In this document: positions 1-64,000 of the stretch, piece after piece
How positions within the stretch are numbered: the stretch's first letter is position 1
Layout of the letters: each line of letters starts with the position of its first letter
The notes under the pieces: model-generated
Databases searched by the model: none
What the model saw: the letters and a program-made list of their open reading frames with translations, nothing else
Told to the model about the DNA's origin: nothing
DNA from: Gottfriedia acidiceleris
Lineage (GTDB): Bacteria > Bacillota > Bacilli > Bacillales > Bacillaceae_G
DNA: 64,000 nucleotides
Direction of reading: 5' to 3'
NCBI RefSeq assembly: GCF_023115465.1
Contig: NZ_CP096034.1
Location: forward strand, 3,782,001 to 3,846,000
Made by a program: the position numbers and the translations under genes

Positions 1-729
1 CCTCGCAGAAGCGATCCAAAAGAATCAAATCATGTTGTTATTAGTGGACAAGATTTAGTTTTAGACATGCTCGGTAAACAGATCGAGAAAAACTCAAGAT
101 ATAAATCTTTAAGATCTTTTACTGGAAGCTTAAACAGTCTTATTTCCATGTATAATGGAGAATGTGACATCGTTAGCCTCCACCTTTTTGACGGAGATAC
201 AGGAGAGTATAATGTACCATATCTTAAAAAAATTTTAGTGGGTCATCCATTTATTTTATTCAATCTGCTATCTAGGAAAGCAGGTTTATACGTTAAAAAA
301 GGTAACCCTTTAAAGATTACCTCTTGGAAAGACTTAGAACGTAAAGATATAAAGATTGTAAATAGAGAGAAAGGTTCAGGTGCGCGAATTCTTCTCGATG
401 AACAGCTACGTATCAACGAGATTTCTTCTAAAAATATTAACGGATATGAACATGAAGAGAGCAATCACTTAAGCGTGGCCTCCGCTGTCTCAACTGGAGT
501 AGCAGATGTTGGAATCGGAATTGAAAAAGCTGCTAAAATTGTAGGAATTGATTTTATTCCACTAATAACAGAACAATATGACCTGGTTATATTAAAAACC
601 CCTTCAAATGAACAACTGATCAGTATTGTCACAGAGATTTTACAATCAAATCAGTTTCAATCAGAGGTTTATTCTTTAGGAGATTATGATATTTCTAGGA
701 CAGGGAAAATTATATTTCAGACAAATTAA
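1..729 (+). CDS. Molybdate-binding (PBP-like) domain regulator, 5' end cut by window edge
   Basis: The reading frame is open from base 1, so the gene begins before the window; the first internal Met is at 67. The visible 242 residues look like the periplasmic-binding-protein-like domain found at the C-terminus of regulators such as B. subtilis YvgK: a GSLNSL stretch, GEYNVPYLKK, a segment REKGSGARILLDEQL typical of these domains, and VADVGIGIEKAA near the end. In the family an N-terminal DNA-binding domain precedes this part and the domain binds molybdate or a similar oxyanion; both are inferred here because the N-terminus is missing. A strong terminator follows within 10 bases of the stop. 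Confidence 0.75.
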   Translation, partial: PRRSDPKESNHVVISGQDLVLDMLGKQIEKNSRYKSLRSFTGSLNSLISMYNGECDIVSLHLFDGDTGEYNVPYLKKILVGHPFILFNLLSRKAGLYVKKGNPLKITSWKDLERKDIKIVNREKGSGARILLDEQLRINEISSKNINGYEHEESNHLSVASAVSTGVADVGIGIEKAAKIVGIDFIPLITEQYDLVILKTPSNEQLISIVTEILQSNQFQSEVYSLGDYDISRTGKIIFQTN

Positions 730-730
730 G

Positions 731-762
731 AGAAGGCTACTGAATTTGTTGCCTTCTTTTTT
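731..762 (+). terminator. Rho-independent terminator of the molybdate-type regulator
   Basis: AGAAGGC pairs with GCCTTCT (731-737 with 751-757) and a run of T follows directly. It sits just after the stop at 729. Confidence 0.85.
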
Positions 763-797
763 GCTGTTTATTGGAGAAGTAAGAGTCATTCTAAAAA

Positions 798-821
798 GAC
801 CAAATCATTTATGATTTGGTC
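798..821 (-). terminator. Terminator of the short LysR-like gene
   Basis: A perfect 10-base inverted repeat (GACCAAATCA / TGATTTGGTC) with a 4-base loop. Read on the minus strand it is followed by five T, so it ends transcription of the gene at 851-1156. Confidence 0.8.
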
Positions 822-850
822 CCTATATTTAAAATATTTACTATAAAGAG

Positions 851-1156
851 TTAAAACAAACACACATCATACATTGTATTAACAGAAGATTTTTTATGTA
901 AGGATTTAATTTCCTCTTCAATTTCCCGACAATTCCTTACGATTTCTTTTATATGTGAAATAATTTGTAAACAACCAACTGAAGGCACAACTTTCGATTC
1001 GTTTTCATACTCAATTAGCTCTATGCCAAATTCAATTTCTAAACTAATGATTGATTCTTTCATGTCAGCCTCTTTAATAAAAAATTTCTGTGCTGCAATC
1101 GTAAAGGAACCACTCTCTAAAACTTCACAAAGATGACTTAATTGTTCAATTTTCAT
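851..1156 (-). CDS. Short LysR-type winged-helix protein, no effector domain
   Basis: The 101 residues match only the DNA-binding N-terminus of LysR-type regulators: MKIEQLSHLCEVLESGSFT, then AAQKFFI, a divergent recognition helix (KEADMKESIISLEIEFGIELIEY) and the wing with VPSVGCLQI. Full LysR proteins are about 300 residues with a substrate-binding domain, which is absent; the frame stops cleanly and a strong terminator follows, so this may be a stable stand-alone helix-turn-helix protein rather than a fresh truncation. The start has a good ribosome site (GGGGGAAG, 6 bases upstream). Targets cannot be read from the sequence. Confidence 0.6.
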   Translation of the reverse strand: MKIEQLSHLCEVLESGSFTIAAQKFFIKEADMKESIISLEIEFGIELIEYENESKVVPSVGCLQIISHIKEIVRNCREIEEEIKSLHKKSSVNTMYDVCLF

Positions 1157-1745
1157 ATTTCTTCCCCCATACTCTACGATGTTCCCTTTCCTAATCTAGT
1201 TCTATTATATTAAGTGTTGATGTGATTTTAATTTTGAATAAAAGTATCAATTTGTTTTTTCTGAATAAATGATGATTTTTCACTGAATTAGTTTATAGCT
1301 GCTATGTGATCTCCTTTCTAAAAACCAACTGACCAAATTCAAATGATTCTAACTCAATAAAGGAAAAATTCTACAATCAAAATTGATTTTCCTTTGATTT
1401 AAACTTGGGTTATTTTTGCCTTGATTTTATTGAATTTTCTAGTTTGACACTGCTAATTTCAAAAGAAATCTATGTTAAATAGGACAATATTATATTACTC
1501 AAATAGAAAAACCACCTATAATTGGCGGTTTTCTTAGGGATTCTCTATTCTTGAAATCTTTTTACCTATTAATATTGATTTGGGGTAATTTTGTTAAATA
1601 GTATTATTTTTTCCAATGAAACCTAATGATACCCTAAATTTCTAAGCAAAATTTAATTATTAATACAGATTAAATCACTCTATAATTGCATATAAGAAAT
1701 GGTAGATAGATAGTCAATCTAATTTGCACATTTGGGGGAATAACA
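1157..1745. other. Gene-free AT-rich stretch with one weak hairpin
   Basis: No convincing reading frame on either strand. An imperfect hairpin (AAACCACC / GGCGGTTT, about 1508-1531) followed by T could be a terminator. The last 60 bases should hold the promoter of the small membrane gene at 1746, but no clear sigma-A consensus was found. Confidence 0.5.
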
Positions 1746-1895
1746 ATGGTTTTCTTTTATCAATTCGGAATTTTAGTTGTTATTATTGGAATCGTTCTCT
1801 TCTTACTGTTTTATAAGGTCTTTATCAAAATAGGTAGATTATTTAATAATCATATTAAAAACATAAAAAAAGAAATCGGGAGAGATGAAGAGTGA
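1746..1895 (+). CDS. 49-residue single-pass membrane protein, coupled to the SPFH gene
   Basis: ATG at 1746 follows a GGGGGAA ribosome site by 6 bases. The product begins MVFFYQFGILVVIIGIVLF, one clear membrane helix (about residues 5-27), followed by a basic, amphipathic tail ending IKKEIGRDEE. Its stop overlaps the GTG start of the SPFH gene by four bases (GTGA), a typical translational-coupling arrangement, so the two are probably made together. It is not recognised as any named family. A role as partner of the SPFH scaffold is inference from position only. Confidence 0.6.
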   Translation: MVFFYQFGILVVIIGIVLFLLFYKVFIKIGRLFNNHIKNIKKEIGRDEE

Positions 1896-2707
1896 ACGGA
1901 TTGAGAAGTCTGATTGCAGGCGGAGTTATTATAATTGGAGGTATTATTTACGCAATTGGTGGTATGTCGCATATAAGTGTTGGTAGTATTGGTATTGAGA
2001 AACATATGAGTGGAGAAATTACTGAAGTCCCCCAAGGTTTCCATTGGACTGGTTGGGGAGTTTCAGTACAAGAATATCCCACATATACACAATCATTAGT
2101 TTTATCAAGTGACAAACACGAAGGTGGTAGTTCTGATCAAGAATGGTCAGTAGGTACTGGAGATCAGCAAGAACTACCTGTTAATACAAACTTAACATGG
2201 AAAATTTCAACTAAAAATGTAGCTAATCTTTATCAATCAGTAGGTGGAAAAGATATTAGTTACATCAAAAATAACATCGTCAAACCTACAATGAAAAATG
2301 TTGTTAACAAAATTACACACAAATATAGTTGGAACGACATTAAAGGTTCAAAACAAGCTGATATTACTGAAGAAATCAATATTGCTCTAGATCAGGAACT
2401 TGCAAAACAAGGTATTGAAGTCGGCACTTTTGGATTTACCCACGTAGGATCTCCCGCAGGTATGGCACAGTCACAAGCACAATTAGCAACTTCTGAATTG
2501 AACGTAAAAAAGGCATTAGCTGACCAAGAAAAAGCTAAGATTGAAAATCAAACAAAAATCCTAAATGCAGAAGCAGATGCTAAAGCAAATAGAATTTTAT
2601 CAGACTCACTTACTCCAGGATTATTAAAGAAAATGGAAATGGATGCAAGACAAAAATGGGGTTGGGTTACTGTTCAAGGTGGGACACCTCTAGTTCAAGC
2701 AAAATAA
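1892..2707 (+). CDS. SPFH/Band-7 (prohibitin-like) membrane protein
   Basis: GTG start, overlapping the upstream 49-residue gene by 4 bases. Residues 6-30 form one membrane helix rich in Gly/Ile, then a Band-7 type beta domain (SVGSIGIEKHMSGEI, EVPQGFHW, a QELPVNTNLTWKI strand) and from about 195 a charged Ala/Glu/Lys coiled-coil (ELNVKKALADQEKAKIENQ, NAEADAKANR) typical of SPFH oligomerisation. The 271 residues are of prohibitin size. In this family proteins form ring-like scaffolds at the membrane that organise proteases or lipids; which process is served here is unknown. A terminator follows at 2896. Confidence 0.8.
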   Translation: MNGLRSLIAGGVIIIGGIIYAIGGMSHISVGSIGIEKHMSGEITEVPQGFHWTGWGVSVQEYPTYTQSLVLSSDKHEGGSSDQEWSVGTGDQQELPVNTNLTWKISTKNVANLYQSVGGKDISYIKNNIVKPTMKNVVNKITHKYSWNDIKGSKQADITEEINIALDQELAKQGIEVGTFGFTHVGSPAGMAQSQAQLATSELNVKKALADQEKAKIENQTKILNAEADAKANRILSDSLTPGLLKKMEMDARQKWGWVTVQGGTPLVQAK

Positions 2708-2895
2708 ACAAAGAACCAACCATCTAGAAGCATTCATTAAAGTGATCTAATGTTCATGAATTTGATTTAGAATGTTAGTTTAAAGAAGATTTTCAACCCT
2801 GGCGTCAAGCCATTTTAGACATTAATTGATAATTTTATTACTCCCAAAACTTTTTAAAAATAGAAAAATAATAAAGAAATAATCCTCTCTGCAAA

Positions 2896-2934
2896 TAAAA
2901 ACTCTTTCTTAATTTTTAGAAAGGGTTTTTATTT
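2896..2934 (+). terminator. Terminator of the SPFH operon
   Basis: Inverted repeat AAAACTCTTTCT / AGAAAGGGTTTT with one mismatch, followed by a T-rich tail. Confidence 0.8.
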
Positions 2935-3060
2935 TCTATAATTTGACATAAAAATGATGCAAGAAAACTATAGATGTATGATATTCTCTAGATGTAATAA
3001 AAACGGTTTAAAACGGAGGTAAATATTGAGAGTTTAAGTTAGTAAGTCTGGTACAATTGA

Positions 3061-3336
3061 ATGTTAAATTTCTTATATTCTATCATAATCATTTCTAGCT
3101 TTTTTATCTTATTTTTTGTTCATGAAGAAAAAACAGTTCACTATGTGTTTGATACACTTCAAACTTTTGGGAATTTAGAGCTATCTCGTCCAACAAAGAC
3201 GAGTGTTATGGCTTGTCAAATTGGTTCTCAGCCCGGTAAGGTGCTAGCAATTCGTCCAGATAGCTTGAGCTACTGTAATTCCTTGTTGATCCTTATTTTG
3301 GAATTCTTCCAAAGTTTCGAAGTTAATCGATTGTAG
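3061..3336 (+). CDS. Doubtful 91-residue reading frame, possibly a sequence relic
   Basis: The frame starts with a hydrophobic stretch (MLNFLYSIIIISSFFILFF) and continues with ELSRPTKTSVMACQIGSQPG. No good ribosome site lies before the ATG and no family is recognised. The second half is less AT-rich than its surroundings, and its complement reads in short coding-like pieces with stops, which suggests a decayed mobile-element fragment rather than a working gene. The whole stretch 2708-3364 otherwise holds only the SPFH terminator. Confidence 0.15.
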   Translation: MLNFLYSIIIISSFFILFFVHEEKTVHYVFDTLQTFGNLELSRPTKTSVMACQIGSQPGKVLAIRPDSLSYCNSLLILILEFFQSFEVNRL

Positions 3337-3364
3337 AGAACTGTTTTCTTTTTATAAACAAAAG

Positions 3365-3404
3365 AAAGGTGCCCCTTAAAAGTTTTACTTTTGGGACAAC
3401 CTCT
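3365..3404 (-). terminator. Terminator of the exporter operon
   Basis: On the minus strand AGGTTGTCCC pairs with GGGGCACCT around a loop that itself contains an AAAAGT/ACTTTT stem, followed by a T-rich tail. It lies just after the permease stop at 3414. Confidence 0.7.
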
Positions 3405-3413
3405 TTTCTCGTA

Positions 3414-4568
3414 CTATTCATATCGAAGAGCTTGAATTGGATCAAGCTTAGACGCTTTATTTGCTGGAAAAACACCAAATACGATTCCAACTAATAAAGA
3501 GAATACAAATGATAACAGCATAACTGGTATAGAATATGCAATTGCTGTTCCAGTCGTTATAGTGAATATTTTTGCACTAATAACGCCTATTACAACGCCT
3601 ATTATTCCTCCAAGTGCACTTAATACCATTGATTCAATCAGGAATTGAAGAAGAATACTTCCACGCTTTGCTCCAATTGCTTTTCGTATACCGATTTCTT
3701 TTGTACGTTCTGAAACCGATACAAGCATAATATTCATAATACCGATACCACCAACAATAAGTGAGATCGCAGCACTTCCACCTAGCATTAATGTCATCGT
3801 TTTATTAACAGATGAAGCAGTTTCCATTAAATCCTCTGGACTCGAAACGCTATAGCTATCTTCATCGCCAATAATCGTTAACATCTTTTGTTCGATTCTA
3901 CGCAATGTAAAATTAATCATATTTTCATTATGTACTTTTACATAAACAGAACCAATTGAAGAAGTAGATGCCAAGCGCTGAGCTGTGCTAAGCGGAACAA
4001 AAATTGTACTGTCCCCACTTGTACCTAATGAACTACCAACTGATTGAAGTACCCCAACAACTCTAAATGATGTCCCATTCACTTTAACGTATTGACCAAC
4101 TGGATTTCCAAAACCGAATAATGTTCGTGCTGTGCTTGAACCAAGTACTGCTATTTTTGAGTGATTATCATTATCTAAATCTGCGATAAATCGCCCTGAT
4201 TGCAGCTCCAAATCACGAACTTTTAAATAAGGTGAAGTTGTTCCTGTCATTGACACTTGCGCGTTCGTTTGTCCGTTTTTTACAGTTACTCTTCCAGAGA
4301 CAGTCGGAGCAATTGCTTCAACATCACTAATTTCCTTAAGTTGATTGGCATCATCTTCTTTAAAAGTTACATCTGAGCCAGTAACACTTACTGTTAATAC
4401 ATTTGTACCTAAGCTTCCTATTTGATCTTGCACTTCTTTCGTTGATCCTTGTCCAATCGCAACCATCACAATAACGGAGGATACACCGATAATTATACCT
4501 AGCATCGTTAGGAAGGCTCTTACTTTATTTCCTTTAATGCTCTTAAGCGCCATTCTCAGTGTCTGCAA
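3414..4568 (-). CDS. MacB/YknZ-type ABC transporter permease (FtsX family)
   Basis: Architecture is that of MacB-like permeases: first membrane helix with AFLTMLGIIIGVSSVIVMVA, a large extracellular domain (about residues 50-260) and three C-terminal helices beginning LMLGGSAAISLIVGGIGIMNI, with the conserved ERTKEIGIRKAIGA loop. It ends LDPIQALRYE, the usual C-terminus. The frame is open to 4619, but the strong ribosome site GGAGGAG lies inside that extension, 5-6 bases before a TTG at 4568, which is the better start (384 residues; overlap of 26 bases with the ATPase gene). With the next two genes it forms a three-part exporter, probably for a peptide or toxic compound. Confidence 0.9.
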   Translation of the reverse strand: MQTLRMALKSIKGNKVRAFLTMLGIIIGVSSVIVMVAIGQGSTKEVQDQIGSLGTNVLTVSVTGSDVTFKEDDANQLKEISDVEAIAPTVSGRVTVKNGQTNAQVSMTGTTSPYLKVRDLELQSGRFIADLDNDNHSKIAVLGSSTARTLFGFGNPVGQYVKVNGTSFRVVGVLQSVGSSLGTSGDSTIFVPLSTAQRLASTSSIGSVYVKVHNENMINFTLRRIEQKMLTIIGDEDSYSVSSPEDLMETASSVNKTMTLMLGGSAAISLIVGGIGIMNIMLVSVSERTKEIGIRKAIGAKRGSILLQFLIESMVLSALGGIIGVVIGVISAKIFTITTGTAIAYSIPVMLLSFVFSLLVGIVFGVFPANKASKLDPIQALRYE

Positions 4569-5262
4569 ACCATTCTCCTCCATTCTCGTATAAATTGCCA
4601 TCGTGAATTCGCACAACACGATTTGCTTGTTTTGCTACTTCTAAATCATGTGTAATTAAGATAATCGTATGCCCTTGCTCATTTAACAAATTCATAATCT
4701 CCAAAATTTCCTTACTTGTTTTACTATCAAGAGCACCCGTCGGTTCATCTGCTAGTAAAATAGGAGGGCTTCCAGCAAGGGCACGCGCAATTGCGACACG
4801 CTGCTGCTGCCCCCCTGATAATTGTGTAGGTAAATGATTTGCTCGATCTACTAATCCTACTTTTTTTAACGCCGAAAGAGCAATTTCTCTTCGTTCAGCT
4901 GTTTTCATCCCTCTATAAATGAGAGGAAGTTCTACATTTTCTACTGCAGTTAACTTTGGTATAAGATTGAAATTTTGAAAAATAAATCCAATCTTTTCAT
5001 TTCGTATAGTCGCTAGTTGCGAGCTCTTCATTTGCCCTACATCTTCATTATCAATCAAATATCTACCAGAATCGGGTCGGTCTAAGCATCCAATCATGTT
5101 CATAAATGTTGACTTCCCTGAACCTGATGGACCGATGACTGATATAAAATCACCCTTTTGGATATCAAGCGATACACTCTGAAGAGCTATTACTGTTTCA
5201 CCGCCAAGTTCATACATTTTCGTCATGTTTTTTATTTGAATAATCGGCTCAAAGTTAGTCAT
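4543..5262 (-). CDS. MacB/YknY-type ABC transporter ATP-binding protein
   Basis: A complete 239-residue ATPase of the lipoprotein-release/MacB class: Walker A GPSGSGKST near residue 45, Q-loop at IFQNFNLIP, signature LSGGQQQRVAIARAL, Walker B ILLADEPTGALD and switch His in LITHDLEVA. Its ATG overlaps the stop of the adaptor gene (TAATG) and its 3' end overlaps the permease gene, so the three proteins are translationally coupled. It powers the permease from the cytoplasmic side. Confidence 0.95.
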   Translation of the reverse strand: MTNFEPIIQIKNMTKMYELGGETVIALQSVSLDIQKGDFISVIGPSGSGKSTFMNMIGCLDRPDSGRYLIDNEDVGQMKSSQLATIRNEKIGFIFQNFNLIPKLTAVENVELPLIYRGMKTAERREIALSALKKVGLVDRANHLPTQLSGGQQQRVAIARALAGSPPILLADEPTGALDSKTSKEILEIMNLLNEQGHTIILITHDLEVAKQANRVVRIHDGNLYENGGEWFADTENGA

Positions 5263-6491
5263 TATTTACCTCCTTGTCCGCCACCTGTTTGGATTCTTTC
5301 AGTAGTTCTTCCTCCGAAGCTACCTCCACCTTGGAAGCCACCACCTGGAAAGTTGCCACCTTGCATCATAAATCCACCAGAATTACCTCTAGATTGAACG
5401 CTCGGAATTTCAATAGACTCACCTTCACTTAATCCACTTGTAATTTCTACATTCGTATCATTAGAAATACCAGTTTTTACTGTAACTTTCTTTGTAGATT
5501 CTCCAGCATCATTTGTAGATGAAGCAACTAGTACATATTTTTCATTTCCATTTTTATACACTGCTTCTACTGGAACATATAGAGTATCTGCTTTACTTTG
5601 TATTAAAATACTTGCTTCAGTTGACATACCAATTTTCAAACCTTTTGGATTTTTAATTTTTACAGTTACATCAAATGTTGAAACGCCATTTGTCGACGTG
5701 CCTTCATTTGCTACTTTCGTTACAATCCCATCGAATGTTTGACCCTCAAATGCACTTGCTGTTATTTTTACTGACTGACCAACTTTTACCTTAGTGATAT
5801 CTAATTCATCAACACTGATTGTTGTTTCCAAAGAACTATAATTTGTTATATGTGCCAATGTCGCAGAGCTTTGTACAGAATCTCCACTATTAACAGCAAG
5901 ACTAGTAATTGTACCAGCAACTGGAGCCTGTAAGATACTACCATCTGTAAATTTCACTAGTGTGTCACCAGTTTTTACAACTGAGCCTTCCTTCACAAAT
6001 ACAGTATCCGCTACTAAACTACTACCTCCTCCAGTACTAGAGTTATTTGAGGAACTGTCACCATCTTCTCTGGTTATCGGTAATGTGACTCCATCTTCAT
6101 CTTCCATACGCATTAGAACTTTTCCTTGCGATGCTCCGCTACTGCTACTTACATAAACCTTTGTAATTTCTCCATCTTTTGGAGCCGTAACAACATCACC
6201 ATTTTTAAATGTCACAAGTGTGTCACCCTTATCTACTGATTCTCCAGAAGAAACACTTACACTATCCACAACTAGTATTGTATTTGCCGCAGTAACATCT
6301 TCATCAGTATTTGCAGTTACCGAACCCGATCCTGTAACAGCTACTTCTAACTTTCCTTTTTGTGCCGTAATTGTTTGTGCTGTAGCCATCACATTTAGGG
6401 CTTGATTTGCTTGACTCTTACTATATATGAACCAACCACTTCCTCCTCCAACAGCAACAACTATAAATGAAATAATAACCCACTTTTTCAA
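5262..6491 (-). CDS. HlyD/YknX-type efflux adaptor protein
   Basis: First gene of the exporter operon. A single N-terminal membrane anchor (WVIISFIVVAVGGGSGW), then two lipoyl-like half domains (VDSVSVSSGESVDKGDTLV and VADTVFVKEGSVVKTGDTLV), a beta-barrel segment and a Gly-rich C-terminus (GGFQGGGSFGG). The reading frame is open to 6566, but a ribosome site GGAGAGGAG lies 9 bases before TTG 6491, which gives the standard short cytoplasmic start MKKW; this start is preferred (409 residues). The linker between the lipoyl halves is unusually short and Ser/Gly-rich, with no long coiled-coil hairpin, as in YknX-type proteins that do not need an outer-membrane channel. Confidence 0.9.
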   Translation of the reverse strand: MKKWVIISFIVVAVGGGSGWFIYSKSQANQALNVMATAQTITAQKGKLEVAVTGSGSVTANTDEDVTAANTILVVDSVSVSSGESVDKGDTLVTFKNGDVVTAPKDGEITKVYVSSSSGASQGKVLMRMEDEDGVTLPITREDGDSSSNNSSTGGGSSLVADTVFVKEGSVVKTGDTLVKFTDGSILQAPVAGTITSLAVNSGDSVQSSATLAHITNYSSLETTISVDELDITKVKVGQSVKITASAFEGQTFDGIVTKVANEGTSTNGVSTFDVTVKIKNPKGLKIGMSTEASILIQSKADTLYVPVEAVYKNGNEKYVLVASSTNDAGESTKKVTVKTGISNDTNVEITSGLSEGESIEIPSVQSRGNSGGFMMQGGNFPGGGFQGGGSFGGRTTERIQTGGGQGGK

Positions 6492-7498
6492 TTTTCTTTT
6501 CTCCTCTCCATCATTGAGATTGATATGAATAGATACCCGATTATCCTTTACATTTAAGAAAATCAAGGCTTGTCTTTCGTTTATACAGTAAACATACTCT
6601 AGTAGTGATCGCTTGTATTAGAGCTCGTTTTATTTATTTTTTTGCTCCTCCTAATTTCATTTGATAAGCTCATTTTGGATTGTGTACCTTAAATTTCCCT
6701 TAACAAAAATCAATGCTTTTTAATGAGGAGAGGATATTGGTCATATTCAAAGCATTTAAAACGCTTAATTTACGAGTATATAAAAACCCCCTTCTATGTT
6801 TTTGAAAGGGGATTTACTTGTAATTATCGATCTATTTAATATCTATTTCTTCCATTTAAATCTACAAAAATAGGAGTCGATTAAATACAATCAACTCCTT
6901 CGTACTTTTTGTATAAAAATAGTGCTTATTCATACTCTATCATGTTCAATCTTTAGTATGATTAAGTGGAAAATACCTATCCGTCTACCCTTAGTATCGT
7001 CTTTTTCCCACAAAAATCAAACTATTCTTATGCAACAAATCTGCCATTTAGGACAATAAAAAAATCGACTATTTTGCAGAATTTTATACTACATACGCAT
7101 GCGTTAGTTACTTAAAGGATCTTCAATTTAAAAGAACTAATCTTTTTTTTATAGAAGTGTATTAACTTGTCCACCACCATATACCAGTTAATACAACATA
7201 TTCGTAAGTATAGAAACAGTTCAAATCTATCTTTTAGTAATTCTTTCCATATATGTTTATTCATTCCTTAAAATGTTATTTTATGTAAAAAACATATGAC
7301 TTTTTTCATATTTCAGGAAAAATATACAGATTATATTGGAAATTTTTAACTTAACAGGTAATAGTTACCAATATAATTGAGGGCAAAAGTAATATACAAA
7401 GTAGTACAAAAATCATAACAATATATAGTTAGTTAAATATAGGTCAAGTCTAGATATCATCTGAGGAGCTTGCTAATAAATATAGAAAAGGTGATATT
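6492..7498. other. Gene-free stretch of about 1 kb with two hairpins
   Basis: No supported gene. A hairpin at about 6784-6814 (CCCCCTTC / GAAAGGGG) and a second at about 6871-6898 (GGAGTCGATT / AATCAACTCC, followed by T) look like terminators with no gene before them, so a gene may have been lost here. The last 200 bases must carry the promoter of the collagen-like gene, expected to be sporulation-specific, but I could not assign it. Confidence 0.4.
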
Positions 7499-8212
7499 GT
7501 GAGCAAGGAAGACAAGAAAAAAGAGCATTGTGAATGCGAATGTGAGGACAAGCATCATCATGAACAACACCATTGTCACAAATGCTGTTGTTGTGAAGGG
7601 CCAAGAGGGCCAAGAGGTAAAAAAGGTGACGATGGTAAAAGAGGTAAAAGAGGCGCAACAGGTGCTACTGGGGCAACTGGGGCAACTGGCGCAACAGGAA
7701 ATACTGGAAATACGGGTCCAGCTGGCGCAACAGGAAATACTGGAGCTAATGGTGCGACAGGTGCAACAGGAAATACTGGAGCTACTGGAGCTACTGGTGC
7801 GACAGGTCCAGCGGGTTCAGGCGTAGAAAAAATCTATTTAGCATCAGATCAATCAATCGGAAACAATGATTTTATGGGACTAGGTACTTCCTCATCTATG
7901 TTTATCCGAAATAACGTTGTCATTGCAGAAGCTTCAACCATTACTGGATTAGTTTTTAGTATTCGAACAAATTCGTTAGGTGTAGGAGATGTCGCAACAG
8001 CTCAGATTTATGTTAGTTCAAATTGTGGCGCAACTCCTGTAGCAACTGGCATTATTGCAACTATTATTGGGCCAAACCCTCCAAATTGTTGTGCAATGGC
8101 AATCTCTTCTTTTGCAGTTAAACCATGTGATTTAGTTTCTGTCAGAATTACAACTGGTGGCGGAGCTTTCCCTGATGGTGCAGCAGCAACAATTCTACTA
8201 ACGACACCATAA
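7499..8212 (+). CDS. Collagen-like exosporium/spore-surface protein (BclA-like)
   Basis: GTG start with a GGTGAT ribosome site. Residues 9-33 form an unusual Cys/His cluster ([20 protein letters not shown]), followed by 25 Gly-X-Y triplets (34-108), at first basic (GKK, GDD, GKR) and then mostly GAT/GNT, the Thr-rich type that is O-glycosylated in BclA. The 129-residue C-terminal domain begins [17 protein letters not shown] and resembles the beta-sandwich trimer heads of exosporium filaments. In the B. cereus group such proteins form the hair-like nap of the spore. The metal-binding-looking N-terminus replaces the usual exosporium leader, so attachment may differ. Confidence 0.85.
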
Positions 8213-8257
8213 AGTTAAATGCATTTATGGTTTGGCTATTTCATTTCCAAAAGAAAA

Positions 8258-8280
8258 AGGATCTTCGAATGAAGGTCCTT
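8258..8280 (+). terminator. Terminator of the collagen-like gene
   Basis: AAGGATCTTC / GAAGGTCCTT hairpin with a GAAT loop, followed by a T run; 46 bases after the stop. Confidence 0.85.
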
Positions 8281-8350
8281 TTTTGTTAATTTAAAAACCG
8301 AATTTACGACTCATGATCTTTGATCTTATGTAACCTAACGCACCTTTAGT

Positions 8351-8440
8351 TTAATAAGGATAATGAAATAGAATTCTCAAAACACCCCATAGAAGTAACC
8401 CTGCAATAATAACTAGAACTCGAATTACCCAATTCTTCAC
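8351..8440 (-). CDS. 29-residue membrane peptide
   Basis: The frame is open to 8551, but a perfect AGGAGG lies 7 bases before GTG 8440, which strongly marks the start. The product MKNWVIRVLVIIAGLLLWG is a basic N-terminus followed by one membrane helix, ending LRILFHYPY. No family is recognised. Small membrane peptides of this kind in bacilli often act as partners of larger membrane or spore proteins; the role here is unknown. It is far too short for ordinary gene finders. Confidence 0.55.
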   Translation of the reverse strand: MKNWVIRVLVIIAGLLLWGVLRILFHYPY

Positions 8441-8591
8441 TCCAAGGCCTCCTGATAATTGTTTAACTAACCTAACATTTTTGTTAAATAAAAAACCGAC
8501 TAACAGCCTGCATTCTTTTTTGAATAAGACCACTTCAAAAAGCATATACAATGATATGACTTTTAAAGTGGTGAAACGTTACCAGGTCTTA

Positions 8592-8885
8592 TTATTTTTT
8601 TCGTTGTTTTTTATTTCGTTCTACAAATAAATGATATTCTTGAAATTCTTCTTCAAGTTTATCTAGTATTCTACCAGTTGAATGTTCATCGGATAATTTT
8701 TGACAATACATTTCTATTAAGAATTTTCCTGCTTTATAATTTATAAGAAAAATCGGATAATCTGATTCATATCTGTTATTTCTTTTCCCTTCTACTAAAA
8801 AATGTTGAGTCATCTTTTCACCAAATATTTTTATATGAAGTTTTACTAAATCCTCATATTTTTCTTTCTCTTCCTGGTTAAACAT
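8592..8885 (-). CDS. Conserved-looking hypothetical protein, 97 residues
   Basis: The protein is soluble and charged, with several predicted helices and a strongly basic C-terminus (ERNKKQRKK). A Cys (in EMYCQKL) and a weakly amphipathic N-terminus (MFNQEEKEKYEDLVKLHIK) are the only notable traits. A GGGGGAAA ribosome site precedes the ATG. No family recognised; it lies between two sporulation-type genes but no functional link can be shown. An inverted repeat at about 8947-8971 (GGAGCT / AGCTCC) lies behind it. Confidence 0.55.
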   Translation of the reverse strand: MFNQEEKEKYEDLVKLHIKIFGEKMTQHFLVEGKRNNRYESDYPIFLINYKAGKFLIEMYCQKLSDEHSTGRILDKLEEEFQEYHLFVERNKKQRKK

Positions 8886-9036
8886 TTGTATTTCCCCCTA
8901 TGTGTTCTTATTGAACTAACGCATGCAAAAGTTGAACATGATTTTAGGAGCTATTTGATCAATCAGCTCCTCTTTCACTATTTGGCAGTATAGTTTACTT
9001 TATGTTTTTAAATCAACTGAAATCTTTACTACTATG

Positions 9037-10164
9037 TTATTCATTAATGATTTGTACTTCGAATTTCGGGTGAATAGATAATTGTGGATAATCTTTACGC
9101 CAATTCACTGATTTCCATTCATTTGAGTAATATGCTTTCATTTCCTTCCCTACACCAATCACGTCACAATTTGCTTTTTGCAACGTTTCAATCGTGGATT
9201 TAGCTAACCCTTCCATCTGTTTACTTAGCATTTTTTCCATCTTATGAATGTTCGATTTCTTAAATTTAATTGTTTCTGTACCAATCACATATGAATTAAT
9301 CTTTAAATTGACTCGGATGACTACATTAGGCAAACCCTTTGATTTTTTGGAAACAGTGGTCTTTGAGTCTATTTCTTTTATGGCATATGCATATTCGCTT
9401 TTGTTCTCTTGATTCGCTAACTGTTTTTCCTTATTTTTTTCAAGGAAATCTCCTGTCAGATTCAATCGAACAAAATGCTTACCTAATAGCATCATCATCA
9501 TGGTAAGTTGGTCTTTTGATAGTTTCACCCCAGTGTTTACACCCTGTCTATATAAATACGCACCACTTAATTCTAACGCATTATCTGACTGCTTAATAAC
9601 AGGTATTGCAAGGTCTTCCATCTTGTCTCTTTTTGATAATATGATGTCCATCATGGAAGTAGATGGAATCATTTTTCTACTCTCCATTGTAAAAATATAG
9701 TCATTTAAATCTTTTGTAAAATCTTCTTTTTTTTCAACTTCATCTTTTAAATATTTTTGTAGATTTCCTTCAAAGATAACAACAGGGACGTCTACTGCCC
9801 CATACGGCGCATTTAGCATAAAAGATAGATTTGAGACAGGATACTCTTTTGCGAACTTTTCACTTAGCAGATAAACCCTTGTACTAACGCCATAAAAAAC
9901 TCGATTTGAATAACCACCTCTACCAATTGCTGATAATAGACTTGACCCCTTAAGTGTTGTAAGACCCATTTTAACCTCCCCACTACCTTGTCCGCTGTTT
10001 TTTAGTTTAGTATCAACGTAGTAAAGATTAGCTTTATTACTTTCATTCAAATCTAAACCCGCAACATCCATTAATTTAAGAGTACGTAGTGGCAATCGAT
10101 CCCAACACCCAGTCAATAGCGGAATTAATGATATAATTAATAAAACATTATTAATTTTTTTCAA
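9037..10164 (-). CDS. Ger(x)C-type spore germination lipoprotein
   Basis: Signal peptide with lipobox LLTGC at residues 16-20, followed by the GerC hallmark CWDRLPLRTL. The 375 residues include the family segments LSFMLNAPYGAVDVPV, ELSGAYLYR and a C-terminal GVGKEMKAYY and WRKDYPQLSIHPKF-type end. GerC proteins are the lipoprotein subunit of nutrient germinant receptors in the spore inner membrane. Unusually there are no gerA and gerB subunits on either side: upstream is an 830-base gap and downstream a small hypothetical gene. It may serve a receptor encoded elsewhere or be the survivor of a lost operon. Confidence 0.9.
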   Translation of the reverse strand: MKKINNVLLIISLIPLLTGCWDRLPLRTLKLMDVAGLDLNESNKANLYYVDTKLKNSGQGSGEVKMGLTTLKGSSLLSAIGRGGYSNRVFYGVSTRVYLLSEKFAKEYPVSNLSFMLNAPYGAVDVPVVIFEGNLQKYLKDEVEKKEDFTKDLNDYIFTMESRKMIPSTSMMDIILSKRDKMEDLAIPVIKQSDNALELSGAYLYRQGVNTGVKLSKDQLTMMMMLLGKHFVRLNLTGDFLEKNKEKQLANQENKSEYAYAIKEIDSKTTVSKKSKGLPNVVIRVNLKINSYVIGTETIKFKKSNIHKMEKMLSKQMEGLAKSTIETLQKANCDVIGVGKEMKAYYSNEWKSVNWRKDYPQLSIHPKFEVQIINE

Positions 10165-10358
10165 TTTCTTTTCACCACTTTATATAAAGGTAATTTTCCC
10201 CTATTTTGACCCTTAAACTTTTTCCTATTCATTTTAGGAGTAATTTTAAGACGAAGTTGTTAAAGTTAATTTGAATAAACATAAACAAATTAATTTTGAG
10301 CCACTTTACTGTTATGATAAGTTTTTATATTGATTTGTCTTCGGTAAAGGACGATAAA

Positions 10359-10439
10359 ATGTCATTGCTCTGGGTAGGAACTGGTTTTTTATTATTTATT
10401 AAATTTTGTGGATGGATGAATCTAAAACTTGAAGATTAA
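10359..10439 (+). CDS. Possible 26-residue membrane peptide
   Basis: ATG 10359 follows AAAGGA by 6 bases and encodes MSLLWVGTGFLLFIKFCGW plus a short charged tail (LKLED), one likely membrane helix. The hairpin behind it (AGAGGAACTC / GAGTTTCTCT, 10452-10481) has its T run on the other strand, so it does not clearly end this gene. This is a candidate only. Confidence 0.3.
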   Translation: MSLLWVGTGFLLFIKFCGWMNLKLED

Positions 10440-10927
10440 AAATAAAAAAAGAGAGGAACTCACAAGAAAAGGAGTTTCTCTAAAAAATAGGTGATATTGG
10501 TAAAAAAGTAAAACAAGAAATGTAATATTATTATATAAAAATTAATATTAATTGTTTCAGTTATATGCCCCTTTATTGGAAAAATTTAACATTTATTATG
10601 CAACTAAACTGCCAAGGGTTTTTATATTCCATGATAATTCAGTAGAAGCATAATTAGCAGTACTTAAATATTTAGAAGAAATCGTCTCTTCAGGGGCAGA
10701 TCATCCATTACCGATACAATTTCTATCGGTTGTGTTCTATATTGTATTTTTGTATCCTATTCAATTTGTATATACTAGGGTTTTTTAAGCATTTAACTGT
10801 CTAAAATTAATCTTAACTCGCTACGAGCGGACGGGAATCCCAACTGTTATATGATCCACCTATGTTCGGTTAGACATGAAACTATTAGGTAGTTTAGTTA
10901 AATAAGAACTGCGTAACAAAAAATTAA

Positions 10928-10953
10928 AAGGCATTGCTCTTGAGCAACGCCTT
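10928..10953 (-). terminator. Terminator of the 109-residue gene
   Basis: AAGGCATTGCTC / GAGCAACGCCTT with one mismatch; T-rich on both strands, so it can work in both directions. It lies 45 bases behind the stop at 10998. Confidence 0.75.
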
Positions 10954-10997
10954 TTTCACATATTAATTTCCCCTAACAATTAGCAATCTTTTAATCT

Positions 10998-11327
10998 CTA
11001 TCTAAAAAGAATTCCATATTTATTCTTTATAAAAGCTTTTAATAGATCCATCTTCTCTTTTGAATCTATGATTTCAAATGGAACATATACTTCATGTTTT
11101 TTTAGGAGAAAATTTCTCTTTTCTTTAATTTCAAAATTTAATATTTGTTGGACTTCTTTTTGAACAGGCTTCCCTCTAGTAGATTCTGGATTGCCTGAAT
11201 CGACATGATGAATTAAGCAATGGTATTTTTTATCTCCATATAGAGTCGCAAATTTTTTAAACGCACCAATTAAGGAAATAGGCTTATACCCTATCGACAA
11301 GCTCTTTGCCGCCATTGTACATTTCAT
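10998..11327 (-). CDS. Hypothetical protein, 109 residues
   Basis: The product starts MKCTMAAKSLSIGYKPIS and is basic, with a central segment KYHCLIHHVDSGNPESTRG and a C-terminal mixed alpha/beta part. No family is recognised. No good ribosome site was seen before the first ATG, and an internal Met (MAAKSL) is a possible later start. The gene lies just beyond the 3' flank shared by the outermost spoVR fragment and the intact spoVR gene, so it may be the original downstream neighbour of spoVR. Confidence 0.4.
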   Translation of the reverse strand: MKCTMAAKSLSIGYKPISLIGAFKKFATLYGDKKYHCLIHHVDSGNPESTRGKPVQKEVQQILNFEIKEKRNFLLKKHEVYVPFEIIDSKEKMDLLKAFIKNKYGILFR

Positions 11328-11423
11328 TGGACCTAAACTGTTGAGTTAGGTAGAGATTCAAAATCCCCCTCTTACCTTTCGTCCAAGTATTAATTATCCA
11401 ATTAAGTAAAAAGTAATTCATAC

Positions 11424-11447
11424 AAAAAACCACCTTATATAGGTGGT
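11424..11447 (-). terminator. Terminator behind spoVR fragment 1
   Basis: Minus strand GGACCACCTATATAAGGTGG then GTTTTTTGT: stem CCACC/GGTGG with a T run. The same terminator type stands behind the intact spoVR (28295-28317) and fragment 3 (19723-19743). Confidence 0.8.
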
Positions 11448-11448
11448 C

Positions 11449-12087
11449 CTAAATATACTTCCGATGAATATTCTTCCCATCATAACTAAACAACACTGAC
11501 TTATTCTCAATATTCGTCTCCAATCTCCAAATGAACCCCTCTACCCCACAACTGATGAATATAAGGCATTACCTTCTCAACATACTTCACATCAAGTTCC
11601 ATATGTTCATAGGAATGTTTCAAATAAAGCTCACCATTTTTTAAATAATCGCCCTCTTGAACAACTATATAAGGGAATCCTCCATTCACCCTACTAACTA
11701 CAAGTTGATCTCGTACATTTTCCCATGCCTTATCAGTGACTTTATATTCCTTACCTTGTCGTTGGAATAAATACATATCTTCACGCATGACAAGGTCTTT
11801 AGTTAAGTAATTTCGTATAAATGAACTATCAGACTCTAACTCTCGTACTTCAAACATTTTTTCTCGATCGCTGCCAGGTTTAACACCTAACTCTCTCATT
11901 TCTTTGGTCGGATTATTATATCGCTCTTCAATATCTTCAAACATTCTTAGTCCTAAGTAGTATGGATTAATACTTGTTTTAGAAGGTTGAACTACTCCTG
12001 CGTTTAGTTTTGCGTATTCAATTGCTTCGTTTGAATCGAGGTTTAGTTCACGCATGATGCGTATGTGCCAAAAACTTGCCCAGCCTT
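11449..12087 (-). pseudogene. spoVR: Displaced 3' fragment 1 of spoVR, frameshifted
   Basis: The 639 bases align end to end with 28320-28951 of intact spoVR, from the conserved EGWAS motif (about residue 265 of 474) to the stop codon. The length difference is exactly one 7-base tandem duplication (TCTCCAA twice, near 11519) that shifts the frame at the C-terminus, giving the ending HLEIGDEY. The rest keeps the SpoVR reading frame almost unchanged at protein level while many codons differ silently. About 110 bases of flank downstream of the stop also match the flank of the intact gene. No ribosome site precedes the internal MRELNLDS Met, so it is probably not translated. Confidence 0.9.
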
Positions 12088-12125
12088 CCGTCTCCTTAAG
12101 ATTTTAAAGACCTACCTTATTGCAA

Positions 12126-12160
12126 TAGAAAAAGGATCTTACTTTAAGACCCTTTTTCTA
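12126..12160. terminator. Bidirectional hairpin between spoVR fragment 1 and the DoxX gene
   Basis: TAGAAAAAGGATCTT pairs with AAGACCCTTTTTCTA over 15 bases with one mismatch around a 5-base loop. It could end DoxX transcription (172 bases beyond its stop). Confidence 0.7.
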
Positions 12161-12331
12161 TTTATATCACTGTTACTATTATACTTATGGAAAGTGTATT
12201 TGAATAAGGAACATTATTATTTTCAGTAAATACATATTAATTTTAGCGGCAATAAAAAAGTCAAAAAAGATGAATCAATCAATGATTTTTCATAAAATAC
12301 AAAGCTTAGTGCATTTCTTATATCTATTTAA

Positions 12332-12925
12332 TTACACTTTATTAGTAACTTGTTTTGTATCTTTTTTATAAATTTTTTCCCAAGGCGTCCCTAAAAATGG
12401 AAGAGCCCAACGATCTAAACCATACCATCCCGCCACTTTCCACCCTAGAACTAGCCATGTAGCTAAAATAAACAATAGTGGATTAGAACTAAGTGTTCCC
12501 GCAAATAAGTAACTTACACTCATTAAACTACCAAAAAATGCAGCAATTCCTGTAAGTAATCCTAATATTAAACCTAATCCTACAAGAACTTCACCATATG
12601 CTACTAAATAAGAAAAGAATTTAGCATTTGGAAGTACCGTATGCTTTAAAAAACTAGCATACCAACCTGTTACATCTGGGTGCAGCATATTAGAATTAGC
12701 TTTTGCTAAAGCTCCTTGAGTAAACCCTTTTACTACAACACCAGCTTTTGATCCAGTCCAAACATCTGAATTTACTTTATCCCATCCAGCAGAAAGCCAC
12801 TCATACCCCAAGTAAAAACGAACAAGTAACCAAATCCAAGCAGATTTACTACTATTAAATAAAAAATTAGAAACGGGATTATCAGAAACAACAACATCAT
12901 ATCCGTCTACTTTTTTATTTACCAT
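12332..12925 (-). CDS. DoxX-family membrane protein
   Basis: 197 residues with four membrane segments (IWLLVRFYLGYEWLSAGW; FSYLVAYGEVLVGLGLILG; LTGIAAFFGSLMSVSYLFAG; PLLFILATWLVLGWKVAGW) and the family motif LVRFYLGYEWL followed by GWDK. The order and the ending GWYGLDRWALPFLG fit DoxX/DoxD-like proteins, which in various bacteria are subunits of thiosulfate:quinone oxidoreductase or act with peroxide-defence proteins. It shares a cargo block with two universal stress proteins on the same strand, which suggests stress or redox-related use. A palindrome at 13291-13310 lies in its long leader. Confidence 0.85.
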   Translation of the reverse strand: MVNKKVDGYDVVVSDNPVSNFLFNSSKSAWIWLLVRFYLGYEWLSAGWDKVNSDVWTGSKAGVVVKGFTQGALAKANSNMLHPDVTGWYASFLKHTVLPNAKFFSYLVAYGEVLVGLGLILGLLTGIAAFFGSLMSVSYLFAGTLSSNPLLFILATWLVLGWKVAGWYGLDRWALPFLGTPWEKIYKKDTKQVTNKV

Positions 12926-13446
12926 TTATTTGCCCCCTCTTGTACGAATTACTATTATATATTTATTAACAATTAAAAATATGTACAATGTGAAATTTAA
13001 TGTTTCGGTGGAGGTTAAAAAGAAATTTATTATTTATTTTTTTAAATTTGATATCGCATAATCTGTCCTAAAATACTATTTCTTTCTTTATTATTGGTAT
13101 GACATTAATTTATATGAAAATTGTATTTAATTTAAATCATATATCTAATTGTTTAAACAATGAATCCAAGCCTTTTTGCCTCATATGTCAGCAATACCGA
13201 AATTTCGGATGGGCTATATTGATTAATTCTAGTGTTCATTGAGATATGATCTTTCTTGCTAATTTAATTAGCTATACCATATCCTGTTACAATATGATCT
13301 ACATCATATTTGATGTTGTTTCGACTGATTTAAAAGATAGGTAGAGATTAATTTTTGAAACAGTCCCATCCTTTGTTGTCGCACTTTACAATATTTGTAA
13401 ATTTTACAGAAAAATAGCATCAAGTTAAACCAAAATTACCAAGTTA
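12926..13446. other. 520-base leader region of the DoxX gene
   Basis: No gene. It contains an 8+8 base palindrome at 13291-13310, described separately. The rest is AT-rich without hairpins followed by T. Confidence 0.5.
13291..13310. promoter_or_regulatory. 20-base palindrome, possible operator
   Basis: AATATGAT and ATCATATT form a perfect inverted repeat around CTAC. It is about 370 bases before the DoxX start and 137 bases behind the first UspA stop. The size suits a dimeric regulator, but it matches no consensus well enough to name one. Confidence 0.35.
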
Positions 13447-13884
13447 TTATTTAACAATGAATACTGGACAAGCAACTTTTTGCACAACATAATGACTGAC
13501 GCTTCCTAAGAACAACTCTTTCAGTTTACTCAATCCACGACTTCCCATTACAACAAGATCGGCTTTATTATTATTGATAAAATCAACAATCGTACCAGAA
13601 GGGATTCCTTCCAATACAAATGTTTTTGTACTGTTAGGAAGTTCTTTCAGCTTTTGATCTACTGCATTAAGAGCTATTTTTGCTATATCGTATTCTGTTT
13701 GGCGAATCTCTTCCACATTCAAAGTACCATAGTAAGTAACATCAACAGGTACATGAAATACTGTAATTACATTCAATTCGATACTTTTATCTTGTTTTGC
13801 CATCGTAATTGCCATTTCCAAAGCCTTTTTACTTAGCTCAGAATTATCATACGGAACTACAATTCTTGAACATACATCTAACAT
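13447..13884 (-). CDS. Universal stress protein A family
   Basis: 145 residues of UspA fold: N-terminal IVVPYDNSELSKKALEMA, and the ATP-binding signature near the C-terminus in DLVVMGSRGLSKLKE followed by LGSVSHYVVQKVACPVFIVK, i.e. the G-2x-G-9x-G-S pattern of ATP-binding members. A second, very similar copy lies immediately upstream on the same strand (14042-14464), so this is a tandem duplication. Such proteins act in the cytoplasm under starvation, oxygen or redox stress; the particular signal here is not visible. Confidence 0.9.
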   Translation of the reverse strand: MLDVCSRIVVPYDNSELSKKALEMAITMAKQDKSIELNVITVFHVPVDVTYYGTLNVEEIRQTEYDIAKIALNAVDQKLKELPNSTKTFVLEGIPSGTIVDFINNNKADLVVMGSRGLSKLKELFLGSVSHYVVQKVACPVFIVK

Positions 13885-14041
13885 CTATTTGATCCTCCTA
13901 TATTAATTTCTATTATTATTTTTAAATAAAATTTTAGTAAGTTCATAATAAAAATATATTTTATATTAGATACTCACCCTACTAATCTCACAAGCTTTGG
14001 AAGTAAAAAAATTTGTAAACCTTGCTTAAAATAAAATTCAA

Positions 14042-14464
14042 TCATTTAACGATTAATACTGGACAAGTAGCTTTTTGCAATACATAATGACTGACACTAC
14101 CTAAGAAAATTTCTTTTAATCCACTCAAACCACGACTTCCCATCACAACCAGATCGGCGTCTTCCTGCTTAACGAAATTCACAATCGTTTCAGTAGGGTT
14201 ACCTTCCAAAACAAATGATTTTGTCTTGTTTGGCAGAGAATTTAACTTTTTCTCAATTTCATTAAGTATTTCCTGAGCTGCTGAGATCTCTGCCTCAAGC
14301 ATCATTCGGTAATACGAGACGGTATAAGGAATATTTACAACTATAATAACTATCAATTCTATCTCTTCATCTTGTTTTGCTATATTCATTGCAGTTACTA
14401 ATGCCTTTTTGCCTAATTCAGAATTATCATATGGAACTACAATTTTGGAACATACAGTTAACAT
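14042..14464 (-). CDS. Universal stress protein A family, tandem paralogue
   Basis: 140 residues, closely similar to the neighbour at 13447-13884: IVVPYDNSELGKKALVTA at the start, and DLVVMGSRGLSGLKEIFLGS near the end, with the full ATP-binding motif. The two proteins differ mainly in the middle (the segment after the second strand is shortened). The gene is first in the block; a 157-base gap separates it from the paralogue, so each may have its own promoter. Confidence 0.9.
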   Translation of the reverse strand: MLTVCSKIVVPYDNSELGKKALVTAMNIAKQDEEIELIVIIVVNIPYTVSYYRMMLEAEISAAQEILNEIEKKLNSLPNKTKSFVLEGNPTETIVNFVKQEDADLVVMGSRGLSGLKEIFLGSVSHYVLQKATCPVLIVK

Positions 14465-14565
14465 ATATTTCAGCTCCTTCCAGTAAATCCTATTCTCACG
14501 TTTAAATTAATATCACATCATAGTTTTTAATAGGCAAAAATATGTTAACTTTTTTAGTTAAATTG

Positions 14566-14594
14566 AAAACACCATTCAAATCGAATGATGTTTT
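14566..14594. terminator. Hairpin behind spoVR fragment 2
   Basis: AAAACACCATTC / GAATGATGTTTT with one mismatch and a 5-base loop, 75 bases past the fragment's stop codon. It replaces the CCACC/GGTGG terminator that the other spoVR copies carry. Confidence 0.6.
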
Positions 14595-14668
14595 AGTCTA
14601 ATCATATTTGTACTACTTATACATTGTTCGTCTTTTGTAACATTTTTTATCCATCTAAAAATCTAGGA

Positions 14669-15300
14669 TTAAATATACTTCCGATGAATGTTCTTCCCAT
14701 CATAACTAAACAACACAGATTTCCCCTCTATATTCGTCTCCAAATGAACCCCTCTACCCCACAACTGATGAATATAAGGCATTACCTTCTCAACATACTT
14801 CACATCAAGTTCCATATGTTCATAGGAATGTTTCAAATAAAGCTCACCATTTTTTAAATAATCGCCCTCTTGAACAACGATATATGGGAATCCTCCATTA
14901 ACTCGACTAACTACAAGTTGTTCTCGTACATTTTCCCATGCCTTATCAGTGACTTTATATTCCTTACCTTGTCGCTGGAATAAATACATATCCTCGCGCA
15001 TGACGAGGTCTTTAGTTAAGTAGTTTCGTATAAATGAACTATCAGACTCTAACTCACGAACTTCAAACATTTTTTCTCGACCGCTGCCAGGTTTTACACC
15101 TAACTCGCGCATTTCTTTTGTTGGGTTATTATATCGCTCTTCAATATCTTCAAACATTCTTAGTCCTAAGTAATATGGATTAATACTTGTTTTCGATGGT
15201 TGAACAACGCCTGCGTTTAGTTTTGCATATTCGATTGCTTCATTTGAGTCGAGATTTAGTTCTCGCATGATTCGGATGTGCCAGTAACTTGCCCAGCCTT
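14669..15300 (-). pseudogene. spoVR: Displaced 3' fragment 2 of spoVR, frame intact
   Basis: Exactly 632 bases, the same length as 28320-28951 of intact spoVR, with no insertion or deletion. It begins at the same EGWAS codon as fragment 1 and reads in frame to the end (…GKNIHRKYI). A 199-residue frame from an internal Met ([20 protein letters not shown]) exists, but no ribosome site precedes it. The codons differ silently at many places from the other copies. Downstream sequence differs from the other copies right after the stop codon. It is called a fragment because the N-terminal half of SpoVR is absent. Confidence 0.9.
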
Positions 15301-15465
15301 GTTTCTCTTAAAGATCTTCTTTTTTCAAAGTTAATATTTAGAATTTATTAGTGTTAGTGCAGCTAATAATGATCTTAACCGATTAGAAATCTAGAAAAAA
15401 TGAAATAACTATATATGGCTTCTTTAATTTGACAAAGAAGATGCTTCATATTTAGGGATGAACTG

Positions 15466-15498
15466 AAAAAGCAGTGGACTATAGTTCCACTGCTTTTT
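15466..15498. terminator. Strong bidirectional terminator behind the 1316-residue protein gene
   Basis: AAAAAGCAGTGG and CCACTGCTTTTT form a perfect 12-base stem with a 9-base loop; T runs on both strands. Confidence 0.9.
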
Positions 15499-15515
15499 CA
15501 TATTTCATGCAAATT

Positions 15516-18500
15516 TTAATAAACCTTTACCGTTCTTGTTGCACTAATTAATTCTTTGGCATCCTTTACCGTTACATCTAAATATGTACCAGCTTTTTGC
15601 TTTGGTATATTTACTTTAAAATCCCCGTAGATATTTGCTTGAGACGTATAAACTTTTGTACCAATTTTTACTGAAGCAACTGCATATTTTTCAGTTTTTC
15701 CAGTAACTGTTGTTGAATAATACCTAACTGAACTCACAACGGGTATATTCGGTGCGACACGAGTAACTTTTAAAGAGTTAGCATTACTAACTTTTCCTGC
15801 AACAGTTGCAGTTACATTAATTGATATCCCACTGTTTTGGATCGGTATCGACACTTTGAAATTCCCTACACTATCAGCGTTAGCACTGTATGAATTTGTG
15901 CCAATTTTAACAGTTACTACTGCATATTTCTCGGTTTTTCCGGTAACCGTTGCAGCTTTATTGTTGATTGGATTAACAGCAGGTACATTCGGTGCAACTT
16001 TAGTAACCCGCATATTTTGAGCTAAACTGATGTTACCTGCTTTATCTTTCGCCGTAATGCTCAATTCCACGCCACTATTTTGAGTAGGTATCTTGATAGT
16101 GAATTTACCTAAAGAATCAGCATTGCCACTATATGATAATTTCCCAGCTGTCACAATAACCGTGGCTGCTTTTTCTGATATCCCAGTTACTGTGGTAGAT
16201 TTGTTTGTTACTGTATTAACTACCGGTATATCAGGAGCAACTCTAGTAACCTGCTTTTTCATTGGTAAGCTGATGTTACCTGCTGCATCCTGCGAGGTAA
16301 TGCTTAATTCCACACCATTGTTTTGAGCAGGTATCCTAACTATAAACTTTCCATCAGTGCCAGCAATGCCGCTATATGATAACGTGCCCGCCTTCACGAA
16401 AACCTTGGTTGCTTTTTCGGTTATCCCTGTTACTGTAGTCGATTTGTTTGTTACTGTATTAACCACTGGTATATCAGGAACTATTCTTGAAACTGTCACC
16501 TTTATAGTCTGACTTTGATTCTGGGCAAGATCAGTTGAAGTAACAGAAATCACTGTTCCACTATGTTGAACCGGGATAATTATTTTAAATTGGCCATTTG
16601 CATCAGCAGAAGAACTGTAAGTTTTACTACCTATAACAGCTTTAACAGTTGCTTTTGCTTCTGTTTTCCCTGTAATTTCAACTGCTTTATTGTTAACTGA
16701 ATTAACTGACGGTTCTGATGGTGGAGTTTTATCAATAACTGTTGTCCTAATACTAGGACTCACATTATTTGCAGTATCACTTGCAGTCACGGTTAAAACA
16801 GTACCTGCTTTTTGCAGTGAGATCGGTATTTCAAAACTTCCATCCTCTTTAGCATAGTCTTCAGCTATAAGTTCCTCACCCTTCATGATGATAATCTTTG
16901 CACCTGATTCTGAGTTGCCTTTAACTTTATTCGATGCATCTGTTACTGGAAAATCAAATGAAAGTTTCAACCATGGCGGTGTAACATCTTTCACAGTTAA
17001 TCGAACGGATTCACTACTATTGTGGAACAGGTCTTCTGCGAAAACTTCAATCATCGTTCCGGCTGCTTGTGGTTGAAATTCTATTGAAAACGTGCCATCC
17101 TCCGCATAGGCCGAGCCGATGACTGTTTCTCCAGCTACAACTTTAATAATCGATCCTTTATCCGTAACACCACTAATTTTTGCCATTTGATCTGTTATTT
17201 CATTAGTTAAGAGCTGTGGAACTGCTGGTGGTGTTCGGTCCACCACAGTAACATGCTTAGCCTCGCTAATATTTCCTGATGCATCTTTTGCAAATATAAG
17301 TACTTGTGTATCTGCCTTTAATTTTCCGATAGCTATTGAAAAATTACCATATTCATCTGATACATCAGTACCAAGTGATTCACTAGCGATCATTGCCTCA
17401 ACGGTAGAAAATGGCTCCGCTTTACCTGTGATTTCTACTGCACTATCAGTCACTTCATTTACGATAGGAACTTCTGGTGGTGTTTCATCCAAAACTGTCA
17501 CTTTGGTGATTGGGCTGGTTCTATTAAAGCTATCTCTAACCTTAATCTTTAATTCTGTTCCAACTTTTTGAAGTTTGATTGGAATCTGGAAGCTTCCATC
17601 ATGATGCGAATCTCCTTCACCAATCTTCTCATCGCCATTATAAATTTCTACAAGGCTATCCGCATCGGTTATGCCGCTAACCAATTGATCACGATCGCTT
17701 ACTTTTGCTACAACCGGTGCTTCCAATGCTCCTATTGGGTAACTGTTATCAAAAGGTTTATACGAAATTGTTGATACATCTAGCTTGTCACGATAGTTAA
17801 TATTATCATTCACATCAACTATCCCTTGGCTAATTTGTTTTGTATCAGTCACGCCCCAATAATTATTTTTCCCATCAAAAAGAATCCCTTTATATCCAGA
17901 GATATCCACCTTCAGCCGAGGGTAACCGAAAAAATTATTTTCGTTAATAAAAATGTTAGCAATTCCACCGTCAGGATCTCTACTAGTCAACTTTATGTCT
18001 GGAACATAATAGTCAAGTGGATTGATGAAAGTGTTATTTTTAATAATAATCTTCCCAAGACCATTATTAACATTTAGAGTTGCTTTTTGGCTAAAAAAGT
18101 TATGTTCAATGATAGAATCCAAAACTGATGAGGAAAGCGATATGGATCCATTTCGATACTGGTTATAGCGAAGAGTAACATTTTTATTTATAGTTGTTAC
18201 TAGAAAACCACCATTGTATCTTGATGGATAAAAATGGTCCGCATATTCAATTTGAATCATGCTGTTATTAAAATTACTGCCCTTTACATAGACATCTTGC
18301 AACTTGATCCGCTCTTGTTCTGTACCAACAGCAATTAATTTACCATTAACCGAAATCGGCGATCCATTTTTCCCAATCAGCTCAACCCCAGGTTCTATCG
18401 TCAGTGTTACCCCAGAATTAATCACGATGGGACCTGTTTGAATATATGGTGAGCCCTCTTTTGTTAAAACTCGATCTTCGCTGATTACCCCACTAATAAC

Positions 18501-19466
18501 CGAAGAAACCGTGTTAACTTGTTTCTCGATATAAGCCGATGAAATGGATCCAACATATTGCCCATCTAGTGTTTTCACTGGAAACCAGACAAATTGGTTC
18601 TTGCTTGTCTTATCCTCATCAAATTCAAATGGACCCTCAATGATTAAAGATGTATTAATTGGCAAAACTTTTTCAATACCCGATGCACCTGGTCCTTTTC
18701 GTAAATTAACTTTATCCTTTGTTGTCAGTACTCGGTCCCCTGCTTTTAATTCAATAGTTGTCGCATGAACACCCTCTACAATATATTCGGACTTTAAGAA
18801 TTCAATAGGGTCATCACTTGTTCTATCATAATTGAAATCCTTTACATCAAATGGATACCTTGCTAAATCGGTACCGTCCAAATAACTATCTTTTTTGATT
18901 TTTCCGAAAACTAACTCTTGATATGCTTCATGATTAATTTCTCCAGTATCTTGAAATAAAGGGCTATTCACTGGCACGGTACCATTGTACGCCATAACAG
19001 GAAAATACCAATTTTCAATGATATCTCGTCCTGCTCCATTAATGTGCGGAAGCGATGTCAAACTGGCCTTGTCATTAAGTATACGTACGCCTGTTTCGAT
19101 ATTGTAAAGGATATCATTCTTTAAGCGTTCTTTCTGTTCTTCTGTTAATGTTTTATCTGTGATTTGCATAATCCCAATTCCATTGTCCTTCGAGATGTAC
19201 GGCTTACCATCTACGAATTGTCTCCAATCGGATTCTTTTGTGGCAATACCTTTTACAACTTCTGGGGGAATATCTGCTTGAATTGCAGCGTTTGTCAACA
19301 AACAGTTAATATGTTGGAAAGTTGGGTTTTCATTTGATGTAATGGCACCATATTGATTTGCACATTTCAAAGCCCATTCTGGTTCTGATTCTGCTGTGGC
19401 TTTCCCATAAAACAAACTGATCATACATACCGTTAGTAATCCGGTTTTTAATAAAAAAGAATTCAT
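15516..19466 (-). CDS. Secreted lytic-transglycosylase-like protein with SH3, beta-helix and nine Ig-like repeats
   Basis: 1316 residues. A signal peptide (LLKTGLLTVCMISLFYGKATA) is followed by an SLT-type lysozyme fold (about 28-175): catalytic Glu in ATKESDWRQF, GIGIMQIT, and the VMAYNG end. Then an SH3b-like domain (about 245-320, KVNLRKGPGASG), a parallel beta-helix region (about 325-575, GVTLTIEPGVELIGKNG) and nine repeats of about 80 residues (585 to end), each starting near P-x-V-x-x-V and ending G-N-x-S plus T-V. Repeats 6 and 7 share 17 identical starting residues, so the array grew recently. There is no sortase signal or membrane anchor. It is probably a secreted or wall-associated peptidoglycan-binding enzyme or adhesin; role inferred from domains. 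Confidence 0.85.
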   Translation of the reverse strand: MNSFLLKTGLLTVCMISLFYGKATAESEPEWALKCANQYGAITSNENPTFQHINCLLTNAAIQADIPPEVVKGIATKESDWRQFVDGKPYISKDNGIGIMQITDKTLTEEQKERLKNDILYNIETGVRILNDKASLTSLPHINGAGRDIIENWYFPVMAYNGTVPVNSPLFQDTGEINHEAYQELVFGKIKKDSYLDGTDLARYPFDVKDFNYDRTSDDPIEFLKSEYIVEGVHATTIELKAGDRVLTTKDKVNLRKGPGASGIEKVLPINTSLIIEGPFEFDEDKTSKNQFVWFPVKTLDGQYVGSISSAYIEKQVNTVSSVISGVISEDRVLTKEGSPYIQTGPIVINSGVTLTIEPGVELIGKNGSPISVNGKLIAVGTEQERIKLQDVYVKGSNFNNSMIQIEYADHFYPSRYNGGFLVTTINKNVTLRYNQYRNGSISLSSSVLDSIIEHNFFSQKATLNVNNGLGKIIIKNNTFINPLDYYVPDIKLTSRDPDGGIANIFINENNFFGYPRLKVDISGYKGILFDGKNNYWGVTDTKQISQGIVDVNDNINYRDKLDVSTISYKPFDNSYPIGALEAPVVAKVSDRDQLVSGITDADSLVEIYNGDEKIGEGDSHHDGSFQIPIKLQKVGTELKIKVRDSFNRTSPITKVTVLDETPPEVPIVNEVTDSAVEITGKAEPFSTVEAMIASESLGTDVSDEYGNFSIAIGKLKADTQVLIFAKDASGNISEAKHVTVVDRTPPAVPQLLTNEITDQMAKISGVTDKGSIIKVVAGETVIGSAYAEDGTFSIEFQPQAAGTMIEVFAEDLFHNSSESVRLTVKDVTPPWLKLSFDFPVTDASNKVKGNSESGAKIIIMKGEELIAEDYAKEDGSFEIPISLQKAGTVLTVTASDTANNVSPSIRTTVIDKTPPSEPSVNSVNNKAVEITGKTEAKATVKAVIGSKTYSSSADANGQFKIIIPVQHSGTVISVTSTDLAQNQSQTIKVTVSRIVPDIPVVNTVTNKSTTVTGITEKATKVFVKAGTLSYSGIAGTDGKFIVRIPAQNNGVELSITSQDAAGNISLPMKKQVTRVAPDIPVVNTVTNKSTTVTGISEKAATVIVTAGKLSYSGNADSLGKFTIKIPTQNSGVELSITAKDKAGNISLAQNMRVTKVAPNVPAVNPINNKAATVTGKTEKYAVVTVKIGTNSYSANADSVGNFKVSIPIQNSGISINVTATVAGKVSNANSLKVTRVAPNIPVVSSVRYYSTTVTGKTEKYAVASVKIGTKVYTSQANIYGDFKVNIPKQKAGTYLDVTVKDAKELISATRTVKVY

Positions 19467-19722
19467 TACTCCTCTCCAATCTATATAATTATGTAGTTAT
19501 CAATCTATTTTAACATACCAAGTGATGTCAGATTAAGTGTTTCTCCTTGTTGTAATATCATGCATAATGTCTGGTATTCTATATAACTCATTTTTAATTG
19601 CACCCTTTCCAACTCATATTGATAATCTCGATTCTTTTACTGGGTTGAATATTCTAATTTTCATTAAAAATTCTAATCACTTATACAACATAAATTCCCA
19701 TCAGTGCATTCTAAATAAATAA

Positions 19723-19743
19723 AAACCACCTATAAAAAGGTGG
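19723..19743 (-). terminator. Terminator behind spoVR fragment 3
   Basis: Minus strand CCACCTTTTTATAGGTGG followed by TTTTTATTTATTT. Same stem as behind the intact spoVR. Confidence 0.85.
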
Positions 19744-19745
19744 CC

Positions 19746-20289
19746 TCAAATATACTTCCGATGAATATTCTTCCCATCATAACTAAACAACACAGACTTA
19801 TTCTCAATATTCGTCTCTAGATGAACGCCTCTACCCCACAACTGATGAATATAAGGCATTACCTTCTCAACATACTTCACATCAAGTTCCATATGTTCAT
19901 AGGAATGCTTCAAATAAAGCTCACCATTTTTTAAGTAATCGCCCTCTTGAACAACGATATATGGGAATCCTCCATTTACTCGACTATCTACTAGTTGATC
20001 ACGTACATTTTCCCATGCTTTATTAGTAACTTTATACTCCTTACCTTGTCGCTGGAAAAGATACATATCTTCACGCATGACAAGATCTAGTTAAGTAGTT
20101 TCGTATAAATGAACTATCGGACTCTAATTCTCGTACTTCAAACATTTTTTCTCGACCACTGCCAGGTTTTACACCTAACTCTCTCATTTCTTTGCTTGGG
20201 TTATTATATCGCTCTTCAATATCTTCAAACATTCTTAGTCCTAAGTAGTATGGATTAATACTTGTTTTAGAAGGTTGAACTACTCCTGC
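19746..20289 (-). pseudogene. spoVR: Displaced 3' fragment 3 of spoVR, shorter and frameshifted
   Basis: Aligns with 28320-28865 of intact spoVR, from GVVQPSK (about residue 294) to the stop. It is two bases shorter because TT is missing near 20088, which breaks the frame inside the segment [11 protein letters not shown]; two shorter frames remain (19746-20078 and 20071-20313). The 5' break is at a different place from fragments 1 and 2 and is fused in frame to a piece of an unrelated gene (20290-20450). The protein sequence is otherwise close to the other copies, with silent codon differences and a few changes such as VVSRVNG to VDSRVNG. Confidence 0.9.
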
Positions 20290-20450
20290 TGGCAGGTTAG
20301 TCATAATGAACAAAACGGATTCAATTTTACTTTTCTCTACACATAAATTTCGAAACTCGCTGTCTTTTGCTACAAACTTTGAATAGTAATTCCACTTGAA
20401 ACACAGGACGTTTTCCTGTCAATTCTTTAAGAATATTAGTCACAAAATCC
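20290..20450 (-). pseudogene. 5' relic of an unknown gene fused to spoVR fragment 3
   Basis: GTG near 20449 after a GGGGAG ribosome site begins [20 protein letters not shown]. After a frameshift the frame continues [18 protein letters not shown] and runs, through MTNLPAG, directly into GVVQPSK of spoVR. This looks like the start of a foreign gene cut off by recombination at a short shared GCAGGAGTAGTTCA. The family is not recognised. Confidence 0.45.
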
Positions 20451-20482
20451 ACATTACTCCCCTTAAAAGTTTTATTTGTAGT

Positions 20483-21091
20483 TTATACATCATTTTTTTT
20501 GTTTATCACAATATAAGGATAGACCATCATGTCACCTGTTGATGTATCTTTCCCAATCTTCTTTATTTCCCACTGATTTTCATGATAATTAGACTTGGCA
20601 CAATTTAACGCCTCTTCTTGATTGGAAGCACAGACCACGCATTCGTAACTTTCTGATTTCAAAAGATACAAATACAATGGAGGAAGATGAATGTATTTGC
20701 GTAAGCCTATTATTTTCTCTAATTTTCTTTCGAACATCTCAAGGTTATGTAATGAATGTTTGTGTTCTGTATTGTTACTCTCCATGTCTCCCAAATAATG
20801 ATCGACTTCTTTCACATATCCATCTGAAAACTCCACCCGAGTTATGCAAGTTGGATGGTCAGTTGCAAACACATCTGGCTCTGGATAGCTAAATGACTGA
20901 TAATCGAACTCTTCCAGTAACATTTCTAATTTCTTGATTTTATTCTTGGTAATCATGAATTCTTCTTCACCAAGACGCGCAACGTACATTTGTCCGTTCC
21001 ATTTAACAGTACCATCGTTTTTAACTTCTACGTCATACACGGGACAAGTGCCGTAGCACATTGTTCTGGACAAAAAGATTGTAGTAAACAT
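20483..21091 (-). CDS. DUF6438-like protein
   Basis: About 202 residues. The N-terminal part has the features I associate with DUF6438: SRTMCYGTCPVYDVEVKNDG, a beta-rich segment YVARLGEEEF, and CITRVEFSDGYVKEVDHYLGD. The C-terminal 60 residues (SYECVVCASNQEEALNCAK…) form a second small domain. The frame is open to 21106, but the ATG at 21091 with GGGCGGTG upstream is the better start. Function of the family is unknown; its members often occur as secreted or stray accessory genes. It lies in the cargo block between spoVR fragment 3 and the intact gene. Confidence 0.6.
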   Translation of the reverse strand: MFTTIFLSRTMCYGTCPVYDVEVKNDGTVKWNGQMYVARLGEEEFMITKNKIKKLEMLLEEFDYQSFSYPEPDVFATDHPTCITRVEFSDGYVKEVDHYLGDMESNNTEHKHSLHNLEMFERKLEKIIGLRKYIHLPPLYLYLLKSESYECVVCASNQEEALNCAKSNYHENQWEIKKIGKDTSTGDMMVYPYIVINKKNDV

Positions 21092-21105
21092 TTTCACACC
21101 GCCCA

Positions 21106-21345
21106 AATGTATTATTTATAAATGTATAACCATATTTATTTAAAACAGGTATAGGCACCAATGGTTTGGTACCTCCTCTTAAGTATTTCCCTACATGTAA
21201 GTGCTTGATTTCAATTTCCCATTTTTCATTGTGAGATGAAATTCAATTGTTGCAAATATCAAACACACCTTCATCATCAGTCTCTACTTCAACTGCACTT
21301 ATAGCAGGAATGTTTTCAAGAAACTTTCTTTTTCTATAAAATGTC
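21106..21345 (-). pseudogene. Broken gene relic
   Basis: Between the DUF6438-like gene and the phosphatase-family gene the minus strand reads RKFLENIPAISAVEVETDDE and ends FDICNN-stop, then in another frame EKWEIEIKHLHVGKYLRGG and LVPIPVLNKYGYTFINN. Both look like real protein but are out of frame with each other and lack starts. Probably the remains of one or two genes lost in rearrangement; family unknown. Confidence 0.35.
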
Positions 21346-22044
21346 TACAATTATAGGGGAATGATCACTGTATCTGTGCCATTCTTCGTAATCTCCAATA
21401 GTAAATTTCGTAACATTTTGAAGTAATTCTTCATTAACAAAACAATAATCAATATGAAATGGTTTATCAGCATGATTATAATGATAGTAAGTTGCTTTAC
21501 TTTCCCTTCCATATTCTTCATGATTTAAAGAGTGATAGCAACTTTCAATATTATACCTACTAAATATATCGATGATTTTTTCAAACCCTTGGCCTCTTGA
21601 AATTCCAGAATAACTAGTGGCTAATTTTTTATCTATATTAAAATCACCGATAATAATAACTCGTTCATTTTTAAGTAAATGTTCATATTCCATTAATGCT
21701 GTATAAAGTAATTTACCATAAGAAGAATAACCTGGAGTCCGTATCATCCAAACTGCGATCAATATAAAATCTGTTTTCCCTGTTACTTTAATTGGAATAA
21801 ACCACTCATATTTGATTTTATCTTCAAGGAGTGAAAATTGATAATCATTTGAAAATGAGAATATTCCTAAACCTATTCCACCTTCTTTTCCTTTCCAAAC
21901 AGAGTCGAAATGTTTGGTATTTTGAATTTTTGATGGGTGCACACATTCTGGTATTACAGCAATATCAGAGCCAACTCCCAATAGCTTTTCATACTTTTCT
22001 ATACTAAGAAGCCCTCGTCGGCAATTCCATGAAAGTATTTTCAT
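21334..22044 (-). CDS. Endonuclease/exonuclease/phosphatase-fold hydrolase
   Basis: 236 residues with all signature blocks of the DNase I-like fold: MKILSWNCRRGL (Asn of the metal site), AVIPECVHP (catalytic Glu), IIIGDFNIDKK (Asp/Asn), FHIDYCFV and the final YSDHSPIIVDIL (Asp-His pair). There is no signal peptide, so it acts in the cytoplasm. Members cut DNA, RNA or phosphoesters; the substrate cannot be told. It sits three genes away from a restriction system in an accessory block, so a defence role is possible but unproven. Confidence 0.85.
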   Translation of the reverse strand: MKILSWNCRRGLLSIEKYEKLLGVGSDIAVIPECVHPSKIQNTKHFDSVWKGKEGGIGLGIFSFSNDYQFSLLEDKIKYEWFIPIKVTGKTDFILIAVWMIRTPGYSSYGKLLYTALMEYEHLLKNERVIIIGDFNIDKKLATSYSGISRGQGFEKIIDIFSRYNIESCYHSLNHEEYGRESKATYYHYNHADKPFHIDYCFVNEELLQNVTKFTIGDYEEWHRYSDHSPIIVDIL

Positions 22045-22168
22045 TTATAATCCTCCAATATATATAAGTAGGGAATCTCTAACTTGTCAATTACTTCAAT
22101 TCTATAATTCACATATAATACCTTTTATTTCACATCTCCAGTAACAAATCCTTTTTCAATACAAAGTC

Positions 22169-22363
22169 TTATAATATCATCAAAAATTTCTTGAAACACT
22201 GTACTATTTTTGAATCTTCTACGTCTATTTTTGCTAAATGTTCATATATAAAAGTGAAATCTATTTTTTCTTTAATTTGGCGTAAAATATGGTTACTTGG
22301 TACAAAGTCATTTAAATCAATAAACTCTAATTTATTTATACTTTCTTCTTTTCTACCCATCAT
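22169..22363 (-). mobile_element. Relic of an IS1182-like transposase (N-terminus only)
   Basis: 64 residues: GRKEESINKLEFIDLNDFVP, then SNHILRQIKEKIDFTFIYEH, which is the N-terminal region of IS1182-type DDE transposases (…LDDLVP-DHLLRKI…DFSFI). The catalytic part is absent and the reading frame stops after 64 residues. The 250 bases beyond its start (22370-22620) hold no gene and may contain the element's end. No intact transposase exists in the window. Confidence 0.6.
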
Positions 22364-22628
22364 AAGAATTCCTCCAATAAAAAACCTGTATATACTAAAA
22401 TCTACACAGGTATACAGATTCCTATTTAATTTGTCAACAGCCCCATTTGGGTGCTTTTTCTTGTGTAAGCCTCAAAACGTGGCTATTGTATTTCCATATT
22501 TACAATTATGGCCTGAAATTCACCTGCTCCCTCAAGCTTTTAACAGTACCAGTTCACCAGGTACTATGACTTACTTTATCTCCAATGTTCCATTCTATTG
22601 TTTTAAGTATAAAAAAAGTTGTTAGATT

Positions 22629-23942
22629 TTATAACAAATGGACTGTAACATTTAGTGACTTTTCATTTTTATTAGTCATGGAGTGTATTTTAATACGTTC
22701 ATTCATTGTATCCTTTACATCAATCATCCCAATAAATAGCTTGCCTTCAACCATTTCTTCGTTTTTTTCCTTTACGTAAACTCCTTCATGGTTGTCTTTA
22801 ATCAATTCCATATAGTCCATTAGTTCACGTAATCCTGTAACAGCATATTCGGTACGATCTGTATCTTTCACTTCACCAATAATGATTTTTAATAATTCAC
22901 CCTTTCCTTTTGTATAAACCTCTACAATTATATCTGGTCTACCACGCCAAAAGGTATTAACATCAAAATGGCTTTGCAAACTAGTTTTTGCAATCCTCAA
23001 AGCGTCTTTCATTGAACTTAGTTTTTTCATGATAAATGGGTGTTCATCTCTAGCAACTTCTTCAGAAGATATATTAAACGAAATATTAGAAGATCCAGTA
23101 GAGTTGTGATAAATTTGGTATAAATGTCCATCTGTTTCCCAGCTTGCAACAAGATTGTTCCGTCCATCAATAAGACGTAACCGGGCATTTTCTGTGCTGT
23201 TTTTGATTAATTGTATTACCCAGAACAACTCAAATAACACTTCTTCTTTTTCAGGAAAGATAAAGGTTTCAGTAATCAATGCTTCCAAAACTTCCTTGTC
23301 AATCTTCCTTGTCATAATTTCTCGATAATCCATGAGAAGTTTAGCAGCTTGATTGTATAAAGAATTACGGTGCCTCAATGTTTTCATAATCATTCGGTTA
23401 GTGACCTTGCTGTGATTCGAATCTACCTTTGAAAGATAGATATTTTTTCGAATCATTTCTTCAACAATGTCCTTCAGTATTTTCCACTCAGAAAAATACG
23501 AGTAATTCTCAAGACGAGTAGTATCTATTTTAAAAAATAATATGTTATAAAGTGTATAGAGCAACTCTTTTAGGACGAGGTTTTCAGTAATATCATAGGA
23601 TCGAATTGATTCATTGCATGAAAAAATTGTATGGTCTAGATGATTTATCTTTAGACGTTCTTTCACGGTATTTGACCAATGGATTTGTCCTCGTACTTCT
23701 CCCATATAAGTTTCATTTGTCATTCTTGTAGAAGTTTTAAAGTTGCGAATCAGTATAGGCAATTCCCGAACAAACTGCTTAACATCATCACGAAGTAAAT
23801 AATGAATCATTAACAGCTGTTCAAACTGCGATATATTTAATTGTGCCTTCTTGATAAAAGAATTTATCCCAATCTTTCCATCTTTTAGATAAATAATCAG
23901 AAAGTCACTAATCTCTTCCATGATTTCAGTCCGATTCATCAT
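22629..23942 (-). CDS. McrC-like nuclease subunit of a type IV restriction system
   Basis: 437 residues; the ATG directly follows the stop of the ATPase gene (TAAATG) with AAGGAG as ribosome site, so the pair is co-expressed. The middle has YMGEVRGQIHWSNTVKE, a motif of McrC-like proteins, and the C-terminus carries a PD-(D/E)XK nuclease core: RPDIIVEV (about 335) and IIIGEVKDT (about 355), giving D…E-x-K. Such subunits cut DNA once the partner AAA+ motor has recognised a modified site. Recognition specificity is set by the partner. It differs much from E. coli McrC, so the name is used in the broad sense. Confidence 0.75.
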   Translation of the reverse strand: MMNRTEIMEEISDFLIIYLKDGKIGINSFIKKAQLNISQFEQLLMIHYLLRDDVKQFVRELPILIRNFKTSTRMTNETYMGEVRGQIHWSNTVKERLKINHLDHTIFSCNESIRSYDITENLVLKELLYTLYNILFFKIDTTRLENYSYFSEWKILKDIVEEMIRKNIYLSKVDSNHSKVTNRMIMKTLRHRNSLYNQAAKLLMDYREIMTRKIDKEVLEALITETFIFPEKEEVLFELFWVIQLIKNSTENARLRLIDGRNNLVASWETDGHLYQIYHNSTGSSNISFNISSEEVARDEHPFIMKKLSSMKDALRIAKTSLQSHFDVNTFWRGRPDIIVEVYTKGKGELLKIIIGEVKDTDRTEYAVTGLRELMDYMELIKDNHEGVYVKEKNEEMVEGKLFIGMIDVKDTMNERIKIHSMTNKNEKSLNVTVHLL

Positions 23943-26153
23943 TTACTCCTTAATCTGATAAAAATCATATACAAAATTTATCAAACGATCCTTCTCTATT
24001 TCTTCCATTTCTCCAACTCTATTAACAAACTCCACGATTTGATGTTCCATTAACCCCTCAAACTGTGGTAGGGCATATAAAATAACCGCTGATGTAAAAT
24101 CACCCTCCTCATACGAAAACTTCGCTAAGTCCTCCACAATTGCAGGACCCATTTGTCTGTATTCGTTTATGATTTTCCATAATTGTGCTAGTGGACGAAT
24201 ATAGTTATAACCCTCAAGCTTCCAATGAGTTAGATAAGATACAATTAGCTCCTCTGTAATATTCTTAGGAACACCTACTGGGATGAAGGCAAATCGTCTC
24301 ATAAAAGCATAGCTCATTTCATAAAGGGATGCTTTATCAAATGTATTCATTGTCCCAATTAACCGCCAATCATTCGGAATCATGTAATCGTAATCATTTT
24401 TGGAGATGTTTCCTAGCGTTTGCGGGCGGACCATAACTTGGTTCCCACTTTCAGCCGTAAATGGAAGTGTAATCGGATCTCCAGTTAAAGCCGAAAAAAG
24501 TGCTCCGAACGCTTTATCAATATCCGCACGATTCATTTCATCTATTATTAACCATTCATTTTGCTGTTGATAGGTATTCGGATTTTTAAAGCACGACAAA
24601 AATAAACCTGGTTTAAATGATAATGTTCCATCAGCTAAGGGGCGATAACCTCCAATGGTTTCATAGGTTGACCAATCTGAGGTCGCTGTAGTCATTTGAT
24701 AATTAACTCTGTAACTTCGGCAAATTTCCTTTGCCAACTTCGACTTTCCGGTCCCAGGAGGACCGGTCAAAATGACATTTTTACCATTCTTAATAGCAGT
24801 TTGGGCCTGCTTAATAATAATTTGTTCATCTTCAAAATGGAGGTTTCCAATTGTAATTGGTGTTGTAAAATCAATTTTTGATAATTTGAGTACATCTGTA
24901 GATATTTCTGTCTCCTCTAAAGCAAGAATTGTTTCATACTCCTCTTTTGTCAATTTAAACAAGCTTCCTTGTGCAGCATTTTTTACTGGAGAAGAGTTCA
25001 CCAATCCCTCCACTGCCAAAATTTGAGCCCAAGAGATGGGATTTACATCTCTTATATAACGGAAGGAAACCCCGTTAACCGGCTCAGAAAATCCCTCATG
25101 TTGTTCCTCATGGAATCCTTTCAAAACCTCTCCTAACGCTACCACTTCTTTTCGGGGTGTAGATTCATAAAATATGATTTTATCTTTTGGTTGAGCGGAT
25201 TGAAAAGCATTGAAGATCCTTCTCTTATTCCCTTCTTGATTGTAAGCAGTATAAAAAACTGCCTCCCCATTCTTTATCTTGCTTACATCCCAAATTGATG
25301 GATTAGCTGTTAGCCAAAAATGCTGTACAGATTCGTCTTTAACCCCAATTTCCAATCCGTTCATTAAGAGATTATCCCTCATCTCATAATTAAAAATTGC
25401 TGACTCTATTTGTACCTGGTTATGGATACGATAAGGGGAACGTTTCTGTGTTTCAAATAGATTCAAAATGTATTGGAGTGTGTCTTTATAATTCTCTTCT
25501 AATGTTTTAGGAAGTGACTGAACATCCACTAGCGGCATATAGTAGAGTCTTACATTTCTCTCTAAACTCTTTGAAAAAGGATCGGATGATTGAACACTTT
25601 CAAGTTCTTTTGCTTCAGTGAAAGGAATAAGCATGAAAGTTTGATTTTGTTTATTGTTATAAAAACCTGATAATAACCAACTACAAAAGTTTATATGTAT
25701 TGTTTTTCGATCCTTTGGATAGGTGATCGCAAGTCTTTCATCTCCTGGTCCTTGTATACCAAGTTGTGTCACCATGTCTTGAATAAAATTAAAGGCCCAA
25801 TTTGCTTCATCAAATGAATTAAAGACATTGCCTTTTCCAATAAGCTGCTCTAAATTTTTGCCCTTAGTCTGGGAGAAGTCCATACCAATAGTTTGGTCTG
25901 TCCCTTTTAATACAATAGAGAATCCATTTTTTAACAAAAAGTTATTGGATTCATCGCCACCGCTAAAATTATAGAGGTCATCGCCATTTGCAATTTCATT
26001 TGCAAACCTAATCACTTCCTTCGGTGGGTATCGCTTTCCATCGAAATACAATTCAAACTTAGATGGAGGCCGTAAATTTTCTATTCCCATTTGGTCAATT
26101 TCTTCTAAAGCCTTAATGATATGTTCCCTAGTAATATTATTAGGTATTGACAT
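23943..26153 (-). CDS. McrB-like AAA+ motor with ScoMcrA-type head, DUF3578-like and EVE-like domains
   Basis: 736 residues in four parts. Residues 1-80: a small domain like the N-terminal head of ScoMcrA (FDGKRYPPKEVIRFANEI, FSGGDESNNFL). About 95-200: DUF3578-like McrB N-terminal region (GQGPGDER-like QLGIQGPGDERLAI). About 272-400: EVE-like reader (HFWLTANPSIWDV, ending near NPISWAQI), a fold that binds modified cytosines. About 440-690: AAA+ motor with Walker A TGPPGTGKSKLA (456-463), Walker B WLIIDEMNRADIDKA (about 533) and GTMNTFDKAS (about 601). The last motif corresponds to the McrB nucleotide-specificity site. It is the recognition and motor subunit of a modification-dependent restriction system against phage DNA. 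Confidence 0.85.
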   Translation of the reverse strand: MSIPNNITREHIIKALEEIDQMGIENLRPPSKFELYFDGKRYPPKEVIRFANEIANGDDLYNFSGGDESNNFLLKNGFSIVLKGTDQTIGMDFSQTKGKNLEQLIGKGNVFNSFDEANWAFNFIQDMVTQLGIQGPGDERLAITYPKDRKTIHINFCSWLLSGFYNNKQNQTFMLIPFTEAKELESVQSSDPFSKSLERNVRLYYMPLVDVQSLPKTLEENYKDTLQYILNLFETQKRSPYRIHNQVQIESAIFNYEMRDNLLMNGLEIGVKDESVQHFWLTANPSIWDVSKIKNGEAVFYTAYNQEGNKRRIFNAFQSAQPKDKIIFYESTPRKEVVALGEVLKGFHEEQHEGFSEPVNGVSFRYIRDVNPISWAQILAVEGLVNSSPVKNAAQGSLFKLTKEEYETILALEETEISTDVLKLSKIDFTTPITIGNLHFEDEQIIIKQAQTAIKNGKNVILTGPPGTGKSKLAKEICRSYRVNYQMTTATSDWSTYETIGGYRPLADGTLSFKPGLFLSCFKNPNTYQQQNEWLIIDEMNRADIDKAFGALFSALTGDPITLPFTAESGNQVMVRPQTLGNISKNDYDYMIPNDWRLIGTMNTFDKASLYEMSYAFMRRFAFIPVGVPKNITEELIVSYLTHWKLEGYNYIRPLAQLWKIINEYRQMGPAIVEDLAKFSYEEGDFTSAVILYALPQFEGLMEHQIVEFVNRVGEMEEIEKDRLINFVYDFYQIKE

Positions 26154-26468
26154 TTACACAGTTCACCTTTCTGCCACACTAACATTTACTTATTAAAGGT
26201 CTTGCTGTTCAAAGGTTCAGTTTATCACTATTTAATTTATATATTGAATCGAATTTTATACATCGTTAGACAATTCAACGATTACATACACTGAAGTATC
26301 CCTGATGTTGCATAAAATAATGGGGGGATATTCAAAAAAACTTACTCAATTATATGGTCCGATTGTTCAGGAACGCTACATGAATATCGCTAGGCCATTA
26401 ATAGATTTTAAGTTACAGTGATAAATAGAGTTGATATATTTTTTTTTCTAAAATTAATTTATATTTTA
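26154..26468. other. Gap before the ECF sigma gene
   Basis: No firm gene. A 33-residue frame at 26320-26421 (plus strand: MGGYSKKLTQLYGPIVQERY…) reads like coding sequence but has no ribosome site and is probably a relic. Confidence 0.3.
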
Positions 26469-26496
26469 GGAACCTTTTATTTATCACTTTCGTCTA
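26469..26496 (+). promoter_or_regulatory. ECF-type promoter for autoregulation
   Basis: GGAACC (26469-26474), exactly 16 bases, then CGTCTA (26491-26496), followed after 26 bases by the ATG of the ECF sigma gene. AAC-type -35 and CGTC-type -10 boxes with a 16-base spacer are the standard layout of ECF sigma promoters in bacilli, so the factor most likely drives its own gene. Confidence 0.75.
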
Positions 26497-26522
26497 ATGT
26501 ATGTGAAGAAAGGGGGATTTAG

Positions 26523-27086
26523 ATGCAAGTAGAGACAATAGGGGAAGAAATCTCAAGTTCATCTGAAATCAGTCACATGTCCAATGAGCAACTGTTAGTC
26601 TGGCTGATGGAGGAGTACGGCAATATGATTGTTCGTCTTGCCTATACATATGTTAAACAAAAACAAGTAGCAGAGGATATCGCGCAGGAGGTATTTATTA
26701 GCTGCTATAATGGACTCGATTGTTTCCAAAAGAAAGCTTCATTCAAGACGTGGCTTTACAGTATTACCGTTAATAAATGTAAAGATTATGTTAGTAGTTG
26801 GTCTTATAAACATATTCATTATAAAGATTTCTTTAGTATGTTAAAGAAAGACACTTTGGTGGATTCCGAGGTTATGGATCGTGAAAAGAATGAGGTTATT
26901 TTTAATAAGACGCTAGAACTACCAATCAAGTTGAGAGAGGTAATTATTCTTCATTATTATGAGGATCTGTCGATAAGCGAAATCTCCGAATCGTTAGCAA
27001 TTAATTCAAACACAGTCAAAACCAGGCTTCATAGAGCAAGGAAGAAGCTCAAAGTTTTTTTTGAGGAGGATGAAATTAATGATTAA
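26523..27086 (+). CDS. ECF RNA polymerase sigma factor
   Basis: 187 residues. Region 2: LVWLMEEYGNMIVRLAYTYV and VAEDIAQEVFISCYNGL, with the core-binding and -10 recognition helices; then FKTWLYSITVNKCKDYV. Region 4: ELPIKLREVIILHYYEDLSI, SEISESLAINSNTVKTRLHR, a typical -35 binding helix-turn-helix. A strong AAAGGGGGA ribosome site precedes the ATG. Its 3' end overlaps a small frame belonging to the anti-sigma gene. The regulon would include genes with the GGAAC-N16-CGTC promoter; none other is visible in the window. Confidence 0.9.
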   Translation: MQVETIGEEISSSSEISHMSNEQLLVWLMEEYGNMIVRLAYTYVKQKQVAEDIAQEVFISCYNGLDCFQKKASFKTWLYSITVNKCKDYVSSWSYKHIHYKDFFSMLKKDTLVDSEVMDREKNEVIFNKTLELPIKLREVIILHYYEDLSISEISESLAINSNTVKTRLHRARKKLKVFFEEDEIND

Positions 27087-28169
27087 TAAATGGAGATATC
27101 CTAAGGATCTGGTTCTGCGTTTTGAGGAAAAGCACAAACAACTTGTTTTAGAGTCTATTAAGAAAAGAAAGACACTGTTGTCCCTTTGAGTCATAAAAGT
27201 TCAAGGAAAATCAGGAGATCATTATATGGGATTATCGCAGCTGCGTTTTTAATTCTTTTAACAATAACATCCACTTATGTTTCTCCTGCCATGGCTAAGG
27301 TAGTCGCAAATATTCCTTATTTTAGATTATTTATTGACCAGAAAGAATATAAACAGGCATTAGATTCCGTTATTTTTGAAGTAGTTCAGGAAAAAGGATT
27401 GGATATATATCAAATGGATGTATCTGTGCATGATAAAAAATTAACTCTTACACTCGTAGGCTCAAAGTTTCATGTCGATAAACTGCGATCTGACGTTATA
27501 AAAGATATTAATGCAAAGTTGATTGCGGAGAACTATGGGAAATTTGATATTACTGTAAAACGGGTAAGTCCTAAAGTTAGAGAGAATATAGGCAGAGACT
27601 TGACCCCGTTAGAAAAGCAGTTTGAACAAAAATCGAGGGAACTTCAAGCAAAGGTAGAGGAATACCTAAAGAATAACAAATACATAACTCCGTTTCCTCC
27701 TCAAGTGCGAATCAATAAACTTGAAAAATATATATATGTATCAATTACAAAAACAGAGAAAAGAGATGCTGAGTTGGATCAGGCGATGCGAGATCTGTCC
27801 AAACCATATGGTAAAGACTTTGAAATAGATATACGGAAGTCAGATATGACAGCTCGCCAACAAGAAATAAGATGGGAAAATAACGGTATCATTGATATCC
27901 TTGCCAGTGGACTAATGGAGAATAAAGAATTTAAAGTAAGGGGCTTCTCGTACTCATTTCATCCACTTCCTCTATTAATTGAAGTAAGAGTTACATTGAA
28001 GTCAACAGACCCGAAAGCCAAAAAACTGGCAGAAAGAATACAGCAAGAAATCAATACCTTCATCAAGACGGACAAACTCACAATAGATGTGAGAAATGAC
28101 CCATATGTGGTTACTGTAATTGGCAAGGATGAAAAGAAAATAACAAAAAATAATGCGCCTCGATTATAA
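27079..28169 (+). CDS. Anti-sigma factor (DUF4030/DUF4179-like), interrupted or two coupled frames
   Basis: A first frame starts at ATG 27079, overlapping the sigma stop, and gives 36 residues (MINKWRYPKDLVLRFEEKH…KKRKTLLSL) that look like the cytoplasmic sigma-binding head. It ends at TGA 27189. A second frame starts at TTG 27186 and gives 327 residues: a basic start, one membrane helix (LYGIIAAAFLILLTITSTYV) and a long external part with repeated KLTLTLVG and ITVKRVSPK-type units (DUF4030-like). Joined, they would make one normal one-pass anti-sigma protein, so either a single-base frameshift has split it, or TTGA overlap couples two proteins. Without the head the sigma factor could be uncontrolled. 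Confidence 0.7.
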
Positions 28170-28294
28170 GTTGGGCGTTTTATTTATTCACTGCCTAGTT
28201 GAAGAAAGAGTTAGGGAGATATTTGGGATTCAAAATCCCCCCTTTCCTTTCGTCCGAGTATTAACTGTCCAATTAAGTAGAAAGCAATTCATAC

Positions 28295-28317
28295 AAAAAA
28301 CCACCCAATAAAGGTGG
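28295..28317 (-). terminator. Terminator of intact spoVR
   Basis: Minus strand CCACCTTTATTGGGTGG followed by TTTTTTGT; directly behind the stop codon. Confidence 0.85.
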
Positions 28318-28319
28318 CT

Positions 28320-29744
28320 CTAAATATACTTCCGATGAATATTCTTCCCATCATAACTAAACAAAACAGATTTATTCTCAATATTTGTCTCCAAATGAAC
28401 CCCTCTACCCCACAACTGATGAATATACGGCATGACCTTCTCAACATACTTCACATCAAGTTCCATATGTTCATAGGAATGCTTCAAATAAAGCTCACCA
28501 TTTTTTAAATAATCTCCTTCTTGTACAACGATATACGGGAATCCTCCATTTACCCTACTAACAACTAACTGATCTCTAACATTTTCCCATGCCTTATCAG
28601 TGACTTTATACTCCTTACCTTGTCGCTGGAATAAATACATATCTTCGCGCATGACGAGATCTTTAGTTAAATAGTTTCGGATAAATGAACTATCAGACTC
28701 TAACTCTCGTACTTCAAACATTTTTTCTCTTCCGCAGCCAGGTTTAACACCTAGCTCACGCATTTCTTTTGTTGGATTATTATATCGCTCTTCAATATCT
28801 TCAAACATTCTTAGTCCTAAATAATACGGGTTAATGCTTGTTTTTGATGGCTGAACTACTCCTGCATTAAGCTTTGCGTACTCAATTGCTTCATTAGAAT
28901 CAAGATTTAATTCTCGCATAATTCTTATATGCCAATAACTTGCCCAGCCTTCATTCATAATTTTTGTTTCAAGCTGTGGCCAGAAATAAAGCATTTCTTC
29001 TCGTAACATAGTCAGGATGTCACGTTGCCATTCTTCTAGTTCTCTAGAATATTCTTCAATAAATAATAAAATATCTTTTTCGGGTTGTGGTGGGAATTGT
29101 TTACGTTTAATTGGGATCAGGTTTGAATCATTTTTCTTTTCTTTACTTTGATCCATATTCCATAGATCATCGTATGGTGTCACTCTTTTTTTCTCTTTCA
29201 TTGGGAAATCAGTTTCTAAATCGTAAGCCAGTTTTGGTCGCATCAATGATGGATCAATATGCTCTTGAATTGAGAGTACTGCATCAAGGAAATTTTCTAC
29301 TTCTTGTTTTCCGTATATATGTTCATAGTGTTTAATTCGTTCAGCAGTAGCTGCCATACTTTCAACCATATCTCTCTTCGTGTTTGAGAAACGAATATTA
29401 TTTTTAAAGAAGTCACAGTGAGCTAAAACGTGTGCAACGATTAATTTATTTTGAACGAGAGAGTTTGTATCCAATAAAAATGCATAACATGGATCAGAGT
29501 TGATTACCAATTCATAAATTTTGCTTAACCCTAAATCGTAATGAAGCTTCATTTTATAAAACTGTTTTCCAAAGCTCCAGTGGGAGAATCTTGTAGGCAT
29601 ACCGTAAGCGCCAAATGTATAAATGATATCTGCAGGACAGATTTCATAGCGCATTGGGTAAAAGTCTAGCCCAAATCCTCTCGCAATTTCTGTAATTTCG
29701 TCAATAGCATATTCCAACGCTCTATAATCACTCGCCTTCATCAC
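28320..29744 (-). CDS. spoVR: SpoVR, stage V sporulation protein
   Basis: Complete 474-residue SpoVR; the B. subtilis protein is of about the same size. Start: ATG 29744 (a second ATG follows at once) with CAGGAGGAG upstream. Family features: YMPR-like [49 protein letters not shown] (with [11 protein letters not shown]), the conserved [15 protein letters not shown] (about 264) and [16 protein letters not shown]. In B. subtilis SpoVR is made in the mother cell and needed for proper spore cortex; the biochemical activity is unknown. From EGWAS to the stop the gene exists four times in the window; this copy alone has the N-terminal half. Confidence 0.95.
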
Positions 29745-30339
29745 ACTCTCCTCCTGTCTCTTCTTATATTATTCTATGAACTGAAATTTGAATTAATGTA
29801 AAAATAGTCATATCTCTACTATATTCATTTGCCTAATTCGAAATTTTTTGAAATCATAAACAAAAAAAAACGTATGAAAAAAATTCATACGGTAGTTCAT
29901 TTTATTTGTACAATGTGATTGATATAACTTTATTATTTGAATTTTTTTATTTTTGTGTAAGAAAAATTTTAAGGCTGTTCGGAGTACATACTTTCTCCAG
30001 TATTGCTTATTATTTTAAGCTTATTATCCCTGTTTCTTTTAAAAGTATACTTAAGTTTTGGAAAAGATTTTTTCTGAAATTGTAGGCAGCGAATCTCTGT
30101 TTAATTGCAATAATCGTAATTAAATACGGAATCGCAATTATGTTCCATTTGTCAAAACCAATAAAGTATTTCTAAAATACAAAAAACACAACACTATACT
30201 TCCTGTTTTCCCTATCCTTTCAGCACTTAACCATCCTTTTTTTACCTAACCACTACCGTAACCTTTTGTTAAATTCTCTCATGGCTAATTAATTTTTTTC
30301 GCCATAAACTATGTGTACCCTCTAAAAAGGAGGTTCACA
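29745..30339. other. 595-base divergent region between spoVR and the YhdB-like gene
   Basis: Holds a perfect hairpin CGTATGAA / TTCATACG (about 29871-29891) with a run of A before it, and at about 30105-30145 pieces (AATCGTAATTAAATACGGAATCGCAATTA) that resemble the 20-base tandem repeat at 36821-36900. Promoters for both genes should be here; the spoVR one is expected to be sigma-E dependent but was not assigned. Confidence 0.4.
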
Positions 30340-30600
30340 ATGCAAGTACAATCCGATTATGATTTAGCATTGTATTACACTTATTGTTGTCAATGGGATA
30401 AGCTTCTCGTGTTAATGGTAAATACGAAAGACGAACTTTTTTCAAAGCGTATCGAACATTTTCTACATGCCTTTAAATACGAGAGGGACTTAGCGATCAT
30501 TGATGAAAAACTAAAAGGTATGTTCCAACATATTGAGCATGCTACTAGGGAAGAAAGTGCAGAGGAACAATCTTTTATCTCATCATTAGAGCTTAACTAA
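30340..30600 (+). CDS. YhdB-like small protein
   Basis: 86 residues starting at the ATG behind AAAGGAGG (the longer frame from 30313 lacks a ribosome site). DYDLALYYTYCCQWDKLLVL and KDELFSKRIEHFLHAFKYER recall the small bacillar YhdB family, whose function is unknown. As I remember it, yhdB and spoVR are also near one another in B. subtilis, which would make this the ancestral neighbourhood of spoVR; this is memory, not computed. Confidence 0.6.
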   Translation: MQVQSDYDLALYYTYCCQWDKLLVLMVNTKDELFSKRIEHFLHAFKYERDLAIIDEKLKGMFQHIEHATREESAEEQSFISSLELN

Positions 30601-30610
30601 AAATAAATGA

Positions 30611-30638
30611 AAAGAGCGACTAAATAGTCGCTCTTTTT
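30611..30638. terminator. Shared terminator of the YhdB-like gene and pgcA
   Basis: AAAGAGCGACT / AGTCGCTCTTT, perfect 11-base stem, with T or A runs on both sides; the genes converge here. Confidence 0.9.
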
Positions 30639-32363
30639 TTAGACTAATACTTCAATTTTTTCCATAAATGCTTGTTGTAAACTATCCAATTTTTGGATGC
30701 TATCTTGACGAGATTGTCCAACAATTCCGAAATAGAACTTGATTTTTGGCTCAGTTCCAGATGGACGTAAGCACACCCATGAACCGTCTTCTAGTTGATA
30801 CTTTAATACATTTGATTTAGGTAGAAGTATTTGTTCTTTTTCTCCTGATTCTAAAGTCGTTTTCTCTTGAAGTTTATAGTCTTCAACTGTAACAACTTTT
30901 AGACCATTTATATCAACAGGTGGGTTTTGACGGTAATTTGTTAAAATCGATTGGATTTTTTCTGTACCTTCTATCCCTTTTAATGTTAACGACTTTAATC
31001 CTTCTAAGTAATAGCCATATTGCTCATATAGGCTATTTAGGCCTTCATATAAAGTCATACCTTTTGTTTTGTAATAAGTAGCTATTTCTGCAGCTAGTAC
31101 TGTTGCTTGGATTGCGTCTTTATCACGAACAAATGGTTTAATTAAATAGCCATAGCTTTCTTCATAACCAAATAAGAATGAGTATTCGTTCGTTTGCTCA
31201 TATTCTTTAATTTTTTCACCAATAAACTTAAATCCAGTTAGTGTATCGATTGTACTAACACCGAATTTTGATGCGATTACTTGACCAAATTCAGATGTAA
31301 CGATTGTTTTAAGTAATAGTGCATTTGAAGGTACATCTTGCTGGCTTAATAAATAATGAAGCATTAATGCTCCTGTTTGATTTCCAGTTAGGACTACATA
31401 TTCACCGTTTTCATTTTTTGTAGCGATTCCTAATCGGTCCGCATCAGGGTCAGTTGCAATTAATACATCCGCATCAATCTCTTTACCGTAACGAATTGCA
31501 TATTCAAACGCTGCGTGTTCCTCAGGATTCGGTGATTTTACAGTTGTAAAATTCGGATCTGCTTTTGCTTGTTCCTCAACAATTGTTACATTTTCAAAGC
31601 CAACTGCTTTTAATGACATCGTTGCAGGTAGTAATGCTGTTCCATGTAATGGAGTAAAGACAATTTTTAAATCCTTACCATGTTCTTGAACTAAATCGTT
31701 GTTAACAACAACAGTTTTTAGTTGCTCTACATATAATTTGTCCATTTCTTCATCTAATCTATGTATTAAGCCTTTTTCAACCAATTCTTTTTCTGAAGAT
31801 ACTTCAATTTCCAACTCATTTTCAAATGAATTAACGTATTCAATTACTTGATCAGCAGCTGCTGGTGGTAATTGACCACCGTCATCACCATAAACTTTAA
31901 ATCCGTTATATTCAGGTGGATTATGACTAGCTGTGATGACAATTCCACCGAAGCAGTTTAACTCACGTACTGCAAATGATAATTCAGGTGTAGGACGTAA
32001 TTCATTGAATACATACGCTTTAATACCGTGTGTCGCAAGTGTTTTTGCTGCTTCCATTGCAAACTCTGGACTTTTATGACGAGAATCGAAAGCAATTGCA
32101 ACTCCACGGTTTTTTGCTTCTTCTCCAAAGCTTTCAATATATTTTGCAAAACCAGCAGATGCTTTACGAATAGTATAGATGTTCATACGATTCGTTCCAG
32201 GTCCGATTTCTCCGCGCATTCCACCAGTTCCAAATTCTAAATTTTGATAGAAGCTTTCCTTAAGTATAAGGTGATTATTCTCAAGATTAATTAATTGTTC
32301 TTTAAGTTCTTGATCTAATGTCGGTGATTGAATCCATTTTTCATAAGTTGCTTCCCATTTCAT
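30639..32363 (-). CDS. pgcA: Alpha-phosphoglucomutase
   Basis: 574 residues, the size of PgcA (YhxB). Visible motifs: active-site serine loop [17 protein letters not shown], metal-binding loop [12 protein letters not shown], sugar-binding GYEESYGYL and phosphate-binding [13 protein letters not shown]. The enzyme interconverts glucose 6-phosphate and glucose 1-phosphate, feeding UDP-glucose synthesis for glycolipid anchors and wall teichoic acid decoration in bacilli. A single ORF with its own terminator; a good ribosome site (TAGGAGGA) precedes the ATG. Confidence 0.95.
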
Positions 32364-32537
32364 TTTGTTATCCTCCTATACTTAATCAGAGTTCAGATTC
32401 GATAAAAGTCTTACGAACTCCTTCTATATAACAAAAGTTTACAATATTCTTACTAAAATTTCTATAAATGCACTGTTTTAAATCTGAATGAGATTGAAAA
32501 GTATGAAGAAAATAAGAACTAAAGGAGGGCGAGGTTC

Positions 32538-32750
32538 ATGCCAGAAATTAGATGTAGTGTTGCAAATTGTAATTTTTGGGGGCAGGGAAACTTTTGCCAA
32601 GCAGACTCAATTCTTGTTCAAACCGAAGCATACGAATACTCAAATGACTTTGATTTAACGATTCAAAATGCAGTCTTAGACGGTGAGATAACTACTTCTG
32701 CTGTACATAGTGGTGAAACTTGCTGTCACACGTTTCGACCTAAATATTAA
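32538..32750 (+). CDS. DUF1540-containing small Cys protein
   Basis: 70 residues with four to five spaced cysteines: RCSVANCNFWGQGNFCQAD (start) and GETCCHTFRP (end), the DUF1540 pattern of C-x5-C-x7-C…C-C. A GGAGGGCGAGG ribosome site precedes the ATG. The family is common in spore formers and may bind metal; function unknown. Ends in a strong bidirectional terminator. Confidence 0.85.
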   Translation: MPEIRCSVANCNFWGQGNFCQADSILVQTEAYEYSNDFDLTIQNAVLDGEITTSAVHSGETCCHTFRPKY

Positions 32751-32754
32751 TAAA

Positions 32755-32791
32755 ATGGTGCCATTTACATTTTTTGTAAATGGCACCATTT
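32755..32791. terminator. Bidirectional terminator between the DUF1540 and SDR genes
   Basis: AATGGTGCCATTTACA pairs perfectly with TGTAAATGGCACCATT (16 bases) around a 5-T loop; T-rich flanks. Confidence 0.95.
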
Positions 32792-32798
32792 TATTAGT

Positions 32799-33665
32799 TT
32801 AGCCGTTCACAATTACTCCACCATTAACATGAATGATTTGTCCTGTAATATAGGAAGCTTCATTGCTAGCTAAATAAAGATATGCTGGTGCGAGCTCTAC
32901 TGGTTGCCCAGCACGTTTCATCGGAGTTGTGCTACCAAACTTTGCTACTTCTTGTTCATCAAAACTTGCTGGGATCAACGGGGTCCAAATCGGTCCAGGA
33001 GCTACACCATTAACACGAATTCCCTTTTGAGCAAGATTTGTAGAAAGTGAACGAGTAAATGTGACAATCGCTCCTTTCGTCGCAGAGTAATCCAATAATT
33101 GATCATGTCCTTTATAAGCAGTTATTGACGCTGTATTAATAATAGAGTCCCCTTGTTTCATATGTGGAAGGCAAGCTTTTGATAAAAAGAACATTGAAAA
33201 AATATTCGTTTCAAATGTTCTTTTTAATTGCTCTTCCGTAATGTCTTCCAAGTTCTTTTGAGGATATTGAACAGCTGCATTGTTCACTAAAATGTTAATT
33301 TTTCCGAAGGTTTGAAATGCATTTTGAACGATTTGTTTACAAACTTCCTCTGTTCTAATGTCACATCTCATTATTTCACAATTTCCACCAAAATCATTTA
33401 TAAATTTCTTTGTATCTTGTGCATCAACATCCTCATCTAAATATGGAATAAAAACTGATGCCCCTTCTTTCGCAAAAAGTATTGCAACTGCTCTTCCAAT
33501 CCCACTATCTCCCCCAGTAATAATGGCTACTTTATCCTTTAATTTACTACTTGGTGTGTAGTTTGGATCATCTGATATCGGTATTGGCGTCATTTCCTTT
33601 TCGATACCTGGTTGCTTATTTTGATGTTGCGGATTAAATTTAGTCGGAAACTGTTTCTGATTCAT
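32799..33665 (-). CDS. Short-chain dehydrogenase (YhxC/YhdF type)
   Basis: 288 residues: nucleotide-binding AIITGGDSGIGRAVA after a long 45-residue N-terminal extension, NNAA at LVNNAAVQYPQ, catalytic Ser in INTASITAYKGH and the YSATKGA Tyr-x-x-x-Lys (LDYSATKGAIVTFT), GVAPGPIWTPLIPASF, and the C-terminal SYITGQIIHVNGGVIVNG. The extension and these motifs match the bacillar YhdF/YhxC/YhxD group, general-stress-type NAD(P)-dependent oxidoreductases of unknown substrate. ATG with AAGGAGGATG upstream. Confidence 0.9.
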   Translation of the reverse strand: MNQKQFPTKFNPQHQNKQPGIEKEMTPIPISDDPNYTPSSKLKDKVAIITGGDSGIGRAVAILFAKEGASVFIPYLDEDVDAQDTKKFINDFGGNCEIMRCDIRTEEVCKQIVQNAFQTFGKINILVNNAAVQYPQKNLEDITEEQLKRTFETNIFSMFFLSKACLPHMKQGDSIINTASITAYKGHDQLLDYSATKGAIVTFTRSLSTNLAQKGIRVNGVAPGPIWTPLIPASFDEQEVAKFGSTTPMKRAGQPVELAPAYLYLASNEASYITGQIIHVNGGVIVNG

Positions 33666-33774
33666 TTACTACATCCTCCTTTTAAATAATTCAGATTTAG
33701 CATACCCAAATCATTCTTTTTGGAATACTAAACATAATCGAAATCGTTAAAAGAGGTTAATCTAATAAAAACAC

Positions 33775-33828
33775 TTGCACTTTTACAATAAAACGAATAT
33801 TATTAATAACTGTTGAGTATATCATTCG
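33775..33828 (+). promoter_or_regulatory. Sigma-A promoter with two inverted PurR boxes
   Basis: -35 TTGCAC (33775-33780), 17-base spacer, -10 TATTAT (33798-33803). Two PurBox-like CGAAT motifs face each other: AAAACGAATATT (centred 33796, overlapping the spacer and -10) and ATTCG on the other side at 33824-33828 (TACGAATGA on the minus strand). The 25-base gap between the cores fits the usual PurR spacing. PurR repression of a purine permease is what one expects in bacilli. Confidence 0.65.
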
Positions 33829-33849
33829 TATTTTACAAGGAGATCTATT

Positions 33850-35151
33850 ATGTTTAAATTAAAAGAGGCTAACACTTCGTTTAAAACAGAAATTATAGCT
33901 GGTTTTACCACTTTTTTAACAATGGCTTATATAATAATTGTTAATCCTATAATATTATCTGCGGCTGGCGTTCCATTCGACCAAGCATTTACTGCAACAA
34001 TCATTGCAACTTTAGTCGGGACATTATTTATGGCATTGTTCGGAAACTACCCAATTGCAATTGCACCCGGAATGGGAATGAATGCATATTTTGCCTATTC
34101 AGTTGTTTCAAAAGCACATGGTATTTCATATCAATTAGCATTCTCAGCTGTATTTATTACAGGTATATTATTCGTTATTCTATCTTTAACTAAATTTAGA
34201 ACGCATTTAATAGATGCTATTCCTAATACATTAAAACATGCAATTAGTGTTGGTATTGGATTATTTATCGCTTTTATAGGCTTACGTCTTTCAGGTATAA
34301 TCGTTGCTAATAAAAGTAATCTTGTCGGATTAGGAGATCTCCATTCTCCTGGAGTAGTTCTTACTTTAGTCGGAATTGCAATTACAGTTATCTTATTTGC
34401 TTTAAATGTAAATGGAGCTTTATTCTTTGGAATGGTCGCAACAACAATCATTGCGGGATTTGCTGGAAAATTACACATTAAAGGTAGTATTTTCTCTTTA
34501 CCTAAATTACCTGAGCATATCATTGTTGCTAATCCAATTACAGCAGCTTCAGATGTCATTCATTATGGACTATATTCAGTTGTCTTTTCATTCTTATTAG
34601 TTACAATTTTTGATACGACAGGTACATTCTTAGGTGTAGCTTCACAAGCTGGTTTATTAGATAAGAAAGATGAAAAACGTACTGGTCGTGCGATGCTTTC
34701 TGATTCATTCGGTACAACAATTGGAGCTATGTTTGGTACTTCACCTACAACAGCCTATATCGAATCTACAGCAGGTGTTGCTGCTGGAGGTAGAACAGGT
34801 TTAACGGCACTTGTTGTTGCATTACTATTCGTTTTTGCAGCATTCTTTAGCCCACTTGTTAATTCAATTTCTGATGTAGCGGCAATTACATCACCATCAT
34901 TAATCGTTGTAGGTTGCTTAATGATGGGTAGTGTTCGTCATATTGAGTGGGATAATTTTGAAGAAGCATTCCCTGCATTTCTAGTTATTATCACAATGCC
35001 ACTTACATCAAGTATTGCTACAGGTATTGCTCTTGGGTTCATTACCTATCCATTATTAAAAGTCGTTAAAGGGAAAGCTAAAAATGTTAAACCAGTCATT
35101 TATATATTTGGTATTTTATTCTTAATCCAATTGGTTTTCTTCCCACATTAA
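33850..35151 (+). CDS. NCS2-family hypoxanthine/guanine permease (PbuG/PbuO type)
   Basis: 433 residues, twelve or so membrane segments. Family motifs: TEIIAGFTTFLTMAYIIIVN at the start, ALFGNYPIAIAPGMGMNAYFA, and the second half FDTTGTFLGVASQAGLLD with GTSPTTAYIESTAGVAAGGRTG, which marks AzgA-like purine transporters. It imports hypoxanthine and guanine through the cytoplasmic membrane. No purine riboswitch is seen in the leader; control is by the promoter with PurR boxes just upstream, as I recall for B. subtilis pbuO. Confidence 0.9.
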   Translation: MFKLKEANTSFKTEIIAGFTTFLTMAYIIIVNPIILSAAGVPFDQAFTATIIATLVGTLFMALFGNYPIAIAPGMGMNAYFAYSVVSKAHGISYQLAFSAVFITGILFVILSLTKFRTHLIDAIPNTLKHAISVGIGLFIAFIGLRLSGIIVANKSNLVGLGDLHSPGVVLTLVGIAITVILFALNVNGALFFGMVATTIIAGFAGKLHIKGSIFSLPKLPEHIIVANPITAASDVIHYGLYSVVFSFLLVTIFDTTGTFLGVASQAGLLDKKDEKRTGRAMLSDSFGTTIGAMFGTSPTTAYIESTAGVAAGGRTGLTALVVALLFVFAAFFSPLVNSISDVAAITSPSLIVVGCLMMGSVRHIEWDNFEEAFPAFLVIITMPLTSSIATGIALGFITYPLLKVVKGKAKNVKPVIYIFGILFLIQLVFFPH

Positions 35152-35163
35152 TATTGAATAATC

Positions 35164-35200
35164 AAAAGCACATTGTCTTTAAACAGATTAATGTGCTTTT
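35164..35200 (+). terminator. Terminator of the purine permease gene
   Basis: AAAAGCACATT / AATGTGCTTTT stem followed by more T. Confidence 0.85.
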
Positions 35201-35287
35201 TTATTTTTTCTTTAGGTACTAGCCTTTCCTTGATGGGACATCTATGCATACTTTGTTTATGTAGATTATTAGAGGAGGTGTTCTACG

Positions 35288-35581
35288 ATGTGGAACAACC
35301 AAGATCAAGTCAACATGAACTCAAGTAGATGTAGACGTAATGACTGTGATTGTGATGATTGCAGAAGAAGACGTTGCGATTGTGATGATTGCCATCGAGA
35401 TCGTTGTGATTGCCATAACCATGATTGTCATTGCAGATGCAGATGCTGTTGTACTAGAAGAAAAAGTAACTGTGGCTGTATGAATCCGTGTTTAGGTGTC
35501 GATATGGTAATGTTTGAAATGATGATGAAAAACATGATGAACAATAATAACAACAAAAATAATAATAATAATAAGGATTAA
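35288..35581 (+). CDS. Cys/Arg/Asp-rich spore-coat-like protein
   Basis: 97 residues: after MWNNQDQVNMNSS comes a block of repeated C-R-x-x-D-C-D-C-D-D-C units (RNDCDCDDCRRRRCDCDDC), then a His/Cys/Arg stretch (CHNHDCHCRCRCCC), a short hydrophobic-Met part (GVDMVMFEMMMKNMM) and an Asn tail (NNNNKNNNNNKD). About 17 Cys in 60 residues suggest heavy metal binding or cross-linking. Composition is that of bacillar spore-coat or exosporium proteins (CotG/CotD-like), but no named family can be claimed. AGAGGAGGTG forms a very strong ribosome site. Confidence 0.7.
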   Translation: MWNNQDQVNMNSSRCRRNDCDCDDCRRRRCDCDDCHRDRCDCHNHDCHCRCRCCCTRRKSNCGCMNPCLGVDMVMFEMMMKNMMNNNNNKNNNNNKD

Positions 35582-35747
35582 TCTATTTTCTGCCTCCCCC
35601 AAAAAAACAACCTGAATTTAACAGGTTGATCAAACTGATGCAAACGCTCGCTTTCTTAGTTGTTTCGCTTTTTTGATATGCTTTGTACTTTGAAAGCCAA
35701 GTGTTTTCAATCAGTCTAAATAGTTTAGTTTAATTTTCATATATATT

Positions 35748-35775
35748 AAAACGACCTGATTAACAGGTCGTTTTT
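35748..35775 (-). terminator. Terminator of the patatin gene
   Basis: AAAACGACCTG / CAGGTCGTTTT with a 5-base loop; T runs on both sides. A second stem (CAACCTG / CAGGTTG, 35608-35628) lies 120 bases beyond. Confidence 0.85.
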
Positions 35776-36638
35776 TCATACGATATAAAACCTAAAATTT
35801 GTTCACGAAGTCGCTTAGCATCTTCATAGCCTTCTTTATAAAGCTCTAATAAACGCCCTTTATTTCGTTCAATTCGTCCAACCTTTAACTTTTGTACAGG
35901 ACGAATGACTAATATATTTCCAGCTTTTTCTTGCTCCTCAATATATTCTAACTGCTTATTATAAACTTCATATCTTTTTAGTACGGCCTGAACAAGTCCA
36001 GGATAATCTTTATACTTCTTTTGCAAATACCAAGTTCCTTTTGAAGACTTTTTACGATAACCAGCATTTCTAGTTAGAACAACTATATTTTTAAGATTGC
36101 CATCCGCTTCAGATTTACCAATCGGAATCGGATCTGCAATGCCACCATCCATCAAGAAATGATTATGAAACTGAATGATTGGTGCCATTAACGGTAAAGA
36201 ACTAGATGCTCGAATTATATTTAACATATCTGTTGATTCTACAATTTGATCCTTATCAAAATAGACAGGTTCTCCTGTAACACAATCAGTCGTACCAACT
36301 ACAAATTTTTGCTCAGCATTATAAAAAGAATTAAAATCAAATGGATCTAACTCATTAGGAATAATATCAAATAATAAGTCCATACCAAAAAGCTGCTTAT
36401 TACGAATTAAATTTTTAAAAGAAATATAATCTGGATGCTGTAAAAATTCCGTATTTACTCGTTTATTACGACCATGTTGTTTTGATAGATAAGAAGTACC
36501 CATACAAGCACCCGCAGAAACACCTATCACATAAGGAATTTCTATATTTTGTTCTAGAAAATAATCAAGAACACCGGCAGTATAAATCCCCCTCATTCCT
36601 CCACCTTCGAGAACTAAGCCCATTCCATTCATTTTCAC
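35760..36638 (-). CDS. Patatin-like phospholipase (YjjU type)
   Basis: 292 residues. Oxyanion loop LVLEGGGMRGIYTAGVL near the start, nucleophile elbow IGVSAGACMG (Ser about 42) and the catalytic Asp in FLMDGGIADPIPIG (about 165). No signal peptide, so it is cytoplasmic. The central segment VVGTTDCVTGEPVYFDK is shared by the E. coli YjjU group. A Ser-Asp dyad acyl hydrolase acting on lipids; the natural substrate is unknown. Confidence 0.9.
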   Translation of the reverse strand: MKMNGMGLVLEGGGMRGIYTAGVLDYFLEQNIEIPYVIGVSAGACMGTSYLSKQHGRNKRVNTEFLQHPDYISFKNLIRNKQLFGMDLLFDIIPNELDPFDFNSFYNAEQKFVVGTTDCVTGEPVYFDKDQIVESTDMLNIIRASSSLPLMAPIIQFHNHFLMDGGIADPIPIGKSEADGNLKNIVVLTRNAGYRKKSSKGTWYLQKKYKDYPGLVQAVLKRYEVYNKQLEYIEEQEKAGNILVIRPVQKLKVGRIERNKGRLLELYKEGYEDAKRLREQILGFISYEKTTC

Positions 36639-36820
36639 AGCCCCCCTTTTTCAATTTGTTTTGGATAATCTATTTAAACATTTTATTATATGAGGTGACG
36701 AAAGGGAAGAAATTAGAGTTGTGTGTGGATAAGGTATTTAAATCTTAGTTAGCTTGATTAACCTTTATGGTGATTTTAAATTCCACTAAGCTGTAATTAA
36801 AATCGTGTATTGTAATATAA

Positions 36821-36900
36821 CCCTGGGTATCGCAATTAATTCTAGGAAATCGCAATTATATCCTGGAAAATGGCAATTAAAACCTGGTATGTAATTAAAT
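36821..36900. repeat. Four degenerate 20-base tandem repeats
   Basis: Units at 36821-36840, 36841-36860, 36861-36881 and 36882-36900 share the pattern CCTGG-GAAATCGCAATTAA with decay in the last. The gap 36639-36965 otherwise holds only a hairpin (CAGACC/GGTCTG) at about 36931-36951, a terminator for the penicillin acylase gene. A related sequence is found before spoVR at 30105-30145. Confidence 0.6.
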
Positions 36901-36965
36901 CATTAATTTTTACTTTTCAAACAAAGTAAACAGACCCTATAAAGGTCTGTCCGCTTGTCTTCATT

Positions 36966-39362
36966 CTACTTCTTCTTTGTTTTTCCCGGCTCGAATATTT
37001 CTTTAACACCTTTAACATTTTTCAGAGAAGTAGTATGATATGTTCCATTTGCCCAATCTTCCATTTGATCACTATACCATTTGCTTCCGAGGTTTCCGGA
37101 TTGTCCTGGTCCGACTACGTTTACTGATTTACTTAAATTTGCAAAGTTCACAACAGTTCTCCATGATGCACCATGATCTACGATTCCTTGGTCATCGTAT
37201 CCTGCTGCTTTTACTGTAGTTGCGCTACCTCCTACTGGGATAGGATCTCTTGCATTAAAGAAATAGCTTAAAATTTTAATACTGGATAATGGGTGTTCGA
37301 AAGCAACTTTATGGTGATCACCCCATTTCCACTTAGCTGCATTTTCACCGTCGGTTTTGCTAATATTTTTAATTGTTGTTTTGAAGGTTTTTAATAAAAG
37401 TTTATCAATTCCGCCTTGTTCATCAACCCAGATTACTTTTTTCCCATTTAAGCTGTCACGTAGCAATTGATCGACTACGACTTTACGGTCTCCAAATAAA
37501 TCCATCATTTCGTTTGAGATTTGTTGATCGAACAATGCTTTATTTATTTCAGTCATCCACATTTGGAATATGAGAGGAGAAGCTTCATCTTTATCATCTA
37601 TAAAATTCCATTTTTCAAGTTCCCTTAAGGCTAATTTTTCAACAGATGATAATTGATCTTTATTTTGTTTTATTGACTTAATAAACTTTGGTGCATGTTC
37701 TTTCGCTTGTAAGTTCATTTCGTCCATTTGTAGCTTTTGCATATCTTTTACAGTCAGCTTGTTATTCTTTTTTAATACTTCCTGAATGCGTAATTGACGG
37801 TAAGGCTGTGCCCATGAATTTGAAATATGGTATGGATATGAATCGTCCACTACTTTATTATTTGCAGATGAAATAAATCCTTCTTTTGGATTAACGGTTG
37901 TTGGTAATTCATCATATGGAATAGATCCTTTCCAACCGTATTCACTAGTCCAACCTGGTACTGGCATTAGCCCATCACCTTTTTTACGGATTGGAATTTT
38001 TCCATTCGCTCGGTAGGCAATTGTTCCGTCATCCGATGCAAAAACGAAATTTTGAGCAGGAGCTTCAAATAAAGCTAATCCTTCTTTAAACGAATTCCAA
38101 TCCTTTGCAACATCAAACTTTAAAACGGCTTCTAGCTCCGTTGTTGGTTGTAGCGCTGTCCATTGTAAAGAGAATACAGTATCTTTTCCAGCATCGCTTG
38201 CAAATTCCGAAATCACTGGACCATGTCTCGTAATCATAACAGGTAAAACCTTATTCTTTTTACCTTTAATTTTGATCGTTTCATTTATGACCTGTGCCTT
38301 TTCCCATTGACCATCATATAAAAATTCGTCTGACTTATTTGGATTTCGTTTTTCTATATATAAATCTTGTACATCCGGGCCAACGTTTGTTACTCCCCAG
38401 GCAATATGTTCATTATGACCAACGATGATTCCTGGAACCCCTGCAAAAATTACACCACTTACATTCATATCACCAGACTTTAATTGAGTTTCATACCATA
38501 TTGCTGGTGTCGCTAATCCTAAATGAGGATCATCTGCTAATAACGGTTTACCGGACTTAGTTTTAGATCCACTAACAACCCAATCATTACTTCCATTCCA
38601 AACAGGTGGAATAATTGCGCTTGCAAAGCTCTTTTCTACGTCTATTTTTGAAGTATTACTTGGAATAATATACGGATCTAGATCATTATTAGCTGGGAAG
38701 AGCTCCAAAGCCTTATCCTTTGGAAATTTATTCATTGCATAATAACGAAATGCTTGTTCATTCCAGTGACCGCCTAAATCAAATGCCATATATTTACCAA
38801 TTACAAGTGAGTCAATTGCTGTCCATTTAGTTGGTTTATATTTTAAAATTTTAAATTCAACTGGTAGTTTATTTTCCTTAATTGCGTATTTTATGTACGC
38901 ATTTACTCCTTCTGCATACCAATTTAATACATTTTGTCCATTTTTATCGTATTTGCTGTAAGAAGCTTCAGCAGCTCTTCTTAAGCCAAGCGTTCGAAAA
39001 TATGAGTCACGATCCACTGTAGCGTCACCAATTACTTCACTTAATTGTCCGGACGCTTGTCTTCTGCTTAAATCCATTTGAAATAATCGATCTTGTGCTG
39101 TTACAAAGCCTTGCGCAACATACAAATCATGTAAACTTTTAGCACTAATATGAGGTACTCCTTTACCATCCCTAACTACCTCTACTTTATGGTTTAACGA
39201 ACTGATCGTTAAATCTCCTTTAATGCTTGGTAATGATTTTTTGGTTAAGTACAAGCCCGTGCCCACAATTATTAAGACGAAAACGATTAAGATAGTTGAT
39301 GTAACTTTAAACCACTTCGGAAAGCGCTTCCGTTTTTTTGATATCTCAATAGGCGCACTCAT
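36966..39362 (-). CDS. Penicillin acylase-family N-terminal nucleophile hydrolase
   Basis: 798 residues with an N-terminal membrane anchor (WFKVTSTILIVFVLIIVGTG) after a basic start. The alpha part begins DLTISSLNHKVEVVRDGKGVPHI and has FVTAQDRLFQMDLSRRQASG; the autocatalytic site is in WNGSNDWVVSG, with Ser at about residue 257 as new N-terminus, and the beta part has ADDPHLGLATPAIWYE and AAGYDDQGIVDHGASWRTV near the end. The enzyme is outside the membrane and cleaves acyl amides such as penicillins or acyl-homoserine lactones; the natural substrate is uncertain. Confidence 0.9.
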   Translation of the reverse strand: MSAPIEISKKRKRFPKWFKVTSTILIVFVLIIVGTGLYLTKKSLPSIKGDLTISSLNHKVEVVRDGKGVPHISAKSLHDLYVAQGFVTAQDRLFQMDLSRRQASGQLSEVIGDATVDRDSYFRTLGLRRAAEASYSKYDKNGQNVLNWYAEGVNAYIKYAIKENKLPVEFKILKYKPTKWTAIDSLVIGKYMAFDLGGHWNEQAFRYYAMNKFPKDKALELFPANNDLDPYIIPSNTSKIDVEKSFASAIIPPVWNGSNDWVVSGSKTKSGKPLLADDPHLGLATPAIWYETQLKSGDMNVSGVIFAGVPGIIVGHNEHIAWGVTNVGPDVQDLYIEKRNPNKSDEFLYDGQWEKAQVINETIKIKGKKNKVLPVMITRHGPVISEFASDAGKDTVFSLQWTALQPTTELEAVLKFDVAKDWNSFKEGLALFEAPAQNFVFASDDGTIAYRANGKIPIRKKGDGLMPVPGWTSEYGWKGSIPYDELPTTVNPKEGFISSANNKVVDDSYPYHISNSWAQPYRQLRIQEVLKKNNKLTVKDMQKLQMDEMNLQAKEHAPKFIKSIKQNKDQLSSVEKLALRELEKWNFIDDKDEASPLIFQMWMTEINKALFDQQISNEMMDLFGDRKVVVDQLLRDSLNGKKVIWVDEQGGIDKLLLKTFKTTIKNISKTDGENAAKWKWGDHHKVAFEHPLSSIKILSYFFNARDPIPVGGSATTVKAAGYDDQGIVDHGASWRTVVNFANLSKSVNVVGPGQSGNLGSKWYSDQMEDWANGTYHTTSLKNVKGVKEIFEPGKTKKK

Positions 39363-39484
39363 TTTTCTCCCTCCTGCTTAAACTGCATATAAAACATATA
39401 CTGTATAATAATTCTGCAAGTCTTATTGCATTCCTTCTTATGACGAATGGGGTATAATACTATTTATTAACATTAAAGGAGTGT

Positions 39485-40045
39485 ATGGAAATGTCATTAA
39501 ATTCTTGGTTCAAAAAGGGCATGACTTTTCAAGAATATGTAGAAGCAATGAATGTAAATAAAGAAGAACTTCTAAAAATCTATCATGAAGTTACAATTCC
39601 TGAAAGTACACAAACAAAACTTGAACAATTAAAGAATCTTAATTGGAAGGTTGTTACTTTAACTGCAGATTGGTGTGGAGATGCATTACTTAATGTACCA
39701 GTTATTCAGAAAATGATGGAAAAAGCAAATATAGATACTAGATTCCTAATACGAGATGAAAACCTAGAATTAATGGATCAATATTTAACGAATGGTAAAT
39801 CTCGTTCTATTCCAATTTTTGTTTTTATGGATGAAAAAGGAAATGAAGTAAATGTATGGGGTCCACGTTCTGCGGAGATTGAAGAAATTGTAGTTGAAAT
39901 GAAAAAAGAGCTTCCAGATAAAGAAGATCCAAATTTCCAAGAAAAACAAACTGCTGTTTTTAAAGCGATTCGAACAAACTTCGTTGAAGACAAAAAATAC
40001 TGGAATTCAGTTATAAATAGTGTAGAAGAGAAATTATTCTCATAA
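39485..40045 (+). CDS. Thioredoxin-fold protein with WCGDA site
   Basis: 186 residues. VVTLTADWCGDALLNVPV holds a single Cys in place of the thioredoxin CxxC, followed by the cis-Pro segment SRSIPIFVFMDEKG, so it is of the YbbN/BdbA-unlike group of bacillar thioredoxin-like proteins with WCGD. A disulfide reductase role is therefore doubtful; monothiol or glutathione/bacillithiol-dependent chemistry is possible. Two ATG (39485 and 39491) share the AAAGGAG ribosome site; the start is uncertain by two residues. Confidence 0.8.
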   Translation: MEMSLNSWFKKGMTFQEYVEAMNVNKEELLKIYHEVTIPESTQTKLEQLKNLNWKVVTLTADWCGDALLNVPVIQKMMEKANIDTRFLIRDENLELMDQYLTNGKSRSIPIFVFMDEKGNEVNVWGPRSAEIEEIVVEMKKELPDKEDPNFQEKQTAVFKAIRTNFVEDKKYWNSVINSVEEKLFS

Positions 40046-40056
40046 GAAAAAGTATT

Positions 40057-40096
40057 GGTTATTTAGTTGAAAAATTTTCAATTAAATAGCCTTTTT
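40057..40096. terminator. Terminator between the thioredoxin-like gene and comC
   Basis: GGTTATTTAGTTGAAAA pairs with TTTTCAATTAAATAGCC (two mismatches) and is followed by T; the genes converge. Confidence 0.8.
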
Positions 40097-40859
40097 ATTT
40101 ATAAAAAATGATATCGTAAAATTCTAATAGATTTTCACAATAAAAATAACTAATTAAACCACCAAATGAGATGAATGGACCAAAAGGAATCGGATTTCGT
40201 TGCTTTAATTTACCGGACAATAGTACAACTAACCCGTAGAAACTGCCTGAAAAACATGCAAGCATAAATGCAATGAGGGTTAGTTTCCAACCTAAAATGA
40301 TTCCTAGCACACTAAATAACTTTATATCTCCTCCTCCCATACCACCTTTACTAATTAGATTAATTAGAAGCAAAACTACAAATGCTCCAAACGCTCCTAC
40401 TATGCTACTCCACCATGGATTCAATGGAAATAAGATTCGCTCAAAGCTAAAAATAAATAAAAAGAATACTAGAATCCGATTAGGAATAATCATAAAGTTC
40501 ATATCCGAAACAACAATAATGATTAATAAAGAAATTATCGAAAGAGCGATCATTAACTCTTTATGAAAACCAGTTTCATAGATGGAAAAAACAAATAATA
40601 TACCTGTTAGTATTTCAATTAATAGATATTGTTTGGAAATTAGCATCCCGCAACTTCGACATTTCCCTCTTTGGAGTAAAAACGAAAATACCGGTATTAA
40701 TTCTAAGGAACTCAGTTTATGTCCACAATTTGAACACGAGGAACCCGGTGAAATAATCGATTTCCCGATTGGTACCCTTAACCCAACAACATTAAAAAAA
40801 GAACCCAATACTAGGCCAAATACAAAAAAAACAAAGTAGACTAATGCTATAATTATCAA
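40095..40859 (-). CDS. comC: Prepilin peptidase ComC (A24 aspartic protease)
   Basis: 254 residues, about eight membrane helices. VLGSFFNVVGLRVP is the family start; a cytoplasmic zinc loop has two CxxC pairs (SSCSNCGHKL and GKCRSCGML); the two catalytic aspartates are in VVSDMNFMIIPN and KGGMGGGDIKLFS. ComC cleaves and methylates the pre-pilins of the competence pseudopilus, so the organism has at least part of the DNA-uptake system, which is relevant to the foreign spoVR ends in this window. ATG with a AAAGGAG ribosome site. Confidence 0.95.
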   Translation of the reverse strand: MIIIALVYFVFFVFGLVLGSFFNVVGLRVPIGKSIISPGSSCSNCGHKLSSLELIPVFSFLLQRGKCRSCGMLISKQYLLIEILTGILFVFSIYETGFHKELMIALSIISLLIIIVVSDMNFMIIPNRILVFFLFIFSFERILFPLNPWWSSIVGAFGAFVVLLLINLISKGGMGGGDIKLFSVLGIILGWKLTLIAFMLACFSGSFYGLVVLLSGKLKQRNPIPFGPFISFGGLISYFYCENLLEFYDIIFYK

Positions 40860-41071
40860 CTCCTTTAAAGTTATTTAACTAATTTAGTTAAGGGTCATTA
40901 TATCATTGGAACATACTCTACTTATTGATTAAAAAAGAAAACTTTATGAAAAGATAAAGAAAACTTACCATTTGGAAAAGACAGAGGCGTAGTTGCACTT
41001 ATCCTTTTTTCTAAAATTGGTATTTGCATCGGATACTCCTCCTGGCTGCTAATCGATCCTTTCTTAAAGTA

Positions 41072-41112
41072 CAAAAAAAAGCAATCTACCATTCTTAAGA
41101 AAAGTAAATTGC
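41072..41112 (-). terminator. Terminator of the NlpC/P60 gene
   Basis: Minus strand GCAATTTAC / GTAGATTGC (one mismatch) around a 14-base loop, then TTTTTTTTG. Confidence 0.7.
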
Positions 41113-41126
41113 ATTTATGATTATGT

Positions 41127-41585
41127 TTATTTGATTACACTACCTGAGCCAGCGAATTTCGGTTTCCAATATGAATTAGAAAGACTGACAACAGCTACTC
41201 CCTTACTTGAAGTCGCTGAAATAAAATTATTATTTCCCATGAAAATTCCTACATGGCTAATACCTTTTTTGTATGTATTTTTGAAGAAAACTAAATCACC
41301 AGGAACAGGCTTTTTAACAATTGAGCTGACAGTATACATTGACGAAGCAGTTCGAGGTAATGTAGTACCTACTTTTTTGTATACATACCCTACGTAACCT
41401 GAACAGTCAAAACCTTTAGTACTTGTACCACCAAAACGATATGGTACTCCAGTATATTGTTTAGCGATTTTTGTTACCTGATTTTTCTTTGAGTATGGGT
41501 TATATGTAGATGCTGCTTGTGATTTAGTCGTAAAAAATACCATGCTCAGTAAGCATACGAAAGCTATAAGGACTTGCTTTTTCAT
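41127..41585 (-). CDS. Secreted NlpC/P60 peptidoglycan endopeptidase
   Basis: 152 residues from the ATG behind GGGGGAGAAAGAG (the frame is open 15 codons further but without a ribosome site). Signal peptide MKKQVLIAFVCLLSMVFFTT ends AQA/AS. The domain shows GVPYRFGGTSTKGFDCSGYV (catalytic Cys), KKGISHVGIFMG (His) and the third polar residue near ISATSSKG. It is a single-domain gamma-D-glutamyl-diaminopimelate hydrolase that acts on the cell wall, without the usual LysM or SH3 anchor domains. Confidence 0.9.
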   Translation of the reverse strand: MKKQVLIAFVCLLSMVFFTTKSQAASTYNPYSKKNQVTKIAKQYTGVPYRFGGTSTKGFDCSGYVGYVYKKVGTTLPRTASSMYTVSSIVKKPVPGDLVFFKNTYKKGISHVGIFMGNNNFISATSSKGVAVVSLSNSYWKPKFAGSGSVIK

Positions 41586-42148
41586 CTCTTTCTCCCCCTT
41601 CATTGATAATGTAAGTCTAACAAAATACAATTTTGAAAGCCATTACAGGAGTGTTACAAATTGTCGAAGTGTTTGTAATACTATAAAACCTTGTTGGTTT
41701 TTGCCAAAAATATGCAGCAAAAAATGACTATCATTCGACAGCCATTTTTAGGGTATTGAAATTAGAACACTAATTGAACTTAACTCATCAAGTTGTGAGC
41801 CCCATTATATAGGGATGTTCTTATTTGATTTATCGGTGAAATCTAGTGTTAAAAAGTTCGGATCAATCTTTGACAATTGATGAGAAGATTTCATTTGTTT
41901 TTACTGGATTATGTTAAGTTTTGGGTCGTTCAAAGTCTTAATTTAATGTTATTTCTACTATTTTTTAATTATATTATTCTATTACCGTATGTTTCGTAGT
42001 CCTATTTGCAGTTTTCATAATTTTTATTGCAGTTTCAGCTTTTTTATTTGCACTTCCACAGATTTCCCCCATGGAAAGCAATCATCCTGTACAAAATGAA
42101 AACAGACTGTCATTTGACAGCCTGCTTAGTAAGTACCATATAAAAAAA
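41586..42148. other. 560-base gap between the NlpC/P60 and alpha-glucosidase genes
   Basis: Two hairpins: 42103-42124 (terminator of the alpha-glucosidase gene, listed separately) and about 41722-41750 (AAAATGACTATC / GACAGCCATTTT, T-rich end), which may stop transcripts entering the NlpC gene. No gene was found. Confidence 0.5.
42103..42124 (-). terminator. Terminator of the alpha-glucosidase gene
   Basis: CAGACTGTCA / TGACAGCCTG with one mismatch and a TT loop; T-rich on the minus strand side. Confidence 0.75.
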
Positions 42149-43825
42149 TTAAATTAAGCGATAAACTCTAGCTTCAAAAGGTTTAAATTCCATGTTTTCA
42201 ACTAATTGGTGATCTGTTAATTCAATGTTCGTTAAACTTAATTCTGCATTCTTTTTCGTAAGTTCTTTCGGTAAAGTAAATTTTTGTTTCTCTGATGATA
42301 AATTAGTAAGCACTAAGAATGTTTCTTTTTCACCATTTCGAGTGTATGCATAAACAGGTTCATTTTTAACGTCTAGATATTCATACGGTGCATAAACTAG
42401 TGCATTATTTTCTTTACGTAATGTAATCATTTTTTTATAGAATGATAAAATAGAATCTGCGTCTTTTTCTTGTATTTCAACATTTATTTCATTAAAGTTA
42501 TCATTCGTTTTAAGCCATGGTTTACCCGTTGTAAATCCTGCATTCTTAGTACTATTCCACTGCATTGGTGTGCGAGAATTATCTCTACCTGTTTTCCATA
42601 AAATGTCTAGTACATCTTGTTCAGTTGAACTATTTTCAATCATTGTATTATACATATTTTTAGCACTTACATCATTATAATCGTTGATTGATGTGTAATG
42701 AACATTTGTCATGCCAATTTCTTGCCCTTGGTAAATGAATGGCGTTCCTTGCATAAAGAAATACATTACTCCAATAGCTTTTGCTGAAATCTTCCAAAAT
42801 GCTTCATCATCGTTACCTAATGTACTGACTGCTCTAGGAATATCATGGTTCTCTATAAATAATGCATTCCATCCATATCCTTCTAAGCCAGTTTGCCATT
42901 TAGTAAGTACTTCTTTTAAATCAGCAATCGAAGTTTCAGATTCATCGGTTTTCTTCCAAAGATCTAAACTTTCGAATTGGAAAATCATATTGAACTTACC
43001 TTCTTTTTCTCCAACCCACAGGTGAGCATCTTTCGTTGTTACACCATTTGCTTCACCGACTGTCATGATGTCATACTTATCAAATGTTTCACGTTTTAGT
43101 TCATCCAAATAGTTGTGAATTCCTTCTTGATTCATGTGCATATCAAAGCTTGCCACATATTTTTCTTTATTTGGATTTGGCATATCTGGAAAACCTGGTC
43201 GTTTTCTTATATGACTGATCGCGTCTACTCGGAAACCGTCAATTCCTTTATCTAACCACCAATTAATCATATCATAGACTTTTTGTCTTACTTCTTTGTT
43301 TTCCCAATTTAAATCAGGCTGCTTTTTGGAGAATATGTGTAAGAAATATTCATCTGTTGCTTCATCATATTCCCAAGCAGATCCACCGAAAATACTTTCC
43401 CAGTTATTTGGCTCATGGCCTGATTTTTTTCCTTCTCTCCAAATATAGTAGTCTCTATAAGGATTATCTTTAGATTTTTTAGATTCTAAAAACCAAGGAT
43501 GCTCGTCACTTGTGTGATTGACTACCAAATCTAAAATTAACTTCATTCCTCTTTTGTGAACATTCTCTAATAACTCATCAAAATCAGCCATTGTTCCAAA
43601 CTCATCCATAATGTCCTGATAGTCTGAGATATCGTAACCATTATCATCATTTGGTGATTTGTAAAATGGACAAATCCAAATGACATCTATTCCGAGCTCT
43701 TTTAAATAATCTAATTTCGAAATTACACCTCTTAAATCACCAATTCCATCACCATTTGAATCCATAAAGCTACGTGGATAAATTTGGTAAGCAACCGCTT
43801 CCTTCCACCAACTTTGATTTGTCAT
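42149..43825 (-). CDS. malL: GH13 alpha-glucosidase / oligo-1,6-glucosidase
   Basis: 558 residues, typical for MalL. The four GH13 regions are visible: LILDLVVNHTSDEHPW, GFRVDAISHIRKRPGF (nucleophile Asp), IMTVGEANGV (acid/base Glu) and FIENHDIPRAVS. VAYQIYPRSFMDSNGDGIGD is the usual start. It is cytoplasmic and splits isomaltose, maltose or similar oligosaccharides into glucose. Its upstream region holds a perfect cre-like palindrome (43909-43922), so it is probably under carbon control. Confidence 0.9.
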   Translation of the reverse strand: MTNQSWWKEAVAYQIYPRSFMDSNGDGIGDLRGVISKLDYLKELGIDVIWICPFYKSPNDDNGYDISDYQDIMDEFGTMADFDELLENVHKRGMKLILDLVVNHTSDEHPWFLESKKSKDNPYRDYYIWREGKKSGHEPNNWESIFGGSAWEYDEATDEYFLHIFSKKQPDLNWENKEVRQKVYDMINWWLDKGIDGFRVDAISHIRKRPGFPDMPNPNKEKYVASFDMHMNQEGIHNYLDELKRETFDKYDIMTVGEANGVTTKDAHLWVGEKEGKFNMIFQFESLDLWKKTDESETSIADLKEVLTKWQTGLEGYGWNALFIENHDIPRAVSTLGNDDEAFWKISAKAIGVMYFFMQGTPFIYQGQEIGMTNVHYTSINDYNDVSAKNMYNTMIENSSTEQDVLDILWKTGRDNSRTPMQWNSTKNAGFTTGKPWLKTNDNFNEINVEIQEKDADSILSFYKKMITLRKENNALVYAPYEYLDVKNEPVYAYTRNGEKETFLVLTNLSSEKQKFTLPKELTKKNAELSLTNIELTDHQLVENMEFKPFEARVYRLI

Positions 43826-43846
43826 AATTTCTCTCCTCCAAATTCA

Positions 43847-43922
43847 TAAAAGCGTTTTCATCATCGACTATATTAGTAGCCTTCATTAAAAATTAAGTAC
43901 AATTTCATTGCAACCGTTTGCA
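43847..43922 (-). promoter_or_regulatory. cre-like operators before malL
   Basis: TGCAACCGTTTGCA at 43909-43922 fits the cre consensus TGNAANCGNWNNCA fully, and is almost symmetrical, so it may also be a LacI/MalR operator. TAAAAGCGTTTTCA at 43847-43860 matches in reverse with one deviation and lies 20 bases before the ATG. Two sites 62 bases apart would allow looping or double repression. Confidence 0.6.
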
Positions 43923-44021
43923 CATTATTATCTTAACATTCAACTAACTATAGTTCAATAACCGAAATACTTTATTAGAACTTCCTTTTGCAGCCTTATT
44001 TTAAAAACCGTTTTCAAAAAA

Positions 44022-44058
44022 CAAAAAAAAAGGCAACTTAAGATCTCCCTTAAGTCGC
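44022..44058 (-). terminator. Terminator of the YhbD-bactofilin operon
   Basis: Minus strand GCGACTTAAG / CTTAAGTTGC (one mismatch) with a 6-base loop, then a long T run. Confidence 0.85.
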
Positions 44059-44871
44059 TTATAGTTCTAATTTCTTTACATCCTTTACCCTTGCTGAAGG
44101 ATGAATTTGAACATCTTCTGTATATTCCACAAGGTCTATTACACATTTTGGTCCAATTGTTACAGCATCGCCTCGTACTACACTCGCTGTTGTATAATCA
44201 ATCTTTACAGCACTTCCCTCAATTACATCTGATTTGAAGTTCAATCGATTGTTAAAAAGTTTACTAAAAACACGTGAAAATATATTATGGTCATCGAATC
44301 GACTAATTTCAATTGTTTCTCCACCAATTTCAGGTATATAACTAAATCCATTATGAGATAAATAGCCGAATCCTCCATGGGTAATTTTTACGTTTTCAGC
44401 ATTTAATAAACCATTCATTGATAAGTGACCTTTAGCTGTAAATACTTCACATTCAGATCCTTTTTCTGTAGAAAGCGACCCTTTTACAGTAATTACTTCA
44501 GCCTTTACAATTCCTGTCGTTTTCATTGAGCCTGAAACATTAATACTTTGAACATTTAGGTCGCCCTTTGTTTTAAAGCTACCGCTAACATTCACATCTC
44601 CACCAGAAACTTTTCCATCAATTGAAGCCGAACCACTGACACTCATTTTTTTTGCATCAACATCACTTAGACATTTAGCGCTACCACTGCAATTAAAATA
44701 ATTAGTTTCGACTTTTCCATTGAACTTTGCTGAGCCACTTACTTTCACTTCATCACAAAAAATATCACCTAGTATGCGTCCGCTTCCACTAATTCTAACG
44801 TCATCATATTTGCCAGTACCAATAGTACCTGACCCGTTAATAATTGCATTCTGCTTTGATTGCACGCTCAC
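44059..44871 (-). CDS. Bactofilin-like polymer-forming protein
   Basis: 270 residues dominated by short beta-strand repeats of the pattern V-x-V-S-G-S, e.g. DDVRISGSGRILGDIFCDE, VKVSGSAKFNGKVE, SINVSGSMKTTGIVK, the right-handed beta-helix fold of bactofilins. It is roughly double the usual bactofilin length, having a second part (about 160-270) with less regular repeats and ending RVKDVKKLEL. In B. subtilis the yhbE-yhbF bactofilins next to yhbD are needed for normal flagellar motility; here one long protein stands in that place. Cytoplasmic, membrane-near scaffold; role inferred. Confidence 0.8.
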   Translation of the reverse strand: MSVQSKQNAIINGSGTIGTGKYDDVRISGSGRILGDIFCDEVKVSGSAKFNGKVETNYFNCSGSAKCLSDVDAKKMSVSGSASIDGKVSGGDVNVSGSFKTKGDLNVQSINVSGSMKTTGIVKAEVITVKGSLSTEKGSECEVFTAKGHLSMNGLLNAENVKITHGGFGYLSHNGFSYIPEIGGETIEISRFDDHNIFSRVFSKLFNNRLNFKSDVIEGSAVKIDYTTASVVRGDAVTIGPKCVIDLVEYTEDVQIHPSARVKDVKKLEL

Positions 44872-44891
44872 AATAATCTCTCCTCCATAAT

Positions 44892-45506
44892 TTATTTAAT
44901 TGATTTATTTAAATAGCTCGAAAGAGTAACATTGATTAAGATCGAATCCTTTTGGTCAACAAACGTCTCATGATTTCCAATAATCCATGTACCCATACCA
45001 AATTTTCGAATATAAATGACAGTCGCTTCATCCATGTTAATTTGGTTTTTATGCGTTTCGACCAAATTTAAAAATTGTTTTATTTCATCTATTGTTACAC
45101 TTCCATTTGAAAGCCACTCGTTTACAAAAAGTAACGAACATAGTTGAACCGTGCCTAAATGCTCTAATTTAGTATTTGGAAAAAGTGATTGATATATTTG
45201 TACGACTTGTTTAGGGATTTGCTCCAAAGATAAAGTAGCATTCCCACGATCAGAAACGATTTCTTCATTAATTGAAAACACTCTAGCAATATCATCTAAT
45301 GATTGATCATCCTTTAACTCTTTTATTTTTTCAATCCGATCTAAAATTTTCTGTTTTGGAAAAAACGTTTCCTGCCCAGTAAAGCTTGATTTTTTCATAA
45401 ACCACTCTTCAGGAATGATGTTTTTCCTTTTCCATCTATAAAGCTGTCCGTACGATATGCCTGTAAGTTGTAGTAAATCTTTTTTGGAAATTAATTCTTC
45501 ACTCAT
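44892..45506 (-). CDS. YhbD-family (DUF4004) HTH protein
   Basis: 204 residues, starting at the ATG just behind AGGAGG (the frame is open 10 codons further without a ribosome site). N-terminal MerR-like helix-turn-helix: LISKKDLLQLTGISYGQLYR and WKRKNIIPEEWF, then a helical middle and the TVIYIRKFGMGTWIIGNHET part of the DUF4004 family. It sits 20 bases before the bactofilin gene and is probably co-transcribed with it, as yhbD is with yhbEF in B. subtilis. Confidence 0.85.
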   Translation of the reverse strand: MSEELISKKDLLQLTGISYGQLYRWKRKNIIPEEWFMKKSSFTGQETFFPKQKILDRIEKIKELKDDQSLDDIARVFSINEEIVSDRGNATLSLEQIPKQVVQIYQSLFPNTKLEHLGTVQLCSLLFVNEWLSNGSVTIDEIKQFLNLVETHKNQINMDEATVIYIRKFGMGTWIIGNHETFVDQKDSILINVTLSSYLNKSIK

Positions 45507-45842
45507 ATGACATTCCTCCTGACACGAGTATAACAAAACAATGTTTCATTGTAAAGTGTTCGGATGTAGCACTTTTGACATAATTCTTATTCAATTTCAC
45601 AACAATATTTTGCGTAACATTGTTTTAACAAAAGTCATTTTCATATAAAGAAAACTCGTCGATTAAAGCCTCTTAGAAAGAGACGTAGTTGTACTTATAC
45701 TTTTTTCATAGAATTGTCTATTACGTCGAGTATTCCCAAAATTTCTTGAAGTGAAAAAAATACCCAAAATCCATTTATTCATGAATTTTGAGTAGCTATC
45801 TCATTTTAAATCTATTTAGTTAAATGCATCTTTTCTTCCAGC
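45507..45842. other. Gap with copy 2 of a dispersed repeat
   Basis: At 45678-45715 stands AGAGACGTAGTTGTACTTAT and 18 further bases that match 40984-41018 (before the NlpC gene side) with few changes. No gene was found. Confidence 0.45.
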
Positions 45843-46178
45843 CTAAATTAAATCTACATCTTCTTTCTCAAGGACTACACTTACTTGATATTCCTTCAGA
45901 TTAATGATTCTCTCGCTCGTAAATTTGATCCCTTCGTTTTGTAGCAAACGCTTTTGTTTTAAAAATCCTTCTTCATCTTGGATTCCTATTTCACCTTTAG
46001 CATTTATAACTCTATGCCATGGCAATTGGTATTTTTGGCCCATCGAGTGTAAGATTCTGACAACCTGTCTAGCTCCTCTCGCACTTCCTGCCAATTTTGC
46101 AACTTGACCATATGTCATTACTTTTCCTGGTGGTATATTTTTAATAATTTCAATCGCTCTACTTGTAAAAGATTCCAT
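45843..46178 (-). CDS. Alkyltransferase-like (ATL) DNA repair protein
   Basis: 111 residues of the MGMT C-terminal fold: PPGKVMTYGQVAKLAGSARGARQV with the Arg finger region, and LPWHRVINAKGEIG where MGMT has the reactive Cys (PCHRV). Trp in place of Cys is the defining mark of ATL proteins, which bind O6-alkylguanine without repairing it and hand it to nucleotide excision repair. A C-terminal tail of about 15 residues is acidic and not typical. Stand-alone gene. Confidence 0.9.
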   Translation of the reverse strand: MESFTSRAIEIIKNIPPGKVMTYGQVAKLAGSARGARQVVRILHSMGQKYQLPWHRVINAKGEIGIQDEEGFLKQKRLLQNEGIKFTSERIINLKEYQVSVVLEKEDVDLI

Positions 46179-46333
46179 TTGTTCCCCTTCTAAAATTCAC
46201 ATTTTGGGCTATTTTATATTAATTTTATCACATAACTTATTATGCCTATTTATTATTATAATAGTGTCCGTTTCTACTATTAAAGAATAGTCTAGTTAGT
46301 AGATTTAAATATAATCGGGAGGATGATAATGAA

Positions 46334-47032
46334 TTGAATGCTAATTTTTTAATAGCTTTACGAGAAGGCCTTGAGGTTTCTTTAGTAATCGGGTACTTAC
46401 TCATTACTTTAATTCAGAGTAAAAAAGAGCATTTAATTAAGTCAGTAGTTTACGGAACAATACTTGGCGTAGTAGTTAGTATTTTTGCTGGATTTTTCTT
46501 ATTTACAACATTCGGTGAACTAGTTGGAAATGTTGAACATACTATTGAAGGTGTAATCCAATTAATTGCAGCATTGCTAATCTTCTATTTTATCTACTGG
46601 TTAAGTGGTCAAAGTAGCATAAATATTTCAGATAAACTAAAATCAGAAGTTAAAATTATGGACAGTAGTGTTTCATTATTTTTAATGGCAAGCGTATTTG
46701 TGATCCGGGAAGGTTTAGAGCTAGTTCTATTTGTTTTATCAAATGCTCATACAATCGCCTTTGTTGGTATGACTTCTATCTTACTAGGGATTTTTGCAGC
46801 TGTCTTAATTGCATATGTATTTATCAAGACTACAATTAATTTAAATATTAAAGTGATTTTTACTTTACTAGGTATTCTATTAATTTTCTTTGGCGCTAAA
46901 GTATTCACTGAAGGTCTTTTCTCTTTTATCGATGCTACCCCACTAGTTGAACAAATCATCTACTATGGATTTGTCGTCATTTCACTATTTATTTTATTTA
47001 AAAACAACATACTATCATTTTTCAAAAAATAA
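46334..47032 (+). CDS. FTR1-family iron permease
   Basis: 232 residues with seven membrane helices and the two REGLE motifs of FTR1/EfeU (LIALREGLEVSLVIG and SVFVIREGLELVLFV), the iron-binding glutamates. The usual partner genes (efeO, efeB) are absent. The start is TTG 46334 with GGGAGG 11 bases upstream; an ATG at 46329 opens only ATG-AAT-TGA, overlapping it, so the coding start is atypical. The C-terminus (FKNNILSFFKK) is short. It probably carries ferric iron alone or with a partner elsewhere. Confidence 0.85.
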   Translation: MNANFLIALREGLEVSLVIGYLLITLIQSKKEHLIKSVVYGTILGVVVSIFAGFFLFTTFGELVGNVEHTIEGVIQLIAALLIFYFIYWLSGQSSINISDKLKSEVKIMDSSVSLFLMASVFVIREGLELVLFVLSNAHTIAFVGMTSILLGIFAAVLIAYVFIKTTINLNIKVIFTLLGILLIFFGAKVFTEGLFSFIDATPLVEQIIYYGFVVISLFILFKNNILSFFKK

Positions 47033-47078
47033 GAAAGCTTTATCTTATGCGCCTGGCTTTAAGTACTTCAATACGAGA

Positions 47079-47110
47079 AGAAAACCTACATGATGTGGGT
47101 TTTCTTCTTT
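47079..47110 (+). terminator. Terminator of the FTR1 gene
   Basis: AAAACCTACAT / GTGGGTTTT around GAT with one mismatch, then TTCTTCTTT. Confidence 0.8.
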
Positions 47111-47206
47111 ATTCTAGTTTCACTTTTGCAATAAACATCACTTTTCTGTATAGTTTTTCACATTCATACTATAATATTTTTATAAGATAAAGAAAGGTCG
47201 GATACA

Positions 47207-47497
47207 ATGAAAATTACAATTTCCGAAGATGCATTAAAATGGTTTCAAGATGAGATGAATGTCAAAGGAGGAGACACAATTCGTTTCTTCGCGCGATACG
47301 GTGGAAATAGTACAATACATAAAGGCTATTCTTTAGGTGTTACTAAAGAACAACCTGTGGACATCGGAGAATCTATTACGATTGATAACGTAGTCTATTT
47401 TATAAACGAAACAGATTTATGGTATTTTAAAGATTATAATTTAAGCGTAATTGTAAATGAAAATAATGAATTGCATTTTGATTATGAACCAAAATAA
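47207..47497 (+). CDS. HesB/IscA-like protein of the YneR group
   Basis: 96 residues: MKITISEDALKWFQDEMN, GGDTIRFFARYGG, KGYSLGVTKEQPVD and the LHFDYEPK end. This is the HesB-like fold without the three cysteines of true A-type iron-sulfur carriers, as in the YneR/YadR/YfhF group, so it probably does not carry an Fe-S cluster in the usual way. AAAGGTCGG is the ribosome site. Function unknown. Confidence 0.85.
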   Translation: MKITISEDALKWFQDEMNVKGGDTIRFFARYGGNSTIHKGYSLGVTKEQPVDIGESITIDNVVYFINETDLWYFKDYNLSVIVNENNELHFDYEPK

Positions 47498-47504
47498 TAA
47501 GGGG

Positions 47505-47537
47505 AGCTTAGGTAGAGTTTATGCCTAAGCTTTTTTT
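47505..47537 (+). terminator. Terminator of the YneR-like gene
   Basis: AGCTTAGG / CCTAAGCT with an 11-base loop, then seven T. Confidence 0.85.
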
Positions 47538-47651
47538 GTTTATTGTTCTGTTGAAGTAGATTATTGAGTTTCTTGTACTTGTTACTGGCAAGATTGCAAT
47601 CATTAATTCTGATATAATACTTGTTGAATTAGTCGTCCTGGAGGAATTTAT

Positions 47652-47990
47652 TTGGAAAAAGATATTAGAAAAGGCCTCATTTATGGCTTTTTATTTGGAG
47701 TAGCAATTGCGATTTTATTTATTAAACATTATGAAATTGTCACAAATTCTGATGGAAATGAGATCAATTATTTAAGTATATTTGATTATTTAATCATTAT
47801 TTTAAAGCGTGGTATAGTTGGTTCTTTTAGTGGAGCAATGATTGCTTTTATTATATTTAAACTAAATTCTTCTTTAAAACTAACTAAAAAAATGAAACTT
47901 GGTGGCCTTATTTTTGGCTTATGCGTAGTGGGACCGGTTATTCAATATTTAGTGTCTTTAAAATTAAATGAATTGTTACTTTTCAACTGA
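47652..47990 (+). CDS. Small membrane protein with three helices
   Basis: 112 residues from TTG 47652 behind TGGAGGA. Hydrophobic stretches: GLIYGFLFGVAIAILFI, LIIILKRGIVGSFSGAMIAF, and KLGGLIFGLCVVGPVIQYLV. The first 10 residues are charged (MEKDIRKG). No family recognised. Followed by a T-less hairpin at 48035 and then the repeat region described below. Confidence 0.55.
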   Translation: MEKDIRKGLIYGFLFGVAIAILFIKHYEIVTNSDGNEINYLSIFDYLIIILKRGIVGSFSGAMIAFIIFKLNSSLKLTKKMKLGGLIFGLCVVGPVIQYLVSLKLNELLLFN

Positions 47991-48133
47991 CAGAATTTAG
48001 CTTGAGGAATTGGAGGGATTCACTTGATAATGACAAGTTTGTCAGCTTTTTAATAAGTGCTTGGATTCTTAGCTCGTTTAAATTTGAACAAATATTTGTT
48101 CAAGTGTTTAAAGAACTTTAAAAATAATACAAA

Positions 48134-48164
48134 AGAGTGCCCCACTATTTAAGTGAGGCACTCT
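48134..48164. repeat. 31-base inverted repeat, copy 1
   Basis: AGAGTGCC…GGCACTCT with inner CAC/GTG pairing; all 31 bases are identical to copy 2 at 48677. Confidence 0.85.
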
Positions 48165-48226
48165 CATGCTGTTGAAAAACTACCTTGTCAATTAATTATC
48201 AAATTTTCGTAAAAGGAGTAGAGTGA

Positions 48227-48356
48227 TGTTGATTTCCATTACAGGATGCTCGCTTTCCATGGGGCGAGATTCTTTAGCCTCCTCGGCAAGCCTGCGGGGT
48301 CTCAGCCTTCCCGCTAATCCCATAGGAGTCGAGCATCCCTCCATTCCAATCAACTT
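48227..48356. repeat. GC-rich palindromic repeat element of Bacillaceae type
   Basis: The ends TTGATTTCCATTACAGG and CCATTCCAATCAA mirror each other, and GGATGCTCG…CGAGCATCC forms an inner stem; the middle (GCCTCCTCGG, GCCTGCGGGGTCTCA) is GC-rich against a very AT-rich background. I know very similar intergenic elements from many bacillar genomes, where they are repeated many times; the name and mobility are not established here. Confidence 0.6.
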
Positions 48357-48676
48357 ATTCATCAAAAAATGTCTGCGTTAAACCCTAATCAAATAGCCTT
48401 TACTTAGAGTAATCTAACTTTAATCAGATTGTAGATCAATTAATATCGAACATTTACATTTATTAAACTAAACAATCGAATTTGTTTTCTAAAAAAGCTC
48501 ATAATATTTTTAACTTCTAAAAAATCATTTCTAGTGTTATTGAAATAATGAAATTGCTCAAACATATTAACATTTATAACCATTAAAAGAGCATTCAAAA
48601 AATGCTAATTTTATCATTATGAATGTTCACTTAAAGTCCGTTTTCCCTATTGACGATTTTATATTTCAACACTCTG

Positions 48677-48707
48677 AGAGTGCCCCACTATTTAAGTGAG
48701 GCACTCT
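48677..48707. terminator. 31-base inverted repeat, copy 2, behind the RND gene
   Basis: Same 31 bases as copy 1; it stands 8 bases behind the stop of the RND exporter gene and is the probable terminator of that gene. Confidence 0.7.
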
Positions 48708-48714
48708 TCTTTAA

Positions 48715-51700
48715 TTATTCTTCAATCTTTTTCTTTTTGCTTACTAACTTATAAATAACTGGGATGATGATTAGTGTTAAGAATGTTGAAGTTGTTAAAC
48801 CACCAATTACAGTTACTGCTAATCCTTTCGAAATTAAGCCAGATGTTGAATTTGAAAGGGCCATTGGTACTAATGCTAGAATTGTCGCTAATGCTGTCAT
48901 TAGGATTGGACGTAATCTTGTCTTTGAAGCCTCAATTAATGCGTCAGTTACATCTAATCCATTTTTACGGTTATGCTCAACACGGTCTAATAATACAACC
49001 GCATTCGTTACTACTATACCGATCAGCATTAATAGTCCGATCATTGCACTCATTGATAGTGTTTGCTTACCAATAAATAGCGCTAAGAAAGCTCCGACTG
49101 GTACGAAGATTAATGATGTTAAAATAACAAACGGTGTTCTTAACCCACCAAATGTCATACTCATGATTAAGAATACTAATCCAACAGCAACTACCATTGC
49201 TATTCCTAAACTGCTGAATCCATCTGAAATCATATCTAAACCGCCGCCAATTTTCATATCGACGCTTTTTGGTAAATCAATTTTATTTAAATGATTTGTT
49301 ACATCTTTTGTAATTGCTGCAGTATCTTTACCTTTTACTTCGGCACTTACTGATGCATACATTTTTCCATCATCATGGTTGATTGAAACTGGTGCATCTT
49401 TTTGAGAAATAGTTACATAGTCTTTAATTTCTTTCGGACCTGTTGCAGTCATAAATTTAATTTTTTCAATATCTTCTTTTGAAGTTGCTTTCGTTTTATA
49501 ACCAACAGTAAGCTTATTTGTTTCGCCATTTAAATCGTAATCACCGATTTCAACGTCGTTAATTTTTTCATTTATAGCTCCCATAACTTGGAACATTGAA
49601 ATATTTTCATCGCGTGCTTTATCGTTTAGTGTGATTTCTAATTTAGGTTGTACATCTTTTAAATTATTAGAAACATTTTTCAGACGATCATCACTATTTA
49701 ATTCTTTTTCAATTTTTGAGGCTGCTTCTTTTAAATCAGTAAAGTTAGCAGAATATAAATTTACATCAATATTGTTCCCTGTTGGAGGACCATTTTGAGA
49801 AAGTTCTTTTGCTGTGATTGTTGTACCTTTTACTTTCGCATCAACAATTGAAGGAACCTCTTTGTTGATTTTTGAAAGTTCTTTATCCATGTTCTTTCCA
49901 TCTTTAAGATTAATTTGGAAGATTGCTTTATTTTTGCCACCATCCATATTCATCATAAAATCACGTTTACCACCAACAGTAGCTTGTACACTGTCAATTT
50001 TGTCTGAATCGGCAAAGTATTTTTCTAATTCTTTTGCAACGATATTTGATTGATCCACAGTACTATTCGATGGAAGAGTTGCTGTCACTTGAAGTGTTTT
50101 ATTTACACTACCTGGTAAGAATGAGAATCCTAACAAAGGAATCATCGATAATGAACCAGCTAATAAAACGATTGATAATAAGATAACAATCCATTTACGT
50201 TTTAATGCCGAACGAAGTAACTTTTCGTAACTTCTCATAAAACGAGTATCATTACTATGTTCTTTTAAAGGTTTTGATAAGAATTTTGCTCCTAATGTTG
50301 GAATTAAGATAATCGCAACAATTAGAGATGTTAAAATCGAAACTACTACTGAAATAGCAAATGGTCTAAAGAATTCTCCAATAATACCACTTACAAATGC
50401 TAAAGGTAAAAATACTACTACAGTTGCAAATGTAGATGATGCAATGGCACCAATTACTTCTTTAGTTGCATATAATGCCATCTCTTTTTTCTTATATTGA
50501 TTACCTTTTTGTTGTTTCCACCTGTATATATTTTCAATTACAACGATACTATCATCGACAATACGTCCAATCGCAACAACTAGACCACCTAATGTCATAA
50601 TATTTAATGTGTAACCTAATGAATTTAATACTGATATTGTTGCAAAGATTGATATTGGTAATGATAAAATTGAAATGAATGTCGCTCTAATGTTTCTTAA
50701 GAATAAGAGAATAACGACAACTGTAAATAACGCACCTAATAAACCTTCTTTAATTAAAGAACTAACGGATTTCTCGATTTCTTTACCGTTATCCATAATG
50801 ACATGCGTTTCTACATTATTATCTTTCTTAAATGATTTAATTTCTTTTTTAACTGCTGTTGCTACATCCGCTGTATTTGAATCTTGTGTTTGTGAAACAG
50901 ATAATATATAACTTTCTTTTCCGTTATATCTAGAAATTTGATCTTGAACTGATACGACTTTTACATCTGCAATGTCAGCAACCGTAACATTTTTTGATTT
51001 TACTGTTTGTGCTTGTCCTGCACCTCTACCTAGTTGTGCTCCTTGAGTCATCGTACCCATTTGTGAACTTTGAGTAGCTGCACTAGATAAAACTGTTTTT
51101 TTGATTTGATCGACTGAATTTAACGTACCTTTCATTCGAACAGAAACTGTTTTTCCATTATTCTCAACAGATCCTAATGGCACTACATAATCAAGACCTT
51201 GAATTGCCGTTTTAATTGTATCTAAAGAAATCCCTTTTTCTTCTGCTTTTTTATTATCTACAACGATTTGAATTTCTTCTTCCTTTGTTCCTTGAAGACT
51301 TACATCACTAACACCAGTGGTTTTTTTAATTTGAGGAAGTAAATCTTTTTCAATTGATTGTTGTAAGTCTTTTACTTGACCGTTATTTGCAATTGCAACT
51401 TGATAAATAGGAGCAGAATCCATCGCAATACGTTGAACTGTCGCTTCTGCTTTATCTGGTAACTTAGTTTTATTGATTACATTATCAACGTCTTTTTCAA
51501 TTTTATCCATATCCGATCCAAAGGGATAAATTAAAAAGATTGAAGCCATATTTTCACTTGATGTACTTGTTAACTGATCATAGTTTTCAAGCTTCATTAA
51601 ACCTGATTCGATTGGTTTAGTGACTTCAGTTTCTATATCCTCAGATGATGCACCAGGATATACTACCTGTACTGCAACAGCTGGAAATGAAACATCAGGA

Positions 51701-51816
51701 AATGTTTCAATTTGTATTTTTTGGGCTGAATAAATTCCCCCAACTAAAACAAGAACACTTAATATAATAACTGATATTGTGTTCTTCAAACTTAATTTCG
51801 TTAAGCCTGCAAACAT
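48715..51816 (-). CDS. RND-family efflux transporter (AcrB/SwrC type)
   Basis: 1033 residues of full RND architecture: first helix followed by FPAVAVQVVYPGASSEDIET, porter domains with PIYQVAIANN, the helix-4 region VAIGRIVDDSIVVIENIYR with the proton-relay aspartates, IPTLGAKFL, and the second half with VPVGAFLALFIG, LLMLIGIVVTNAVVLLDRVE and the last helices. In Bacillus the homologous SwrC/YerP exports surfactin and gives resistance to it. There is no membrane fusion protein gene next to it. A two-component system lies 112 bases upstream on the same strand. Confidence 0.9.
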   Translation of the reverse strand: MFAGLTKLSLKNTISVIILSVLVLVGGIYSAQKIQIETFPDVSFPAVAVQVVYPGASSEDIETEVTKPIESGLMKLENYDQLTSTSSENMASIFLIYPFGSDMDKIEKDVDNVINKTKLPDKAEATVQRIAMDSAPIYQVAIANNGQVKDLQQSIEKDLLPQIKKTTGVSDVSLQGTKEEEIQIVVDNKKAEEKGISLDTIKTAIQGLDYVVPLGSVENNGKTVSVRMKGTLNSVDQIKKTVLSSAATQSSQMGTMTQGAQLGRGAGQAQTVKSKNVTVADIADVKVVSVQDQISRYNGKESYILSVSQTQDSNTADVATAVKKEIKSFKKDNNVETHVIMDNGKEIEKSVSSLIKEGLLGALFTVVVILLFLRNIRATFISILSLPISIFATISVLNSLGYTLNIMTLGGLVVAIGRIVDDSIVVIENIYRWKQQKGNQYKKKEMALYATKEVIGAIASSTFATVVVFLPLAFVSGIIGEFFRPFAISVVVSILTSLIVAIILIPTLGAKFLSKPLKEHSNDTRFMRSYEKLLRSALKRKWIVILLSIVLLAGSLSMIPLLGFSFLPGSVNKTLQVTATLPSNSTVDQSNIVAKELEKYFADSDKIDSVQATVGGKRDFMMNMDGGKNKAIFQINLKDGKNMDKELSKINKEVPSIVDAKVKGTTITAKELSQNGPPTGNNIDVNLYSANFTDLKEAASKIEKELNSDDRLKNVSNNLKDVQPKLEITLNDKARDENISMFQVMGAINEKINDVEIGDYDLNGETNKLTVGYKTKATSKEDIEKIKFMTATGPKEIKDYVTISQKDAPVSINHDDGKMYASVSAEVKGKDTAAITKDVTNHLNKIDLPKSVDMKIGGGLDMISDGFSSLGIAMVVAVGLVFLIMSMTFGGLRTPFVILTSLIFVPVGAFLALFIGKQTLSMSAMIGLLMLIGIVVTNAVVLLDRVEHNRKNGLDVTDALIEASKTRLRPILMTALATILALVPMALSNSTSGLISKGLAVTVIGGLTTSTFLTLIIIPVIYKLVSKKKKIEE

Positions 51817-51927
51817 AATGTATCTATTTCCCCTTTCGATTCGTTACAATTCTAATACGTGATTAGTTTATCAAATCTATATGAACAGAATATGAACAAT
51901 TAAAAACATAATTTGAACTTTTTAAAT

Positions 51928-53253
51928 TTACAAGCTTTTCGGAAGCATAATCGTAAAGCTAGTTCCTTTTCCAACAACACTTTCAACCTCTATTTTCCCA
52001 TGATGTATTTCAATAATTTTTTGAACAATCGAAAGACCAAGACCGGTTCCTTTTTTATTTCTAGAACGGTCTGCTTGATAAAAACGTTCAAATATCCGCT
52101 CAATATCTTCCTTACTTATTCCTAATCCACTATCGCTAATGATGACGTGAATAGTATGATCCAATTCCAAAATATCTACTTTAATATACCCAGCTATACT
52201 TGAGAACTTAATCGCATTTTGAAGTAAATTAATCCAAACTTGTTCAAGTAGTAAACGATCTGCTACAATTTCTGTTTGGGGTAAATTTAAAACTAATTGA
52301 AGCTTTTTACTTTCCCAATGTGGCTCTAACGCCAAAATAATCTTTCGAATTTGCTCATCTAATTTGTAAGTCGTAGGCAAAAATGGATGTTGCTCAGAGT
52401 CTAATGAAGCTAGCTTTAATAATCTTTCACTCATCATAGAAAGACGTTCACTCTCTTCCTCAATAATAGATAAATAATGTTCCTTTTTCTCTTCAGCTAA
52501 CTGCTTATTTCTTAAAACCTTTGCAAATCCCTTAATAGATGTTAACGGTGATTGAATTTCATGAGAAACATTTGAAACAAATTCACTTCTCATCTCTTCT
52601 AACTTGTTTAATTTGTTCGTCATAACATTAAAGTTTGAAGCAAGTAATCCGATTTCATCCTTACGTTTAATCGTTACTTGAACATCATAGTTACCTTTAG
52701 CTAGTTCTTTTGTAGCCCGAATTAGTTCTTTTACTGGCTTGACTAATAACTTAGCAACAAATAAAAATGTTACTGATCCAATGATTAATGTTGTAAGCAA
52801 ACTAAAAAATAAAACTCTATGCATTTTAAAGAACCCACGATCAATATTGGGCTGAATAAATAAAGCATATTGATGCCCATCTTTTTCAAAAGGTAGACCG
52901 ATTAGATATCCTTTTGTTTGAACAACACTTTTGTTTAGTACATTTAATACTTGTTCTTTTTTTATATTCTTCTTTTTTAGTGTTGTATTTTTCAAAACGA
53001 TTTTACCCGACTCATCATACAGTGATATATAAAAATTTTTACTAAGAATTTGTAAGGTCGCATCTACTCCATTTTGATTATCTTGTTTAGAATAGATAGA
53101 AATAAAATTTTCTCCAACATCAATTAAATCACTTTGTACTTCTGTTTCAACATGTTTTATAAAGTATTTTGAAGCGATAAAAAAAGTAATGACTAAACTT
53201 AACAAAATAACTGAAATAAAAATTAAAACCAATCTCGTATACATGCTTTTCAT
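51928..53253 (-). CDS. Sensor histidine kinase (HAMP, HisKA)
   Basis: 441 residues. Helix 1 (LVLIFISVILLSLVITFFIA), an extracytoplasmic domain of about 120 residues, helix 2 (VLFFSLLTTLIIGSVTFLFV, about 146-166), HAMP, then the phosphorylated His in VSNVSHEIQSPLTSIKGF, N-box LLQNAIKFSS, G1 SDSGLGIS and G2 KGTGLGLSIVQK. Overlaps the response-regulator gene by four bases. Senses an external signal, perhaps envelope stress or a compound exported by the neighbouring RND pump; inferred from position. Confidence 0.95.
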   Translation of the reverse strand: MKSMYTRLVLIFISVILLSLVITFFIASKYFIKHVETEVQSDLIDVGENFISIYSKQDNQNGVDATLQILSKNFYISLYDESGKIVLKNTTLKKKNIKKEQVLNVLNKSVVQTKGYLIGLPFEKDGHQYALFIQPNIDRGFFKMHRVLFFSLLTTLIIGSVTFLFVAKLLVKPVKELIRATKELAKGNYDVQVTIKRKDEIGLLASNFNVMTNKLNKLEEMRSEFVSNVSHEIQSPLTSIKGFAKVLRNKQLAEEKKEHYLSIIEEESERLSMMSERLLKLASLDSEQHPFLPTTYKLDEQIRKIILALEPHWESKKLQLVLNLPQTEIVADRLLLEQVWINLLQNAIKFSSIAGYIKVDILELDHTIHVIISDSGLGISKEDIERIFERFYQADRSRNKKGTGLGLSIVQKIIEIHHGKIEVESVVGKGTSFTIMLPKSL

Positions 53254-53933
53254 GCGTTATTTTCCTCTAATTTATAACCTAAACCTCTTATTGTAACGAT
53301 TTCGACTGTAGCCTTTAACTCTCTTAGACGCTCTCGTATTCTCTTTATATGCACATCAATTGTGCGTTCATCTCCTTCATAATCCAGTCCCCATATTTGC
53401 TCAATTAAATCATTTCTCGTAAAAATTCTTCCTGCTTGACTTGCAAGCTTTAACAATAATTCGAATTCCTTTAATGGTAACGTAATCGATTGATCATTCA
53501 CTGAAATTTCATATTTAACTTGATTAATCGTTAAATTACCTACAAAAATAGTATTATCAGATAGTACTTGAAATCTTCTTAATAGAGCTTTTACACGGGC
53601 TACGATTTCCAAAGGATCAAAAGGCTTAACAACATAATCATCTACCCCAAGATCAAAGCCTTTTAATTTATCTTGAGATTCACCTTTTGCTGTAACCATC
53701 AAAATCGGAATATCATAATACTTTTTAACCTCTTTTGTCAGCTCATAACCATCTACTTCAGGCATCATCACATCAACTACTACTATTTGAATATTATTTT
53801 CTTCCATTAACATTAATGCTTCTTGACCATTTTCTGCCTCAATAACTGTATAGCCTTCACCACTTAAAAATATAGAGATTAACTCCCTAATATTTGGATC
53901 ATCATCGACAACTAATACTTTTACATGATTCAA
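53250..53933 (-). CDS. OmpR-family response regulator
   Basis: 227 residues: receiver with acidic pair VVDDDPN, phosphorylated Asp in VVVDVMMPEVDG, Thr in LMVTAKG and Lys in VVKPFDP; then a winged helix with ITLPLKEFELLLKLA, VDVHIKRIRERL-type ERTIDVHIKRIRE and IVTIRGLGYKLE. First gene of the operon with the kinase. Likely target is its own promoter and perhaps the RND gene. Confidence 0.95.
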   Translation of the reverse strand: MNHVKVLVVDDDPNIRELISIFLSGEGYTVIEAENGQEALMLMEENNIQIVVVDVMMPEVDGYELTKEVKKYYDIPILMVTAKGESQDKLKGFDLGVDDYVVKPFDPLEIVARVKALLRRFQVLSDNTIFVGNLTINQVKYEISVNDQSITLPLKEFELLLKLASQAGRIFTRNDLIEQIWGLDYEGDERTIDVHIKRIRERLRELKATVEIVTIRGLGYKLEENNA

Positions 53934-54030
53934 TAAAATCCACCTACTTACATTTACAAATAATTATGTACATATTATATAAACTCATTATGAACTAAAT
54001 ATGAATTATGGAACCAAAACTAATATATAA

Positions 54031-54060
54031 AAAAGAGAATGGCTAATTGGCCACTCTCTT
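54031..54060 (-). terminator. Terminator behind the 59-residue c-di-AMP-controlled gene
   Basis: Minus strand AGAGAGTGGC / GCCATTCTCT around a 6-base loop, then TTTTTTATA. It isolates the small gene from the response regulator gene. Confidence 0.9.
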
Positions 54061-54117
54061 TAGGAAGTTTTAAATATTTTTTACCTATTTTAAATTAGTG
54101 ATTTTCTAAAATACTAA

Positions 54118-54297
54118 TCAATCTATTCTCACAACTTTACCTGATTTTCTCTCTCGAGCGATTCTCTTCCTATTCCCAGACTTTCTACATTTATATTTGC
54201 CATTTTCATCATCTACTACTGAATCATTACGAGTCATAAATACTGCTATTAACATAGTTAAAATAAGAATCCCACCAAATATATACATTTCTAGCAC
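54118..54297 (-). CDS. 59-residue membrane protein under a c-di-AMP riboswitch
   Basis: GTG 54297 follows a GTGGGGG ribosome site. The product starts with a hydrophobic segment (MLEMYIFGGILILTMLIAVF) and continues with MTRNDSVVDDENGKYKC and a strongly basic tail (RKSGNRKRIARERKSGK). It is the only gene between the riboswitch terminator at 54334-54366 and the terminator at 54031-54060, so it is a one-gene transcription unit. No family recognised. Because the ydaO-type riboswitch turns genes off when c-di-AMP is high and is usually found before potassium uptake, osmolyte or cell-wall hydrolase genes, a part in ion or wall homeostasis is likely but unproven. Confidence 0.65.
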   Translation of the reverse strand: MLEMYIFGGILILTMLIAVFMTRNDSVVDDENGKYKCRKSGNRKRIARERKSGKVVRID

Positions 54298-54333
54298 TAC
54301 ATAACCCCCACTTACTTTATCAAAATTGAATGC

Positions 54334-54366
54334 AAAAAAAAGACACTAGGAAAATCTCCAGTGCCT
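54334..54366 (-). terminator. Riboswitch expression platform: intrinsic terminator
   Basis: Minus strand GGCACTGG / CCTAGTGTC stem (G-T pair, one bulge) followed by eight T. It lies between the aptamer and the small gene, where a ligand-controlled terminator would be. Confidence 0.8.
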
Positions 54367-54385
54367 TAATAAGACATCATTTTGG

Positions 54386-54560
54386 AAACCTTCTCCCTAC
54401 ACGCCTACGAGGTTAGCTGTCGGATTCGGACCTAAAAAGTAGCCCTACCTAAAAAGGATTCACCCCAAAGTACAATTGCACAAAAATTGGTTCCCCCGCT
54501 TCAAAATTGAAATGTCTCTCAATAATAGAAGAAACACTCAACTAAAACTCAGCGATCTAT
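54386..54560 (-). promoter_or_regulatory. Cyclic di-AMP riboswitch (ydaO/yuaA type)
   Basis: Read on the minus strand, the conserved blocks of the ydaO/yuaA aptamer come in the right order: GCGGGGGAACC (54505-54492), TTGGGGTGAATCC (54471-54459), a GGGCTAC block (about 54446-54440), CCGAATCCGACAGCTAACC (about 54428-54410), GTAGGCGTG, and AGGGAGAAGG at the end. It begins roughly at GATCGCTGAG (about 54556). C-di-AMP binding in such leaders favours the terminator, which follows at 54334-54366. The match to the T. tengcongensis aptamer core is close, judged from memory. Confidence 0.85.
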
Positions 54561-54811
54561 GGTCATTTAATTTTATGTATATTACTTAAATTACATATCA
54601 ACTACTAAATTGTAAACTATTTTACTACTTAAAGAAACTAATATGTCTTTTGATTAAATATGCTGGGCGTATAAATGACCATTATAATCATCTTATCCAT
54701 ACCAAGATGTTCAATATTACTTACTCTTAAAGGAGCTTGAGTTCATCTCTGTTATGAAACCTTAATTCACATTGCTAACGTATGTATTCGTTGACTAAGA
54801 TCCTTAAAAAT
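54561..54811. other. Upstream region of the riboswitch
   Basis: No gene. It must contain the promoter of the riboswitch transcript; AT-rich with several TATAAT-like hexamers but no pair that stands out. Confidence 0.35.
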
Positions 54812-54839
54812 AGAAAAAGGATTGCCGCAGCAACCCTTT
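54812..54839 (-). terminator. Terminator of the VOC/TMEM175 genes
   Basis: AAAGGATTGC / GCAACCCTTT (one mismatch) with a 4-base loop; T-rich on the minus strand (TTTTTCTA). Confidence 0.75.
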
Positions 54840-54850
54840 CTTAGCCCAGT

Positions 54851-55201
54851 TTATTTCTCCCAAAGTTCAACCAATCTACCTTCAGGATCTTTAATCCATG
54901 CAAACTTACCATAATCACTAATCTCTTTTTCCTTTGCAAGTGGTATACCTACTTGTTCAAGATGCTTAATCGTCTCTTCTAGATTATAAACTTGAAAATT
55001 TAACATCACTTGCTGTTCTGTAGGGAAATAATCGTCTTCTTCCGTAAAGAAAGAAAAGATTGTTTCATTTTCAGAATCGGGTTTAATAATAGTGCCATTC
55101 CAATTTTCTATTTCAACATTGAGCACTTTACTGTACCATTTTTTTAAAGCACCCAGATTTTTAGTCCTCCAAAATATTCCCCCGAAACCCTTAATCATCA
55201 T
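54851..55201 (-). CDS. VOC-superfamily (glyoxalase-like) protein
   Basis: 116 residues with one VOC module: IKGFGGIFWRTKNLGALKKWY, FFTEEDDYFPTEQQ, and the metal-ligand end GKFAWIKDPEGRLVELWEK (Glu in VELWE). Members are small metal enzymes such as glyoxalases, dioxygenases or drug-binding proteins. Two ATG lie side by side at the start. It is 42 bases behind the TMEM175-like gene, so the two are probably one transcript. Confidence 0.85.
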   Translation of the reverse strand: MMIKGFGGIFWRTKNLGALKKWYSKVLNVEIENWNGTIIKPDSENETIFSFFTEEDDYFPTEQQVMLNFQVYNLEETIKHLEQVGIPLAKEKEISDYGKFAWIKDPEGRLVELWEK

Positions 55202-55243
55202 AGTCTACTCCCTCACTTTTTATAAATTAAAAAGCACTTTTGT

Positions 55244-55822
55244 TTACTTACTTTGCATAACTTTCTCAATTCGACGATCCGGTAATAACCACATAATTGC
55301 AACGATGACATAAATTATTTGAGCGAACCAAGGCCAGATTAAAGACGTGCAAACTGCAGATAAGTAACAAACCAATGAAGCTTTTCCTTTCCAATCATTA
55401 CCTACTGCCTGTTTTAACTTTGAATTCTTTCCCTCTTTTCGGATAATTATACCTTGTAATATGAAGTAAGCTATTGCGGCCGATAAGAGTATTACTCCAT
55501 AAAGCATTGTTGGATATGGCTTATAATGGTTTTCTCCCATCCAACCAGAGGCAAATGGAATTAAGGATAACCAGAAAAGCAAATGAAGATTTGCCCACAT
55601 GATTGATCCTGTAACCTTTTGTAAAGTGTGTATCATATGATGATGGTTGTTCCAGTAAATACCTACATAAATGAAACTAAGTAAATAACTAAGAAAAGTT
55701 GGGAAAAGTTGTAATAAGTCTTGGATATCAGGACTGTGAGGAATCTTAATTTCTAGGACCATAATTGTAATTATGATAGCAAGTACTCCGTCACTAAAAG
55801 CTTCCAATCGATTTTTATTCAT
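55244..55822 (-). CDS. TMEM175-family (DUF1211) potassium channel-like protein
   Basis: 192 residues, six membrane helices. The first helix has RLEAFSDGVLAIIITIMVLE, the R-x-x-x-FSD signature that lines the pore in TMEM175 proteins; HHHMIHTLQKVTGSIMWANL follows. Bacterial members are potassium-leak channels, working as tetramers. It stands upstream of the c-di-AMP riboswitch, a potassium-related signal, though the riboswitch lies behind it and does not control it. Confidence 0.85.
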   Translation of the reverse strand: MNKNRLEAFSDGVLAIIITIMVLEIKIPHSPDIQDLLQLFPTFLSYLLSFIYVGIYWNNHHHMIHTLQKVTGSIMWANLHLLFWLSLIPFASGWMGENHYKPYPTMLYGVILLSAAIAYFILQGIIIRKEGKNSKLKQAVGNDWKGKASLVCYLSAVCTSLIWPWFAQIIYVIVAIMWLLPDRRIEKVMQSK

Positions 55823-55933
55823 TGTTTACTCCCTATTATTATTTGTCTTGTTCTTTTATTTATATTTTTATCTATTTAAATTTCTTATTTCTTCGTAAAA
55901 AATAAAATGATCATATAGTTTAGAGAATGCCCG

Positions 55934-56458
55934 TCACTTAACAAGCTTTTGTTCTAATTCACTTTTTTGGCGCAAGTGATGACGAAAATGCATATAAACC
56001 AAATCATACCATTCCCTTGCATTTAGCCATCCGAACCCTCCATGTTGGACTTTGTAATTTGGGTTAATATGATCCACTTTCGATTCCCAATGGCTCAACC
56101 TTAGAATTACTTGATCTATTCTGCTGATCAGCTCTTCTTTGCTTTCTGAATTATTAGGTGGGTCATTTAGTTCATCTGGTAATCTAATTTTAATTGGTGG
56201 AAATCCCCCAATCTTATATAACTGCTCACCAAATTCCGTTTTTCCAAGGGGTTGTTCATCATTTAAGGTGGCACAAGTTTCCATGCTATCTAGATATTCA
56301 TGGGCACAAATGATTAAATGGTCATACATTTGACCAATAGACCAAACTGCCTCTTCAGATTTATACCTTAACTGTTCCAAAGAGTAATTGTGAAGTTCGT
56401 TTTTGTATGTATTAATCAGTTCAAGTTCATTCAGGGTAGATTCCTCCTTTGTATTCAC
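55934..56458 (-). CDS. DinB-like four-helix protein
   Basis: 174 residues: ELINTYKNELHNYSLEQLRY, WSIGQMYDHLIICAHEYLD (metal-ligand His) and YMHFRHHLRQKSELEQKL near the C-terminus with two further His. These three His positions on different helices are the nickel/zinc site of the DinB/YfiT superfamily, which includes bacillithiol S-transferases. AGGAGGAA before the ATG. Function not assignable beyond the family. Confidence 0.85.
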   Translation of the reverse strand: MNTKEESTLNELELINTYKNELHNYSLEQLRYKSEEAVWSIGQMYDHLIICAHEYLDSMETCATLNDEQPLGKTEFGEQLYKIGGFPPIKIRLPDELNDPPNNSESKEELISRIDQVILRLSHWESKVDHINPNYKVQHGGFGWLNAREWYDLVYMHFRHHLRQKSELEQKLVK

Positions 56459-56814
56459 TTAAATCTAAAATTTTACATTTTTGGCATATGTAACTAATCA
56501 TTCAATATTCGTTTACAAATACCTTTTAAAAAGTACCTAGCATCTATCTCAATTAAAAAATCGACTTTGCAGTCGATTTTTTTTGTACATCTAAATTATA
56601 CTTTACATACGAACTTTAATAGAGTCCAAATTACTTATATAAAGTATTATTTAGATAGTGTAGAAATTCATATTAACTTTCTTTCCTTTTAAATTGCGTA
56701 TTATGCAATCTTTGGCTTTTGAATTTTTATAATATATGTAGATTGGGTAGTTTGTGGAATAGGCTATAAGACGGCCTAAAAATTTTGGGATGAAGTTGGT
56801 TAAACTGTTAACTT
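56459..56814. other. Gap with one terminator
   Basis: No gene. The hairpin at 56555-56584 is described separately; the rest is AT-rich. Confidence 0.45.
56555..56584. terminator. Bidirectional terminator
   Basis: AAAAAATCGACT / AGTCGATTTTTT perfect stem, T runs on both strands; about 230 bases behind the lipoprotein gene. Confidence 0.85.
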
Positions 56815-57195
56815 TCACTTATGATTCAAAAAAGTTTCAATTGCAGTAACTAATTTTGTTTCATCTTTTTTTGTCTTTCCTTCTATTTCACTAGTTGTGA
56901 AACTCATTAATTTTTTGTTTTGATTGTAAAATGTAATACTGTATAACCACCCCTTTACATCAGTCTTTTTATATTGGGCAATTTTAATATCTTTAATATC
57001 ACTTATAAAGTTATTAATTACGTTCTGTTCTGTTGTTACTGTGTTCTCCCCATTCTGACCGTTAGTCACTTCAATTTTATTAATTTCATTTAAATTTATG
57101 TGATACACTTCTGAAAAACTCTTGTTTTCCGTATCACATCCAGATAGTAATGAAAATACAATAAAACAAAGAAGTATACATATAATTTTTTTCAA
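56815..57195 (-). CDS. Small lipoprotein of unknown function
   Basis: 126 residues with signal and lipobox: MKKIICILLCFIVFSLLSGC, Cys at residue 20. The mature part starts DTENKSFSEVYHINLNEI and is mostly beta, with a segment GWLYSITFYNQNKKLMSF. It is anchored on the outer side of the membrane. Family not recognised. Confidence 0.65.
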   Translation of the reverse strand: MKKIICILLCFIVFSLLSGCDTENKSFSEVYHINLNEINKIEVTNGQNGENTVTTEQNVINNFISDIKDIKIAQYKKTDVKGWLYSITFYNQNKKLMSFTTSEIEGKTKKDETKLVTAIETFLNHK

Positions 57196-57338
57196 ATTTA
57201 CTCCACCTTCAAATAGTTTTAAGTTAATTATATCAACTTAACGACTTGTAAAAATTGGGGGAATTTCGAATTTTTTCATATAAATTCAGATAATTCTTAT
57301 GTACCATTAATTACATACTGTCTTAATAAAATAAATAA

Positions 57339-57363
57339 AGGGCACTGACTAAGTCAGCACCCT
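57339..57363 (-). terminator. Terminator of the glutamate-synthase-like gene
   Basis: AGGGCACTGACT / AGTCAGCACCCT nearly perfect; T-rich on the minus strand. Confidence 0.8.
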
Positions 57364-57421
57364 ATGCGACTATCCGTCACACAAAAAGACTACCTAAGTA
57401 GTCGATCCTTGTACAACTTTT

Positions 57422-59017
57422 TTAATCTACTTTTTCTACCAATGATTGATAAATTTCCTTCAGTGACCACACTTTCCCTTTTTCATCTTTATAAACGACA
57501 TGTTCACTTTGAAAGTGGGCAGGGGAATCCAAACCTGCAGCAGCAGCTAACCGAAATAAACCTTCACGCATTGAAATTAGATAATTCGCTGTTCGGTATT
57601 TTTTTTCATCAATGACAAGGGCTTTTTGTAAATCAGGATCAGTTGTGGCCACACCGACTGGACATGCATTGGAGTGGCATTTTAATGCTTGAATACAACC
57701 TATCGTAATCATAAACCCTCTTGCGATATTAACAAGGTCAGCCCCCATTGCTAGTGCAATTGCAACTCGATCTGGCGAAAATAATTTTCCTGAAGCTATT
57801 ATTTTAACTTGGTCACGTACACCATATTTTCTTAAAGCATGATCCATTAAAGGTAATGCAGATTTAATTGGCAACCCTACACTATCCGCCAGTTCCTGGT
57901 ATGTGGCACCTGTCCCCCCTTCACCACCGTCTACAGTAATAAAGTCAGGGCCCTTCCCAGTACTTTTTATCTGTTTTGCTAATTCATCAGCTTCGTGACC
58001 ACTTCCAATAACCACTTTCATTCCTACTGGTTTTCCAGTTTGTTCTCGAATTTGTTCCATAAAGTCAAACAAAGAAGGAAAGTCCTGAAACTCTCGAAAA
58101 CGATTAGGACTGTCAATCGATTTAAACGGTTCTACCATTCTTATTCTTGCAATTTCCTCTGTTACCTTTTCGCCATCAATATGCCCACCACGTGTTTTGG
58201 CACCTTGGGCTAATTTAAGTTCAAAAGCTTTCACTTGAGGAATTTTACTTTTTTCTTTCAAGGCATCCCAATTAAAATTCCCCTCTTTATCTCTAACCCC
58301 GAATAAACCTGGACCAATTTGCATGATAATATCAACGCCACCCTTTAGATGGTATTCAGACAAACCACCCTCACCTGTATTCATCCATGTCCCCTTCGCA
58401 ATTGCTAATCCCTCTGAGAGTGCAGTAATTGCCTTTTCACCTAGGGATCCATAACTCATAGCAGACATACCAATCTGGCCTTTTACAATAAAAGGATACC
58501 TCGTGTTTTTACCTATCACAATTGCATCACTATCATCCAATAAAAATGCAAGTGAATCATTTTTCTCTAATATTTCTTCCTTCTGTGTAAATAAAGGCTC
58601 ATTAATCAATAAATATCGGTTTGTTGTTACGTTTATTTGCTGGTCCATTTTTAATTCTTCTGACAGTTTTGGAAACATCGAATTTCGAATATAATATCCT
58701 TTTTCTTCAAAGTCTCTTTTAGACCCAAACCCAAGGACATCTCGTTTATATTTTGCTTTTTTGACAATATGCTCATATTCTTCTCTAGAAAAAGGTTTCC
58801 CTTCTAGGTCACTATTAAATAAATACTGACGTAGCTCAGGACCGATAGTTTCTAAGAAGTACCTAACTCGTCCGATTACTGGATAATTACGGAGTATTGG
58901 ATGCTGCTTCTGTCTTCGATCTATAAAAAACAAATATAGAGTACCTATTATTAAAACTAAAAGTATTAAGGCAAAAAAAATGAATCCAAGGATAATTAAA
59001 ACATTTGTTATATTCAA
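57422..59017 (-). CDS. FMN-binding glutamate-synthase-family protein (YerD type)
   Basis: 531 residues. An N-terminal membrane helix (ILGFIFFALILLVLIIGTLY) precedes the domain of the large glutamate synthase subunit: GQIGMSAMSYGSLGEKA, GEGGLSEYHLKGG, KLAQGAKTRGGHIDGEKV, ITVDGGEGGTGATYQEL (FMN-binding) and CHSNACPVGVATTDPDLQKA, with the Cys of the 3Fe-4S site only partly kept. The glutaminase domain is absent. In B. subtilis the homologue is YerD. Likely a membrane-attached FMN oxidoreductase; substrate unknown. Confidence 0.9.
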   Translation of the reverse strand: MNITNVLIILGFIFFALILLVLIIGTLYLFFIDRRQKQHPILRNYPVIGRVRYFLETIGPELRQYLFNSDLEGKPFSREEYEHIVKKAKYKRDVLGFGSKRDFEEKGYYIRNSMFPKLSEELKMDQQINVTTNRYLLINEPLFTQKEEILEKNDSLAFLLDDSDAIVIGKNTRYPFIVKGQIGMSAMSYGSLGEKAITALSEGLAIAKGTWMNTGEGGLSEYHLKGGVDIIMQIGPGLFGVRDKEGNFNWDALKEKSKIPQVKAFELKLAQGAKTRGGHIDGEKVTEEIARIRMVEPFKSIDSPNRFREFQDFPSLFDFMEQIREQTGKPVGMKVVIGSGHEADELAKQIKSTGKGPDFITVDGGEGGTGATYQELADSVGLPIKSALPLMDHALRKYGVRDQVKIIASGKLFSPDRVAIALAMGADLVNIARGFMITIGCIQALKCHSNACPVGVATTDPDLQKALVIDEKKYRTANYLISMREGLFRLAAAAGLDSPAHFQSEHVVYKDEKGKVWSLKEIYQSLVEKVD

Positions 59018-59520
59018 TTATAATTCCCCCTTGAAAAAGTTCCGTAACATAGCTATGAAATTTATTTTAAATTAAAATACTTCATTCTTACTCTCCTTAA
59101 CTGAGTTTACATTTTATTCTTTACATATTTCCTGCCAATTTATACTATGCTTTCATCATCGAATACACTCTTATTCAGCTATAAAGCCTTATCTAATCAT
59201 TTGAATATTTTTCAAGAGATGTTTGAATTTCTTTTCTTTTCCAAATAAGAGGTCTTCCTTTTTTATATAGATCCCATTTAATATTTTCATTTAAAAATAT
59301 TCAAAAAATCATAAATTAGTCCTTTCATAATTTAACTTTAATACTAATCGCAAAATAGTCTTAAAATTAAAATCTAATTAACTTTTTAACTACAAAATAA
59401 TAAGTTATTAAATTTTCTAGGACGTGTTAATATTCTTCTTGTTAAATAGTGGAATAATATGGAATACTAAAGCTAATAACTATTATTTTAATTGTTGAAT
59501 AATAACTTCAGGAGTGTCTT
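59018..59520. other. Divergent promoter region between the FMN protein and mprF
   Basis: About 500 bases of AT-rich sequence without gene, hairpin or clear operator. It should hold promoters for both flanking genes. Confidence 0.4.
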
Positions 59521-62043
59521 ATGAATAAGATTAGGATTAGTAAAGTAGGTTTATTTAAACTAATTTTCATTTCAATATTACTAGTTACATTTATATTCGT
59601 TGGAAAAAACGTACTATTAAACTTCGATTTTAAAATGTTCTTTAACTATATGGAGTCTCTTACATTAATACAGTACTTTTTAATTTTTGCATTAGGTATA
59701 TTAGCCGTATCTCCAATGTTTTTATATGACTTCGTACTTGTAAGGCTATTGAATTTAGATTTCAGTTTTCGAAAAATATTAATGGTTGCTTGGCTTGCGA
59801 ATACTTCCTCAAACCTAATTGGTCTTGGTGGGGTTGCAGGTACCACTATTCGAACACTATTTTATCGAAAAAATCGCACCGGACCAGAAATTGTTAAAGC
59901 AGTGAGTAGTGTAACGATATTCTTACTTTCTGGATTATCGATATTGAGCTTAGTTTTATTTACTGGAATATTTGATCTATCATTTTTAAATGAATATAAG
60001 TATTTATATATCGCTATTATCATTGCAATTTGTTATTTCCCGGTAATGTTTTTAGTCGTTTATTTAAAACGTAATTTTTTCTCGGAGAACTTCTCCGCAA
60101 AATATATGCTTTCATTGGTTGTCATTTCCTTATGTGAATGGTCTTTTATCTTATTATTCATTTACTTCATTTGTTTATTTTTACATATCGACATTTCAAT
60201 CATTGAGGTTTTACCTGTTTTTTTAGTAGCATCTGTTGCAGCACTTTTAAGTATGATTCCAGGCGGCCTTGGATCTTTTGATTTTATTTTCTTACTAGGT
60301 TTTACATACTTTGGAATCGATAAGGAAACGACACTTCTTGTTTTATTGATTTATCGTTTCAGTTATTTCTTTTTCCCGTTTGCTTGCGGTATTATTTTAG
60401 CTCTTAAATTATTATGGAATAAAATCAATCAATCATTTAATAATATTCCAAATCAAATTTCTACTTATTTAGGGCATAAACTTATTACGATTTTAGTTTT
60501 TTTATCTGGTGTTATCCTATTAGTTTCTGCTGCTGTACCAAGCATGCTTTTAAGAATTAGTCTTTTAAATTTAATTTTACCTTCGACAATTATTAATATT
60601 TCACATTTAATTTCAGTCACAGCAGGCTTTACATTGTTAGGACTCTCTCGTGGAATTGATTATAAAGATAAAAGAGCATGGTATATAACACTTTTCATGC
60701 TAATTGTCGGGGCAGTTACAACGTATTCAAAAGGATTAGATTATGAAGAAGCACTTTTTGTATTAGCAGTTGCATTTATATTATTTATTTCAAAGAAACA
60801 ATTTTATAGAGAAAGTTTCGTTTTAACTTGGGGTAAGCTTATTGTTGATAATTTTATTTTATTTTTCTTTTTAGGTAGTTATTTACTTATTGCTTATATC
60901 AATCTACCTCAAACAAATGTCAAAATACCTGCTAAATATTTACCTTATATACTGGTTAATTCGAGAGATATCGTGATTAGTGCAGTTCTTGGTTTTGCAG
61001 CTGCTTTACTATTTTTTTATATCGCATTTTTTAAAGTTAAAAGAAAACAATTTGAATTTATAAATACGAAAGCTGAAGAAGAAAAAATAAAAGAACATTT
61101 TAATAAGTATGGTGGTACAGAGCTTTCACATTTGGTTTTTTTACATGATAAATATTTATTCTGGGCTCAGGATGAGACAGTATTATTTATTTTTCAGCCA
61201 TATGCAGATAAATTAGTTATTTTAGGTGACCCGGTTGGTGAAAAATCTCGTTTATATCCCGCTATTGAAGAATTATTAAACTATGCCGATCAATTTGGAT
61301 ATACACTCGTCTTCTACCAAGTAAACTCAAATTCACTATCCTATTTACATGAAAATGGATTTGATTTCTTTAAACTTGGTGAAGAAGGATTTACTGATAT
61401 TTCAACATTCACTTTATCTGGAAAACGTAATAAAGGAATTCGTGCACTTTACAATAAATTTGAACGCGAAGAATATAGTTTTGAAATTGTTGAACCACCT
61501 TATTCAAATGAATTCTTTACGGAATTAAAGGAATTATCTCAAGAGTGGCTGAAAGGGCGAAAAGAAAAAGGATTTTCACTTGGCTATTTTGATGAGGATT
61601 ACATCAAACTTGCGCCAGTAGCTATTATTAAAAACAATGAAAATAAAATGATTGCATTTGCATCCATTATGCCAAACTATAATGATCATACGATTTCAAT
61701 TGATTTAATGCGTCATAGAGTTGACGCTCCAAAAGGAATTATGGACTTTATGTTTGTTAACTTAATTGAATGGTTTAGGTCTAGAAATTTTCATTATTTT
61801 AATGTCGGTATGACACCTTTAGCAAACGTGGGTCTATCTAAGTATTCATTTACAAGTGAAAAAATTGCAGCGCAAATTTATCAATATGGACAATTTTTAT
61901 ATCACTTTCAAGGTTTAAGAAGCTTCAAAGAAAAATATGTTAATTCTTGGACGCCTAAGTTTTTGGCGTATCATAAAAAAACATCCTTACCAATCACAAT
62001 GCTACAAATAACTTCATTAATTTCTAGGTCTAGAAAAAATTAA
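59521..62043 (+). CDS. mprF: MprF, lysylphosphatidylglycerol synthase/flippase
   Basis: 840 residues. The N-terminal 500 form about 14 membrane helices of the flippase domain (GLGGVAGTTIRTLFYRKNRTG, then SMIPGGLGSFDFIFLLGF). The C-terminal 330 residues are the synthase (VFIFQPYADKLVILGDPVGE, EGFTDISTFTLSGKRNKGIR, RNFHYFNVGMTPLANVGLS). The enzyme adds lysine or alanine from tRNA to phosphatidylglycerol and flips it outwards, which repels cationic antimicrobial peptides and daptomycin. ATG behind AGGAGTGTC. Confidence 0.95.
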   Translation: MNKIRISKVGLFKLIFISILLVTFIFVGKNVLLNFDFKMFFNYMESLTLIQYFLIFALGILAVSPMFLYDFVLVRLLNLDFSFRKILMVAWLANTSSNLIGLGGVAGTTIRTLFYRKNRTGPEIVKAVSSVTIFLLSGLSILSLVLFTGIFDLSFLNEYKYLYIAIIIAICYFPVMFLVVYLKRNFFSENFSAKYMLSLVVISLCEWSFILLFIYFICLFLHIDISIIEVLPVFLVASVAALLSMIPGGLGSFDFIFLLGFTYFGIDKETTLLVLLIYRFSYFFFPFACGIILALKLLWNKINQSFNNIPNQISTYLGHKLITILVFLSGVILLVSAAVPSMLLRISLLNLILPSTIINISHLISVTAGFTLLGLSRGIDYKDKRAWYITLFMLIVGAVTTYSKGLDYEEALFVLAVAFILFISKKQFYRESFVLTWGKLIVDNFILFFFLGSYLLIAYINLPQTNVKIPAKYLPYILVNSRDIVISAVLGFAAALLFFYIAFFKVKRKQFEFINTKAEEEKIKEHFNKYGGTELSHLVFLHDKYLFWAQDETVLFIFQPYADKLVILGDPVGEKSRLYPAIEELLNYADQFGYTLVFYQVNSNSLSYLHENGFDFFKLGEEGFTDISTFTLSGKRNKGIRALYNKFEREEYSFEIVEPPYSNEFFTELKELSQEWLKGRKEKGFSLGYFDEDYIKLAPVAIIKNNENKMIAFASIMPNYNDHTISIDLMRHRVDAPKGIMDFMFVNLIEWFRSRNFHYFNVGMTPLANVGLSKYSFTSEKIAAQIYQYGQFLYHFQGLRSFKEKYVNSWTPKFLAYHKKTSLPITMLQITSLISRSRKN

Positions 62044-62049
62044 ATTTAC

Positions 62050-62086
62050 AGCCAGTTAATGTATTGAACATTGACTGGCTTTTTTA
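62050..62086 (+). terminator. Terminator of mprF
   Basis: AGCCAGTTAATGT / ACATTGACTGGCT stem followed by six T. Confidence 0.9.
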
Positions 62087-62172
62087 TGTTGGAGAAGCCT
62101 TTTCCCCCTTCAAACCTACTCAATTAATAATTAAAATAAATAAATTGGTATAAAATAATCGTTATTATCGCT

Positions 62173-62233
62173 TGCAAAACTATTTTTCATCAGTTATGAT
62201 TGTGTCATATTAAATTGTGCACAACTAATATGT
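62173..62233 (+). promoter_or_regulatory. ohrR promoter with 27-base palindromic operator
   Basis: -35 TTGCAA (62173-62178), 17 bases, -10 TATGAT (62196-62201). The palindrome CATATTA…TAATATG with the inner TTGTG/CACAA (62207-62233) covers the transcription start. It departs from symmetry only at two pairs and is likely the OhrR binding site, so ohrR and ohr are repressed together until peroxides oxidise OhrR. Confidence 0.7.
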
Positions 62234-62249
62234 AAGGATGTTGATTCGA

Positions 62250-62705
62250 ATGAATAAAGAAAATCAGCTTTTGCTTGAAAATCAATTATGCTTTTCAATT
62301 TATGCTTGTTCTCGAGAAATTACTAAATTATATCGACCAATTTTAGATGAAATCGGTATAACGTATCCGCAATATCTTGCCTTGCTTTCACTTTGGGAAA
62401 AAGACCAACAAACTGTGAAAGAACTTGGAGAGACTCTTTTTTTAGACTCAGGAACTCTTACACCAATGCTAAAACGAATGGAATCTGCGGGACTAATTTT
62501 CCGTAAACGTGATTCAAGTGATGAGAGAAAAGTATTTATTACATTAACTGAAGAAGGTACTAAATTAAAAGAAAAAGCTTTTTGTATACCTGAGAAGTTT
62601 TTCAAGGAAAGTAATACTACCCAAGAGGAATTTTTAACAATATTAAACCAAACAAAAGCATTATTAAAGAAAGTTCAATCTGCAAACGAAAATAAAAATA
62701 GATAA
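62250..62705 (+). CDS. ohrR: OhrR, MarR-family peroxide-sensing repressor
   Basis: 151 residues from ATG 62250 (an ATG at 62238 is too close to the ribosome site). LENQLCFSIYACSREITKLY carries the reactive Cys near residue 16 plus a second Cys six residues later; YPQYLALLSLW, LFLDSGTLTPMLKRMESAGL (recognition helix) and RDSSDERKVFITLTEEG follow as in OhrR. It lacks further distant Cys, so it is closer to the one-Cys type. Oxidation by organic hydroperoxides releases it from DNA. It lies directly before the ohr gene. Confidence 0.9.
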   Translation: MNKENQLLLENQLCFSIYACSREITKLYRPILDEIGITYPQYLALLSLWEKDQQTVKELGETLFLDSGTLTPMLKRMESAGLIFRKRDSSDERKVFITLTEEGTKLKEKAFCIPEKFFKESNTTQEEFLTILNQTKALLKKVQSANENKNR

Positions 62706-62727
62706 TTTATATTAAGGAGAGATTGTA

Positions 62728-63147
62728 ATGGAAAAATTATATACTGCTACAGCAACTGCAACAGGTGGACGTGACGGAAGGGTTATTTCATCAGATGATT
62801 TTATTAATTTATCACTTAAACCACCAGTGGAATTAGGCGGACCTGGTGGAGCAACGAATCCAGAACAACTTTTTGCCGCTGGCTATTCAGCTTGCTTTGA
62901 TAGTGCACTAAATTTAGTAGCTCGCCAACAAAAAATTAAATTAGAATCTACATCAGTTACTGCAAACATAACAATTGGTAAAGACCCTGCTGATGGAGGT
63001 TTCAAATTAGCTGCTCAACTTGATGTAAAAGTACAAGGTGTTCCAACAGAGGTAGCTGTAGAACTAGTAAAAGCAGCTCATGGCGTTTGCCCATATTCAA
63101 AAGCAACTAGAGGAAACATGGATGTACAATTAAGAGTAATCGGATAA
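62728..63147 (+). CDS. ohr: Organic hydroperoxide resistance protein
   Basis: 139 residues of the OsmC/Ohr fold with the two catalytic cysteines: GYSACFDSALNLV and HGVCPYSKATRGN. The N-terminus (MEKLYTATATATGGRDGRV) and PPVELGGPGGATNPEQLFAA are typical. A thiol peroxidase reducing organic hydroperoxides in the cytoplasm. Ribosome site AAGGAGAG; 22 bases behind ohrR, so they are one operon. Confidence 0.95.
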   Translation: MEKLYTATATATGGRDGRVISSDDFINLSLKPPVELGGPGGATNPEQLFAAGYSACFDSALNLVARQQKIKLESTSVTANITIGKDPADGGFKLAAQLDVKVQGVPTEVAVELVKAAHGVCPYSKATRGNMDVQLRVIG

Positions 63148-63160
63148 TATTTAGCATAAT

Positions 63161-63201
63161 GGGAGAAGGAGAAGAAAAAGTTTTTACTTACACCTTCTCC
63201 C
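63161..63201. terminator. Hairpin between ohr and the FetB-type gene
   Basis: GGGAGAAGG / CCTTCTCCC, perfect 9-base stem with a long loop; lacks a clean T run, so only a probable terminator. Confidence 0.5.
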
Positions 63202-63208
63202 TCTATCC

Positions 63209-63991
63209 CTATCCTTGTTCTATTATCGTTTCATATTTCAATGAATCATCTTTTGTGAAGAATTTTCTATAGGATAGAAGTGTTGAGGAGAATACACTAA
63301 TTGCGATTGCGCCAATTAAAATACATTCTATGAGCAACTGATATTTAATCGCATATAAAGGACTTATACCTGCAAAAATCATTCCCGTCATCGAGCCTGG
63401 TAAAGTAACAATTCCTACTGTTTTAGCTCGATCAATTGATGGAATTAAGGCAGCCTTAATTGCATTTTTTATGACACTATTTGAAGCTTGTTTTGTTGTT
63501 GCCCCTAAGCATAATGCAGCTTCAATTTGATTTTTATTTGCCCGAATTTCAGCTCTGAGCCTTGTTAAGGCTAAGCTATTTGCATTCATTGATGTACTAA
63601 TAATCATACTAGATATTGGAATAACATATTGAGCTTTTAATGCAATTTTGTTTGCTACCAATACGACTCCTAAAGAAATCATAACGCCTAGCAAAATACT
63701 AATAAATGAAATAAAAAATGCGCCTTCAATTTGTTGTGACCTTTTACTCGAAGTATAAGCACCGAATAAAATCATACAAAATAAAATAATGATGACAATT
63801 AAAAAATGCTCAATTTGCAGTATGTATTCAAGTACATAACCCATGATCATTAATTGAATGACGGCCCTAACTGAAGAAATGCCAATGTCTTTTTCAACAC
63901 CAAGCTTTTGATAATAGGATAAGGCGATAGCAATCATAATTAATAAAAATGTCAAAGATACTCCTGTAATATGCAAATTACCTTCCATCAT
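63209..63991 (-). CDS. FetB-type iron-export ABC permease
   Basis: 260 residues, about six to seven membrane helices. Conserved block SMIISTSMNANSLALTRLRAEI, then LGATTKQASNSVIKNAIKAAL, IPSIDRAKTVGIVTLPGSMTGMIFAGISP is the YbbM/FetB signature. It works with an ATPase (FetA/YbbL) that should be encoded just outside the right edge, since the start (ATG 63991 or 63988) sits near the end of the window with the ribosome site AGAGGTG. Thought to export iron and protect from oxidative stress, fitting its place beside ohr. Confidence 0.85.
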   Translation of the reverse strand: MMEGNLHITGVSLTFLLIMIAIALSYYQKLGVEKDIGISSVRAVIQLMIMGYVLEYILQIEHFLIVIIILFCMILFGAYTSSKRSQQIEGAFFISFISILLGVMISLGVVLVANKIALKAQYVIPISSMIISTSMNANSLALTRLRAEIRANKNQIEAALCLGATTKQASNSVIKNAIKAALIPSIDRAKTVGIVTLPGSMTGMIFAGISPLYAIKYQLLIECILIGAIAISVFSSTLLSYRKFFTKDDSLKYETIIEQG

Positions 63992-64000
63992 TTCACCTCT

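Follow-up and report, generated by a model that had tools for sequence, protein, structure and literature searches.

The EGWAS codons of spoVR are probably the attachment site (attB) of a family of large serine recombinases (LSRs), and the truncated spoVR copies found in Gottfriedia acidiceleris are probably attR scars, which repeated rounds of insertion together with homologous recombination appear to have built into an array. The window, that is, the whole stretch of 64,000 nt analyzed here (NZ_CP096034.1, positions 3,782,001 to 3,846,000), carries on its minus strand an intact spoVR followed by fragment 3, fragment 2, and fragment 1, all in one orientation and with genes between them. Analyzed genomes are given G codes, the window's own genome being G000, and loci are given L codes. 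The features of the window are as follows.

28320-29744, minus strand: intact spoVR, 474 amino acids (ORF; PF04293, 506.7 bits)
28942-28952, minus strand: putative attB core GAAGGCTGGGC (EGWA codons) of intact spoVR; the same core lies at the cut of LSR-split spoVR genes
20483-28169, no strand assigned: cargo between intact spoVR and fragment 3 (Pfam)
19748-20289, minus strand: fragment 3, spoVR 3' copy with a broken frame; first 86 bp and arm lost (ORF list and alignment)
15516-19466, minus strand: cargo between fragments 3 and 2, a 1316-amino-acid protein (Pfam: nine Big_6 domains, one SLT domain)
15301-15324, minus strand: attP-type arm before fragment 2 (AAAAAGAAGATCTTTAAGAGAAAC); matrix rank 1 of 127,952, pattern match with one mismatch
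14670-15300, minus strand: fragment 2, spoVR 3' half, readable in frame as far as the natural stop
12332-14464, minus strand: cargo between fragments 2 and 1, a DoxX protein and two universal stress proteins (Pfam)
12088-12105, minus strand: attP-type arm before fragment 1, a divergent variant (matrix scans)
11449-12087, minus strand: fragment 1, spoVR 3' half (alignment to intact spoVR)
3414-6566, minus strand: HlyD-ABC-FtsX operon, a conserved operon that bounds the variable interval on its far side (relatives lie near spoVR arrays)

A common break in the spoVR copies of the genus

The preliminary description held that fragments 1 and 2 break at the same spoVR codon and share sequence beyond the break. 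Alignment confirmed the common codon, the GAA of EGWAS, at 12087 and 15300; the match to intact spoVR sets in at 12087/12088 for fragment 1 and at 15300 for fragment 2. The flanks quoted there for both fragments were correct, and intact spoVR has a different sequence at this place. Before the break, fragment 1 ends in AAAATCTTAAGGAGACGG and fragment 2 in AAGATCTTTAAGAGAAAC, which are related over approximately 18 to 24 bp. For the fragment pair alone, this relatedness was barely above chance: the last 20 nt before the break gave a score of 6, which was reached by 3.4% of 20,000 random 20-mers of the window (p = 0.034). It became clear once relatives of the genus were added. With a matrix built from 20 other junctions of the genus, the end of fragment 2 ranked 1st and that of fragment 1 ranked 61st of 127,952 window positions, and intact spoVR ranked 56,379th.

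The genus sample comprised 13 genomes, the window's own included, several of which are drafts with arrays running to contig ends. A PF04293 search of these genomes gave many spoVR 3' pieces. When the fetched loci were analyzed by blastn, 68 spoVR matches were obtained, 23 full-length (both paralogs) and 45 partial. Break positions scattered at random among relatives, which were looked for as evidence against a common site, were not seen: 22 of the 45 partial matches start at query bases 790 to 799, 4 start at 735 to 772, and 19 start later (three of these 19 are further pieces of copies included above, and one is truncated at the end of a contig). The 22 copies begin within 10 bp of the EGWAS break, and each carries a version of a shared end, (a)aaGAAGATCTTTRAGAGAAAC, before AAGGCTGGGC; upstream of this end, the DNA varies by cassette. 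Among 19 genomes of the family, the corresponding junction pattern, with up to three mismatches, was matched in 9, each of them a member of the genus, and the reversed control gave 0. A match to this pattern at G003:C30:123613 was rejected, as no spoVR sequence follows it.

The four copies starting at 735 to 772 are older, lie at other places, and keep 22 to 59 bp more of the gene. Old spoVR pieces that start 22 to 59 bp before the core lie near glutamine-synthetase-type genes (L036, L055, L063, and L070); the short 5' remnant of some of them is paralog-like, and the remainder is of the spoVR1 type. A further degraded spoVR piece lies between subtilase-type genes at G000:C1:2780940-2781238, approximately 1 Mb from the window.

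LSR elements that split spoVR at the same codons

LSR relatives were present in 14 of 397 Bacillales genomes (E <= 1e-90), and in 11 of these 14 a spoVR half cut at the EGWAS codons was found with or near the LSR. Both halves lie on one contig in G087, G172, G191, G166, G167, G244, and G322; the 5' half stands alone beside the LSR in G046, G195, and G326, and the 3' half stands alone in G395. G326 departs from spoVR inside the core, after GAAGGCTG, and its 3' half with the arm is on another contig. The other three LSR genomes had no spoVR nearby: in G259 the LSR is on a 7.6-kb contig, and in G114 and G038 none was found within 20 kb on either side. In an order-wide listing of the spoVR family in 150 genomes, where fragment numbers are to be read as "at least," spoVR was present in G046 and G087, among the matches listed, only as the 5' half in one piece. 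The LSRs of these two elements have 489 and 485 amino acids and are 65% identical. In G087, the two spoVR halves are 21,480 bp apart, and the reconstructed attP reads as an imperfect palindrome about the core (AAGCACCTTTACTGAAC-GAAGGCTGGGCTTC-GTATTTCAAAGATGCTT). The seven elements with both ends seen measured 10.0, 10.8, 16.7, 21.5, 24.6, 41.3, and 45.0 kb.

The arms of these LSR elements resemble the fragment ends of the genus. Since spoVR is cut at the EGWAS codons by LSR elements with fragment-like arms, these codons are probably an LSR attB and the fragments attR half-sites. Thus, the earlier proposal of a preferred recombination site at this motif gained support, as spoVR is cut there in 11 of the 14 enzyme-bearing genomes. 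A pattern of arm plus core was found in 13 of 397 genomes from 11 genera (reversed control, 0); with one extra base between arm and core, it was found in 0 of 397 (reversed control, 2). Enzyme and pattern occurred together in 7 genomes versus 0.46 expected (hypergeometric p = 1.8e-8).

Seven other genera also show the same break downstream of an intact spoVR (G078, G037, G116 twice, G146, G013, G016, G027, and G206). It was seen at Ectobacillus antri L102 as well, which is not additional to G013. The LSR query gave no full-length LSR in these seven genera. Searches of other collections gave the following: no match in IMG/VR with the LSR query; no match in IMG/VR with an attR pattern that carried one extra base between arm and core, a negative of little weight given this spacing; no match in plasmids with fragment 1; and, at the protein level with the spoVR 3' half, distant SpoVR homologs only, both in phages and, among the 20 of 56 records listed, in plasmids.

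Two further arrangements were observed. In G195 (L287-L288), the split 5' half with the LSR is followed approximately 14 kb on by a complete, more distant spoVR, with weak 3' pieces behind. In IMG/VR, L177, L178, and L179 have ORFs of approximately 475 amino acids immediately preceding a spoVR from which the first ~52 codons are missing; the two of these ORFs that were checked are LSRs, approximately 30% identical to that of G087. They apparently mark a further LSR insertion site, which lies within the 5' part of spoVR and was set apart from the EGWAS site.

Relationship of the genus arms to the LSR family

A matrix was built from 12 distinct arms of other genera, 6 from LSR elements and 6 from passengers, with identical arms collapsed and those of G016, G146, G300, G275, and G326 left out. 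It placed 22 of 22 genus junctions, both window junctions included, in the best 1% of window positions. Of 127,964 positions, the end of fragment 2 ranked 132nd, that of fragment 1 ranked 536th, and intact spoVR ranked 2,682nd. Five of the 22 junctions fell in the best 0.1%, and 18 did so without the last three arm columns, whose omission was chosen after their difference had been seen (AAC in the genus versus ACG in the others). A stricter matrix from LSR-split elements alone (8 of the 11 were used) failed to set the genus junctions apart, with 1 of 22 in the best 0.1%; here fragment 2 ranked 897th, intact spoVR 1,120th, and fragment 1 2,356th, so that intact spoVR outscored fragment 1. We read the genus arms as members of the same family with drifted specificity, a reading that falls short of proof.

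An attL-type right arm was not found in the arrays of the genus with a pattern that did find that of G087. No close LSR relative was found in the 13 genus genomes, the best match to the G087 LSR being 28% identical. G000 has eight Phage_integrase (tyrosine) matches and nine serine-recombinase (resolvase-domain) matches, none of them in the window. Elsewhere in the genus, G012 has a tyrosine-recombinase match (G012:C1:1487482-1488039) approximately 4 kb away from its second spoVR paralog, and a 600-amino-acid ORF with a reverse-transcriptase domain, possibly belonging to a group II intron, lies between spoVR copies of G008 (L058:1286-3088).

Cargo genes between the copies

Discrete sets of cargo genes lie between the copies of the genus: an MFS/esterase/metallo-beta-lactamase-fold/TrmB set, a PTS with glycosyl hydrolase 1, an oligopeptide ABC transporter, GerA, an Ig-domain protein, DoxX with stress proteins, and a McrBC-like set (the Pfam annotation of cargo covers part of the ORFs). 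In the window, the cargo between intact spoVR and fragment 3 includes, by Pfam, a DUF6438 protein, an endonuclease/exonuclease-like protein, an ECF-type sigma factor with a DUF4179 protein, and an EVE + AAA_5 protein. The latter has a 437-amino-acid partner without a Pfam match; from the domains, and with no family match, we read the two as a McrBC-like pair.

The same sets occupy different positions in different arrays. The MFS set directly follows spoVR in G010 and G012, whereas in G006 it comes after another fragment; its left boundary is shared by three genomes. The PTS set is first in G006 and second in G012; the Ig-domain protein is first in G004, where a relative of the 1316-amino-acid Big_6 protein lies immediately behind spoVR, and second in the window. 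The three gene families of the DoxX and stress-protein set are present in the G004 array as well. Identities of the 3' halves in front of the same cassette were 93.0, 89.9, and 89.7% (MFS), 89.1% (PTS), and 93.0% (Big_6), compared with an all-pairs mean of 89.8% calculated with three outgroups left out. Copies in front of the same cassette were not clearly more alike than others.

The HlyD-ABC-FtsX operon has relatives near the spoVR arrays in loci of G002, G004, G006, G009, G011, and G012. The interval from spoVR to this operon measured 21.8 kb in G000, 10.3 kb in G002, 20.9 kb in G004, and 36.2 kb in G012. A hairpin-like motif of the ACTAAATGGCAG/CTGCCATTTAGT type abuts the break of fragment 3 at 20290, as TGGCAGGTTAGT; motifs of the ACTAAATGGCAG type lie near some cassette ends and occur elsewhere too.

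History of the fragments and of the spoVR 3' end

Differences between the fragments and the intact 3' half lie at third codon positions in 81% of cases, compared with 83.5% between intact genes and 78% among fragments. Because this divergence is mostly third-position, as between intact genes, the fragments appear to have diverged for the most part while they were still within whole genes and would thus be displaced, once-working spoVR ends. Twelve of 18 fragments are open to the natural stop, and 6 are frame-broken or stop early; the 6 include fragment 3, which was read from its lost start and whose frame break was seen in the ORF list and the alignment. In fragment 1, a 7-bp duplication within 11512-11539 broke the frame near its end. 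The count of 18 left out spoVR2 and the old copies, and 16 further spoVR copies are cut down.

When the intact spoVR was compared among ten array genomes, the 5' halves were closer to each other than the 3' halves were in 42 of 45 pairs (means, 94.5% for the 5' half and 91.7% for the 3' half). Thus, the working 3' half was probably exchanged between lineages, the intact gene receiving foreign 3' ends. Against the outgroups, the two halves were approximately equal for G007, the 3' half was slightly more alike for G003, and it was 1.5 to 3.1 points lower for G005. Similarity falls gradually along spoVR, with no step at the core; homologous exchange therefore blurred the signal or contributed to it. 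A second spoVR gene, present in G006 and G009, turns to spoVR1-type sequence some 240 bp into its 3' half; a contribution of homologous recombination through the copies is certain there. These paralogs (L051:13028-14467 and L061:8440-9879), whose last ~400 bp are of the spoVR1 type, lie approximately 1.2 kb behind a cassette fragment.

Proposed mechanism and alternatives

The mechanism proposed here starts from what can be read directly in the DNA, namely, the common junction, the similarity of the arms, the use of the same codons by LSR elements elsewhere, the third-position divergence, and the differing cargo. Insertion of an LSR element at EGWAS would give the order 5' half, attL, LSR element, attR, and 3' half. 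Each fragment would be an attR in which an attP arm (GATCTTTRAGAGAAAC and variants) is joined at GAAGGCTGGGC to the 3' half of an earlier resident spoVR. Cassettes behind the element would be carried along as units of 3' half, cargo, and arm: if attL recombined with a more distant attR, the element would excise together with the intervening copy and cargo. Once it had integrated at a new place, attL would pair with the inner attR, the LSR element would leave, and spoVR would be whole again with a foreign 3' half. The result would be a restored spoVR, then the cargo, and then, displaced as a fragment, the former 3' half of the host gene. Successive rounds of this kind, together with homologous recombination through the repeats of approximately 630 bp, would build and reshuffle the array, and the LSR would act in trans. 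It is the formation and spread of passengers that we infer, for which G322 offers a plausible intermediate. In this genome, a 45-kb LSR element stands in front of further spoVR 3' copies, with arms of two types, an arrangement compatible with mobilization of such units by a serine recombinase.

The preliminary description had also offered one ancestral event that was later copied. In this case, a single junction would have arisen in the genus, and all fragments would be copies spread by RecA-type recombination via the ~630-bp repeats, with no repeated action of a site-specific enzyme. Copying by homologous recombination does take place beside the site-specific breaks. Homologous crossovers inside the 3' half were seen, the 3' halves of different species are close (97.6% between fragment 3 of G000 and a G002 copy), the arrays have no remaining LSR, and the 3' halves change gradually along the gene. 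However, single copying leaves unexplained why different DNA abuts the ~24-bp end in different cassettes and why the same junction occurs in seven other genera, with their own arms, at the codon where LSR elements cut. An origin of all fragments by copying is therefore unlikely. It is more conceivable, though doubtful, that an LSR made the attR junctions and that a decayed element splitting spoVR was then rescued by an incoming intact spoVR with its downstream DNA, the passengers never having been mobile. The incoming DNA is assumed to be homologous on one side and illegitimate on the other. The DNA past the stop is indeed alike for approximately 75 to 95 bp behind intact spoVR and behind fragment 1, as if a native flank had been imported; no enzyme remains in the arrays, and the copies before the same cassettes give no demonstration of block travel. 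Against such a rescue speak the presence of the same cargo sets at different array positions in several genomes and the common left boundary of the MFS cassette in three genomes.

Maintenance of the fragments as a working C-terminal piece of SpoVR would fit the scarcity of changes at the first two codon positions and the frames that are open to the natural stop. It is nevertheless highly improbable given the broken or early-stopping frames and the cut-down copies, and divergence before displacement accounts for the codon pattern. As several genus genomes are drafts in which arrays end at contig ends, chance or an assembly artefact was also considered. We give it almost no credence, because the window's own genome is one contig, the 45 partial matches in 13 genomes have one preferred start, and the reversed-pattern controls gave 0.

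For the LSR-built array, a link to sporulation may be imagined, although we regard it as rather improbable: excising LSR elements would take circles of spoVR 3' half and cargo along in the mother cell, lysis would release them, and the spore would keep the array. If so, spoVR would serve spore formers as a platform for gene cassettes, one that is coupled to sporulation. Each cassette would repair the gene that it entered, and metabolic and defence genes would spread via a sporulation gene at little cost.

Relation to known systems

Integron cassettes, tycheposons, and e14/phage 21 in icd use tyrosine recombinases. Like the spoVR array, they either line up small cargo units that share a repeated recombination sequence or bring along a copy of the target gene's 3' end; in contrast, the window array has no tyrosine integrase, and the elements at the EGWAS site carry serine recombinases. 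In the staphylococcal cassette chromosome (SCC), serine-recombinase cassettes stand in tandem at one gene, some without a recombinase of their own. Similarly, tandem units with a repeated att sequence were found at spoVR, with cargo exchangeable between strains. However, gene and site differ from those of SCC, and the spoVR units each carry approximately 630 bp of the target gene and displace its old end.

Serine-recombinase elements that insert in sporulation genes, spoVR included, are described in PMC4191935 and PMC5595907. The insertion element vrin is placed in spoVR of Geobacillus thermoglucosidasius by PMC4191935, and the spoVR insertion case is placed in another species by PMC6957869. 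Its kin are skin in sigK, vfbin in spoVFB, SPbeta in spsM, and gin in gerE, all gene-intervening elements of sporulation genes. The split spoVR genes of the 11 genomes look like vrin-type members. The genus junctions share with this type an attP-type arm joined to spoVR at the core (22 of 22 in the best 1%; weaker with LSR arms alone). The window array differs in having no LSR of its own, whereas the split genes of other genera do carry one, and in its intact spoVR, which elsewhere is split in 11 of 14 LSR genomes. Compared with vrin, what remains in the window is the arm and the displaced 3' half, repeated with cargo. LSR insertion in spoVR, as in vrin, is known; a recombinase-less array with 3'-end replacement looks new. 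No description of spoVR cassette arrays was found in titles or abstract starts of the literature, mostly outside subscription journals.

With the proposed mechanism, the spoVR fragments would become a readable record of serial site-specific insertions. These insertions would explain why, in the four genus genomes measured, the interval between the conserved flanks varies from approximately 10 to 36 kb. They point to a cassette-exchange site in Bacillales that carries metabolic, transport, germination, and restriction genes, with candidate recombinases and att sites identified from sequence.

The gin element has three serine recombinases and is likened to SCC composites in PMC5595907, which records the existence of such composites. 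The G046 element likewise has three serine-recombinase-type ORFs. The nearest named relative of G395, in which spoVR is cut at EGWAS, is Parageobacillus (84.7%), a lead only toward vrin.
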